40,966 nucleotides of DNA from the NCBI GenBank assembly GCA_025463925.1, contig JAODBK010000102.1:1-40966 (forward strand). Direction: 5' to 3'. The notes beneath the pieces were generated by a model. The model saw nothing but the letters and a program-made list of their open reading frames with translations, had not been told where the DNA came from and searched no databases. The stretch comes from Acidimicrobiales bacterium. Its GTDB lineage: Bacteria; Actinomycetota; Acidimicrobiia; Acidimicrobiales; AC-14. The translations under genes were made by a program, and so were the position numbers. This document shows positions 1 through 40,966 of this stretch, piece after piece; position 1 is the first letter of the stretch; every line of letters begins with the position of its first letter.

Positions 1-2
1 CG

Positions 3-749
3 AATGCCGCGCCGTGGGGCGCGGTCATCGCGGCCGTGGCCACCGCGCTGGCGGTCGTCACGCCGACGGTGATGCACGCGCGCGCCTCGTCGCACCACAT
101 GCCGCCGTTCGCGCAGGAGTACGCCGACAACGTGTTCAAGTCGCTTCCGAAGAACGCGGTGCTCATCACCTGGAACACCCAACGCTCGTTCCCGTTGCTG
201 GCGACGCAGGCCGAAGGCCACCGCACCGATGTCACCCTGGTGTTCGGCCAGCAGATCGTGCGCCCGTGGTACCGACGCGAGCTGAGCCGCCGGCTCGGCA
301 TGAAGCTCACCGCCACGCCGGGCGGCGACTGGTTCCACGAGATGGCCGACGTCGCGCACAAGTTGCAGAGCACGCGGCCGGTGTACTTCGACATCAACGC
401 CGCCATCCTCACCCGCCAGCTCGTCGGTTACCGCGAGCTCGGCCTCGTCGCCGAGTTGGCCGACGGCACCGGCCCGCAGAAGCCCGACCTGGCGCGATGG
501 CGGCAGCTGGTCGACAGCTACGCGACGTCCGGGCTGAACAACGGCAAGGCGCGGCGGGCATGGCCCAACGCCGGCATGCTCGTGGTGTACGGATACGCCC
601 ACGCCGACCTCGCCGCCTGGTTGTCCGACACCGACAAGGAGGCAGCCAAGCAGGAGGTGCTGAAGGCGTTGCGGGTCGACCCCAAGAACGAGGTCGGCCG
701 GTCGCAGGCGCAGAAGCTCGGCATCACCCGCGCCAACGCCAAGCCTTGA
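3..749 (+). CDS. C-terminal part of a DUF2723-like membrane protein (5'-truncated by window edge)
   Basis: The frame is open from the window edge, so the gene begins upstream; 248 residues are visible. A hydrophobic segment (about residues 6-22) is followed by a soluble domain. That domain contains an SLPKNAVLITWNTQRSFPLL stretch and then RTDVTLV, the pattern seen after the membrane part of DUF2723 proteins (multi-spanning, related to protein O-mannosyltransferases). The end has a TPR-like helical look. The likely role is a membrane glycosyltransferase or glycan-related protein in the same locus as the GT2 genes that follow. The last 26 bp overlap the end of the convergent GT2 gene. Family assignment is from the C-terminal part only. 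Confidence 0.6.
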   Translation, partial: NAAPWGAVIAAVATALAVVTPTVMHARASSHHMPPFAQEYADNVFKSLPKNAVLITWNTQRSFPLLATQAEGHRTDVTLVFGQQIVRPWYRRELSRRLGMKLTATPGGDWFHEMADVAHKLQSTRPVYFDINAAILTRQLVGYRELGLVAELADGTGPQKPDLARWRQLVDSYATSGLNNGKARRAWPNAGMLVVYGYAHADLAAWLSDTDKEAAKQEVLKALRVDPKNEVGRSQAQKLGITRANAKP

Positions 750-1644
750 CGGGCGACCGGCGCCCTCGACCTTCGCTGATCAACCCGGCGGCCCAGGCCG
801 TCAAGCCGGCGACGACGACCGGCGACAACGCCAGTGCCCATGGCAACGTGCCGGGCGTCCATGCGGCGACGCGCGCGTACAGCGACACGACCCGGCCGGC
901 CGCCGCGACCGGCGCCAGCGCCGGCGAGCGCACCAGCACGCCGCCCTTGTAGTACGGCGTCCGCCGGATCAAGCGGGCGGTGAAACGGCCGAACTCGTAC
1001 TGGTGGCGAAGGACGGCGCGCAGGCCGGTGCGGTTCATGTGCGTGACCGTGGCGTCACCGGCGAACCGGAACGCACCCTCGCGGCGGGCCAGCACCGTGA
1101 ACAGGGTGTCCTCACCGCCGTCCATGTCCTCGGGAAAAGGACCGAAGCGGTCCCAGCCGTCGCGCGTCACGAGCATGTTCACCGTCGCGCCGTGCCACGC
1201 GGTGGCTGCCGGCCGGGCCGGGTGCAGGTCGAGGAACTGGATGAGGTACTCGGCGGTGCCAGCGGCGCTGCGCGGTGTCCCGTTGCGCACCCCGCCGGCC
1301 ACGCAGGCCGAGTCGCCGGCCGCGGCCAGCAGCCGCGGCAACCAGTCGGGCGCCGGGACGGCATCGGCGTCGGTGAACGCCAGCGCGCGACCGGTCGACG
1401 CGTCGACGCCGCGATTGCGGGCCGCAGCCGCTCCGACCCGAGGCACCGCCGTGATCAACCGGACGCGCCGGTCGGCCAACGGGCCGGACGCCGCCGGCAG
1501 GTCGGCCTCGTGGTCCGCGCTGGCGACGACGACGACTTCGACGCCGCCGGTCACCGGCTGGGCGAGCACCGCGGCGACGCAGTCGGACAACGTCGCCGGC
1601 GCCCGGTATGCCGGAATGACGACGCTGACGGCCGGGGACGTCAC
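724..1644 (-). CDS. GT2-family glycosyltransferase with C-terminal membrane segment
   Basis: 306 residues. The N-terminus SVVIPAYRAPATL, a DAD metal/nucleotide motif in FTDADAVPAPDW and a GEDTLF motif are those of inverting GT-A family 2 transferases. The C-terminal 70 residues contain hydrophobic helices, so the enzyme is probably membrane-attached on the cytoplasmic side. The GTG start at 1644 was chosen because it forms a GTGA overlap with the stop of the upstream sulfotransferase and begins exactly at the conserved first strand. Donor and acceptor are unknown. It is the third gene of a GT2, sulfotransferase, GT2 operon. Its end runs 26 bp into the opposing DUF2723-like gene. Confidence 0.88.
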   Translation of the reverse strand: MTSPAVSVVIPAYRAPATLSDCVAAVLAQPVTGGVEVVVVASADHEADLPAASGPLADRRVRLITAVPRVGAAAARNRGVDASTGRALAFTDADAVPAPDWLPRLLAAAGDSACVAGGVRNGTPRSAAGTAEYLIQFLDLHPARPAATAWHGATVNMLVTRDGWDRFGPFPEDMDGGEDTLFTVLARREGAFRFAGDATVTHMNRTGLRAVLRHQYEFGRFTARLIRRTPYYKGGVLVRSPALAPVAAAGRVVSLYARVAAWTPGTLPWALALSPVVVAGLTAWAAGLISEGRGRRSPVKAWRWRG

Positions 1645-2579
1645 CGCCGAGCGAGCCGGCGCAACGCCGGGCCGAGCGCCGGCGCGACGCTGCCGATCCA
1701 CCAGTCACGCCCCTCGCTCAATCGGTACCGCGCCACCGCGGCGCGCGCCGCGAGCGTCGGCCGCGCGGTGACGCGCTGGTAGCCGCTGGCGTCGAGCAGC
1801 GGGCCGGCGATCGCTTCGACGGTCGCCACGTCGTCACGCGACATCTCGTCCTGCCATCGCCGGGCATCGGTCTGCAGTGCCTCGCGCGACCGGGCGTGAT
1901 GCGGATCGGGCAACGCGCCGTCGCGGTAGTCGAGCATGCCGGGCTCGAACGCGAGACCGGTGAGGTCGCAGATCCGTCGCAGCTCGGCCTCGGGCTCGGC
2001 GACGAGCCGCTCGTACCGCACCTCGAGGTAGCGGGGCCCGAGGGTGACCGCGGCCCGCCGGGCCGCGCCCACGTGCTCGACCCACCGGTGGGCGGCACCG
2101 GCGACGCCCCGGAAGTTCCATGATTGCAAGGCCAGTGACATCGCCACCTCGCGCGGATCGCGCACGATGTGCACGAACCGGCTCTGCGGGAAGCGGTCGC
2201 CCAGCCAGTCGAAGTACAAGGCGTTGTCGGTGGTCTTGTCGCCGGCGTGGGCCTTGCCCTGGTGCTCGGCGTACGCCGCGAACATGGCTCGCAGGAGATC
2301 GGCGTAGTCGGCCGGACGGTCACGGTCGAGCACCCGGTCGACGGCCGCGGCATCGAGGCCCCAGTGGCGGAAGAACCGGTTGGTGCGGATCACGTGCCAC
2401 GCCAGGTCGACGTCGTCGGCGTAGCCCCACTGGCTGATGCGGCGCCGCACCGAGTGCACGAAGAAGCTCTCGTCCGGGACGGCGAGATCCGGATGGGCGT
2501 CGAGCATGTTGCGCAGCAGCGTGGTGCCCGAACGGGGCGTGCCGCCGACGAACACGAGGGGATCGGGCCAACCGCCCAT
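1641..2579 (-). CDS. Sulfotransferase family protein
   Basis: 312 residues. The 5'-phosphosulfate-binding loop GTPRSGTTLLRNML lies near residue 13, and the 3'-phosphate-binding element RDPREVAMSL follows in mid-protein. Both are diagnostic of PAPS-dependent sulfotransferases (Sulfotransfer_1/3). The predicted reaction is transfer of sulfate from PAPS to a hydroxyl or amino group of the glycan or its lipid carrier. The ATG at 2579 shares one base with the stop of the upstream GT2 (TGATG), which fixes the start. A longer frame upstream is out-of-phase translation of that GT2 gene. This gene and the one at 10837 are two separate sulfotransferases in one glycan locus. Confidence 0.9.
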   Translation of the reverse strand: MGGWPDPLVFVGGTPRSGTTLLRNMLDAHPDLAVPDESFFVHSVRRRISQWGYADDVDLAWHVIRTNRFFRHWGLDAAAVDRVLDRDRPADYADLLRAMFAAYAEHQGKAHAGDKTTDNALYFDWLGDRFPQSRFVHIVRDPREVAMSLALQSWNFRGVAGAAHRWVEHVGAARRAAVTLGPRYLEVRYERLVAEPEAELRRICDLTGLAFEPGMLDYRDGALPDPHHARSREALQTDARRWQDEMSRDDVATVEAIAGPLLDASGYQRVTARPTLAARAAVARYRLSEGRDWWIGSVAPALGPALRRLARR

Positions 2580-3982
2580 CAGGCCGCTCCGAGCTCCGAC
2601 GCCATTCGATCGGCGACGTCGGCCGGTCGGCGCAGGAGCTCGGTGAGCTCGACACCACCGAGGTCGACGACGCGCACCTCGGGCAGGCGGGCAGCGAGCG
2701 CGTCCGCGGCCCGCCGGTCGGCCGAGACGATGGCGTAGCGAGTCGACGCGTGGAGCCATGCGTGCACGCGGTGCAGGTCGACGAAGGCCGCGCCCCACGA
2801 ACGCGGCCGCTCGCGCTCCAGCCGGCGAGCCGCGAGATCGGCCGGCAGATCCCATCCGGACGCCGCGGCGCGTCGGGCCAGCCACAACGACCACGGCGCC
2901 GGATCGTCCCAACGATCGAGGGCCTGGTACTCGAGGCCGTTGGGCGCGGCGATCATCCCGGCGCGCGCCGCCGCGACCGTCGCCAGTGCCCGCAACCGCA
3001 GCCCGGTCGCGCCGGTGATGATGGCGACGGGGTCGCCCGGAAGTGGCGTGGCCCGCGCCGCCGCGGTCGCGCTCGCCGGATCGATCACCGCGGGCGCCGG
3101 CCGCCAGCCGGTGAGGACGTCCAGTCGGCCGGCCGCTTCGCCGACGCGCCGGGCCGCGGTGACGGCGGCGTCGAGCAGCGGCGTCACGAGGGCGTCGCCT
3201 CCGGGCGGGCGCCCGAGGGCCGCGGTCGCCGACGAGTGCGCCAGCACGGTGAGCGGGCCACGCCGGTCGGCGCGCTGCACCGCGCCCTGGAACGGAAACC
3301 ACTGGTACTTCCAGCGCATCAACGGCGCGGCGCGCGCGTCGCGTGCCTGCTGGCGCAGCAGGCCCACGAGCGTGTCACGCGGCGCGTGCTCGACGACCGC
3401 CCGGTCGGTGATCGCGAACGGGTGGCCGGCGAGCTGCGCGCGGAAGCAGAAGTCGGCGTCCTCGCGCGCCGCGAGCCGCTCGTCGAGGCCGCCGAGGTCC
3501 CGGAACACGTCGGCGCGCACCGCCAGGTTCGCCGTCATGCCGCACGGCAGGAACCCGTTCTTGCCACTGGTGTCGGGCGCGGGGCGGCGCTCGGCCGCGA
3601 AGCGGACCACGGCGGAGCGACCGGGCGCGGCCGGCGGCTCGATCTGCCCGGCCACCACCGCGGCGCCTCCGGCCAGCGCGTCGAGCAGGGCGGCGGCCCA
3701 ACCGGGCCGGGCCACCGCGTCGGCGTCGAGGAAGGCCAGCACGTCGCCCGTCGCCCGGGCGGCGCCGGCGTTGCGCGCCCGCGACGGGCCGCCACTCGTC
3801 TCGAGCCGCGTCACCGCGGCACCAGCAACGGTGGCCAGCGCCGACGTCTCGTCGTCGGACCCGTCGTCCACGACGATCACCTCGCCGACGACCGCGCCCT
3901 GTGCTCTCGCGCTGGCGACGCAGGGACCGATGGTGCGAGCGGCGTTGCGAGCGGCGACCACCACCGAGACGGTCGACCCCAC
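2579..3982 (-). CDS. GT2 glycosyltransferase fused to an unrecognised C-terminal domain
   Basis: 467 residues, well above a plain GT2. Residues 1 to about 240 are a standard GT-A domain: SVVVAARNAARTI, IVVDDGSDDETS, SGGPSRARNAGAARA and the DAD motif in FLDADAVARPGW. About 220 residues follow that I do not recognise. They contain a DPVAIITGATGLRLRAL strand-turn-helix, a Trp-rich middle and an alternating alpha/beta end (YAIVSADRRAADALAA). The GTG start lies 6 nt after a TAGAGT hexamer that suits a leaderless transcript. It is the first gene of a three-gene minus-strand operon and is divergent from the GT2 at 4002. The tail could be a second transferase or a binding domain. Confidence 0.85.
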   Translation of the reverse strand: MGSTVSVVVAARNAARTIGPCVASARAQGAVVGEVIVVDDGSDDETSALATVAGAAVTRLETSGGPSRARNAGAARATGDVLAFLDADAVARPGWAAALLDALAGGAAVVAGQIEPPAAPGRSAVVRFAAERRPAPDTSGKNGFLPCGMTANLAVRADVFRDLGGLDERLAAREDADFCFRAQLAGHPFAITDRAVVEHAPRDTLVGLLRQQARDARAAPLMRWKYQWFPFQGAVQRADRRGPLTVLAHSSATAALGRPPGGDALVTPLLDAAVTAARRVGEAAGRLDVLTGWRPAPAVIDPASATAAARATPLPGDPVAIITGATGLRLRALATVAAARAGMIAAPNGLEYQALDRWDDPAPWSLWLARRAAASGWDLPADLAARRLERERPRSWGAAFVDLHRVHAWLHASTRYAIVSADRRAADALAARLPEVRVVDLGGVELTELLRRPADVADRMASELGAA

Positions 3983-3987
3983 CGCCG

Positions 3988-3993
3988 TACTCT
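3988..3993 (+). promoter_or_regulatory. -10 element TACTCT for the GT2 at 4002
   Basis: TACTCT lies 8 nt before the GTG start. The same few bases give TAGAGT on the opposite strand, so one AT-rich core appears to serve both directions within a 19-bp intergenic gap. Confidence 0.55.
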
Positions 3994-3994
3994 A
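3989..3994 (-). promoter_or_regulatory. -10 element TAGAGT for the GT2 at 3982
   Basis: TAGAGT lies 6 nt before the GTG start, fitting the actinobacterial TANNNT -10 of a leaderless transcript. It overlaps the -10 of the divergent gene on the other strand. Confidence 0.55.
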
Positions 3995-4001
3995 GGCGGC
4001 C

Positions 4002-4853
4002 GTGCCCGACCTCAGTGTCGTCATCCCCGTGCGCAACGCCGCCGACACCCTCGGCGATCAGCTCGCGGCATTGGCCGAACAGGCCGGTGACGTCGACTGG
4101 GAGCTCGTGGTCGCCGACAACGGCAGCACCGACGCCAGTCGGGCTGTCGCCGGCGCCTGGCAGGACCGCCTCCCGCTCGTCCTCGTCGACGCGTCGTCGG
4201 TGCCCGGCGCCGGTCCGGCGAAGAACATCGGCGCGGCTGCCGCCCGCGCCGACCGGCTGGCGTTCATCGACGCCGACGACATCGTCGCGCCCGGCTACCT
4301 GTCAGCCATGTGCCGGGCACTGGGGCAGCATCCCCTCGTGGCCGGCGCGGTCGACGCCGAGCGCCTCAACCGCCCCGAGCACGTGGCGGCGCGTGGCCTG
4401 CGAGCGCGCGACCGGCCGCCGCGCGCGCATCGCTTCATGGAATACGCGATGGGGTGCAACACCGGCGCGCGGCGCGAGGTGTTCGTCGCGGTGAGCGGCT
4501 TCCGGCCCTACGTCTCGGCGCACGACGTCGACTTCAGCTGGCGCGCGCAGCTCGCCGGATACCCGCTGGCATTCGAGGCCGGCGCGCTCGTCCACTACCG
4601 GCTGCGGGACACGCCGCGCGGCGCCTGGCACCAGGGGCTCTCGTACCGCGACGGGCCGGCGCTCTTCCGCGCCTTCCGGCACCAGGGCATGCCCCGCAGC
4701 TCGTTCCGCGACGCCGCCGGCGACGCCGTCTGGCTCCTCGCGCACGTGCCGGCGCTCCGCGATCCCGACGTGCGCTACGCCTGGGCGTACAAGGCCGGGA
4801 TCCGCGCCGCCCGGATCTCCGAGTCGGTGCGGCAGCGCGCGATCTTCCTGTGA
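4002..4853 (+). CDS. GT2-family glycosyltransferase
   Basis: 283 residues. The N-terminal LSVVIPVRNAADTL, VVADNGSTDASR, GPAKNIGAAAARADRLAFIDADD (DAD motif) and the acidic HDVDFSWRAQL region are those of GT-A family 2 enzymes. No convincing transmembrane helix is visible, so it is probably cytosolic. The GTG start is 19 bp from the divergent GT2 start and follows a TACTCT hexamer; an upstream ribosome binding site is lacking, consistent with leaderless translation. Sugar specificity cannot be read. It is one of three GT2 genes next to the glycan ABC exporter on this strand. Confidence 0.88.
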   Translation: MPDLSVVIPVRNAADTLGDQLAALAEQAGDVDWELVVADNGSTDASRAVAGAWQDRLPLVLVDASSVPGAGPAKNIGAAAARADRLAFIDADDIVAPGYLSAMCRALGQHPLVAGAVDAERLNRPEHVAARGLRARDRPPRAHRFMEYAMGCNTGARREVFVAVSGFRPYVSAHDVDFSWRAQLAGYPLAFEAGALVHYRLRDTPRGAWHQGLSYRDGPALFRAFRHQGMPRSSFRDAAGDAVWLLAHVPALRDPDVRYAWAYKAGIRAARISESVRQRAIFL

Positions 4854-4895
4854 CCGGGCGCTGAGCGGGTTCCCGGGCCGGTGGGGCCGCCCGAT

Positions 4896-4901
4896 TAGAA
4901 T
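4896..4901 (+). promoter_or_regulatory. -10 element TAGAAT for the GT2/ABC-exporter operon
   Basis: TAGAAT ends 6 nt before the GTG at 4908. It is the best match to a TANNNT consensus in the 54-bp gap and probably drives the GT2, permease, ATPase and GT2 run as a leaderless mRNA. Confidence 0.6.
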
Positions 4902-4907
4902 GCCGTC

Positions 4908-5963
4908 GTGCCGGACCCCCTCCTCAGCGTCTGCATCATCACGCGCGGGCCGAGCCGGCTGCTCGAGGAGTGCCTGGTGAGCCTGCGGCGCCAGGTCGAC
5001 GCGCCATCGTTCGAGGTCCTCGTGTGCTCCAACGGCGGGCCCGACGCCGCCACCGCGGTCCACCGTGTGCTTCCCGATGCCGTCGTCGGTGTGCTGGATC
5101 ACCGCCCGCTCGGCTCGGCGCGCAACGCGGTGATCGAGCGGGCCCGGGGCGACTGGCTGGTGTTCCTCGACGACGACGTCACCGTCCAGCCGCACCTGCT
5201 CGGCCGCTTGGCCGAGCTGGCCGCCGAGCACCCCGATGCCACGGTGCTGGGCGGGCCCAACGAGACGCCGGGCGGGAGCACCGCGTTCCAGGTCACCCAA
5301 GGCGCGGTCCTCGCGTCGATCGTCACGTCGGGCCCGGTGCGCCGGCGGTACGGCCGCCACCCCGCGGGGGGCGCCGACGAGCGCTACTTCACGCTGTGCA
5401 ACCTGGCGGTGCGCCGCGACGCGATGCAGCCGTTCCCCGACGACCTCCTCGGCGCGGAGGAGAACGCGGTGCTCGTGCAGATGAGCCGGCGCGGCTTTCG
5501 CATGCACTACGACCCGACGCTCGTCGCGTTCCACGAGCGGCGCCCGACGCTCCGGACGTTCGCCCGGCAGATGTTCAAGTACGGCCGGGGGCGCGGCCAG
5601 TTCATGCGCAAGGACCCGGCGTCGGCGCGCGCCGCGTACCTCGCGCCGGCCGCCCTGCTGGCCTACGCGCTGGCGGCGCCGCTCCTCGTCATCGAGCTCG
5701 GTCCGCTCGCGCTGCTGCCGATGGCGTTGTACGCCGGCGTGGTCGCGGCCGCGGCCGCGGTGATCGGCTGGAACCTCCACCGTTCCCTGCGCTGCGGCCT
5801 GCTGGCGGCGTTGCTGATCGTCGTGACCCATGTCTGGTACGGCGCCGGCACCGTCGTCGGCGTCCTGGATCGTCGCCGCCGGCGCCGCCGGCGGCGCACT
5901 CGCCCGGCCCGCTGGTCGGACGCGCCGGCCGACGACGTGACGGTCGCGTCGGCCGACCGATGA
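4908..5963 (+). CDS. GT2-family glycosyltransferase with C-terminal membrane helices
   Basis: 351 residues. LLSVCIITRGPSRLLEECL, GSARNAVIERARGDWLVFLDDD (DDD metal-binding motif) and an AEENAVLVQM acidic motif define a GT-A family 2 domain of about 230 residues. Two or three hydrophobic helices (around residues 245-310) follow, then a very basic tail (RRRRRRRRRTRPARW) that should stay in the cytoplasm. The GTG start lies 6 nt after TAGAAT. Its stop overlaps the ABC permease start (ATGA), so transfer and export steps are translationally coupled. Donor and acceptor are unknown. Confidence 0.88.
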   Translation: MPDPLLSVCIITRGPSRLLEECLVSLRRQVDAPSFEVLVCSNGGPDAATAVHRVLPDAVVGVLDHRPLGSARNAVIERARGDWLVFLDDDVTVQPHLLGRLAELAAEHPDATVLGGPNETPGGSTAFQVTQGAVLASIVTSGPVRRRYGRHPAGGADERYFTLCNLAVRRDAMQPFPDDLLGAEENAVLVQMSRRGFRMHYDPTLVAFHERRPTLRTFARQMFKYGRGRGQFMRKDPASARAAYLAPAALLAYALAAPLLVIELGPLALLPMALYAGVVAAAAAVIGWNLHRSLRCGLLAALLIVVTHVWYGAGTVVGVLDRRRRRRRRRTRPARWSDAPADDVTVASADR

Positions 5964-6729
5964 CGGGCCGGGGCAAGCGCCGGACGTCCGAGCTGTGGTG
6001 GACGCTGGTGGAGCGGCAGATCCGCCTCCGGGCCAAGCGCACGCTCTTCGGCGCGCTCTGGCCGGCGTTCTCGCCGTTCCTCCTCCTCGCCCTCTACGTG
6101 TTCGTGTTCCACAGCGTCTTTCGCGTTCCGGTGCGGCGCTACCCCGTCTACCTCTTCGCCGGGCTGCTCCCGTGGACGTTCCTCGCGCAGACGCTGGCCC
6201 AGGGACCGACCGCGATCTCCAACGACCCGGACCTCGTGCGGCGCGCCCCGTTCCGGTACGAGATCCTGCCGCTGTCGCTCGTCGGCGTCATGGCGGTGTA
6301 CTTCATCGCCACGCTGGCCATGTTCGTCGCGTACCTGGCCATCCAGGGCGAGCTGGTGTGGAAGATGCTGCTCGTCCTCCCGCTCCCGGTGATCGCGCTG
6401 TCGCTCTTCATCGGCGGCGTCGTGATGATCCTGTCGATCGTCGACGTCTACACGCGCGACGTCCGCCTGGTGCTCGGCAACATCATCACGGTGTGGTTCT
6501 TCCTGGTGCCGATCGTGTACCGGCCGGCGATGGCCAAGGGCGCGGTCCGGAGCCTGCGCCGCGTCGATCCCATGAACATGCTGGTCGGCGTGTTCCGCGA
6601 CGTCCTCTACCAGGGCCACCTGTCGCGGCCACTCAACACCGTGCTGATCCTCGGCATCTGCGCGGTGTTCTTCGCGGTCTGCCTCGCCGTCTTCCGCCAC
6701 TTCGCGGTGAACCTGCCGCGGGACGTGTG

Positions 6730-6730
<1 letters not shown>
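5960..6730 (+). CDS. ABC-2 type polysaccharide/polyol-phosphate export permease (Wzm/TagG-like)
   Basis: 256 residues with six predicted transmembrane segments, an N-terminal cytoplasmic amphipathic stretch (ELWWTLVERQIRLRAKRTLFGALWPAFSPFL) and a YLFAGLLPWTFL motif, all typical of ABC-2 permeases exporting O-antigen, teichoic acid or capsule. The ATG at 5960 overlaps the stop of the GT2 (ATGA), and the gene's own stop overlaps the ATPase start (TGATG). It should pair with that ATPase to move an undecaprenyl-linked glycan across the inner membrane. Family and pairing are clear; the substrate is inferred from context. Confidence 0.9.
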
Positions 6731-7488
<758 letters not shown>

Positions 7489-7497
7489 GAGATCGCG

Positions 7498-8400
7498 ATG
7501 GATGAGCCGGCCGTCGACGTCAGCATCGTGCTTCCCGTGTACAACGAACGGGGCCACCTGCAGGACGAGATCGATCGCATCCGCGGGGCCATGGAGGCGT
7601 CGCCCTACTCGTTCGAGATCATCGTCGTCGACGACGGATCGACCGACGGCTCGAGCGAGACGTTGCTCAACGTGGCCGGCATCCGGCTCATCCGCTTCGC
7701 CCGCAACCGGGGCACCGGCTCGGCCCGCAAGGCCGGCACCCGCGCCGCCCGGGGCCGGGTCGTGGTGTGGACCGACGTCGACATGACGTATCCCAACGCC
7801 GAGATCCCGCGGCTCGTCAAGGAGCTCGAGGGCCACGACCAGGTCGTCGGCGCCCGGACGTCCGAGCAGGGAACCGCCAAGGCCCTGCGGGTGCCGGCCA
7901 AGTGGTTCATCCGCCGGCTGGCCGCCTACCTCACCGACACCGACATCCCCGATCTCAACTCCGGGCTGCGGGCGTTCCGGCGCGACGTCGCCCTCCAGTT
8001 CCTGCACCTGTTGCCGGCCGGGTTCTCGTGCGTCACGACGATGACGATGACGTTCCTCGCCAACGGGTACTCGGTGAAGTTCGTGCCGATCGACTACGCC
8101 GAGCGGGCCGGGCACTCCAAGTTCCACTGGTGGGCCGACACCCGCCGGTATCTCCGCCAGGTCGTCCGCATGGTGCTGCTCTACAACCCGCTGAAGGTGT
8201 TCATGCCGATCGGCATCACGCTGCTCGGCGTCGGCGCGGTGAAGCTCGGCTACGACCTGGTCGGCAAGGACTTCCGCGTCGCGACCAACACGATCGTCCT
8301 GCTGTTCACCGCGCTGCTCGTCATGGCCATCGGCCTGCTCTCCGACGCCATGGTGCAGCTCACCAAGCCCCGCGACGAGGTCGACCCCGCGCAGCTGTAG
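7498..8400 (+). CDS. Polyprenyl-phosphate glycosyltransferase (DPM1/GtrB-like GT2)
   Basis: 300 residues. VDVSIVLPVYNERGHL, EIIVVDDGSTDGSSE, GTGSARKAGTRAARGRVVVWTDVDMTYPN (DVD in the metal site) and DLNSGLRAFRRD are close to polyprenyl-phosphate mannosyl/glucosyltransferases. Two C-terminal hydrophobic helices (about residues 235-285) resemble the GtrB/ArnC membrane anchor. The expected product is a polyprenyl-phosphate sugar, the donor for membrane GT-C enzymes such as the one encoded convergently at 8407. The ATG follows the ABC ATPase by 9 nt, with a GAGAG stretch as a weak ribosome site. The sugar is not determinable. Confidence 0.88.
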   Translation: MDEPAVDVSIVLPVYNERGHLQDEIDRIRGAMEASPYSFEIIVVDDGSTDGSSETLLNVAGIRLIRFARNRGTGSARKAGTRAARGRVVVWTDVDMTYPNAEIPRLVKELEGHDQVVGARTSEQGTAKALRVPAKWFIRRLAAYLTDTDIPDLNSGLRAFRRDVALQFLHLLPAGFSCVTTMTMTFLANGYSVKFVPIDYAERAGHSKFHWWADTRRYLRQVVRMVLLYNPLKVFMPIGITLLGVGAVKLGYDLVGKDFRVATNTIVLLFTALLVMAIGLLSDAMVQLTKPRDEVDPAQL

Positions 8401-8406
8401 TTGTTG

Positions 8407-10167
8407 TCACCCCGGCAAACGGTGCGCCACGGCCAGCCGGTCGAGCAGGGGACCGGGAAGCACCCACAAGCCCTGGGGCGCGCCGTGCTCCCACACGACC
8501 AAGCGGGCGCCGGCGAGCGCGGCACCGAGGTCGCTGCGACCGCTGATCACGAGGTCGGAGCACGGCCGGGCGCCAGTACGCGAGTCGAAGCGCACCACCT
8601 CGTCGTCGGGGAGGAAGAGCCGGTAGTTCCAGTAATGGAAGATCGAGTAGCTGGCGTCGTCGTAACCGATGCAATGGTGGGGGTCGGCGCCGTCGTTGCG
8701 CTGGAGGGCGACGATCGTGCGGGCCACGACGCGCTGGCCGGCGCGATCACGCGATCCGTCGATCAGGAATTGGTTGCTGGTGACGATCGACGGCGCGAAC
8801 GCGATGACTGCGAGCAGTGCGACGAGGGGACGGCCCCAGCGGCCGAGCGCGGCCGCGATCGCGACGCCGGCGACGGCCAAGGCGGTCAGCGCCGCGACCG
8901 ACAGCCGGAAGCCGGTGGCCCGGAAGAGGGCGTCGACGCCCATCACGTTCGTGCGGACGAGCGGGCCGCGGGTCACGCCGTGGTGCACGGCGGTCACGAC
9001 CGCGCCACCGGCGATCAAGAGGACGGCGCCGGCGGCGGCGAGGCGGCCCGCCAGCCGGGAAGGCACCCGCCCGGCGGCCAGCACCGCCAGCACGATCAAG
9101 GGCGCGGCGACGCCCTCGACGTAGCGCCCGTAGATCCAGTGGTCGAGCCGCTCGCCGTTCGAGAGGAACAGCGACGCCAAGCCGAGCACCGCGACGAACG
9201 CCAGGCCACAGAACGCAGCCGCGCGGTGGGCCCCCGAGGTGCGCGGCCGGGCGACCATGCCGACGACCGAGCGCGACGCGATGACCAAGCCGAGCGCGAC
9301 CAGGCCCACGGTCGCGGCCGCGATGTACACCGCCTGACCGGCGGCCTCGGCGACGATCTTGCCGAGCGCGCTGAAGTGCAGGTTCCGGCTGGCGACGTCG
9401 CCGGCGCGGTAGATGGCGCCGTTGGATCCGCGGCTGACGTGATGGGTCAAGAGTCGGGCGATCGCGGCGGTCACGGCCATGCCGCCGACGAACCCCACCG
9501 ACGACGCCACTGCCTGGATCCGGCGACGCGAAGATCGCAGCACCAGGGCGGCGGCGACGACCAGCGCGGCGTCGACGGCCAGCGCGCGCGGGTGCACGAA
9601 CAGCAGGCCACCGCCGGCGACACCGAGCACCGCCCAGCGGGCGGGCCCGTCGTCGGGGCCGGTTCGGAACACGAGCAGCACCAAGCCGAGGAAGGCCGGT
9701 ACGAAGAGGTTCTCCGACAGCGCCAGGTTTCCGGCCAGCAGGTATGCCGGGTAGGCGGCGACCACCGCGGTGGCGGCGATCGACGACCGCCGGGCACCGG
9801 GCGCCCAGCGAGCCGCGAGCAGATAGGCCAGCACCGTGGTGCACCCGGCGAGCACCGCGTTGACGACGAGCGCACCGCGATAGAGCGTGAGCGGGTCGCG
9901 CGTCAGCCACGCGACCGGTACGAGCAGGAGGCTGTAGCCGGGGTAGTACTCGGCTCTCGGCAGCCGGCCGCCGTGCGCCAGGTACCGGGCGATGTCGAGG
10001 TACGCGTACTCGTCGGTGTGGATGATCGGCGTCCGCATCCCGTGGACGAGGGCGAGGTGCACCGCGACGGTGACGGCGAACAGCGCGGCCGGCCAGCGCC
10101 AGCCGGCTCCGGCATGGGACACCGGTTCGGGGCGCGACGATGCACGAGATCGGGTGACGGTGGCCAC
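8407..10167 (-). CDS. Multi-spanning GT-C glycosyltransferase, GT39/ArnT-like
   Basis: About 586 residues with ten or more hydrophobic helices. After the first helix comes HTDEYAYLDIARYLAHGG, the acidic first-loop motif of ArnT/PMT-type GT-C transferases that use polyprenyl-phosphate sugars. A short soluble C-terminal domain follows the last helix. It is convergent with the polyprenyl-phosphate transferase at 7498, a likely donor maker. The start is uncertain. GTG 10167 is preferred because a TACCCT hexamer sits 14 nt upstream; ATG 10194 would overlap the divergent methyltransferase start, and GTG 10116 is also possible. The longer open frame beyond is the antisense of the methyltransferase. 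Confidence 0.75.
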   Translation of the reverse strand: MATVTRSRASSRPEPVSHAGAGWRWPAALFAVTVAVHLALVHGMRTPIIHTDEYAYLDIARYLAHGGRLPRAEYYPGYSLLLVPVAWLTRDPLTLYRGALVVNAVLAGCTTVLAYLLAARWAPGARRSSIAATAVVAAYPAYLLAGNLALSENLFVPAFLGLVLLVFRTGPDDGPARWAVLGVAGGGLLFVHPRALAVDAALVVAAALVLRSSRRRIQAVASSVGFVGGMAVTAAIARLLTHHVSRGSNGAIYRAGDVASRNLHFSALGKIVAEAAGQAVYIAAATVGLVALGLVIASRSVVGMVARPRTSGAHRAAAFCGLAFVAVLGLASLFLSNGERLDHWIYGRYVEGVAAPLIVLAVLAAGRVPSRLAGRLAAAGAVLLIAGGAVVTAVHHGVTRGPLVRTNVMGVDALFRATGFRLSVAALTALAVAGVAIAAALGRWGRPLVALLAVIAFAPSIVTSNQFLIDGSRDRAGQRVVARTIVALQRNDGADPHHCIGYDDASYSIFHYWNYRLFLPDDEVVRFDSRTGARPCSDLVISGRSDLGAALAGARLVVWEHGAPQGLWVLPGPLLDRLAVAHRLPG

Positions 10168-10181
10168 AGCGGACGCGTGAG

Positions 10182-10187
10182 AGGGTA
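10182..10187 (-). promoter_or_regulatory. Possible -10 element TACCCT for the GT-C gene
   Basis: TACCCT lies 14 nt before the GTG at 10167. Shifted by one base on the other strand, GAGGGT (10181-10186) lies 6 nt before the methyltransferase ATG. It is a weaker candidate for a shared divergent promoter. Confidence 0.35.
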
Positions 10188-10192
10188 GTGGC

Positions 10193-10834
10193 ATGCCCAT
10201 CGTCGACGAGCGCATCGAGGCGTACGCGCGAGCCCACACCACGCCGATGCCGGCGCATCTGGAATCGCTCGACGCCGCGACCAGGGACCGATTCGGCCCT
10301 CGGGCCGGGATGCTCACCGGCCCGATCGAGGGCCGCTTCCTCGAGATGCTGGTGTTCGCCGCCGGGGCTCGACGGGTCCTCGAGATCGGCACCTTCACGG
10401 GATACTCGGCGCAGGCCATGGCGGCCGGCCTGCCGCCGGGCGGCACGATCACCACCCTCGAGCTGGACACGGCGCACGAGGCCGTCGCGCGCGAGCACCT
10501 CGCGGCAGCACCGGGCGGCGACAAGGTCGACATCCGGATGGGCCCGGCGCTCACGACCCTCGAATCGCTCGACGGACCCTTCGACCTGGTCTTCATCGAC
10601 GCCGACAAGACCAACTACCTCAACTACTACGAAGCGGTCCTGCCGAAGCTCGGTGAGCGCGGGCTCATCGTGGTCGACAACGTCCTGTGGAGCGGTCAGG
10701 TGCTCGACGACGAGGACGAGAGCGACGACACCAAGGCCATCCGCGCCTTCAACGACCACGTCGTTGCCGACGCGCGGGTGGTGTGCGTCCTCCTGACGAT
10801 CCGCGACGGCGTGATGCTGGTCCGCCGGCGATAG
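10193..10834 (+). CDS. SAM-dependent O-methyltransferase (CCoAOMT-like, class I)
   Basis: 213 residues, the usual length. The SAM-binding motif VLEIGTFTGYSAQAMA, FIDADKTNYLNYYE (metal-binding Asp) and VVDNVLWSG are the three hallmark blocks of cation-dependent caffeoyl-CoA-type O-methyltransferases. These soluble enzymes methylate catechol-like or other vicinal hydroxyls; the actual acceptor is unknown. The ATG sits in a GCATGC palindrome, so an ATG is also readable on the other strand. The sulfotransferase follows after 2 nt, suggesting the two genes modify the same product. Confidence 0.88.
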   Translation: MPIVDERIEAYARAHTTPMPAHLESLDAATRDRFGPRAGMLTGPIEGRFLEMLVFAAGARRVLEIGTFTGYSAQAMAAGLPPGGTITTLELDTAHEAVAREHLAAAPGGDKVDIRMGPALTTLESLDGPFDLVFIDADKTNYLNYYEAVLPKLGERGLIVVDNVLWSGQVLDDEDESDDTKAIRAFNDHVVADARVVCVLLTIRDGVMLVRRR

Positions 10835-10836
10835 GC

Positions 10837-11682
10837 ATGTCCGGCGAGCCACCGCTCCCGAACTTCGTCGTGATCGGCTCGATGCGCGGCGGCACGTCGT
10901 CGCTGACGGTGTACCTGCGCGGCCATCCCGGGGTCTTCATGGCGAAGGTCAAGGAGCTGCACTACTTCGACCACAACTACGACAAGGGCATCGAGTGGTA
11001 CCGCCGCCAGTTCGACGGCTGGAGTGGGCAGCCGGCCGTGGGCGAGGCCTCGCCGTCGTACCTGTTCCTCGAGGAGGCGCTCCCCCGCCTGACGCGCGAC
11101 GTCCCCGAGGCGCGCCTGGTGGCAACCGTTCGCAATCCGGTCGACCGGGCCTGGTCGCACTACTGGTTCTCGGTGGCGCGCGGCAACGAGTCGCTCTCCT
11201 TCGCGGACGCGATCGCGGCCGAGCCGGCGCGGCTGGCCTCCGGTCAGATGTCCCACCGCATCGTGCACTCCTACCTCGCACGCGGGCGATATCTCGCGCA
11301 GCTGCAGCGGGCCGAGAAGCTGGTCGGCCGTGACCGGCTCCACGTCATCGTCTTCGACGACCTGCGTGACCGGCCCGACGCGACCTACGCCGAGCTGTGC
11401 CGGTTCCTCGGCATCGACGACACCGTGCGGCCTCGCACGCTCGGCCAGGCGCGCAACGAGGGCCGCTACGCCCGCCCGCGATCGGCCGCGCTGTCGCGCG
11501 TCGCGCTGCGCCTGCCGGTGCGCCCCCGCCGGGCGATCCTCCGGCGCAACATGCGGTCGGAGAAGGCCGAGCCGATGCGACCGGAGCTGCGCCGCGACCT
11601 GATCGCCCGCTTCGCCGAGGACAACGCCGCGCTCGGCGAGTGGCTCGGCCGCGACCTCAGCGGGTGGTCGCGGGAGCCTTAA
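10837..11682 (+). CDS. Sulfotransferase (heparan N-sulfotransferase-like)
   Basis: 281 residues. IGSMRGGTSSLTVYL near residue 13 is the 5'-phosphosulfate loop, and VATVRNPVDRAWSHYWF is the 3'-phosphate site including the Arg-Asn-Pro and Ser. HYFDHNYDKGIEWYRRQF and GEASPSYLF are typical of the heparan/chondroitin-type Sulfotransfer_1 proteins found in bacterial glycan loci. It probably sulfates a glycan hydroxyl or amine with PAPS. The start is 2 nt after the methyltransferase stop. The stop is followed 7 nt later by a long perfect hairpin. Confidence 0.9.
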   Translation: MSGEPPLPNFVVIGSMRGGTSSLTVYLRGHPGVFMAKVKELHYFDHNYDKGIEWYRRQFDGWSGQPAVGEASPSYLFLEEALPRLTRDVPEARLVATVRNPVDRAWSHYWFSVARGNESLSFADAIAAEPARLASGQMSHRIVHSYLARGRYLAQLQRAEKLVGRDRLHVIVFDDLRDRPDATYAELCRFLGIDDTVRPRTLGQARNEGRYARPRSAALSRVALRLPVRPRRAILRRNMRSEKAEPMRPELRRDLIARFAEDNAALGEWLGRDLSGWSREP

Positions 11683-11688
11683 GGACCG

Positions 11689-11737
11689 GTTCTACCTCCC
11701 GTAACCGGCCTCATGGGCCGGTTACGGGAGGTAGAAC
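11689..11737. terminator. Perfect 22-bp inverted repeat between convergent genes (bidirectional terminator candidate)
   Basis: Arms 11689-11710 and 11716-11737 are exact reverse complements around a 5-nt loop (TCATG). There is no T-tract. The plus-strand sulfotransferase ends just before it. The minus-strand DMFA-like gene runs through the right arm and stops in the loop, so its last nine residues are encoded by the hairpin. Confidence 0.75.
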
Positions 11738-13462
11738 GCGGCTCGGCGGCGGCCTGGTCGACGTCGGCGACGACGCCTTGGTGGTGGACGACTTCGTCGG
11801 CGCCACCGTCTTCGTGGTCCGGCGCCGCAGGCTGGTGGTGGATGTGTCGGCCGCGCCGCTGGCGGGCACCGGCAGCCGGGAGAGATCGGTCGCCGTCGAG
11901 GGCCGCCGCAGGCCGGCCGGGCCGAGCGCGAAGGCGCTCAGCACGTTGGCGGTCACGCGGACCACGACGTCGTCGTGCGGGCACGAGCCGTCGATGCACG
12001 GCGTCGAGAGCTTGCTGATCCACCAGTTGGTGCCGGTCGCGAACACCCCGGCACCCGACGGAGCCGAGTAGTACGTCATGTCCGAGAAGGAGCGGTTGCC
12101 GCCGCACTTCACCGGCGAGTGGGCCAGCAACGCCACGTTGTGCGGGCCCACCTGCCGCGGCAGGTAGCGGTCGTACTCGCTGCCGATCACGTCGTGCAGG
12201 CGCTGCCCGTCGGTGACGCCGGTGCCCTCCCACACCCACGACGACGCGTCGGCCACGACCATGTCCGCCCGGACGGGGTTGCACTCGTACTCCTGGCCGA
12301 TCAGCTCGCTCTCGGGCTGATCGCTCGGCGCGTCGCGCCAGTTGACCGTCACCTCGGCCCGGTTGGTCTTGCGCAGCGGATCTTCGGCCGCCGACTTGTA
12401 CGCGACCTCGCGACGGTCGGGACCGAGCGGCGACGCGACGAAGCGGATCTTCCGGAACAGCGCGTTGGCGCCGAGGAACGCGAGGTTCACGCCGTTGTCG
12501 CGAGCCGTCGTCGCCGCGGCCCGCATGCCGGTCGACCAGTACTCGTCGTGACCCAGCGAGATCAGCGCCTTGTGGTGCAGCAGCAGGTCCGGTCGGGCGT
12601 GGAGATCGACGTTGGTGAGATAGGTCACGTCGAGGCCGAGCGATTCGGCGAACGAGACCAGCGGGAACTCGTTGCCCGGGAAGTCGCTGGCGCCCGAGCC
12701 GAGGGCGTAGGGCCGGTCGAAGCTCACGACGCGCGCCCGATCGTTGTACGAGCGCGGCCCGGTGTAGAGGCTGTAGCCACCCCACTGGTTGTAGGCCTGC
12801 CACGTCGTGACCGCGTTCATGATGACGAGCGCGGCGCGGCTCGCGTCGTCCCGGACGGTGAGCGGGACCCAACGCTGCGGGCCGGATTCCGCGTGCAGCT
12901 TGAGCAGGTAGTCGCCGGGAGGCCAGTCGCGCGTGATGTCGATGGCGACGGTCGGGTCCCACGGCGCCTCGACCATGTTGGTGCCGCTCTCGCGGTGCGC
13001 CTTGGACTGGCGGCGGCCCGGCAACGGACCGGACCGCCACACCAGCCGGGCGCCGAGGCCGCCGTAGAACCCCATGCGGTAGGCCTCGACGCGGTACGTG
13101 GACCCTTTGCCCTGCGACACGTAGAGGTTCACCCGGTCGCCCTGCTGGGCGCTCACGGTGTCGGCGAACCCCTCGATGTCGCCGTCCTTGCCGGCGTCGG
13201 TGATGCGCCACTGGTCGGTGCCGGGGCGGCGGTTCTCGGCGACGACCCATGCCGCCTGCACGGCCGCCGGCACCGCTCCGCCGGTCGCGGCGAGCGGCGC
13301 ACCTCCGACGGTCGCGGTCGCGTCACCACCACTGCCCCCGGTCGCGAACTCGCTGCGGCCGGTCACGTGCGCGGGCGCGATCCCGTCCGGGTGCGCGAGT
13401 GAGCTGCTGGCGCCGGCCAAGCCGAGTACCGCGACTGCCAACAGGGCCTTCAGGGCCCGCAT
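11711..13462 (-). CDS. Secreted protein of the N,N-dimethylformamidase beta-subunit-like family
   Basis: 583 residues. An N-terminal signal peptide (MRALKALLAVAVLGLAGASSSLAH) targets it outside the membrane. The body carries blocks of the DMFA-beta-like family: VYVSQGKGSTYRVEAYRMGFYGG-type strands, NAVTTWQAYNQWGG and the conserved LISLGHDEYWS motif. Homologues are extracellular proteins of mostly unknown reaction, so amidase activity should not be assumed. The last 45 residues are a Ser/Thr/Pro-rich linker ending in RVLPPVTGP, encoded inside the terminator hairpin. No hydrophobic tail follows, so it is not a sortase signal. The ATG lies 7 nt after TACCCT. Confidence 0.82.
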   Translation of the reverse strand: MRALKALLAVAVLGLAGASSSLAHPDGIAPAHVTGRSEFATGGSGGDATATVGGAPLAATGGAVPAAVQAAWVVAENRRPGTDQWRITDAGKDGDIEGFADTVSAQQGDRVNLYVSQGKGSTYRVEAYRMGFYGGLGARLVWRSGPLPGRRQSKAHRESGTNMVEAPWDPTVAIDITRDWPPGDYLLKLHAESGPQRWVPLTVRDDASRAALVIMNAVTTWQAYNQWGGYSLYTGPRSYNDRARVVSFDRPYALGSGASDFPGNEFPLVSFAESLGLDVTYLTNVDLHARPDLLLHHKALISLGHDEYWSTGMRAAATTARDNGVNLAFLGANALFRKIRFVASPLGPDRREVAYKSAAEDPLRKTNRAEVTVNWRDAPSDQPESELIGQEYECNPVRADMVVADASSWVWEGTGVTDGQRLHDVIGSEYDRYLPRQVGPHNVALLAHSPVKCGGNRSFSDMTYYSAPSGAGVFATGTNWWISKLSTPCIDGSCPHDDVVVRVTANVLSAFALGPAGLRRPSTATDLSRLPVPASGAADTSTTSLRRRTTKTVAPTKSSTTKASSPTSTRPPPSRVLPPVTGP

Positions 13463-13469
13463 GGGTGGG

Positions 13470-13475
13470 AGGGTA
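13470..13475 (-). promoter_or_regulatory. -10 element TACCCT for the DMFA-like gene
   Basis: The hexamer ends 7 nt before the ATG at 13462, which is leaderless spacing. It lies in the 53-bp gap downstream of the alpha/beta hydrolase on the same strand. Confidence 0.55.
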
Positions 13476-13515
13476 CAGAGTGTTTCCGTCGTGTGACGCG
13501 CATGCCCGGCGGGCG

Positions 13516-14292
13516 TTATGCGGGACGGGCGCGCCGCGCGATGGCGTCGGCGACGCGATCGGGCGCTTCGAGCAGCAGCAGGTGCCCATGGCGGGCGATG
13601 CGCTCGAGCTCGGCGCCCGGGATCGCCCGGGCCAGCTCCTCGGATGCCGCCGGCGGGATGATCGCGTCACGCGCCCCGACGAGGACGGTGGTCGGCACCC
13701 GCACCGACCCGAGGCCGGCCGCGAGTGCCGGGGTCTCGGCGACCATCGCTCGCTGCTCGGCGACGAAGCTCCGCCAGACCGGGCCGGTCCGCCAGTGGTC
13801 GGCGACCGCGGCGACGTGCCCGAGCCGGGGCTGGATCGCGGCCACGAGCGACTGCACGCGGTGGAACAGGAGCATCCGGCCGAAGACGTGGAACCCGACC
13901 CACGCCAGCGCGTCGCCGGCGACCGGCGCGGCCAGGACGCGGTCCAGCGGGCCGAGCGCGGATGGCACGCCGATCGACGAGACCAGCACCAGCGCGTGCA
14001 CGCGATCGGGATGGCGCTCCGCCATCGACAACGCCACCCCGCCGCCCCACGAGTGCCCGGCCACGGTGACCTTCTCGATGCCCAGGCGGTCGAGCAGCGC
14101 GACCGCGTCGTCGGCATTGGCGGCGATGCCGTGGGCCGCGCCGCCGGTGAGTCCGTACCCCGGCCGGTCGGGGACGATCACCCGGTGCGCCGGCAGCAGC
14201 CGGGCCACCACCGCGTCCCAGTCGTGCCGCCACCCGGGCTGGCCGTGGAGCAACAGCACCGGCGGTCCGTCGCCCTCGTCGACCGCCTCCAT
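13516..14292 (-). CDS. Alpha/beta hydrolase (epoxide hydrolase/haloalkane dehalogenase-like fold)
   Basis: 258 residues. The oxyanion motif LLLHGQPGW, nucleophile elbow AGHSWGGG (Ser), acid in LVGARDAIIP and His in IARHGHLLLLEAP make a complete Ser-Asp-His triad, so this is an active serine hydrolase or acyltransferase. The substrate is unknown. The ATG at 14292 is chosen because a TATCGT hexamer lies 8 nt upstream and the conserved first strand follows directly. It is divergent from the Tat-exported subunit at 14317 with only 24 bp between start codons. Unlike the two hydrolases at 19365 and 20258, its catalytic Ser is intact. Confidence 0.85.
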   Translation of the reverse strand: MEAVDEGDGPPVLLLHGQPGWRHDWDAVVARLLPAHRVIVPDRPGYGLTGGAAHGIAANADDAVALLDRLGIEKVTVAGHSWGGGVALSMAERHPDRVHALVLVSSIGVPSALGPLDRVLAAPVAGDALAWVGFHVFGRMLLFHRVQSLVAAIQPRLGHVAAVADHWRTGPVWRSFVAEQRAMVAETPALAAGLGSVRVPTTVLVGARDAIIPPAASEELARAIPGAELERIARHGHLLLLEAPDRVADAIARRARPA

Positions 14293-14300
14293 GGGCAGCC

Positions 14301-14306
14301 ACGATA
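14301..14306 (-). promoter_or_regulatory. -10 element TATCGT for the alpha/beta hydrolase
   Basis: It lies 8 nt before the ATG at 14292 and overlaps the opposite-strand TACGTT by two bases, giving a compact divergent promoter. Confidence 0.55.
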
Positions 14307-14310
14307 CGTT
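14305..14310 (+). promoter_or_regulatory. -10 element TACGTT for the Tat-exported subunit/GMC operon
   Basis: It lies 6 nt before the GTG at 14317. With TATCGT on the other strand this is the second case in the window of overlapping divergent leaderless promoters. Confidence 0.55.
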
Positions 14311-14316
14311 GACCGC

Positions 14317-15141
14317 GTGCCCAAACCGTTGAGCAGGCGGGCGTTCCTCGGCGCCGCCGGCGGGCTCGGACTGCTCGCGGTGCTCCCACCATCCGTGTGG
14401 GCCGGAGTGTCGGCCGCCGGCCCGCCGACGGTCGGCCAGGCCGGGCGCTTCCTGACGGCGGCCGAGCTCGACGCCCTGCGGGCGATGTGTCACCGCTTCG
14501 TGCCGGGCCCGCCGGACGACCCCGACCCGGGCGCGCGGGAAGCCGGCTGCCCGGAGGCGATCGACCTGTTGCTCGGCGCGTTCACGCTGCCGGTGCCGCC
14601 CATCCACGCCGGCGGGCCGTTCTCCGGTCGCGCCCCGGCCGGCGCCGTCGGCACCCACGACGACTTCGCCGACTTCGTCCCGCTCGACGCGGTGGCCGAG
14701 CTCGGATGGCGGATCCGCATCGAGGGGTCGCTCGGCCGGCCCGAGCGCGAGTTCGCCGGCCCGGTGCGGGGGTGGCAACAGGTGTACCGCGAAGGCCTGG
14801 CCCACCTCGACCACCGCGCCGCGCCGCTGACGTTCGCGTCGCTGCCCGGGCCGGCGCAGGACGCGATCCTCTCCGACCAGTCCGACGCGACCGTGCAGGA
14901 GCTCGTCGGCATCGCGCTCGGCCACACCATCGACGCCATGTACGGGCCGCCCGAGTACGGCGGCAACAAGGGCCTCGCCGGGTGGACGCCGATCGGGTGG
15001 GCCGGCGACGTCCAGCCCCGCGGCTACACCGCGACCCAGGTCTCGAACCTCGACCCGGCGAGCCTGACGCTCGCCGACCGCGCCGATGCGCTGGCCCGGT
15101 TCCGGGCGCTGCTCCCCCATGCCCGCTGGCGCAACCGGTGA
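14317..15141 (+). CDS. Tat-exported gluconate 2-dehydrogenase subunit 3-like protein
   Basis: 274 residues. The N-terminus has a twin-arginine signal (LSRRAFLGAAGGLGLLAVLP), so the protein is exported folded and can carry a partner. The mature part FLTAAELDALRAMCHRFVPG with a helical body matches the gluconate 2-dehydrogenase subunit 3 family. These small subunits accompany GMC flavoprotein catalytic subunits, often lending them their Tat signal. GTG 14317 is the only start that gives a complete signal. The stop overlaps the GMC start (GTGA), supporting a complex. Confidence 0.82.
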   Translation: MPKPLSRRAFLGAAGGLGLLAVLPPSVWAGVSAAGPPTVGQAGRFLTAAELDALRAMCHRFVPGPPDDPDPGAREAGCPEAIDLLLGAFTLPVPPIHAGGPFSGRAPAGAVGTHDDFADFVPLDAVAELGWRIRIEGSLGRPEREFAGPVRGWQQVYREGLAHLDHRAAPLTFASLPGPAQDAILSDQSDATVQELVGIALGHTIDAMYGPPEYGGNKGLAGWTPIGWAGDVQPRGYTATQVSNLDPASLTLADRADALARFRALLPHARWRNR

Positions 15142-16988
15142 GCCGACCGTCGGTCATCGTCGTGGGGTCGGGCGCCGGCGCGTCCGTCGTGGCGTGGCAC
15201 CTCGCGACCACCGGGCACGAGGTGCTGATCCTCGAGAAGGGCCGCCACCTCCTGCCGGGCCTCGGCTCGGCGGCCGGCATCGGTCCGGCGCGGTTCGGCA
15301 ACGACGAGGTCAAGGCCGGCCGGGCCTTCGAGAACCAGGACGACCTGCTCGAGCCGCGCACGGCGCGCACGCAGGCCGAGGCGAACCAGGGCGTGGCCCG
15401 CAGCGTGGTCGGGGACATCAACGACCTGCCGACGTGCGTCGGCGGCGGCACGATCCACTGGGACGCGAAGACCCCGCGGTTCTGGCGGCAGGACTTCAAG
15501 GGCCGCTCGCTGTACGGGCCGGTCGCCGGCGCCAACGTCGCCGACTGGCCGCTCACCTACGAGGACCTCGCGCCCTACTACGACGAGATCGAGCGCCGGC
15601 TCGGTGTGCAGGGCGACGCCGCCCGGATGCCGGCGCGGTCGCAGGAGCAGATGCCGCGCTCGGGCCCCTTCCCGATGCCGCCCAACCCGCCGATGCTGGC
15701 CGGGCTGCGGCTGGCCGAGGGCGCCCGCCGACTGGGCTACACCGCGTACCCGTTCCCGATGGCGGTGAACTCGACCGCGTACGACGGGCGCCCGCCATGC
15801 AACTCGTGTGGCTTCTGCTCCGGGTTCGGATGCCCGATCTCGGCGCGCGGCGGCGCCGCGGTGTCGTTCCTGCACCACGCGCTCCAGGCCGGCGCGCAGC
15901 TGCGGCCGCGGGCGTTCGTGCACCGCGTGGACGTCGATGGCGGCGGCACGCGCGCCACCGGCGTGTCGTGGCTCGATCCCGCCGGCACCGAGCACCACGA
16001 GACGGCCGACGTCGTCGTGCTGGCGGCGTCGGCGATCGAGACGGCGCGCCTCTTGCTGCTCTCCGGCATCGGCAACCGATCCGGCCAGGTCGGCCGGAAC
16101 CTGATGTTCCACCTCTTCACGATCGCCGGCGCGCTCTTCTCCGACGACCTGCACGCGTGGCGCGGCCCGAGCACCACCTTCGTGATCGACGACTTCGTCG
16201 GGCCCGACAAACCACCGGCGGCCGCCGCCGCGGGGCTGCCCTATCTCAAGGGCGGGATCTGCGAGACCGGCGGCACCACGACGCCCGGGCCGCTCGCCGA
16301 GGCCGGGCTCTACACGTCGGTGCCGAATGCGTGGGGCGTCGCCCTGAAGAAGGCGATGCGGGCCGCGGTGTGGCGCAAGCACATCATCGGCCTCTCGATG
16401 GTGGGCGAGGACCTGCCGCAGGAGGCCAACCGCGTCGACCTCGACCCGCAGATCAAGGACCTGCACGGCGTCCCGGTGCCGCGCATCACCCACGCCAACC
16501 ACGACTTCGAGATCGTCGCGTCGAACTACTACGGGCCGCGACTGGCCGCGCTGTGTGGCGCCGCGCCCGGCGCGGTCGGCAGCTCGTTCATCCCGATCGG
16601 CGTGGCGGCGTCGCAGACCGGCGACTTCTCCTCGGCGCTGGCCGGGCCGGCGTCGACCGCCCACATCATGGGGACCTGCCGGATGGGCGACGACCCGACC
16701 CGATCGGTGACCGACGCCTTCGGCCGGCTGCACGACCTCGACAACGTGTGGGTCGCGGACGGCGCGCTGTTCGCGTCGTCGGGCGGTTTCAACCCGACGC
16801 TCACGATCATGGCGCTCGCCCTCCGGGCGGCGCGCGCCGTCGCCGGCGAATCGCCGCTGCCGGCCCAGCCGCCCCGGCCGTCGGGCGCGACGACGCCCTC
16901 GACCGGTGGCTGGGAGGCAGCCGGCGCGGCGGGCGCGGCGGTCGCCGCCGGTCTCGCCGCCCGCCGGCTGGGCCAGTCGCCCGACTGA
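15138..16988 (+). CDS. GMC-family FAD oxidoreductase (sugar/alcohol dehydrogenase catalytic subunit)
   Basis: 616 residues. The Rossmann motif SVIVVGSGAGASVVAWHL is at the very N-terminus with a following LILEKG acidic strand end. CVGGGTIHWDAKTPRFW, a Cys-rich PPCNSCGFCSGFGCP segment, HIMGTCRMG and the C-terminal NVWVADGALFASSGGFNPTL block define the GMC/gluconate-dehydrogenase branch. It has no signal of its own and is probably carried out by the Tat-bearing subunit 3. It should oxidise a sugar or alcohol and pass electrons to a quinone or cytochrome; no cytochrome gene is adjacent. The C-terminus ends in an Ala-rich hydrophobic stretch that could touch the membrane. Confidence 0.88.
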   Translation: MSRPSVIVVGSGAGASVVAWHLATTGHEVLILEKGRHLLPGLGSAAGIGPARFGNDEVKAGRAFENQDDLLEPRTARTQAEANQGVARSVVGDINDLPTCVGGGTIHWDAKTPRFWRQDFKGRSLYGPVAGANVADWPLTYEDLAPYYDEIERRLGVQGDAARMPARSQEQMPRSGPFPMPPNPPMLAGLRLAEGARRLGYTAYPFPMAVNSTAYDGRPPCNSCGFCSGFGCPISARGGAAVSFLHHALQAGAQLRPRAFVHRVDVDGGGTRATGVSWLDPAGTEHHETADVVVLAASAIETARLLLLSGIGNRSGQVGRNLMFHLFTIAGALFSDDLHAWRGPSTTFVIDDFVGPDKPPAAAAAGLPYLKGGICETGGTTTPGPLAEAGLYTSVPNAWGVALKKAMRAAVWRKHIIGLSMVGEDLPQEANRVDLDPQIKDLHGVPVPRITHANHDFEIVASNYYGPRLAALCGAAPGAVGSSFIPIGVAASQTGDFSSALAGPASTAHIMGTCRMGDDPTRSVTDAFGRLHDLDNVWVADGALFASSGGFNPTLTIMALALRAARAVAGESPLPAQPPRPSGATTPSTGGWEAAGAAGAAVAAGLAARRLGQSPD

Positions 16989-17028
16989 GTCGCCGGCAGA
17001 TCGCTCCTCCCCGGTCAGATGGGGGTGG

Positions 17029-17517
17029 CTAGGCCTCGGCGTGCCGTCTCCGCATCCAGCGGATGCCACCTTCGATGGCGGCGAGGATGGTGTCGTTGTC
17101 GCGTGAGATGCGGTGGTGCACCCAACGCTCCATGCCGAGGCGCCGCCACACCGGGCTGAACGTCTCGTAGGTCTCGGTGAAGTGGATGCGGGTGCGACCG
17201 TCGCCGAGATCCTCGAGCCGGGTGCGCCCTTCGGCCCGCGACCACAGTGGCTTGCCGATGGCGTCGTACTTCCAGGACTCGAGTGGCCGGACCTCGGTCA
17301 ACCACTCCCACGACTTGCCGACGCCGCCCGAGAGGAGCACCTTCGGCACCGGGAACGTGCAGTGCCGGACGAGCCCCTCGCCGACCTCGTTGCCGGGGTG
17401 GAGGATCGTGATGCTGCCGATCTTGGCCTGCGGCCGGTCCGGCTTGCGGTACCAGAAGAGGTTCCAGACCTCCTGCGGCGGCGCGTTCACGACGACGGAG
17501 TACTCGTGGCGTTGCAC
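17029..17517 (-). CDS. SRPBCC/START-like protein (polyketide cyclase/dehydrase fold)
   Basis: 162 residues. HEYSVVVNAPPQEVWNLFW at the start is the first strand and helix of the SRPBCC fold. A GKSWEWLTEV, TRIHFTETYETF and long C-terminal helix arrangement completes the helix-grip. These proteins bind hydrophobic ligands, and some act as cyclases. No catalytic residue can be assigned. The GTG start lies 7 nt after TAGGCT. It is downstream of the ligase operon on the same strand but has its own candidate promoter, and it converges on the GMC gene 40 bp away. Confidence 0.75.
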   Translation of the reverse strand: MQRHEYSVVVNAPPQEVWNLFWYRKPDRPQAKIGSITILHPGNEVGEGLVRHCTFPVPKVLLSGGVGKSWEWLTEVRPLESWKYDAIGKPLWSRAEGRTRLEDLGDGRTRIHFTETYETFSPVWRRLGMERWVHHRISRDNDTILAAIEGGIRWMRRRHAEA

Positions 17518-17524
17518 GGCGCCC

Positions 17525-17530
17525 AGCCTA
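17525..17530 (-). promoter_or_regulatory. -10 element TAGGCT for the SRPBCC gene
   Basis: It lies 7 nt before the GTG at 17517. The same CCTAGGCT octamer occurs again 15 bp upstream across the ligase stop codon. Confidence 0.45.
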
Positions 17531-17547
17531 GGAGGAGCAAGCCTAGG
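17525..17547. repeat. Direct repeat of AGCCTAGG, 15-bp period
   Basis: Copies are at 17525-17532 and 17540-17547 (plus-strand reading). The first contains the SRPBCC -10 hexamer and the second spans the ligase TAG stop. It may be an operator or chance. Confidence 0.35.
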
Positions 17548-19120
17548 ACGACCGCGCGTCGCCGAGCGCGGCCCGGTCGACCTTGCCGCTGGCCGTCTTC
17601 GGCAAACCGTCGTGGATCTCGAACCGGGCCGGCACCATCGCCGGCGCCAGCCGCCGCCGGCACCACGTCGCCAGCTGCCGCGGGGTGACCTCGGCCCGCG
17701 CCACGACGTGCGCGATCAGCAGCGTCGTGAACAGCTCGTCGTCGATCGCCACGACCGCGCACTCGGCGACGTCCGGGTGGGCCGCGACCGCGGCCTCGAC
17801 CTCGGCCAGCTCGACGCGGACGCCGCGCGTCTTCACCTGGTGATCGCGACGGCCGACGACCGTGATCGAGCCGTCGTCCTCGATGACGCCGATGTCGCCG
17901 GTGCGGAAGACGGGCTCGGCGCAGTCGGGGTCGAGCGGGTGCGGTCCGAGCACGCGCCGCGTCTCCTCCGGGCGGCCCCAATATCCCGTCATGACGCCGC
18001 GGCCGCGCGCGTGGATCTCGCCCGATTCGCCGGGGCCGGCGCGGCGCCCGTCCTCGGTGACGACGAACACGTCCATGTTCGGCGCCGGGCGACTGCCCGG
18101 CAGGCGGGCGAACTCGGCGGGCACCGGCTGGGGCATGTGCGCGATGAGGCACACGCCGGTCTCGGTCGACCCATAGCCGTGGCCGAGCCGCACCCCGGGG
18201 AACGCCTCGGAGAGCCGGCGCACCAGCCGGGGCGCCATCCGCTCGCCGGCGAAGGTGATGCCCCGCAGGGCCGGCAGGTCGGCGGCGCTGACGTTGCCGC
18301 GCTCGACCAGCATCGCGAGCATCGACGGCACCCCGCCGAAGAACGCGATCCGGGCGTCGACGAGGAAGCGAGGCAGCTCGGCCGGGAACACCATCACGTC
18401 GGATGCGGGAATGACGAGCGTGGCGCCCGCGACCAACGCGGTTTGGATCTCGCCGACCGCGGCGATGTAGTGCGCCGGCGCGATGTGCGCGAGCCGGTCG
18501 TCCTGGCGCAATCCGAACCAGTCGACACAGAACTCGCCGAGCGTGCCGGCGCACCGATGGGACAGCACGACGCCCTTCGGCGTGCCGGTCGATCCCGACG
18601 TGTAGAGGATCAGCGCGGCGTCTCGTTCGGTGCCGCGGCCGGGCGGCGCGGTGTCCGGCATCCCGGCCAGGCTCCGCTCACCGAACACCACGAGGCCGGC
18701 GTCGGCCGTGGTGTCGGTGTCGTCGCCGAGCGCCACGAGTGATCGCAGGTCGTTGCCCGCGCCGGCCAGGTGCTTGCCGACATCGGCGCGGTCGGCCACC
18801 GTGACGATGGCGCGGATGCCGCAGTCGGACGCGATCGTCGACACCCGCGCCGTCGGCGCCCGATCGTCCAGCGGGACCGCGATGGCACCGGCCTTCGACG
18901 CGCCGTGGCCGGCCGCGATCATGTCGGCCGACCGCCCGAGCCAGAGCCCGACCCGATCGCCCGGCTCGACGCCCGATTCCGCGAGCAGGTGCGCCATGCG
19001 GTTGGCCCGGGCGTCCACCGCGCGGTAGGTCCACGCGACCCCTCGATCCTCCACCGCCACCGCGTCCGGTGTCGCCGCGGCCCACCGCTCGAGGTGGTGG
19101 TGCAGGAGGAACGGGATCAC
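17543..19120 (-). CDS. AMP-forming acyl ligase (ANL superfamily), carrier-protein partner
   Basis: 525 residues, a full ANL enzyme. The P-loop is ILYTSGSTGTPKGVVLSH, A5 is GYGSTETGVC, A7 is VFRTGDIG, and the C-terminal Lys is in LPKTASGKVDRAAL. At the place where amino-acid A domains have FDxS it reads HIAPAHYIAAVGE, so the Asp that holds an alpha-amino group is absent and the substrate is probably a non-amino acid. It should adenylate an acid and load it on the carrier protein encoded just upstream (GTGA overlap at 19117-19120). Gene order resembles the acyl module of exosortase-A loci, from which I infer, not show, an acyl-modification role. Confidence 0.85.
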   Translation of the reverse strand: MIPFLLHHHLERWAAATPDAVAVEDRGVAWTYRAVDARANRMAHLLAESGVEPGDRVGLWLGRSADMIAAGHGASKAGAIAVPLDDRAPTARVSTIASDCGIRAIVTVADRADVGKHLAGAGNDLRSLVALGDDTDTTADAGLVVFGERSLAGMPDTAPPGRGTERDAALILYTSGSTGTPKGVVLSHRCAGTLGEFCVDWFGLRQDDRLAHIAPAHYIAAVGEIQTALVAGATLVIPASDVMVFPAELPRFLVDARIAFFGGVPSMLAMLVERGNVSAADLPALRGITFAGERMAPRLVRRLSEAFPGVRLGHGYGSTETGVCLIAHMPQPVPAEFARLPGSRPAPNMDVFVVTEDGRRAGPGESGEIHARGRGVMTGYWGRPEETRRVLGPHPLDPDCAEPVFRTGDIGVIEDDGSITVVGRRDHQVKTRGVRVELAEVEAAVAAHPDVAECAVVAIDDELFTTLLIAHVVARAEVTPRQLATWCRRRLAPAMVPARFEIHDGLPKTASGKVDRAALGDARSS

Positions 19121-19368
19121 GGCGCGCCGGCTCGCAGCCGATCGACGAAGCGCGCGACCTGCGCCACGGTCTCGAAGTTGTCGCGCACGAGGAGGGCGTC
19201 GTCGATCTCGACGTCGTAGGTCACCTCGAGGTACTCGACGAATGCGAGCAGGCCGAGGGAGTCCAGCACTTCGCGCTCGATCAGCGGCACGTCGTCGGTG
19301 AGGTCGTCGACCGCGCCGAGGTTGCCGTTCTCGAGGAGGTACTCCCGGACGGCCTCGATCGTCGTCAT
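19117..19368 (-). CDS. Acyl carrier protein
   Basis: 83 residues, all-helical. The phosphopantetheine attachment site is EREVLDSLGLLAF with Ser37 in the DSL motif; a VDDLTDDVPLI turn before it and YLEVTYDVEIDDA after it match discrete carrier proteins. It should carry the acyl group loaded by the ligase downstream. The ATG at 19368 overlaps the stop of the Cys-hydrolase (ATGA), and its stop overlaps the ligase start, so the three proteins are made together. Its DLTDDxPL-type turn is also found in the carrier at 24320. Confidence 0.9.
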   Translation of the reverse strand: MTTIEAVREYLLENGNLGAVDDLTDDVPLIEREVLDSLGLLAFVEYLEVTYDVEIDDALLVRDNFETVAQVARFVDRLRAGAP

Positions 19369-20261
19369 GCCCGTGCGTCCAGCCATGACTCGGCGACCGA
19401 CATGATGTCGTCCTGCCCGGCTCGGTCGGCGAACGAGTGCACCACGCCCGGCAGGAAGCGAAGGTCGATGGTCGAGTCGGGCCGCTGCACCACCGCCCCG
19501 AGCCCGCCGGCCATCGCGTCGCGCACGACGTCGCTCATGTCGTCATTCTCCCCGTAGACCAGCAGCACCGGTACCCGCCGCTCGACGAGCGCGGTCAGGT
19601 CGGCCAGGAACGCCGGGCTCACCGTCGCCGGTCCCGCCGACCGGCCGAACGCATGCCGCAACCGGGCCGCCGCCTGGCGGGCGAGCATCCGGCGGCTCCG
19701 GCGATCGTGGAGGAGCGTCGAGGGCGGGTACCGACCGGCCGCCCAGCGGGCCCACTCGCGCAGACCCATCTGCCGGAGCCGCTGCTGCTCGCGCAGCTGG
19801 CCCTGCGTCTCGACGTCGACCGGCGGGGGGCTGAGGAGCACGACGGCGCGGATACCGTCGACGCGCGTCGCCGTCGCCGCCGCCGACCGGGCACCGAAGC
19901 ACGCGCCGTAGAGCACGACGGCGTCGCCGGTCGCGGCGGCCCAGCGAGCCGCCGCCAGGCCGTCGGCCGCGAACGGCTCGGCGGGCGTCCGTTCGGTCAC
20001 CACACCAGTGCTGTCGCCGACGCCGTGCCAGTCGATCCGCAGCACCCGATGGCCGCGGCCGGCGAGTCGTCGGGCGCCCCGCACCCACAACGCGTCGCGG
20101 TGCGTGGCGAACGGCGCGACGAGGCCGGGCAGGATGACGACGGTGATGCCGGTGATGCCGGGCGCGGCCGCCGCCGGACGGGTCTCCACTGCGAACATCG
20201 TCCCCTCGGACGACGCGATGGACACCGCCGTCTCCTCGGACGCGGATGCCATGACGGTCAC
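19365..20261 (-). CDS. Alpha/beta hydrolase with Cys nucleophile (exosortase-A-associated hydrolase 1-like)
   Basis: 298 residues. VVILPGLVAPFATHRDALWVRGARRLAGRGHRVLRIDWHGVGDSTG is the first half of an alpha/beta-hydrolase fold. The nucleophile elbow reads LYGACFGARSA, with Cys where Ser normally sits. VYGENDDMSD and LPGVVHSFAD supply candidate Asp and His, so a Cys-Asp-His triad is possible. I recall the exosortase-A-associated hydrolase 1 group also having Cys here. A thiol nucleophile suits acyl transfer from a carrier protein (inference). The GTG at 20261 forms GTGA with the stop of the partner hydrolase. Confidence 0.78.
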   Translation of the reverse strand: MTVMASASEETAVSIASSEGTMFAVETRPAAAAPGITGITVVILPGLVAPFATHRDALWVRGARRLAGRGHRVLRIDWHGVGDSTGVVTERTPAEPFAADGLAAARWAAATGDAVVLYGACFGARSAAATATRVDGIRAVVLLSPPPVDVETQGQLREQQRLRQMGLREWARWAAGRYPPSTLLHDRRSRRMLARQAAARLRHAFGRSAGPATVSPAFLADLTALVERRVPVLLVYGENDDMSDVVRDAMAGGLGAVVQRPDSTIDLRFLPGVVHSFADRAGQDDIMSVAESWLDARA

Positions 20262-21136
20262 CCGAGCGCCAACCGGGCCGACAACCAGTCGGTGGTGAGC
20301 CCGACGAGCTCGCGGGTCTCCTCCCGCTCCTCCGACGGCTCCCAGTTGTCCTCGCGGAACCACCACTGCGGCGCCTTGGCCACCGGCATCACCGTGACGT
20401 CCAGCCCGGCGGCGCGCCACCGGTCGGCCAGGCCGGCGTGCTCGGCGCTGATCTCCGTCGACTTCTGCAGCTGCACCAGCAGGATCGGCCGCGGTCCCGG
20501 TGGCAACGCGCCCTCGATATCGGCCGCCATCACCGACTCGTAGAACGGCTGACGGATCAGGAACCCCACGACGTCGACCTCACCGCGCGCCGCCAGCTCG
20601 TGGGCCGGCGACCGGCTGGGCTCGTCGCCGCCCGCCAGCGCGCCGACGGCCCGCGTCCGCAGCACCGCCCGCAGATACCGCGCCGGCGCGACGACCGGCT
20701 GCCACAGCACCAGCGGCGCGCCGGGCGCCGCCACCGCGGCGGCGACGATCGCGCCGAGCCGCGTCCCGACGACCGCCGGCCGTTCGATCCCCGCGGTGGC
20801 GCGCAGCAGCTCGGCCACCGCGGCGGCGTCGTCGATCATCGTGCCGACCGTCATCTCGTCGCACGCGTCGCTGTTGCCGGTGCCGCGGTAGTGGAAGCGC
20901 GCGACGGCGATGCCGGCGGCGGCGAGGGCGCGGGCCAGCACGACCTCCTTGCGGTAGTTGGCGTTCTGCTCGGCGTGGACCGGCGAGCACACGACGGCGC
21001 CGGCGCCGGTCGGGCGGGCCGGTCGGTGCAGCGCCACGAAGCAGACGCCGCCCGGCGGCCCGTGGAAGCCCAAGACCTCATCGGAACCGTCGGCGTGCCG
21101 GACGATGGTCTCGCGGTCGAGGGCGACGCTGCTCAA
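20258..21136 (-). CDS. Alpha/beta hydrolase-fold protein with Arg at the nucleophile elbow (exosortase-A-associated hydrolase 2-like)
   Basis: 292 residues. CFVALHRPARPTGAGAVVCSPVHAEQNANYRKEVVLARALAAAGIAVARFHYRGTGNSDA is an alpha/beta-hydrolase core, but the elbow is VVGTRLGAIVAAA, with Arg in place of the catalytic Ser. It is therefore unlikely to be an ordinary hydrolase. It pairs with the Cys-type protein encoded next (GTGA overlap), as in exosortase-A acyl modules. The only start that fits is TTG at 21136, forming TTGA with the stop of the upstream lipoprotein gene; the frame further upstream is the lipoprotein gene in another phase. Confidence 0.75.
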   Translation of the reverse strand: MSSVALDRETIVRHADGSDEVLGFHGPPGGVCFVALHRPARPTGAGAVVCSPVHAEQNANYRKEVVLARALAAAGIAVARFHYRGTGNSDACDEMTVGTMIDDAAAVAELLRATAGIERPAVVGTRLGAIVAAAVAAPGAPLVLWQPVVAPARYLRAVLRTRAVGALAGGDEPSRSPAHELAARGEVDVVGFLIRQPFYESVMAADIEGALPPGPRPILLVQLQKSTEISAEHAGLADRWRAAGLDVTVMPVAKAPQWWFREDNWEPSEEREETRELVGLTTDWLSARLALG

Positions 21137-21651
21137 ATCCGCTGCGACGCCTTCACCGCGAGCCCGCCGATGCCGTCGGCCTCGGCCTGTGACAGGCCCG
21201 TCTGGCCACCGACCCGCTTCAGCTGCACCTGGATGACGGTCTTCTTCACCAGCACGCTGACCTTGTCCTTGCCTTCGGCGGCCTTCTCGCCCAGGTTCGG
21301 GATGTCGTGGGTCTTGTCGATCGCGGTTTCGACGGTGAAGACGGTCTCCGGCGATATGCGGTTTGCTGCGACGGTCGCCGCCGCCGGGCGGATGACCTCG
21401 ACGACGACCGCCCGACCGCCCGGGTTGCCGCCGAGGATCCATGCGCACGACCGGCGACCGCTGTCGTAGTGGTCGTCGCGCTTGTTGGCGGCGGTGATCG
21501 GCACCTTCATCGCCTTGGCCACCTCGCTCGTCTTCACGACCCGGCAGGGGTCCGGCACCCCGTGGCTCGTCGGCACGGCACTGCCGCCGCCGCAACCGGT
21601 CAGGGCGACGAGGGCGAGCGCGACGAAACCACCGAGGGAATTCCGGACCAT
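21133..21651 (-). CDS. Lipoprotein, DUF3558-like
   Basis: 172 residues. The signal MVRNSLGGFVALALVALTGC ends in a lipobox Cys, so the protein is lipid-anchored outside the membrane. The mature part has DPCRVVKTSEVAKAMKVPI, two further Cys/Trp positions (RRSCAWILGG) and a strand-rich end. This is the look of DUF3558-type actinobacterial lipoproteins of unknown function. The ATG at 21651 is preferred over one 30 nt upstream because it gives a compact signal peptide and lies 7 nt after TAGTGT. It heads the hydrolase/ACP/ligase operon. Confidence 0.78.
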   Translation of the reverse strand: MVRNSLGGFVALALVALTGCGGGSAVPTSHGVPDPCRVVKTSEVAKAMKVPITAANKRDDHYDSGRRSCAWILGGNPGGRAVVVEVIRPAAATVAANRISPETVFTVETAIDKTHDIPNLGEKAAEGKDKVSVLVKKTVIQVQLKRVGGQTGLSQAEADGIGGLAVKASQRI

Positions 21652-21658
21652 GGCCGAG

Positions 21659-21664
21659 ACACTA
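21659..21664 (-). promoter_or_regulatory. -10 element TAGTGT for the lipoprotein/hydrolase/ACP/ligase operon
   Basis: It ends 7 nt before the ATG at 21651. It lies in the 71-bp divergent gap facing the pyrrole-module genes, so the two operons may be co-regulated. Confidence 0.55.
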
Positions 21665-21703
21665 GGGCCTCCCACAGCCACCGGCTGCCGGCCCCCGCGC
21701 CCC

Positions 21704-21709
21704 TATGCT
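21704..21709 (+). promoter_or_regulatory. Possible -10 element TATGCT for the dehydrogenase/adenylation/PCP operon
   Basis: TATGCT lies 13 nt before the ATG at 21723, which would leave a short 5' leader. It overlaps a possible upstream ATG at 21705, which argues against that start. Confidence 0.4.
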
Positions 21710-21722
21710 GATCGACCCTGCC

Positions 21723-22865
21723 ATGGACTTCGACTGGACAGAGGAGCAGGCGGCGCTCCGCAGCTCCGTCATCGCCTTCGCACGGGCCGAGCTTGCCCAC
21801 GACGTCGTCGCGGGTGACGCCGCCGGCGCCTTCCCGCGCGCGGCATGGGACGCGTGTGGGCGCTTCGGGATCCAGGGGCTCCCGATCCCGGAGGTGTTCG
21901 GCGGGCAGGGCGCCGACGCCCTCACCACCATCGGTGCGTTGGAGGCACTGGGGTACGGGTGCCCGGACAACGGGCTCCTGTTCGCGATCAACGCCCATCT
22001 GTGGTCGTGTGCCATGCCGCTGCTCACCTTCGGGTCCGACGCGCAGAAGCGGCGCTACCTCCCCGGGCTGAGCGACGGGTCGCTCATCGGGGTGCAGGCG
22101 ATGACCGAGGCCGACGCCGGCTCGGACTCGTCGGCCATCACGACCACCGCGACGCGCCAGGGCGAGCGCTACCTCCTGCGCGGGGCGAAGACGTTCATCA
22201 CCAACGCGCCGATCGCCGACGTGTTCCTCGTGTTCGTGGTCACGGGTGGCAAGGGCATCGCCCGCACCTCCGCCTTTCTCGTCGACCGCGACACACCGGG
22301 CCTCACCATCGGCCCGCCGCTCGCCAAGATGGGCCTCCGCACCGCGCCCCTCGGGGAGATCGCGCTCGCCGAGTGCGACGTGCCCGCGAGCGCGCGCCTC
22401 GGTGAGGAGGGCGACGGCGGTGCGATCTTCCTCTCGTCGATGGAGTGGGAGCGCGCCGGCATCCTCGCCGGCGCGATCGGCACGATGGAGCGGCAGGTCG
22501 AGCAGTGCATCGACTACGCCCGGACGCGCCGCCAGTTCGGCCAACCGATCGGCGACTTCCAGGCGGTGTCGCACACCATCGTCGACATGAAGCTGCGGCT
22601 GGAGACGGCGCGGCTGCTGCTCTACCGCACCGCGTGGCGCAAGAGCCAGGGGCGGCCGGCGCGGCTGGACGCGTCGCTGACGAAGCTCCACCTGAGCGAG
22701 TGCTTCGTCCAGTCGAGCATCGACGCCCTCCAGCTGCACGGCGGGCACGGCTACTTGACGGACAACGAGATCGAGCGCGACGTCCGCGACGCCATCGCCG
22801 GTCGCATCTACTCCGGTACGTCCGAGATGCAGCGCAACATCGCCGCCCGCATCCTCGGGCTCTGA
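21723..22865 (+). CDS. PltE/CloN3-like aminoacyl (prolyl)-carrier-protein dehydrogenase
   Basis: 380 residues, an acyl-CoA dehydrogenase fold. NGLLFAINAHLWSCAMPLLTFG, MTEADAGSDSS, TFITNAPIADVF and RRQFGQPIGDFQAVSH match, from memory, the flavoenzymes that oxidise prolyl-S-PCP to pyrrolyl-2-carboxyl-S-PCP (PltE, CloN3, RedW). The usual Glu of YEGT is Ser364 (IYSGTSEMQR). Glu243 in SSMEWERAGILAG sits where isovaleryl-CoA dehydrogenase has its base, as expected for this branch. ATG 21723 gives the MDFDW N-terminus. An adenylation protein and a carrier protein follow within the operon. A fatty-acyl role is less likely given these neighbours. Confidence 0.82.
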   Translation: MDFDWTEEQAALRSSVIAFARAELAHDVVAGDAAGAFPRAAWDACGRFGIQGLPIPEVFGGQGADALTTIGALEALGYGCPDNGLLFAINAHLWSCAMPLLTFGSDAQKRRYLPGLSDGSLIGVQAMTEADAGSDSSAITTTATRQGERYLLRGAKTFITNAPIADVFLVFVVTGGKGIARTSAFLVDRDTPGLTIGPPLAKMGLRTAPLGEIALAECDVPASARLGEEGDGGAIFLSSMEWERAGILAGAIGTMERQVEQCIDYARTRRQFGQPIGDFQAVSHTIVDMKLRLETARLLLYRTAWRKSQGRPARLDASLTKLHLSECFVQSSIDALQLHGGHGYLTDNEIERDVRDAIAGRIYSGTSEMQRNIAARILGL

Positions 22866-22868
22866 CGC

Positions 22869-24323
22869 GTGCTGCTCCACGAGCTGCTCGAGGCCGCAGC
22901 CCGGCGCACGCCCCGTCAGGTCGCGATCGTCGACGGCGAGCGCGAGTGCTCGTACGAGGAGCTGGACGCCACCGCCAACCGGCTGGCCAACGGGCTCATC
23001 GGCCGCGGCGTCGAGCCCGGCGATCGCGTCGGCCTCCACCTGAAGAAGTCGGTCGACGCCGTCGCGGCGATCTACGCCACGTTGAAGGCCGGCGCGGTGT
23101 ACGTGCCGCTCGACCCGGACGCGCCCGCGGCCCGCGTCGCGACAGTGGTCGACGACGGCGCGATCGCGCACGTGGTCGACGCCGACCTCGTCGACCGGCT
23201 CGACCGTGGGCCCACCGACGCGCCGGTCGTCGAACGCCGACCCGACGACCTCGCGTACCTCCTCTACACCTCGGGGTCCACCGGCCGGCCCAAGGGTGTG
23301 ATGCTGTCGCACCGCAACGGCACCGCGTTCGTCGAGTGGGCCGGGCGCGAGTACCGCGTGGGCGCCGACGACCGGCTGTCCAGCCACGCGCCGCTCCACT
23401 TCGACCTGTCGATCTTCGACCTGTTCGCCGCCGCCGCGGCCGGCGCCACGCTCGTGCTGGTCCCCCGCCAGGCGTCGATGTTCCCGGTCGAGCTGGCGTC
23501 GTTCATCGAGCGTCGTGGCATCACCGTGTGGTACTCGGTCCCTTCAGTGCTCAACGCGCTGGTCCGACGGGGCGCGCTCGCTCGGGGCGCGCTGCCCGAG
23601 CTCCGGCTGGTGATGTTCGCCGGCGAGGTCTTCCCCACCGCGCCGCTCCGGGCCCTCATGGCCGCGGTGCCCCACGCCCGCTTCGCCAACCTCTACGGCC
23701 CGACCGAGACCAACGTCTGCACCGCGGGCGACGTGCCCGCGCTGCGGCGCGACGACGACGTGGTGCCGATCGGCCGGCCGATCACCGGTGTCGAGGTGGT
23801 GGCCGTCACCGACGACGGCGGGCTCGCCGGCCGCGGCGAGGTGGGCGAGCTGCTGGTGCGGGGCCCGACGGTCGCGGCCGGCTACTGGGGGGATGCGGCC
23901 GGCACCGCGGCCCGATGGGTCGAGTTCCCGCCGGGCGCGGGCGGCGATCGCTGGTACCGGACCGGCGACCTCGCCCGGACGCGGGCCGACGGCGCCTTCG
24001 AGTTCGCCGGCCGTCGCGACGATCAGGTGAAGAGCCGTGGCTACCGCATCGAGCTCGGCGACGTCGAGCACGCGCTCCAGGCCCACCCGCTGGTGGCCGA
24101 GAGCGCGGTCGTCGCCGTCCCCGACGAGCTGTTGACCAACCGCCTCAAGGCGTTCGTCGTGGCGACGTCGCCGGTCACCGTCCACGAGCTGCTGACCGAC
24201 CTCGCCACCCGGCTGCCCCGCGCCATGGTGCCCACCGAGGTGGAGCTCAGGTCCGCCCTCCCGCGGACGGCAACGGGCAAGATCGACCGGCAGCAACTGC
24301 TGAAGGAAGCGACCAACCCATGA
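22869..24323 (+). CDS. Stand-alone amino-acid adenylation protein, probable L-prolyl-AMP ligase (PltF/CloN4-like)
   Basis: 484 residues. The P-loop is LLYTSGSTGRPKGVMLSH, A5 is LYGPTETNVC, A7 is WYRTGDLA, and the Lys is in LPRTATGKIDRQQ. A4 is HFDLSIFDLF, so the Asp (residue 179) that binds an alpha-amino group is present. Reading the ten pocket positions against gramicidin S synthetase by hand gives D-L-F-Y-M-A-L-V-C-K. That is within two conservative changes of DLLYLALVCK, which I recall for pyrrole-pathway proline ligases. It should activate proline and load the carrier protein encoded next (ATGA overlap). No condensation domain is attached. Confidence 0.85.
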   Translation: MLLHELLEAAARRTPRQVAIVDGERECSYEELDATANRLANGLIGRGVEPGDRVGLHLKKSVDAVAAIYATLKAGAVYVPLDPDAPAARVATVVDDGAIAHVVDADLVDRLDRGPTDAPVVERRPDDLAYLLYTSGSTGRPKGVMLSHRNGTAFVEWAGREYRVGADDRLSSHAPLHFDLSIFDLFAAAAAGATLVLVPRQASMFPVELASFIERRGITVWYSVPSVLNALVRRGALARGALPELRLVMFAGEVFPTAPLRALMAAVPHARFANLYGPTETNVCTAGDVPALRRDDDVVPIGRPITGVEVVAVTDDGGLAGRGEVGELLVRGPTVAAGYWGDAAGTAARWVEFPPGAGGDRWYRTGDLARTRADGAFEFAGRRDDQVKSRGYRIELGDVEHALQAHPLVAESAVVAVPDELLTNRLKAFVVATSPVTVHELLTDLATRLPRAMVPTEVELRSALPRTATGKIDRQQLLKEATNP

Positions 24324-24568
24324 CGACCGCCGACAAGCTCCGCCGGTACATCACCGCCGAGGTCGTCTGGACCGGGCCGGTGTCCGACCTGACGGACGAC
24401 TACCCGCTGCTCGACAACGAGGTGTTCGACTCGATGGCGCTGATGCAGATGCTGGCGTTCATCGAGGAGGAGTTCGACGTCGAGATCGACGACGTCGAGC
24501 TGACGCCGCGGCACTGGCGCACGATCGCCGACATCGCCGCGCTGGTGGAGTCCAAGCTCCCGTCATGA
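24320..24568 (+). CDS. Peptidyl carrier protein of the pyrrole-like module
   Basis: 82 residues. The attachment Ser38 is in NEVFDSMALMQML; flanking DLTDDYPLLD and EEEFDVEIDDVEL are typical of discrete carrier proteins (PltL/CloN5 size class). It should be phosphopantetheinylated and carry prolyl, then pyrrolyl, groups between the ligase, dehydrogenase and halogenase. The ATG overlaps the ligase stop. Its own stop overlaps the end of the convergent halogenase gene, with stop codons at 24566-24568 and 24563-24565, so the two operons meet tail to tail. Confidence 0.9.
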   Translation: MTTADKLRRYITAEVVWTGPVSDLTDDYPLLDNEVFDSMALMQMLAFIEEEFDVEIDDVELTPRHWRTIADIAALVESKLPS

Positions 24569-25843
24569 CGATCGGCGGAGCGCGCCCGGGCGGAGGAGGT
24601 TGTCGGCGTCCTCGCCGACGCGGGCGGCGGCGTCCTTCATCAGTGCGATGACCTCGCGCGCCTGGGCCAGTGTCTCGGGCATGTACAGGTTGCCCTGGAG
24701 TATGCGCACGACGCGCTCGCGGAACCGTCGCCGCACCGCGAACGACGAGAAGAGGTTCTGCAGCGTGTAGAAGAGCTTGATCAGCTCGTACCACGCCTCG
24801 ACGCCGTCGCTGAGCCGGGTCTCGAACCGGGCCAACTCGCCGGCTTCGTCGCCGCCGGCGAGCGCCGCCTCGATGGCCTCGAACCCGTAGAGCGCCGAGA
24901 ACGCGGCCACGTCCACGCCGGTCGAGAAGATCGGGTCCACGAAGCGCAGCGAATCGCCGATCAGGAGCCAGCCGTCACCCTGGACCCGGTCGAGCACGTA
25001 GGAGTAGTCGCCCTCCACGCTGAAGGGCCGGATGCGCTCGGCGCCGGCCATGACGTGGGCGAAGGTGCGGTTGCGCGCCACCAGGCTCGCGAAGAACGCT
25101 TCGTTGCTCGTGCCGGCCTCCCGGAAGTCGGCCTTGTCGGTGACGACGCCGACCGACCACACGCCGTTGCGGAGCGGGATCTGCCAGGCCCAGGCGCGCT
25201 CGAGGCCGAGGAAGTGCAGGAACAACATGCCCTCGGTCCCGGCCGGTGGTGCGGCCAGCCCGGTGAACCACGAGTAGATGCCGAACTGGTTGAACGACGG
25301 GTCCTTCTTCTTGAGGCCGAGCTGGGTGCCGAGCAGGCAGTTGCGGCCGGACGCGTCGACGACGAAGCGGGCGGTGACGTCGTGCTCCCACCCGTCGGCC
25401 ACCCGTACCCGCGCGCCCGAGGCCCGGCCATCGGCGTCGAACAGCACCTCCTGCACCCGCGCCCCTTGCACGACCTTGGCACCCAGCTCGTGGGCGTGCC
25501 GCAGCAGCATGGCGTCGAAGACGTCGCGCTCGACGTTGTACGTGTACGGCTGGATCGCCCACGGCGGGGGGAACTCGGCCAGCCGGATCTCGAGGAACTT
25601 GCCCACCGGCGCGTCCGGCGCCGTCCAGCACGCGCCGGGCTTGTGCACGAAACCCGCCTCCTCCATCTTCTCGAGGAAACCGATCCGCTGGAACACGGTG
25701 TTGGTCGACGGTGTCAGCGACTCGCCGACGTGGTCGCGTGGATGGATGTCGCGCTCGACCACCATCACGTCGCGGCCGGCCATGGCGAGGAGGCTTGCGA
25801 TGACCGCGCCCGCCGGCCCGCCGCCGATGACCAGGACGTCCAC
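24563..25843 (-). CDS. Flavin-dependent halogenase, PltA/Clo-hal-like
   Basis: 426 residues. The FAD motif GGGPAG is at 7-12, followed by HVGESLTPSTN and GFVHKPGACWT (Lys68 is the candidate catalytic lysine). W218-x-W220-Q-I-P223 is the WxWxIP halogenase motif that separates these enzymes from monooxygenases, and FVDPIFSTG (301-309) matches the second halogenase motif. The family acts on carrier-bound pyrroles or phenols using FADH2, O2 and halide. A flavin reductase is not visible nearby. The GTG at 25843 shares a base with the TAG of the upstream dehydrogenase. A non-halogenating flavin oxidase remains possible. Confidence 0.8.
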   Translation of the reverse strand: MDVLVIGGGPAGAVIASLLAMAGRDVMVVERDIHPRDHVGESLTPSTNTVFQRIGFLEKMEEAGFVHKPGACWTAPDAPVGKFLEIRLAEFPPPWAIQPYTYNVERDVFDAMLLRHAHELGAKVVQGARVQEVLFDADGRASGARVRVADGWEHDVTARFVVDASGRNCLLGTQLGLKKKDPSFNQFGIYSWFTGLAAPPAGTEGMLFLHFLGLERAWAWQIPLRNGVWSVGVVTDKADFREAGTSNEAFFASLVARNRTFAHVMAGAERIRPFSVEGDYSYVLDRVQGDGWLLIGDSLRFVDPIFSTGVDVAAFSALYGFEAIEAALAGGDEAGELARFETRLSDGVEAWYELIKLFYTLQNLFSSFAVRRRFRERVVRILQGNLYMPETLAQAREVIALMKDAAARVGEDADNLLRPGALRRSS

Positions 25844-27135
25844 TACAAGTCGGCGGTGGCCTGGTCGAGCAGGCCGGCGAACTTCTCCAGCGCCGCCGCC
25901 CGGCGCGTGGGGACGTGCTCCGTCGGCGGGTCGACCGGCTGGTAGCCCTTCAGGATCTGGCGGGCCACCGTGACCTTGTGCACCTCGTCCGGCCCGTCGT
26001 AGATGCGGGCGGCGCGGGCGTAGCGGTACATCGCCTCGAGCGGCAGGTCGGCCGAGTAGCCGAGTGACCCGTGCACCTGGATGGCGCGGTCGATGACGTT
26101 GTAGAGCGCCCGCGCGCCCCAGAACTTGATCATGCCGATCTCGGTGCGGGCCGCCGACGCGCCGTCCCGGTCCATCTTCCACGCGGCGTGCAGCGTCATC
26201 AGCCGGGCCGCCTGCATCTCGGCCGCCGACTCGGCGATCCAGTCCTGGATCATCTGCTTCTCGGCGAGGTACGAGCCGTGGGTGAACCGTGACACCGCCC
26301 GCTCGCACATCATGTCGAAGGCCCGCCGGCTCTGGCCGAGCCACCGCATGCAGTGGTGGATGCGGCCGGGGCCGAGCCGCTTCTGCGCCAGCACGAAGCC
26401 GTCGCCCTCGCGGCCGACGAGGTTCTCGTACGGGACGCGGACGTCGCGGTAGATGATCTCGGAGTGGCCGCCGAACTTCGGCACCGGCCCGCTGGGGTGC
26501 TCCATCGTCGGCACGTCGCGCAGGATGTCGACGCCCGGAGTGTCGGTGGGCACGATGATCATCGAGCTGCCCTGGTACGGGTGGACGTCGGGATTCGTCA
26601 CCACCATGACGATGAGGAAGTCGGCGATCGACCCATTCGACGTGAACCACTTGTGGCCGTTGATGACCCACTCGTCGCCATCGCGCAACGCGCTCGTCTT
26701 CAGCAAGGTGGGATCAGCGCCGGCACCGGGCTCGGTCATCGAGAACGCGCTGCGCAACTTGCCGTCGAGCAGCGGTTGCATCCAGCGCTGCTTCTGATCC
26801 TCGTTGCCGCCGACGGCCAGCAGCTCGGCGTTGCCGGAGTCCGGCGCCTGATTGCCGAAGATCGACGGCGCGAAGAGGCACGAGCCGAGGATCTCGTGCA
26901 TGAGGCCCAGCTTCACCTGGCCGAAGCCGCCGCCGCCCAACTCGGGCGGGAGGTGGGCCGCCCACAGCCCCTGGTCCTTCACCTGCTGCTTCAGCGGGTC
27001 GGTGATGCGGCGCCACGTCGCCTCGTCGCCCTGGACGTCGAGCGTCTCGAGCGGCCAGATCTCCTCGCGCACGAAGGCGCGCATCCACGCGAGCTTCGCT
27101 TCGAACGCGGGCTCCGTTTCGAAATCCCATGCCAT
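25843..27135 (-). CDS. Acyl-CoA dehydrogenase (ACAD10/11-like)
   Basis: 430 residues. FSMTEPGAGADPTLLKTSA, WVINGHKWFTSNGSIADF, HGSLGYSADLPLEAMYRYARAARIYDGPDEVHK are blocks of the ACAD10/11-like branch, in which Asp of IYDGPDE stands at the catalytic base position. Other members use CoA thioesters of medium or long chains, some hydroxylated. It is translationally coupled to the halogenase (TAGTG), so it may act in the same pathway, but it could equally be a general fatty-acid enzyme. The ATG at 27135 follows TAGCGT by 8 nt. Confidence 0.87.
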   Translation of the reverse strand: MAWDFETEPAFEAKLAWMRAFVREEIWPLETLDVQGDEATWRRITDPLKQQVKDQGLWAAHLPPELGGGGFGQVKLGLMHEILGSCLFAPSIFGNQAPDSGNAELLAVGGNEDQKQRWMQPLLDGKLRSAFSMTEPGAGADPTLLKTSALRDGDEWVINGHKWFTSNGSIADFLIVMVVTNPDVHPYQGSSMIIVPTDTPGVDILRDVPTMEHPSGPVPKFGGHSEIIYRDVRVPYENLVGREGDGFVLAQKRLGPGRIHHCMRWLGQSRRAFDMMCERAVSRFTHGSYLAEKQMIQDWIAESAAEMQAARLMTLHAAWKMDRDGASAARTEIGMIKFWGARALYNVIDRAIQVHGSLGYSADLPLEAMYRYARAARIYDGPDEVHKVTVARQILKGYQPVDPPTEHVPTRRAAALEKFAGLLDQATADL

Positions 27136-27143
27136 GTCGGGTA

Positions 27144-27149
27144 ACGCTA
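27144..27149 (-). promoter_or_regulatory. -10 element TAGCGT for the dehydrogenase/halogenase operon
   Basis: It ends 8 nt before the ATG at 27135, in a 23-bp divergent gap shared with the CPBP protease gene. Confidence 0.5.
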
Positions 27150-27158
27150 CTGCGCACC

Positions 27159-27794
27159 GTGTTGACCGACCTCTTGACCCTGGCCGTCCTGGCCTTCATC
27201 GGCTCGCGATTGGTGGGCGCCGTCCGGGTCGCGCTCTCGCCCCGCGGGCGCGAGCGCTGGCTGGCCGTCGTGCGGGGGCTGCGGCCCCGGCATTTCCTGT
27301 TGGCGTTGCCCGTGCTCGTCGCGGTGTTCGCGGCGGTCATCGTGCTCGTCCAGCTGCCGCTGCTCTCGTTCGGCTGGTGGACCGCGCTCGGCGGTCAGGG
27401 CAACCCGGTCGTCGGCAGCACCTCCCGCACCCGCGGGACGCCCCTGCAGACGCTGATCCCCGCGGTGTTCCTCCTCTTCCTCATTCCCACGCTGCCGCTG
27501 TTCGCGCTGCGGGAGGAAGAGGTCTTCCGCGCCGGCTCCGAGACGCGGACGACGCGCCAGCGCCTGTGGTGGGCGGTCAAGTTCGGGCTGGCGCACGCGC
27601 TCGTCGGCATCCCCATCGGCGCCGCGCTCGGGTTGTCGATCGGCGGCATCTACTTCACGTGGGTGTACCTGCGGGCCTGGCGCACGACCGGCTCGCGCGA
27701 GCGGGCCGTGCTCGAGAGCGCCCGCGCCCACGTCGCCTACAACTTCATCATCGCCATGCTGGTCGTCGTCCTCCTCGCGACAGGAGCGGTGTGA
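27159..27794 (+). CDS. CPBP-family intramembrane metalloprotease (CAAX/Abi type)
   Basis: 211 residues with about five hydrophobic helices. The three CPBP signature motifs appear in order: EExxxR in LREEEVFRAG (E119-R124), FxxxH in KFGLAHALVG (F142-H146) and HxxxN in AHVAYNF (H191-N195). The family comprises membrane glutamyl/metallo-peptidases that include type II CAAX processing enzymes and bacteriocin-immunity proteins. The target here is unknown. It is shorter than many family members. The GTG at 27159 is preferred to an upstream ATG that would overlap the divergent dehydrogenase gene. Confidence 0.72.
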   Translation: MLTDLLTLAVLAFIGSRLVGAVRVALSPRGRERWLAVVRGLRPRHFLLALPVLVAVFAAVIVLVQLPLLSFGWWTALGGQGNPVVGSTSRTRGTPLQTLIPAVFLLFLIPTLPLFALREEEVFRAGSETRTTRQRLWWAVKFGLAHALVGIPIGAALGLSIGGIYFTWVYLRAWRTTGSRERAVLESARAHVAYNFIIAMLVVVLLATGAV

Positions 27795-27862
27795 CACGAT
27801 GCCGCCGTGCCCGAGCTGCGGGGGGCGAACGGTCGGCCGACATGTGGCGATGTCCGACGCCG

Positions 27863-28399
27863 ATGAGGCGCGCCGCGGTGTCCGTGGCCATCGCCGGCGC
27901 GTCGTCGGCGCTGCTCCTCGCGGCGTGCTCGTCGGGCCACGGCGGCCGGACGACCGCGGCGTCCGCGCCACCGGTCTCGGTGGGTCGGCTCGCGCTGACG
28001 AGCGACGACTTCGCCGACAACGGCACCATCCCGATGGAGCTCACCTGCCAGGGCTCGCAGCGGATGCCGTCGCTCCACTGGTCGGGCGCCCCTGCCGAGA
28101 CCGTCGAGCTGGCGCTCACGGTCGAAGACCAGGACGCGCCCGGCGGCCCGTTCGTCCACTGGGTCGTCACCGGCATCCCGGCCACCGCGACCGGCCTGCC
28201 GGCGCCGGCCGCGATCGACAACGGCTGGCACGGTCCCTGCCCACCGGCCGGCCCGGCCCACCACTACGTCTTCACCGTCTACGCGGTGACCCGCGCCCTC
28301 GGCCTGCCGAAGGGCGCGTCCGCGGCCGACGTCCGCGACGCCGCCAAGGGCGTCACGCGCGGCCTCGGCCGGCTGGTCGGCCTGTACCAGCGCCGCTGA
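27863..28399 (+). CDS. YbhB/YbcL-type PEBP lipoprotein
   Basis: 178 residues. MRRAAVSVAIAGASSALLLAACSSG is a lipoprotein signal with a LAAC lipobox. The mature part has LTSDDFADNGTIPMELTCQG, PSLHWSG, LTVEDQDAPGGPFVHWVVTGIP and HHYVFTVYAV, the DPDAP-like and GxxxHW blocks of phosphatidylethanolamine-binding proteins. The function of bacterial members is poorly defined. The ATG at 27863 is preferred over one 21 nt upstream because it starts the signal directly. The 68 bp before it hold no clear -10. Its stop codon lies in a palindrome shared with the convergent phosphoesterase. Confidence 0.85.
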   Translation: MRRAAVSVAIAGASSALLLAACSSGHGGRTTAASAPPVSVGRLALTSDDFADNGTIPMELTCQGSQRMPSLHWSGAPAETVELALTVEDQDAPGGPFVHWVVTGIPATATGLPAPAAIDNGWHGPCPPAGPAHHYVFTVYAVTRALGLPKGASAADVRDAAKGVTRGLGRLVGLYQRR

Positions 28400-28416
28400 C
28401 GCCGCCGGCGTCAGCG
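28394..28416. terminator. 23-bp palindrome spanning two convergent stop codons
   Basis: Arms 28394-28404 and 28406-28416 (11 bp, GC-rich) are reverse complements around one base. The plus-strand TGA lies in the left arm and the minus-strand TGA in the right arm. No T-tract is present. It is a bidirectional terminator candidate. Confidence 0.5.
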
Positions 28417-29361
28417 CTCGATCACGGCGCGGTCGATCACCCGCCCGTCGCCCGCAACCGCGGTGATCGTCACCGACCGCTCCCGTACCTCGACCGCGGT
28501 GAAGTGATGGATCGCGGCCGCCGTGATCTCCCGCGCGCCGGTGGCGCAGCCGCTGGTGAACAAGGGGTACACCGGCTGGCCGCCCCCGCCGGTGACGACG
28601 TACGTGACTCCCGCAGATGAGAGGAAGCGCTCGTAGTCGTGGTCGTGGCCGTTCAGCACCAGCGCCACCCGATGCCGCTCGAACACCGGCACCCACGCGG
28701 CGTCGACCGTCTCCGTCGATCCGTGGAGGCCGCACGACCACGCCGGCTGGTGGAACGACACGACCCGGAACGGCGGGCCCGGCTCTGACAGCCGCTTCTC
28801 CAGCCAGTCGGCCTGCGCGGCATCCGGCCGGTTGGCGTCGACGAACAGCAGCTGCACCCCCGGAAGGGCTTGCGCGAACGGCAGCGGTGGCAGGCCGAGA
28901 TGGCGCAGCTGATCGGCGCCACCATGTCCCGAGAGGATGTCGTGGTTGCCGAGCGTCGCCCACAACGGCCGCGTCCTGCGCAGCTCGGCGTACGGTTGGT
29001 CGAGCTCCGTCGAGAACAGCGACGGTTGCCCGCTCGGGTACACGTTGTCGCCGACGGTCACCAACGCGTCCACCCGATGCGTCGCGGCCCAACTCGTCAT
29101 CGCCGCCGCGATCGACGCCTGGGCGACGCCCCCACCGAAGTCGCCGAATGCGAGGAACCCGCTGATGACCGGCCCGTCGGCGACGGCCGGGTCACTGGCC
29201 GATGTGGGTGTCGGCGTCGCCCTCCCGGTTGCCCCCGATGTCGGCGCCGCCGTCGATGCTCCGGGCGCCGGACCGCGCCCACCGGACCCTCCACACCCGG
29301 CGAGCACCGCCACCGCCAGCGCCGAGATCGCCAGAGCCCGTGCGGCCCGCCTCCGGCTCAC
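28411..29361 (-). CDS. Lipoprotein metallophosphoesterase (purple acid phosphatase-like)
   Basis: 316 residues. The lipoprotein signal SRRRAARALAISALAVAVLAGC is followed by a Thr/Pro-rich linker. The metal-binding motifs appear in order: AFGDFGGG, VGDNVYPSG, LGNHD, SFHQPAW and NGHDHDYER, the calcineurin-like phosphoesterase set. It should hydrolyse a phosphoester outside the membrane; the substrate is unknown. GTG 29361 gives the signal peptide and overlaps the upstream methyltransferase stop (GTGA). The frame upstream of it is the methyltransferase gene in another phase. Confidence 0.87.
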   Translation of the reverse strand: MSRRRAARALAISALAVAVLAGCGGSGGRGPAPGASTAAPTSGATGRATPTPTSASDPAVADGPVISGFLAFGDFGGGVAQASIAAAMTSWAATHRVDALVTVGDNVYPSGQPSLFSTELDQPYAELRRTRPLWATLGNHDILSGHGGADQLRHLGLPPLPFAQALPGVQLLFVDANRPDAAQADWLEKRLSEPGPPFRVVSFHQPAWSCGLHGSTETVDAAWVPVFERHRVALVLNGHDHDYERFLSSAGVTYVVTGGGGQPVYPLFTSGCATGAREITAAAIHHFTAVEVRERSVTITAVAGDGRVIDRAVIER

Positions 29362-30128
29362 GGTTCTCCCTCCCTCGAACGGGCGGCGATGCCCCGCAGG
29401 TCGCCGTCTTCGTCCCACCACGGAGTGACGCGATCGAAGCCGGTGGTGGCGAGGGTCGGGGCCAGCGCCTCGTCTTGGTCGCCGCCGACCTCGATCAGCA
29501 GCCAGCCGCCGGGACGGAGCAGTCGTCGGGCCGCGGCAACGACCCGCCGCACGAGGTCGAGGCCGTCGGCGCCGCCGTCGTGCGCCACGCGAGGTTCGTG
29601 ACGCTGCACGTCGGCCGGCAGCAGTCGCAGCTCGCCGGTCGGGACGTAGGGCGCGACTGCGGTGACGACGTCGCACACCGCATCAAGACGCAGTGGCTCG
29701 GCGAGGTCGCCGACCGCGGTTGCGACCCCGTTGCGACTGGCGCACGACGCGGCGCGCCGGTCGATGTCGATGCCGATGACCCTCGCCGTCGGAACCTCGG
29801 TCATCAGGTGCGCGGCGACGGCACCGGCGCCGGTGCAGAGATCGACCGCCCGACCGTGCGGGGGGAGCAGCGACGCGGCCCGGCGGGCCAGCGCCTCGGT
29901 CTGCGCGCGCGGGACGTAGACGCCCGGCGCGACGTGCAACGTCCGGCCGCCGAACTCGACCATCCCGGTGATCCACGCCGGTGGCTCGCCCTGCTCCCGC
30001 CGGCGAAGCCACCGTTCCAGCGCGGCATCGTCCGGCGCGGCGGCGAGGAACGCGGCTGCCTCCTCGGCGGCGGCGACGCAACCCGCCGAGGCCAGCCGGT
30101 CGACGATGGCCGCGAGCGCGGGCGTCAG
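29358..30128 (-). CDS. PrmC-related protein-glutamine N5-methyltransferase-like protein, start unclear
   Basis: The SAM-binding motif VDLCTGAGAVAAHL, a GIDIDRRAASCASRN helix and VAPYVPTGELRLLP, HEPRVAHDGGADGLDLVRRV match the actinobacterial PrmC-related family. The Asn of the usual N-A/P-P-Y motif is Val here. An N-terminal helical domain ending RRREQGEPPAWITG is readable upstream of the first ATG (29963), so the true gene must start further up. No ATG, GTG or TTG exists in that frame back to the preceding stop at 30183. CTG at 30128 is the best place (LTPALAAIVDRL). A non-standard start or a frameshift near 30130-30150 is possible. Confidence 0.65.
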   Translation of the reverse strand: MTPALAAIVDRLASAGCVAAAEEAAAFLAAAPDDAALERWLRRREQGEPPAWITGMVEFGGRTLHVAPGVYVPRAQTEALARRAASLLPPHGRAVDLCTGAGAVAAHLMTEVPTARVIGIDIDRRAASCASRNGVATAVGDLAEPLRLDAVCDVVTAVAPYVPTGELRLLPADVQRHEPRVAHDGGADGLDLVRRVVAAARRLLRPGGWLLIEVGGDQDEALAPTLATTGFDRVTPWWDEDGDLRGIAARSREGEP

Positions 30129-30182
30129 CCCTTCACCATCTCGGCGACCATGACCGCTGATTCTTGTCGGCGCCGACGCCCG

Positions 30183-30374
30183 TCACCGACCAGGCGTCCG
30201 CGGTGTCCCGAACAGCCACCGGAGGATCCGGCCCGGTCCGCCGGCCTCCTGCCGGAGTGCCGCCAGCTCCGCCTCGATCGCGGCGCGCTCCTCGTCGCCC
30301 GGCCCGGCGTCGAGGCGCTCGCCGAGAAAGCGCATCCGTTCCTGGCGCCAGCGTCGTCGGTCGACGGTCGTCAT
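30183..30374 (-). CDS. Small hypothetical protein (63 aa)
   Basis: It begins MTTVDRRRWRQERMRFL, is predicted to be mostly helical and highly charged, and ends LRWLFGTPRTPGR. No family is recognised. The second of two nearby ATGs (30374) is chosen because TACGCT lies 9 nt before it. It is placed between the asparagine-synthase-like gene and the PrmC-like gene on the same strand; 54 nt separate its stop from the CTG of the latter. Confidence 0.55.
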   Translation of the reverse strand: MTTVDRRRWRQERMRFLGERLDAGPGDEERAAIEAELAALRQEAGGPGRILRWLFGTPRTPGR

Positions 30375-30383
30375 CGGCATCCG

Positions 30384-30389
30384 AGCGTA
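30384..30389 (-). promoter_or_regulatory. -10 element TACGCT for the 63-aa protein
   Basis: It ends 9 nt before the ATG at 30374 and may also transcribe the PrmC-like and phosphoesterase genes. Confidence 0.45.
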
Positions 30390-30412
30390 CGACCCACGTG
30401 GCCCATCCCCGC

Positions 30413-31816
30413 TCAGCGGTAGCGCGCCATCGTCCGCTCGACCGCCCAATGGAACAGGTGGCCGGTCTCCCACTGCTCACGCCGACCGGCGCTCCGCCAC
30501 CGCGACCGCAGGGACATCGGCCGGTCGGCGAGCCACGCGTCGTAGTCGGCGCGGCTCGCCGGTGTCAGGGCACCCGGCGCCACGACGTGGGAGCTGGCCT
30601 GCTTGCGCATCCCGAAGGCGTCGCGCGGCACGCCGTGCGCTTCGAGCAGACGGCGCGGCACCGGGCGGTCGTACTTCCGGCCGAGCGTCCACGGTGCCAT
30701 CTCGGGCGCGCCGAAGAGCCGCCGCAACGGCGCGGGGTCCTCGGCGCCGATCGACGGCACCGGGATGATCGACGAACCGGTGCGCAGCTCCCACTCGCCG
30801 AGCCCCTCCGGTCCGACGCGAGGATCCACCCGCCGCTCGAAGCGGGGCCCCACCTCGAAGACGCTCCTGCTCCACACGAGATCGCCGTGTGAGCCCATGA
30901 GCAGGGCGGCACCGGCGGCCGCGGGCTCCATGCTCGTCACGCGCACCATCAGCGACGGCCCGCCGGCCGCCAGGTACTCCGCTTCCGGCAGCGGGCCCGC
31001 GCCTTGCCAGGCCTCCGCCGGGCAGCGGTCGACGCGGTAGCCCAGCGCGTCGCCGACCACCGTTCCGTCGTCGGGATCGTCGGGCCCGCGCCCGAGTGTG
31101 ACCGCGTCGCGCCAGCCGGCGTCCCGCCCGAGCGCGGCCGCGCCGGTGGAGTCGTAGCCGCGCGACAACGTGGCCACCAGCCGCAGCGGTCGGCGACGCG
31201 CCCGCGACTGCGCGTTGGAGGCAAGGCCGGCGAGCGCGCCCACCATCTCGTCCCGGTAGGACGCGAAGTCGTCGACGCGCATCACGTGCGGAATCCGCTG
31301 GCGCGATCGCGCGAGCGCGCCGTCGACGACCACCCGGTCGAGCGAGATGAAGTCGACCCGGAGGCCGCCCGTGAACTCGAGCGTCGGCGCGTCGTCGGGC
31401 ACCTGGCTCGTGAGGAAGAGGTCGCGGTGGTACGTGGCTCGACCCGACACGGGTACCGCGCCCGCTTCCGCCAGCAGGAACACCAACGAGTTCGACGCCA
31501 GCAGCTCCGTCCCGCGGCGGGCCACGGCAACAGCGCGGAAGGGGTGACTCGGCGCCGCCAGCACCAGCTGGCCGTGCGCGTCGATGGCCAGCCCGGTGCC
31601 CATTCGCACCGGGCAGTCAGCGAACTCGCCCGTCGTGAAGTCCCCGGCCCAGGACCCCTCGAACATGCCGCCGCCGACCCGCTCGACACCGCACCCGTGC
31701 CGGACCTCGACGACCGCGCTCCCGACCCGCGCCCGCGCGCACCACGCGCTGCGCGGCAGTCCGGGATCCCGGACCACGTCGAGTCGTCGCGCCGAGACCA
31801 CGCCGCGAGCCGCCAC
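30413..31816 (-). CDS. Asparagine synthase-like ATP-pyrophosphatase protein
   Basis: 467 residues. LRLVATLSRGYDSTGAAALGRDAG contains a PP-loop of the SxGxDS type used for ATP cleavage to AMP, as in asparagine synthases. The end (RKYDRPVPRRLLEAHGVPRDAFGMRKQASS) matches the C-terminal helices of that family. There is no Cys at position 2, so the glutaminase activity of a normal AsnB is lacking and a different amine or nucleophile is likely. The substrate is unknown. Such paralogues occur in glycan and natural-product loci. The GTG at 31816 follows TAACCT by 9 nt. Confidence 0.72.
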   Translation of the reverse strand: MAARGVVSARRLDVVRDPGLPRSAWCARARVGSAVVEVRHGCGVERVGGGMFEGSWAGDFTTGEFADCPVRMGTGLAIDAHGQLVLAAPSHPFRAVAVARRGTELLASNSLVFLLAEAGAVPVSGRATYHRDLFLTSQVPDDAPTLEFTGGLRVDFISLDRVVVDGALARSRQRIPHVMRVDDFASYRDEMVGALAGLASNAQSRARRRPLRLVATLSRGYDSTGAAALGRDAGWRDAVTLGRGPDDPDDGTVVGDALGYRVDRCPAEAWQGAGPLPEAEYLAAGGPSLMVRVTSMEPAAAGAALLMGSHGDLVWSRSVFEVGPRFERRVDPRVGPEGLGEWELRTGSSIIPVPSIGAEDPAPLRRLFGAPEMAPWTLGRKYDRPVPRRLLEAHGVPRDAFGMRKQASSHVVAPGALTPASRADYDAWLADRPMSLRSRWRSAGRREQWETGHLFHWAVERTMARYR

Positions 31817-31825
31817 GAGACGAGC

Positions 31826-31831
31826 AGGTTA
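31826..31831 (-). promoter_or_regulatory. -10 element TAACCT for the asparagine-synthase-like gene
   Basis: It ends 9 nt before the GTG at 31816, in the 52-bp gap with the divergent acyltransferase. Confidence 0.5.
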
Positions 31832-31856
31832 GGCCCAGCAGTCTGGGACCAGCCGT

Positions 31857-31862
31857 TACCAT
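31857..31862 (+). promoter_or_regulatory. -10 element TACCAT for the acyltransferase/methyltransferase operon
   Basis: It ends 6 nt before the GTG at 31869, standard leaderless spacing in this window. Confidence 0.55.
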
Positions 31863-31868
31863 CGCCGC

Positions 31869-32539
<671 letters not shown>

Positions 32540-32543
<4 letters not shown>

Positions 32544-33370
32544 CGGATCCCTACGACGCCGCCAGCCACTACGACCGCGTCACGCCGGCATGGGGCGTGC
32601 TCCTCGGCGACGAGCTGCACTACGGCGTGTTCCGTACCGGTGACGAGGATCTCCCGGCGGCGACCGCCGAGCTCACCCGGCTGATGGTCGACGCCGCGGT
32701 CATCGAGCCCGGCGCCGAGGTGCTCGACGTCGGCTGCGGCACCGGCGCGCCGGCGTGCCTTCTGGCGCGGGCCCACGGCGCGCGCGTCACCGGCATCACG
32801 ACCAGCGCGGTCGGTGTCGACGCGGCGCGCGCCCGCGCCACGGCCAAGGGGGTCGGCGGCGCGGCGACGTTCGAGGTGCGCGACGGCATGGACAACCGCT
32901 TCCCCGATGCGTCGTTCGACCGCGTGTGGGTGCTCGAATCCTCGCACCTCATGCGGCACCGCGACCGCCTCATGGCCGAGTGCGCGCGGGTGCTGCGGCC
33001 CGGCGGTCGGATGGCGCTGTGCGATGTGGTGCTCCAGCGGCCGATGCCGTTCGAGGACGTGCGGCGGCTGCGCCAACCGCTGGCGCTGCTGCGCGACGTC
33101 TTCGGCGACGCCCGCATGGAACCGATGGCGAGCTACGCCGACTGGGCCCGCGCCAGCGGGCTCGTCGTCGAGGACACCGTCGACCTCACCGCGGCGACTC
33201 GACCGACGTTCGCCCGCTGGCGCGACAACGCCACGCGCCACCGCGACACCGCGGTCGCGTCACTCGGCGAGGCCGACCTCCTGCGGTTCGTCGACGGGTG
33301 CGACGTGCTGGAGTCGTTCTGGGACGACGGCACCCTCGGCTACGGCCTCCTGGCGGCCGTCAAGCGGTAG
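32540..33370 (+). CDS. SAM-dependent methyltransferase (class I, UbiE/RebM-like)
   Basis: 276 residues. YDAASHYDRVTPAWGVLLGDELHYGVF is the N-terminal cap seen in small-molecule and sugar O/C-methyltransferases. EVLDVGCGTGAPACLLA is motif I, and DASFDRVWVLESSHLM with VLRPGGRMALCD supply motifs II and III. The acceptor is unknown; context suggests a glycan sugar or an acyl unit. The GTG start overlaps the acyltransferase stop. It ends 3 bp from the convergent SDR gene. Confidence 0.86.
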
Positions 33371-33373
33371 CGG

Positions 33374-34111
33374 TCACGACGTCAGGCCGCCGTCCACCAC
33401 CAGGACGTGCCCGGTGATGAACGCCGCCTCGGGTGACGCCAGGAAGCGGACCGCGGCGGCCACGTCCTCGGGCTCGCCCAACCGCCCGGCGGGCGTGCGG
33501 CGGACGATCTGGCCGAGGTCGCCCTCGTCGAGCCCGTGGGTCATCTCGGTGCGCAGGTAGCCGGGCGCGACCGAGTTGACGGTGATGCCGCGACTCCCGA
33601 GCTCGCGCGCCAACGCCCGGGTGAAGCCGTCGAGCGCCGCCTTCGTGGCCCCGTAGACCGACAGGCCGCGATACCCCGACCGCCCGACGACCGACGAGAT
33701 GTTGATGATGCGGCCCGAGCCCTGGCGCAACATCCGGCGCGACACCAGGCGCGTCGTCTCGATGGTGCCCTTGAGGTTGAGGTCGATGACCGCGTCGACG
33801 TCGTCGTCCTGGGTCAGGCCGAGGACGCCGTCGCGCGCGACCCCCGCGTTGTTGACCAGCACGTCGATCCGCCCGAACCGCTCGATGACGCCGCGCACGA
33901 AGGCGCGGCACGCCTGGCGGTCGGACAGGTCGGCCGCCGCGAAGTGGAACCGGTCGGCAGTCGCGGGGTCGCTGGCCCACCCGTCGGTGTGCGCGGTGGC
34001 GCTGCGGCTGCACGTCGCCACCCGGTCGCCGTCGTCGAGGAAGGACCGGACGATGGCCACGCCGAGGCCGCGGCTGCCGCCGGTGACGACGACGACCCGC
34101 GGCTCGCTCAT
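33374..34111 (-). CDS. FabG-like short-chain dehydrogenase/reductase
   Basis: 245 residues. The TGGSRGLG cofactor loop, NNAGV, the catalytic Ser in NISSVVG and YGATK (Tyr/Lys) complete the classical SDR set; the C-terminus ends VLVVDGGLTS. Ser-Arg near the second strand suggests NADP(H). In a ligase, carrier and SDR set it may reduce a 3-oxoacyl group on the carrier protein encoded two genes upstream (inference). The ATG overlaps the ligase stop (ATGA). Confidence 0.9.
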   Translation of the reverse strand: MSEPRVVVVTGGSRGLGVAIVRSFLDDGDRVATCSRSATAHTDGWASDPATADRFHFAAADLSDRQACRAFVRGVIERFGRIDVLVNNAGVARDGVLGLTQDDDVDAVIDLNLKGTIETTRLVSRRMLRQGSGRIINISSVVGRSGYRGLSVYGATKAALDGFTRALARELGSRGITVNSVAPGYLRTEMTHGLDEGDLGQIVRRTPAGRLGEPEDVAAAVRFLASPEAAFITGHVLVVDGGLTS

Positions 34112-35457
34112 GACTTGGCCCCGCGCACCAGCTTGTGGCCGCGGATGTCGAGCCGGTCGACGAACTTGATGCGCCGCGGCCGCGACGCCGGCGGCAGCGA
34201 CCCGCACGTCTCACGGATCCGGCGCTCGAGCGCCGCGGTGTCGGCGCCCGGCCGGGCCACGACGTCCAGCGCGACGATCTGGCCCGACACCGGGTTGGCC
34301 CGGCCGTACGCGTGGACCAGCGCGACCCCGTCGAGCGCGCTGACCAGCTCCTCCACCGGCAACGGGTGCACCTTCACCCCGCCGACGTTGATCACCTCGC
34401 TGGTGCGCCCGACGAAGTGGATGCGATCGTCGCGGACCTCGACCAGGTCACCGGTCGCGCGCCAGCCGTCGCCGTGGTGCTCTTCGCCGTAGTAGCCGAG
34501 CATCCCGACCTTCGAGCGCACGTGCAGCTCGCCGTCGACGATCCGCACCTGCACGTCGGCGTCGTCACCGCGCTCCAGCAACGAGATCGGCAGGCCGATG
34601 CGGCCGTCGTTCACCGACATGCCCATCCCGAACTCGGTGGCGCCGTAGATCTGCGAGATGCGGGCGTCCGGGAACAGCGCGGCCAGCGCGTCGAGCAAGG
34701 TCGACGTCACCGCCTCCCCGCCGAGCGTGATCTGCCGGAGCGCGAGCTCCTTGGCCGACCGCCCGTCGAGCAGTCCGACGACGAAGCGCCAGAACGTGGG
34801 CGTCGCGCTGACATGGGTGACCCGCTCGTCGCGCATGATCGCCACCGCCTCGCGCGGTTGGTTCGACGGCGGTGCGACCAATGTGGCCTTGCTGGTGAGC
34901 ACGTGCAGCAGCACTTGCACGCCGGCGAACTGGTTGAGGTTGTACGCGAGCAGCCACCGGGTCCCGGGTTTCGCGTCGGTGTGCTTCGCCGCGCCGACCA
35001 GCCGGTACCAGTCGTGTTGCGCGCCCTTCTGGTGGCCCGTGGTGCCGGTGGTGAGGATCAGCGTCGGCGCGATGGCCGGAAGCGGCGGCAGGTCGCCTTC
35101 GGGCCGGGCCAGCGCCTCGACCGGCACCGCTCGGGTGCCGCTCAGCACCAACCGGTCGGTCACCACCACGCCATGGTCGAACGTCGCGGCGTACGACTCG
35201 ACACCGGCGGCGTCGAGCGCCAACGGGTAGGTGCAGGCCTCGGCGCCGACCGCCGACGAGCCGCACAGCACCGTCAGCAACGCGCCGACGTCGTCGAGGT
35301 GCACGCCGAAGCGGGTGATGCCCTCGGCCTGCAACCCGCGCGCCACCGCCTCGCTGCCGGCCAGGCACTCGGCGTAGGTCATCGCGCCCTCGCGCGACAC
35401 GACCACGGGCTGGTCCGGCACGGCGTCGACCGCCCGCCGGAGCAGCTCGATCAGCAC
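34108..35457 (-). CDS. AMP-forming acyl ligase (ANL superfamily), carrier-protein associated
   Basis: 449 residues, shorter than most ANL enzymes. The P-loop is LILTTGTTGHQKGAQHD (Gln in place of the usual Pro), A5 is IYGATEFG, and the hinge/A8 region is IHFVGRTSEVINVGG. The terminal RGHKLVRG has the adenylation Lys. The acid-binding region reads YNLNQFAGVQ with no amino-acid-type Asp, so the substrate is probably not an alpha-amino acid. It should load the carrier protein encoded 13 nt upstream. GTG 35457 is the first in-frame start after that carrier gene. Confidence 0.84.
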   Translation of the reverse strand: MLIELLRRAVDAVPDQPVVVSREGAMTYAECLAGSEAVARGLQAEGITRFGVHLDDVGALLTVLCGSSAVGAEACTYPLALDAAGVESYAATFDHGVVVTDRLVLSGTRAVPVEALARPEGDLPPLPAIAPTLILTTGTTGHQKGAQHDWYRLVGAAKHTDAKPGTRWLLAYNLNQFAGVQVLLHVLTSKATLVAPPSNQPREAVAIMRDERVTHVSATPTFWRFVVGLLDGRSAKELALRQITLGGEAVTSTLLDALAALFPDARISQIYGATEFGMGMSVNDGRIGLPISLLERGDDADVQVRIVDGELHVRSKVGMLGYYGEEHHGDGWRATGDLVEVRDDRIHFVGRTSEVINVGGVKVHPLPVEELVSALDGVALVHAYGRANPVSGQIVALDVVARPGADTAALERRIRETCGSLPPASRPRRIKFVDRLDIRGHKLVRGAKS

Positions 35458-35470
35458 GGCGGCCGCACCC

Positions 35471-35704
35471 TCAAGCCCGGTAGAAGGCGACGACCTCGGC
35501 GACCGTGCGGGGGATGATGCCGGCGCTGTAGGGGTCGGTGCCGAGATCGTCCTCGAGCACCGCCGAGAGCTCGGCGATCTCGAGCGAATCGAGGTCGAGA
35601 TCGTCGTAGAGGTCCGACGTCGCCGTCACGACGACGTCACCCTCGTTGCGCCGCGCCAGCAGCGTGCGAATCGCACCCATGATCGTCTGCTCGGCGTCAG
35701 GCAC
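35471..35704 (-). CDS. Acyl carrier protein
   Basis: 77 residues. LYDDLDLDSLEIAELSAVLEDDLG carries the phosphopantetheine Ser40 in a DSLE motif, a classical acyl-carrier site; TVAEVVAFYRA forms the last helix. The GTG at 35704 was chosen because TAGGGT lies 8 nt before it and the frame further up is the antisense-phase end of dnaE2. With the ligase and SDR downstream it forms the third carrier-protein set of the window. Confidence 0.87.
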   Translation of the reverse strand: MPDAEQTIMGAIRTLLARRNEGDVVVTATSDLYDDLDLDSLEIAELSAVLEDDLGTDPYSAGIIPRTVAEVVAFYRA

Positions 35705-35712
35705 AGCGTCCC

Positions 35713-35718
35713 ACCCTA
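35713..35718 (-). promoter_or_regulatory. -10 element TAGGGT for the ACP/ligase/SDR operon
   Basis: It ends 8 nt before the GTG at 35704, within the 25-bp gap after the dnaE2 stop. Confidence 0.55.
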
Positions 35719-35729
35719 AACGAAACGTG

Positions 35730-38700
35730 TCAGCGGAAGTCCCGCGAAGGCAACGCCGGGGTGGCCAGCGACATACGTTCCAACCGCTCGGCGACGAGGT
35801 TGGTGACACCCTCCACTCGTTCGAGCCTTCCCCGCACCAGCAACGCGCCCGACCCGCGCGCCACCCGCCGGTCCCGCGCCCACACCGGCTCACGGCAGAT
35901 CACGTTGAGGATGCCGGTCTCGTCCTCCAGGTTGAGGAAGACGATGCCGCCCGCGGTCGCCGGGCGCTGGCGATGGGTCACGATCCCACCGACCAACACC
36001 CGGGTGCGGTGGCGCACCTGCTCGAGGTCGGCGACCGCGATCGCACCCAGGTCGTCCAGCCGCGGGCGCGAGGGCTGCACCGGATGGGCGTTCGTGGACA
36101 CGCCGGTGGCCCACAGGTCGGCCGCCAGCAGCTCGGGCTCGGACATCCCCGGGAGCGCCGGTGCCTCGAAGCCGGTGAGGATGCCCTCGAGCCGGTGGCG
36201 TGAGACCTGCGACGTCGCGCCCGCGGCCCACAGCGCCGGGCGCCTCCCGATCTCCAGGCTGTCGAACGCGCCCGCGGTGGCCAGCGCCTCGACCACCGGC
36301 CTGGCCGCGCCGGTGCGGCGCACCAGGTCCTCCATCGACGCGTATGGCCGGCCGCCCTCGATGGCCTTCGCCAGCTCGTCGCCGACGCCGCGCACCGAGT
36401 CGATGCCGAGCCGCACCGCCATGGCACCCGCGCTCTCGGGATCGGGCTGCAGATGCGCCTTGGCCTCGCTCTCGTTGACGTTGGGCCGGCGCACCAGCAC
36501 ACCGTGGCGGCGCGCGTCGGCAATCAGCGTGTTGGGCGAGTAGAAGCCCATCGGCTGCGCGTTCAGCAACGCCGCGCAGAACGCCGCCGGGTAGTGCAGC
36601 TTCATCCACGACGACGAGTAGACGAGGTAGGCGAAGCTCACCGAGTGGCTCTCGGGAAAGCCGAAGTTGGCGAACGCCGCCAGCTTGTCGTAGATCTCGT
36701 CGGCGATCGCGCCGGTGATGCCGTTGCCTTCCATGCCGTCGTACAGCCGGGCCTTCAACTGCTCCATCCGCTCGCGGCTGCGCTTCGACCCCATCGCCTG
36801 CCGGAGCTGATCGGCCTCCGACGCGGTGAACCCGGCCACATCGATCGCCATCTGCATCAGCTGCTCCTGGAACAGCGGCACGCCGAGGGTCTTGTGCAGC
36901 GCCTTCTCGAGTCGCGGGTGCAGGTAGGTGACCGGCTCCTGGCCATTGCGGCGGCGGATGTACGGATGCACCGACCCACCCTGGATCGGCCCCGGCCGGA
37001 TCAGCGCGACCTCGACCACGAGGTCGTAGAACGTCCGGGGCTTCAGGCGCGGCAGCGTGGCCATCTGCGCCCGGCTCTCGACCTGGAACACGCCCACCGA
37101 GTCGGCCCGGCAGAGCATGTCGTAGACCGCTTCCTCCTGCGGGATCGTGGCCAGGTCGACCTTCACGCCGTGGTGGCGCTCGATGAGGTCGACGCCGAGG
37201 TGCAGCGCGGTGAGCATGCCGAGGCCCAGCAGGTCGATCTTCACCAGGCCGACGGCCGCGCAGTCGTCCTTGTCCCACTGCAGCACGCTGCGGTTCGGCA
37301 TGCGGCCCCACTCGACCGGGCAGACCTCGACGACCGGCCGGTCGCAGATCACCATGCCCCCGGAGTGGATGCCGAGGTGGCGCGGGAAGCCCTCCACCTG
37401 TTGCGCCAGGTCCATCACCGCCGGCGGGATGCCCAGCTCGTCGCCGCGCTCGACGGTCTCGGTCATCACCCACCCGTCGACGTGCTTCGACCACACGTCG
37501 AGCTGCCCCGGTGGGTGGCCCAGGGCGCGGCCCATGTCGCGCACACACGACTTCGGCCGGTAGGTGATGACGTTGGCGACCTGGGCGGCGTTCTCACGGC
37601 CGTAGCGCTCGTAGACGTACTGGATCGCCTCTTCCCGCCGGCCGTTCTCGATGTCGATGTCGATGTCGGGCGGGCCGTCGCGCTCCGGCGACAGGAAGCG
37701 CTCGAACAGCAGCTTCAGCTTCACCGCGTCCGCGTTGGTGATGCCGAGCGCGTAACACACCGCGCTGTTGGCCGCGCTCCCGCGACCCTGGCACAGGATG
37801 TCGTGACGGTTGCAGAAGTCGACGATGTCCCAGACGATCAGGAAGTAACCGGGGAAGCCGAGGGTGTCGATGACCCGCAGCTCGTGGTCGAGCTGCGCGT
37901 ACGCGCCCGGCACCCGCTCGGCGCCGCGAGGTCCGTACCGGTCGGCCGCGCCATTCATGGTGAGGACGCGCAGCCAGCTCATCTCGTCGTGCCCCGCAGG
38001 TGTCGGGTAGCGCGGCAGGTTGGGCGCGACGAGCTGCAGGTCGAACGCGCACTCGCGCCCGATGGCGGCGGCCCGCTCGACGACGCCGGGATAGCGCGCG
38101 AACCGCCGCGCCTGCTCGGCCCCGCTGCGCAGGTGGGCCGCCCCGCTCGCCGGCAGCCAGCCGTCGAGCTCGTCGAGGCTTCGCCGGGCGCGGACCGCGG
38201 CCAGCGCGGACGCCAGCGGCCGCCCCGCGGGTGTGGCGTAGTGGACGTTGTTGGTGGCGACGACGTCGAGGCCGGACCGCATGGCCAGCTCGACCAGCGC
38301 GTCGTTGCGGGCCGAGTCGAGCGGGTCGCCGTGATCCCACAGCTCGACCGCCACGTTGTGCCGGCCGAACGCGCCGGTGAGCCGTTGCAGCTCGCGCGCC
38401 GCGGCCGCCGGGCCGTGCGACGTGAGCGCCGCGGGCACCATCCCCTTGCGGCAGCCGGTGAGCACCAGCCAGTGGTCGCCGTGGGCCGCGGCGAGATCGT
38501 CGAGCGTCGTGACCGGCTTGCCCTTCTCACCGCCCCGCAGGTGGGCGTCGCTGAGGACGCGGCACAGGCGCGCGTAGCCCTCCGGGTCGCGCGCCAGGAC
38601 GAGCAGGTGATGGCCCTCCGGGTCGGCGGCGCCGTTCTGGATGCGGGTGAGGCCGAGGGTCAGCTCGGCGCCGAACACCGTGCGGATGCCGACGGCGCGG

Positions 38701-39041
38701 GCCGCTTCCGCGAAGCGGACGATGCCGTACATGCCGTCGTGGTCGGTGACGGCCAGCGCCTCGAGCCCGAGCCGGGCCGCTTCCTCGACCAGCTCCTCGG
38801 GGTGACTGGCGCCGTCGAGGAAGCTGAAGTTGGTGTGGCAGTGCAGCTCGGCGTACGGCACCAGGGGCGGGCGACGCCGAACGGGGGCGGGCGATGCCTC
38901 GTAGGGCGGGCGCTTCCGCGACCAGGCCGGGCTGTCGCCGCCGTCGGCATGGAGCGGGCCGTCGAGCGGCGCGCGCGTCGGCCGGCCCGAGAGGTGCGCC
39001 TCGAGCTCGGACCACGGGATCGGGGGGTTGCGCCAACCCAC
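35730..39041 (-). CDS. dnaE2: Error-prone DNA polymerase DnaE2
   Basis: 1103 residues. The N-terminus GWRNPPIPWSELEAHLSGR is characteristic of DnaE2. A PHP domain (AELHCHTNFSFLDG, then AVTDHDGMYG) is followed by the C-family polymerase core with the catalytic acidic motif PDIDIDIE and IKIDLLGLG-like IDLLGLGML. An OB-fold region (VLVGGIVTHRQRPATAGG) lies near the end. It performs mutagenic translesion synthesis with ImuA' and ImuB during the SOS response in actinobacteria. GTG 39041 follows the imuB stop by one base, so the two are coupled. Its regulator site would lie upstream of imuA', outside the window. Confidence 0.95.
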   Translation of the reverse strand: MGWRNPPIPWSELEAHLSGRPTRAPLDGPLHADGGDSPAWSRKRPPYEASPAPVRRRPPLVPYAELHCHTNFSFLDGASHPEELVEEAARLGLEALAVTDHDGMYGIVRFAEAARAVGIRTVFGAELTLGLTRIQNGAADPEGHHLLVLARDPEGYARLCRVLSDAHLRGGEKGKPVTTLDDLAAAHGDHWLVLTGCRKGMVPAALTSHGPAAAARELQRLTGAFGRHNVAVELWDHGDPLDSARNDALVELAMRSGLDVVATNNVHYATPAGRPLASALAAVRARRSLDELDGWLPASGAAHLRSGAEQARRFARYPGVVERAAAIGRECAFDLQLVAPNLPRYPTPAGHDEMSWLRVLTMNGAADRYGPRGAERVPGAYAQLDHELRVIDTLGFPGYFLIVWDIVDFCNRHDILCQGRGSAANSAVCYALGITNADAVKLKLLFERFLSPERDGPPDIDIDIENGRREEAIQYVYERYGRENAAQVANVITYRPKSCVRDMGRALGHPPGQLDVWSKHVDGWVMTETVERGDELGIPPAVMDLAQQVEGFPRHLGIHSGGMVICDRPVVEVCPVEWGRMPNRSVLQWDKDDCAAVGLVKIDLLGLGMLTALHLGVDLIERHHGVKVDLATIPQEEAVYDMLCRADSVGVFQVESRAQMATLPRLKPRTFYDLVVEVALIRPGPIQGGSVHPYIRRRNGQEPVTYLHPRLEKALHKTLGVPLFQEQLMQMAIDVAGFTASEADQLRQAMGSKRSRERMEQLKARLYDGMEGNGITGAIADEIYDKLAAFANFGFPESHSVSFAYLVYSSSWMKLHYPAAFCAALLNAQPMGFYSPNTLIADARRHGVLVRRPNVNESEAKAHLQPDPESAGAMAVRLGIDSVRGVGDELAKAIEGGRPYASMEDLVRRTGAARPVVEALATAGAFDSLEIGRRPALWAAGATSQVSRHRLEGILTGFEAPALPGMSEPELLAADLWATGVSTNAHPVQPSRPRLDDLGAIAVADLEQVRHRTRVLVGGIVTHRQRPATAGGIVFLNLEDETGILNVICREPVWARDRRVARGSGALLVRGRLERVEGVTNLVAERLERMSLATPALPSRDFR

Positions 39042-39042
39042 G

Positions 39043-40614
39043 TCAGTCGTACGTGGCTTCGACCGACCACCGGCCGCCGGCCACCGCCAGCAGGTGCGCG
39101 GCCCCGTCGGCGGTGACGACCTGCCACCGCGCCCGGCGGCGGCGCGCCGTCGGGTCCCACCACCGTTCGTCGACCGGCCACGGCCCGGCCCACGCGGCCA
39201 CGTCCACCCACCCCGCCCCGGCGATCGAGACGCGCGCCGGCGCGCCGGTGGCCAGGCCGCGACCGGTGACCGCGACGGCCCGGCCGTCATCGTCGACCAC
39301 CTCGGCCGGCAACGGATCGGGGTGGACGGTGGCCGGGGACGGCGGCGGCAACCGCCCCGGCCACACCGTCCGTTCCGGGCGGCCCCATCCGCTGATCGTC
39401 ATGACCTCCGGCCGGGCCGGCTCGCGCTCGTCGCCCCACGGAACGAGCTGCACCTGCTCGAGCGGGTCGCGCCCGCCGCCGAGCACCGCGGTGGTGACCG
39501 CGTCCGGCCCGAGCAGGCCCTGCACCCGGGCCAGCGCGCGCGAGGCCCGGTCGCCGGCGGCGGCGTCGCCGCCCCAGAAGCCGAGCTGCCGACCGGTGTC
39601 GGGCCGGACCTCGTCGGGCGCGAGCCGCAACCGCGTGATGCCGGCGGTCGTCGCGCCGCTGGCGATCCAGCCGTCGAGCTGCCAGCGCGTCCGCTCGGCC
39701 AGCGCGGCCGCGCCGAGCGCGCCGTCGTGCCGCCACAACCGCGACAGCGACTCGCCGTGCTCGGTCTCGGCCTCGATGCGGACGCGCGTGCACGCCAGGC
39801 CGCGCCCGTGCAGCTCGTCGTGCAGCTGCGACGCCAGCGACCGGGCCACGAACGCCGCCGTCTCCACCCGCTCGGCCGGTGGGTCGAGCTCGGCGCTCAC
39901 GTCGAGGTCGGGTGGCGGCATCCGCGCCGCCAGCGGCCGCTCGTCCCGGCCGTGCGCGAGTCGTTGCGCCGCCGCGCCGACGGCGCCGAAGCGGGCCAGC
40001 ACCGCCTGGGGCGGCAGCGCCGCCAGATCACCCAACGTCACGATGCCGAGCCGCACCAGCACGTCGATCAGCTCGGACCACTCGGCCCAGTCCGGCCGGG
40101 CCAGCGCCGACACCGCCAACGGCGCGAGGAACGCCGCGCTCGCCCCCGGCGCGATCACCCGCCCCCGCCGGGCCGCCAGCTCGGCCGCGAACCGCCCGTC
40201 GGCGACCCCCACCCGCACGTCCGTGGGGTTTTGCCGGCAGAAGCGAGCGGCTTCGGTCACCGACGCCACCAGGGCGGCGTCGCCGCCGAAGTAGCGCGAC
40301 GGGCCGCGCGTCGCGATCGCGCACATGCCGGGGCGGAGGATCTCGGCCGCGGGACCGCAGCGCTCGACCGCCGCGACCACCGGCTCGAAGGCGCGGGCGT
40401 CGCGGCCGGGGTCGTGCGGGACCACGACGATGCCGGGACAGCGGCTCTCGGCCTGGCGACGCCGCAGGCCGCGCGCCACCCCTTCGGCCCGCGCCGCGGC
40501 CGAGCACGCGACGACGCGGTTGGCGGCCATGACCGCGACCGGCTCGCCCGCGCCGTGACCGCTGGCCACGACCGGCCAGTCGGGGCACCACACCACCAAC
40601 GTGCGCGTCGCCAT
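39043..40614 (-). CDS. imuB: ImuB, Y-family polymerase-like mutasome subunit
   Basis: 523 residues. It starts MATRTLVVWCPDWPVVASG, followed by a Y-family palm/finger region (RVVACSAAARAEGV, RCPGIVVVPHD, EILRPGMCAIATRGPSRYFGG) and a long C-terminal part. ImuB proteins have lost the polymerase acidic triad and act as beta-clamp adaptors that recruit DnaE2. The expected acidic residues are likewise not evident here. The ATG at 40614 shares a base with the imuA' stop (TGATG), and its own stop is one base from dnaE2. Confidence 0.92.
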   Translation of the reverse strand: MATRTLVVWCPDWPVVASGHGAGEPVAVMAANRVVACSAAARAEGVARGLRRRQAESRCPGIVVVPHDPGRDARAFEPVVAAVERCGPAAEILRPGMCAIATRGPSRYFGGDAALVASVTEAARFCRQNPTDVRVGVADGRFAAELAARRGRVIAPGASAAFLAPLAVSALARPDWAEWSELIDVLVRLGIVTLGDLAALPPQAVLARFGAVGAAAQRLAHGRDERPLAARMPPPDLDVSAELDPPAERVETAAFVARSLASQLHDELHGRGLACTRVRIEAETEHGESLSRLWRHDGALGAAALAERTRWQLDGWIASGATTAGITRLRLAPDEVRPDTGRQLGFWGGDAAAGDRASRALARVQGLLGPDAVTTAVLGGGRDPLEQVQLVPWGDEREPARPEVMTISGWGRPERTVWPGRLPPPSPATVHPDPLPAEVVDDDGRAVAVTGRGLATGAPARVSIAGAGWVDVAAWAGPWPVDERWWDPTARRRRARWQVVTADGAAHLLAVAGGRWSVEATYD

Positions 40615-40966
40615 CAGCCCGATCCCGCGCCCTGCCGGCGTTCTCGTCGTCGATCGTGCACCGTTTCGGTCGTCTCTTCCGGAAAAGAACGTGCTGGGGC
40701 GACGCCGCCGCCGGGCGCGGGCAGCCACAGCGGTGCGCGCCGCTCGCGGGTCGCCGAGCGGCGCCCGCTGACGACGACCTCCACCCGCCGCCCGGCCAAC
40801 CGGCCGTGACCCTGGCCCAGCCCTTCCCACTGGGCCCGGCTCACCGCCAGCCGGACATCGACCCCCTCGGGCCACGCCGTCGCCACCGGGCCCGGGCGCG
40901 GGCGCGGGCTGGCCCGCGCGCCGCCCGCCAACCCGAGGACGAGGACCGAGCCCCGCTCCCGGGCCC
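40614..40966 (-). CDS. imuA': ImuA'-like protein, C-terminal part (truncated by window edge)
   Basis: 117 residues are visible; the frame is open to the window end. A strand ARERGSVLVL, then VDVRLAVSRAQWEGLGQGHGRLAGRRVEVVVSGR and APLWLPAPGG match the end of actinobacterial ImuA' (RecA-like fold, distant). It is the first gene of the mutasome operon and overlaps imuB by one base. The assignment rests mainly on synteny plus this C-terminal block. Confidence 0.75.
   Translation of the reverse strand, partial: ARERGSVLVLGLAGGARASPRPRPGPVATAWPEGVDVRLAVSRAQWEGLGQGHGRLAGRRVEVVVSGRRSATRERRAPLWLPAPGGGVAPARSFPEETTETVHDRRRERRQGAGSG

Follow-up and report, generated by a model that had tools for sequence, protein, structure and literature searches.

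A pyrrole-forming carrier-protein cassette near glycan genes in an Acidimicrobiales bacterium: a possible link to surface polysaccharides

Carrier-bound pyrroles in known pathways

Bacterial polysaccharides carry non-carbohydrate substituents that are, for the most part, acetyl, pyruvyl, lactyl, amino-acid or sulfate groups. In the pyoluteorin and Bmp systems, the pyrrole primes a PKS or leaves as bromopyrrole. Several aminoacyl and acyl transferases have an alpha/beta-hydrolase fold with a Cys or Ser nucleophile. Free-standing transferases that move carrier-bound acyl groups include CmaE/SyrC/CysB, CouN7 and LgnA (PMC8748450, PMC7966384). In clorobiocin and coumermycin, the acyltransferase CloN7/CouN7 moves the pyrrole off a second carrier and onto a sugar hydroxyl, the proteins being CloN4/N5/N3, the second carrier CloN1, and CloN7 acting on the sugar 3'-OH (PMC11218499, PMC8748450). 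These pathways deliver a pyrrole without an assembly line, so the lack of a condensation domain or PKS is in itself no novelty. The clorobiocin halogenase chlorinates the aminocoumarin and not the pyrrole (PMC11218499), so that only the pyoluteorin-type precedent applies to the halogenase described below; a first-pass annotation of the locus had invoked both.

A four-gene cassette and its layout

The window analysed here is the entire contig C82 of the source genome (40,966 nucleotides). The cassette and the genes that flank it are:

21133-21681, minus strand: small lipoprotein-like gene, between HYD2 (below) and DH
21723-22865, plus strand: DH, acyl-CoA dehydrogenase, probably of the prolyl-carrier-protein (pyrrole-forming) type
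22869-24323, plus strand: LIG, stand-alone amino-acid adenylating ligase, pocket DLFYMALVCK
24320-24568, plus strand: PCP, stand-alone carrier protein, DSM phosphopantetheine site
24563-25843, minus strand: HAL, flavin-dependent halogenase, PltA/Bmp2/ChlB4 group
25843-27135, minus strand: ACAD2, generic acyl-CoA dehydrogenase upstream of HAL

All four cassette genes reported in the first-pass annotation are present, with profile, PDB and motif matches far beyond chance. DH, LIG and PCP form one operon, with HAL convergent to PCP. The DH frame has a further ATG at 21705; its alignments with PDB relatives begin at the second ATG (21723). The genes had been described as overlapping, which holds for LIG and PCP, joined by an ATGA overlap, but not for DH and LIG, since LIG begins 3 bases past the DH stop. 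The tail-to-tail arrangement of HAL and PCP is borne out by a six-base overlap of the HAL stop with the PCP end. One base is shared by the ACAD2 stop codon and the HAL start, an operon-like pair. ACAD2 carries the domains PF00441/PF02770, and its best NCBIfam match is acryloyl-CoA reductase (209 bits, below the cut-off of 640). The small lipoprotein-like gene has zero Pfam or NCBIfam matches.

Dehydrogenase, ligase and carrier protein

The closest solved relative of DH is the prolyl-ACP dehydrogenase AnaB (436 bits, 1.2e-129), followed in the PDB by 6cxt, named butyryl-CoA dehydrogenase (347), by L-prolyl-carrier dehydrogenases (291 and 288) and by others at 264 bits or less. AnaB reportedly halts at a dehydroproline. 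Against NCBIfam, DH scores 420 bits with PigA (9.7e-126; cut-off 500) and 409 bits with RedW (2.1e-122; cut-off 650), reaching neither cut-off; the RedW cut-off is exceeded by no genome among the 395 and 396 searched. In the phylogeny, which contains no characterised enzyme and groups sequences relative to generic dehydrogenases, DH lies within a 39-row clade (99/96) separate from seven generic dehydrogenases. The expected grouping of the dehydrogenase stands as far as this clade goes, but not at the level of the RedW/PigA equivalog cut-offs. Closest relative and tree together give good support for DH as a probable prolyl-carrier-protein dehydrogenase of the RedW/PigA/AnaB type. A 10-row NRPS clade (100/98) is distinct from an 11-row clade (92/94), which includes six of the ten rows labelled as sulfotransferase- or EPS-linked. 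The rows nearest to the window DH by tree path (L034, L079 and L037) are found near Wzz and sulfotransferases. L023 and L052 are apparently one record, with equal length and identical DH, and both were kept in the tree and in the pocket table.

LIG exceeds the cut-off of the amino-acid adenylation model TIGR01733 (395 bits, 2.5e-118; cut-off 317) and matches the L-proline--carrier ligases 6o6e (358 bits) and 7thn (275 bits) in the PDB. Its pocket, DLFYMALVCK, is of a type that we take to be a proline code and differs by one change from the DLFYLALVCK of seven relatives (L021, L034, L036, L037, L042, L043 and L045) and by two from the DLLYLALVCK of Brasilonema. L038 also reads DLFYLALVCK, its final position missing. 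Near these eight no NRPS-size gene was seen, an absence limited by the short contigs of L038 (4.8 kb) and L042 (8.4 kb). The NRPS-linked L044, L046-L049 and L051 have DLLYLGVGCK, DLLNLGVGCK or pockets one or two changes away. The Microvirga ligase again carries DLFYLALVCK, and Roseovarius, whose DH falls within the NRPS clade, has DIFFIGSMCK. The pocket is no clean separator of the NRPS and non-NRPS groups, since DLFYLALVCK also occurs on Streptomyces clavuligerus pSCL4 (L089), with a DH in the 11-row clade yet a 1,173-residue adenylation-match gene nearby, and since Brasilonema has both NRPS and PKS. Domain match and pocket support well a stand-alone adenylation enzyme for which proline would be the substrate. 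PCP exceeds the PF00550 cut-off (27.5 bits, 3.7e-6; cut-off 20.8) and has the DS motif. A fatty-acid dehydrogenase or ligase was rejected on the DH ranking, the DH tree and the Asp-containing LIG pocket.

The halogenase

HAL, searched as 24563-25846, one codon beyond its actual start, matches ChlB4 (315 bits, 4.8e-93), PltA (305, 8.1e-90) and Bmp2 (298, 7.3e-88) well above other halogenases (8zop, 185 bits; CmlS, 167 bits). The WxWxIP (AWAWQIPL) and FxxPxxSxG (FVDPIFSTG) motifs noted earlier are both present and align with PltA, ChlB4 and Bmp2, as does the Lys of GFxxKxGxxW; an FAD motif is also present. The anticipated kinship with PltA is found in the tree from which three long halogenase rows were removed, where a ten-row PltA/Bmp2/ChlB4 group (100/99) includes HAL; with these rows kept, the tree does not resolve the grouping. 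HAL branches outside the nine-row crown that holds PltA, Bmp2 and ChlB4 (84/80), as a sister lineage. Motifs and tree identify HAL as a carrier-dependent flavin halogenase of the PltA group, whose substrate would be a carrier-bound acyl group.

Not one of the DH contigs in the other 16 DH-bearing genomes of the class carries a PltA-group HAL, and no such HAL was seen beside a cassette elsewhere in the class. In Brasilonema, DH, LIG, ACP and a HAL of the same group lie on one strand, ahead of NRPS and PKS genes. Near-equal matches to several halogenases led to the rejection of the L037 and L021 HALs as members of the group. At L067, a HAL with an adjoining carrier lies at a contig end.

A second ligase-carrier set and a hydrolase pair

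Upstream of the cassette lies a second set of genes:

17543-19120, minus strand: LIG2, second acyl ligase, pocket IAGGTAGVCK
19117-19386, minus strand: ACP2, second stand-alone carrier, DSL motif (PF00550, 24.7 bits; cut-off 20.8)
19365-20261, minus strand: HYD1, alpha/beta-hydrolase fold, Cys at the nucleophile elbow (GACFGA)
20258-21136, minus strand: HYD2, alpha/beta-hydrolase fold, Arg replacing the nucleophile (GTRLGA), the TTG start being a guess

The LIG2 pocket lacks the Asp that binds the alpha-amino group, and its TIGR01733 score (320 bits) is barely above the cut-off of 317. LIG2, HYD1 and HYD2 all fall below the cut-offs of exosortase-A-associated families (TIGR03098, 291 bits versus 592; TIGR03100, 55.6 versus 168; TIGR03101, 70.9 versus 203). 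Membership of the set in an exosortase/PEP-CTERM system was rejected because the genome, 96.7% complete, has no match to exosortase (PF09721).

The elbow Cys121 of HYD1 is invariant in all eight aligned sequences, two of which lack the expected His. In its predicted model (pLDDT 80), Cys121 stands between strand 114-120 and helix 122-131. The elbow residue of HYD2 (model pLDDT 85) is Arg in eight of nine aligned sequences and Lys in one. Foldseek returned general lipase/feruloyl-esterase folds for both models and no specific transferase. HYD1 is proposed as an acyltransferase and HYD2 as its non-catalytic partner.

Glycan genes and assembly-line inventory

A glycan block occupies 724-8400, and a second sulfotransferase lies beyond it:

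724-1701 minus, 2579-3982 minus, 4002-4853 plus, 4908-5963 plus and 7498-8400 plus: GT2-type glycosyltransferases (Pfam)
1641-3302, minus strand: ORF with a sulfotransferase domain at about 1941-2561 (Pfam)
5960-6730, plus strand: ABC-2 permease (Pfam)
5995-7488, plus strand: ORF whose second half is a Wzt/TagH-like export ATPase
10687-11682, plus strand: second sulfotransferase (PF13469, 52.9 bits; cut-off 27)

The ATPase reaches 159 bits with NCBIfam Wzt/RfbE, under the cut-off of 400, and the GT2 enzymes resemble those of EPS and lipid-linked sugars weakly, with scores that stay under the cut-offs. ORF 8401-10188 (plus) is probably not a gene, and the opposite ORF 8407-10614 (minus) has no Pfam family match either. 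Some 13-21 kb separate DH from the exporter and the glycosyltransferases, and this interval holds GMC-oxidoreductase, formamidase-like and other genes. The module had been drawn at 21723-25843, an interval that holds the cassette but does not extend to the likely delivery genes (LIG2-ACP2-HYD1-HYD2, 17543-21136) or to the glycan genes. The two Wzz matches of the genome are both on contig C14.

The window contig yielded no match to a condensation or ketosynthase domain, in agreement with the first-pass annotation, and none to KASIII. Across the genome, which is 96.7% complete, a single condensation domain was matched, in an ORF on contig C56 that also holds two adenylation domains; the single strong ketosynthase match is on C80, next to a FabH-type match.

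Neighbourhoods in relatives

The class set has 20 DH places, sorted manually, without a condensation model, into 8 NRPS and 12 non-NRPS ones; the signs taken for an NRPS were large ORFs showing additional adenylation matches, or a fragment that combines adenylation and carrier domains. The 12 include L040 and L041, which have no nearby LIG match. Such a match is also missing near DH at L022, L025, L092, L093 and L094. A second search gave ten genomes with a DH match: two of them, G000 and G022, were part of the class set, G558 (3.3 kb contig) was excluded and seven were added.

Within 20 kb of DH, sulfotransferases occur at 8 of the 12 non-NRPS places (24 seen versus 0.63 expected) and at one of the 8 NRPS places (1 versus 0.17); since they are clustered, a Poisson value for this enrichment is too small. 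Wzz is found at 3/12 non-NRPS and 0/8 NRPS places. The HYD2/HYD1 pair lies within this distance in 9 of 27 loci (9 sites seen versus 0.25 expected) and is absent from 18, many on short contigs. Three of the nine are NRPS-linked (G286:C338, G357:C17 and G022:C20), so the pair is not glycan-specific.

Individual loci illustrate the linkage. L095 has Wzz, HYD1, HYD2, LIG, DH and PCP; L092 has sulfotransferases, HYD1, HYD2, ABC, DH and Wzz; L037 has HYD2-HYD1-DH-PCP-LIG, with a halogenase and Wzz 5 kb further. On a plasmid of the isolate Microvirga sp. VF16, an NRPS-free PCP-LIG-DH cassette lies among GT2, GT4s, a priming sugar transferase, Wzz/GNVR, GT4 and Wzy, with no HYD pair at the locus. A Roseovarius pelagicus plasmid has PCP-DH-methyltransferase-LIG amid flippase, NRPS and polysaccharide export genes. 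The linkage of the cassette to HYD1/HYD2, sulfotransferases and polysaccharide-export genes thus recurs in relatives.

Proposed pathway and alternatives

LIG would activate L-proline and load PCP, and DH would oxidize prolyl-PCP to pyrrolyl-2-carboxyl-PCP. This conversion is very probable for the locus, as the DH clade, the proline-type pocket and the PltA-group halogenase support well the earlier claim that the strain makes pyrrolyl-PCP. The probable substrate of HAL is an aromatic acyl group on a carrier, this pyrrole being the simplest candidate. HYD1, with HYD2 and perhaps via ACP2, would pass the acyl group to a hydroxyl of a glycan, which the glycosyltransferases of the contig may build and the sulfotransferases modify, and which would reach the cell surface through the ABC exporter (a Wzz/Wzy-type system in relatives). 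The whole reading, in which HYD1 moves a perhaps halogenated pyrrolyl group to an exported glycan, has a little under an even chance of being right.

Alternatively, the pyrrole made by the cassette might prime a small peptide or polyketide, on an assembly line that is either the C56 NRPS or lies beyond the contig ends. The C56 ORF, the NRPS-linked sister cassettes, the NRPS and PKS behind the Brasilonema block and the NRPS-size gene in S. clavuligerus, near a cassette with the pocket of the glycan-linked ones, all fit. Yet C56 is a separate contig whose first adenylation domain has no readable pocket, the inventory of the 96.7% complete genome adds no second condensation domain and only a single strong ketosynthase match, and the nearest DH-tree rows have Wzz and sulfotransferases as neighbours; an assembly line elsewhere is unlikely. 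A secreted small glycoside, with the pyrrole acyl placed on a small-molecule sugar, would follow the closest worked-out precedent (CloN4/N5/N3-CloN1-CloN7); ACP2 as a second carrier and the alpha/beta-hydrolase-fold pair are present in the window. It is made distinctly unlikely by the GT2 kinships, the ABC exporter pair, the relatives with Wzz, Wzy or priming transferase and the unmatched KASIII, presumably the CloN2 counterpart. Gene-rich accessory regions could also bring cassette and glycan genes together by chance: other kinds of metabolic genes separate them in the window, and single genomes are often mosaics, but the linkage is repeated in Microvirga and across several families of the class, so that coincidence is improbable.

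A further alternative concerns HAL alone and is otherwise compatible with delivery of the pyrrole to a glycan. HAL could act on the LIG2/ACP2 acyl group, which offers another carrier-bound substrate, or separately with ACAD2, the pyrrole staying unhalogenated. The opposite strand of HAL, its pairing with ACAD2, its place outside the crown group, ChlB4 not being known as a pyrrole halogenase, and the zero count among the 16 other genomes lend this some weight; the tail-to-tail overlap with PCP and the single-strand Brasilonema block oppose it. It is a possibility to be taken seriously, if not the favoured one.

Implications

Returning to the glycan as acceptor, the surface-polysaccharide context of the window and of several related cassettes suggests that pyrroles may be linked to the surface glycans of some bacteria. 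More broadly, and tentatively, pyrrole-2-carboxyl groups, some of them halogenated, may decorate the surface polysaccharides, in many cases sulfated, that are exported by bacteria of two phyla or more (Acidimicrobiia, and Alphaproteobacteria such as Microvirga). The groups would be formed from proline on a stand-alone carrier, and some of these bacteria would deliver them with a Cys-/Arg-elbow alpha/beta-hydrolase pair. The new end use proposed in the first pass cannot lean on the missing assembly line and survives as this conjecture. Searches of an open-access library found no report that combines pyrrole-2-carboxyl with both polysaccharide and halogenase, pyrrole and prolyl with exopolysaccharide biosynthesis, or pyrrole-2-carboxylic acid with exopolysaccharide, and none on a flavin halogenase in Acidimicrobiia, on the pocket strings or on exosortase-A hydrolases. 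If true, a pyrrole on a glycan, above all a halogenated one, would change cell-surface chemistry and recognition, and a well-known antibiotic-precursor pathway would also serve the cell envelope, a natural-product module turned glycan-modification system. A testable role is suggested for two 'hydrolase' families so far named by neighbourhood only. For the pyrrole-on-glycan part, Microvirga sp. VF16 provides a cultivated isolate with a compact NRPS-free locus.

Comparison with known systems

PltE/PltF/PltL/PltA of pyoluteorin and the Bmp set comprise the same four enzyme kinds as the cassette; the window contig differs in having no PKS, and HAL is a sister lineage to their crown group. LIG2, HYD1 and HYD2 are distant relatives of the exosortase A set TIGR03098/TIGR03100/TIGR03101, likewise one gene set with a carrier; in the window the proteins score below the curated cut-offs and a prolyl cassette adjoins, and the genome has no exosortase match. 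LgnA has Ser where HYD1 has Cys (PMC8748450), and HYD1 is also paired with an Arg-elbow paralogue. The likeness to CloN3-CloN4-CloN5/CloN1/CloN7 extends to the stand-alone dehydrogenase, proline ligase and carrier and to a second carrier, with no KASIII (CloN2-type) match on the contig. For CloN7/CouN7-type transfer, the window provides, at the level of gene content, that second carrier and the alpha/beta-hydrolase pair as candidates. The acceptor in clorobiocin and coumermycin is a small aminocoumarin glycoside, whereas the window has an exporter, sulfotransferases and a Cys/Arg hydrolase pair.

The predicted pyrrole cassette and its enzymes

The cassette lies on a contig (C82) of 40,966 bases with 73% G+C, which the window covers in full; the genome measures 4.08 Mb, with 96.7% completeness. 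The genes claimed by the first-pass annotation for a prolyl-type dehydrogenase (DH), a proline-type ligase (LIG), a carrier protein (PCP) and a flavin halogenase (HAL) are all present, and the ORF coordinates bear out the opposed HAL and PCP genes.

Cassette and neighbouring genes
19365-20261, minus strand: HYD1, alpha/beta-hydrolase fold
20258-21136, minus strand: HYD2, alpha/beta-hydrolase fold
21723-22865, plus strand: DH
22869-24323, plus strand: LIG
24320-24568, plus strand: PCP
24563-25843, minus strand: HAL, tail to tail with PCP
25843-27135, minus strand: ACAD2, generic acyl-CoA dehydrogenase upstream of HAL; its stop and the HAL GTG start have one base in common

Only general dehydrogenase models match ACAD2, well below cut-off, in contrast to DH. 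At 35730-40875 (minus strand), DNA polymerase III alpha-type and ImuB-like (IMS family) proteins adjoin in a mutasome-like arrangement.

Judged from sequence, it is highly probable that the encoded enzymes would carry out the steps as far as pyrrolyl-PCP. The closest PDB entry to DH is the prolyl-ACP dehydrogenase AnaB (436 bits), followed by 6cxt, named a butyryl-CoA dehydrogenase (347 bits), and L-prolyl-carrier dehydrogenases (291 and 288 bits), versus at most 264 bits for other acyl-CoA dehydrogenases; against the RedW and PigA models, DH scores below the curated cut-offs. In a tree of 46 rows, which include no characterised RedW, PltE or CloN3, the 39 prolyl-type dehydrogenases form a single clade (99/96) with seven generic rows outside. 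Nine NRPS-labelled rows (two identical) and Roseovarius constitute an NRPS clade (10 rows, 100/98), outside which fall the NRPS-labelled L024 and Brasilonema L087. An 11-row clade (92/94) contains six of the ten rows labelled sulfotransferase- or EPS-linked. It also takes in L079, which has Wzz and sulfotransferases around it (L092), and Streptomyces clavuligerus L089, with an NRPS-size gene close by. As for the remaining labelled rows, L021 pairs with Microvirga, L040 forms the sister branch of the NRPS clade and Roseovarius lies within that clade. The window DH occupies a long branch with no firmly supported position; its nearest rows by path are L034, L079 and L037.

LIG exceeds the cut-off of the amino-acid adenylation domain model (395 bits), and its PDB matches include two L-proline carrier ligases of known structure. 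Pockets were read at ten motif-placed alignment positions, in a first table of 23 rows including the second ligase of the window (LIG2) and two C56 domains, and then in further rows.

Ligase pockets
DLFYMALVCK: window LIG
DLFYLALVCK: seven relatives (L021, L034, L036, L037, L042, L043, L045); L038 without readable last position; later added, Microvirga, S. clavuligerus
DLLYLGVGCK: L044, L046
DLLYLGVGVK: L047
DLLNLGVGCK: L048, L049
DLLNAGVGVK: L051
DLFYVAIGCK: L023, L052
CFFYLAVVCK: L024
DLLYCALVCK: L026
DLFYIAWVCK: L035
Later added, DLLYLALVCK: Brasilonema, L096
Later added, DLFYVALVCK: L098
Later added, DLFYVAWVCK: L099
Later added, DLFYAALVIK: L095
Later added, DIFFIGSMCK: Roseovarius

From these readings, the pocket tracks locus context in most rows, not all. 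We take DLLYLALVCK to be the code of characterised L-proline ligases; a text search of an open-access library found no paper with this string. Asp is absent from the LIG2 pocket, and LIG2 should not take an alpha-amino acid as substrate.

Halogenase

The halogenase motifs reported in the first-pass annotation are conserved in HAL, and the aligned Lys is kept. HAL scores 298-315 bits with ChlB4, PltA and Bmp2; the remaining entries in the list, 8zop and CmlS among them, reach at most 185 bits. In a tree of 18 rows its position beside long branches is ambiguous; once L061, L062 and L064 are removed, HAL groups with PltA, ChlB4 and Bmp2 at 100/99, branching as sister to the nine remaining members (84/80).

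Among the 17 DH-bearing genomes of the class, four besides that of the window (G205, G265, G286, G357) encode PltA-group halogenases, which supply five rows of the tree; a fragment in G308 was of insufficient length to be included. None of these sits on a DH contig. PltA-group halogenases of the class are found apart from the prolyl cassette at five loci (L065, L066, L067, L068 and L069), some at contig ends, and in L067 a carrier protein comes after the halogenase, where the contig ends. Halogenases near the cassette in L037 and L021 come from other groups. The latter locus (Betaproteobacteria MAG, 2977-18505) comprises DH, ligase, MFS transporter, carrier, two halogenases and a lipid A acyltransferase-like gene, and its cassette stands behind sulfotransferase and TPR-sulfotransferase-type genes. 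On plasmid pBOCT1 of Brasilonema octagenarum (L087, 10485-25131), P450-DH-LIG-ACP-HAL-NRPS-PKS run in one direction with a PltA-group HAL, an order that supports DH, LIG, carrier and HAL as a four-enzyme unit. This cyanobacterial plasmid locus resembles a halogenated-pyrrole natural product cluster. Whether the pyrrole that the window cassette would make is halogenated is about evenly balanced.

Assembly line or surface glycan

The cassette may serve a small molecule whose partner acts in trans or lies past the contig ends. The same genome holds one condensation domain, on C56, and one strong ketosynthase match (154 bits, C80, adjoining a FabH-type match); ten further short matches of 20-28 bits, nine of them over cut-off, are probably thiolases, and no ketosynthase match occurs on C82. 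On pSCL4 of S. clavuligerus (L089, 3-21141), a prolyl-type DH and its ligase, unannotated in the record, stand beside genes with more adenylation matches.

Delivery of the pyrrole to a surface glycan, to which we give a little less than an even chance, is suggested by the surroundings. The window encodes five glycosyltransferases of the GT2 type and two sulfotransferases, as well as an ABC-2 permease (5960-6730) and an export-type ATPase, with Wzt and TagH as nearest models, both below cut-off. In the stretch separating this glycan block from the cassette (at 11711-16988), overlapping frames with uncertain gene calling encode an alpha/beta hydrolase, a GMC oxidoreductase, and proteins resembling N,N-dimethylformamidase beta and gluconate 2-dehydrogenase subunit 3. 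Among 395 genomes of the class, 17 contain 20 DH places, hand-sorted as 12 non-NRPS and 8 NRPS. Sulfotransferases occur within 20 kb of 8/12 non-NRPS places (24 seen versus 0.63 expected, the Poisson values being no more than indicative, as sulfotransferases cluster) and of 1/8 NRPS places; Wzz is near 3/12 and 0/8, respectively. Four non-NRPS places lack a nearby sulfotransferase, three of them lying on contigs below 9 kb, and two of the 12 (L040, L041) have no LIG match near DH. An ABC-2 permease adjoins DH in L038 and is ~4 kb or less away in L039 and L043; Wzz is near the cassette in L034 and L037. L095 groups Wzz, HYD1, HYD2, LIG, DH and PCP, and L092 sulfotransferases, HYD1, HYD2, ABC, DH and Wzz, with LIG match absent.

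The clearest glycan-linked cassette is that of the isolate Microvirga sp. VF16, obtained from the plant Vachellia farnesiana, where a 1.39 Mb plasmid carries GT2, PCP-LIG-DH, GT4, GT4, bacterial sugar transferase, Wzz/GNVR protein, GT4 and Wzy. LIG is the sole adenylation match in 25 kb, within which HYD1 and HYD2 have no match. On a Roseovarius pelagicus plasmid (L090, 209-18795), PCP-DH-methyltransferase-LIG, with an unusual pocket, lies amid NRPS, YjbH/YjbF and polysaccharide export genes; its product is perhaps a peptide-modified polysaccharide.

Hydrolase-fold neighbours

HYD2, HYD1, the second carrier (ACP2) and LIG2 lie on the strand opposite DH with overlapping ends. HYD1 and HYD2 are distant relatives, below cut-offs, of hydrolases 1 and 2 of the exosortase A system; no exosortase match occurs in the genome. 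The HYD1 nucleophile elbow has Cys in 8/8 aligned proteins and in a partial ninth (L095), with His near the end in 6/8; the HYD2 elbow has Arg in 8/9 and Lys in 1/9. AlphaFold2 models (mean pLDDT 80 and 85, respectively) predict these residues between strand and helix, nucleophile-elbow-like, and Foldseek retrieves general lipases and feruloyl esterases with both. HYD2-type sites number 32 in 15/24 genomes (tandem neighbours merged), nine of them within 20 kb of DH versus 0.25 expected; they accompany 9/27 DH loci, three of these NRPS-linked. Two longer HYD2-like proteins, with elbows GLRFGA and GLRMGA, are encoded on C7 of the same genome (L100; 10215-11837, plus strand; 12264-13940, minus strand), with no DH or LIG match within the 20 kb read.

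Comparison with known systems

Pyrrole-carrier chemistry itself is known; its use here is apparently new. The nearest worked-out system, as far as the cited accounts describe it, is pyrrole transfer in clorobiocin and coumermycin. In clorobiocin, the acyl group is made by CloN4, CloN5 and CloN3, CloN2 passes it to the carrier CloN1, and CloN7 transfers it to the sugar 3'-OH (PMC11218499, PMC8748450); the substrate chlorinated by Clo-hal is the aminocoumarin (PMC11218499). In the proposed pathway, HYD1 would perform the acyl transfer step in a CloN7-like role and, kinship aside, would be the CloN7 counterpart by position and proposed role.
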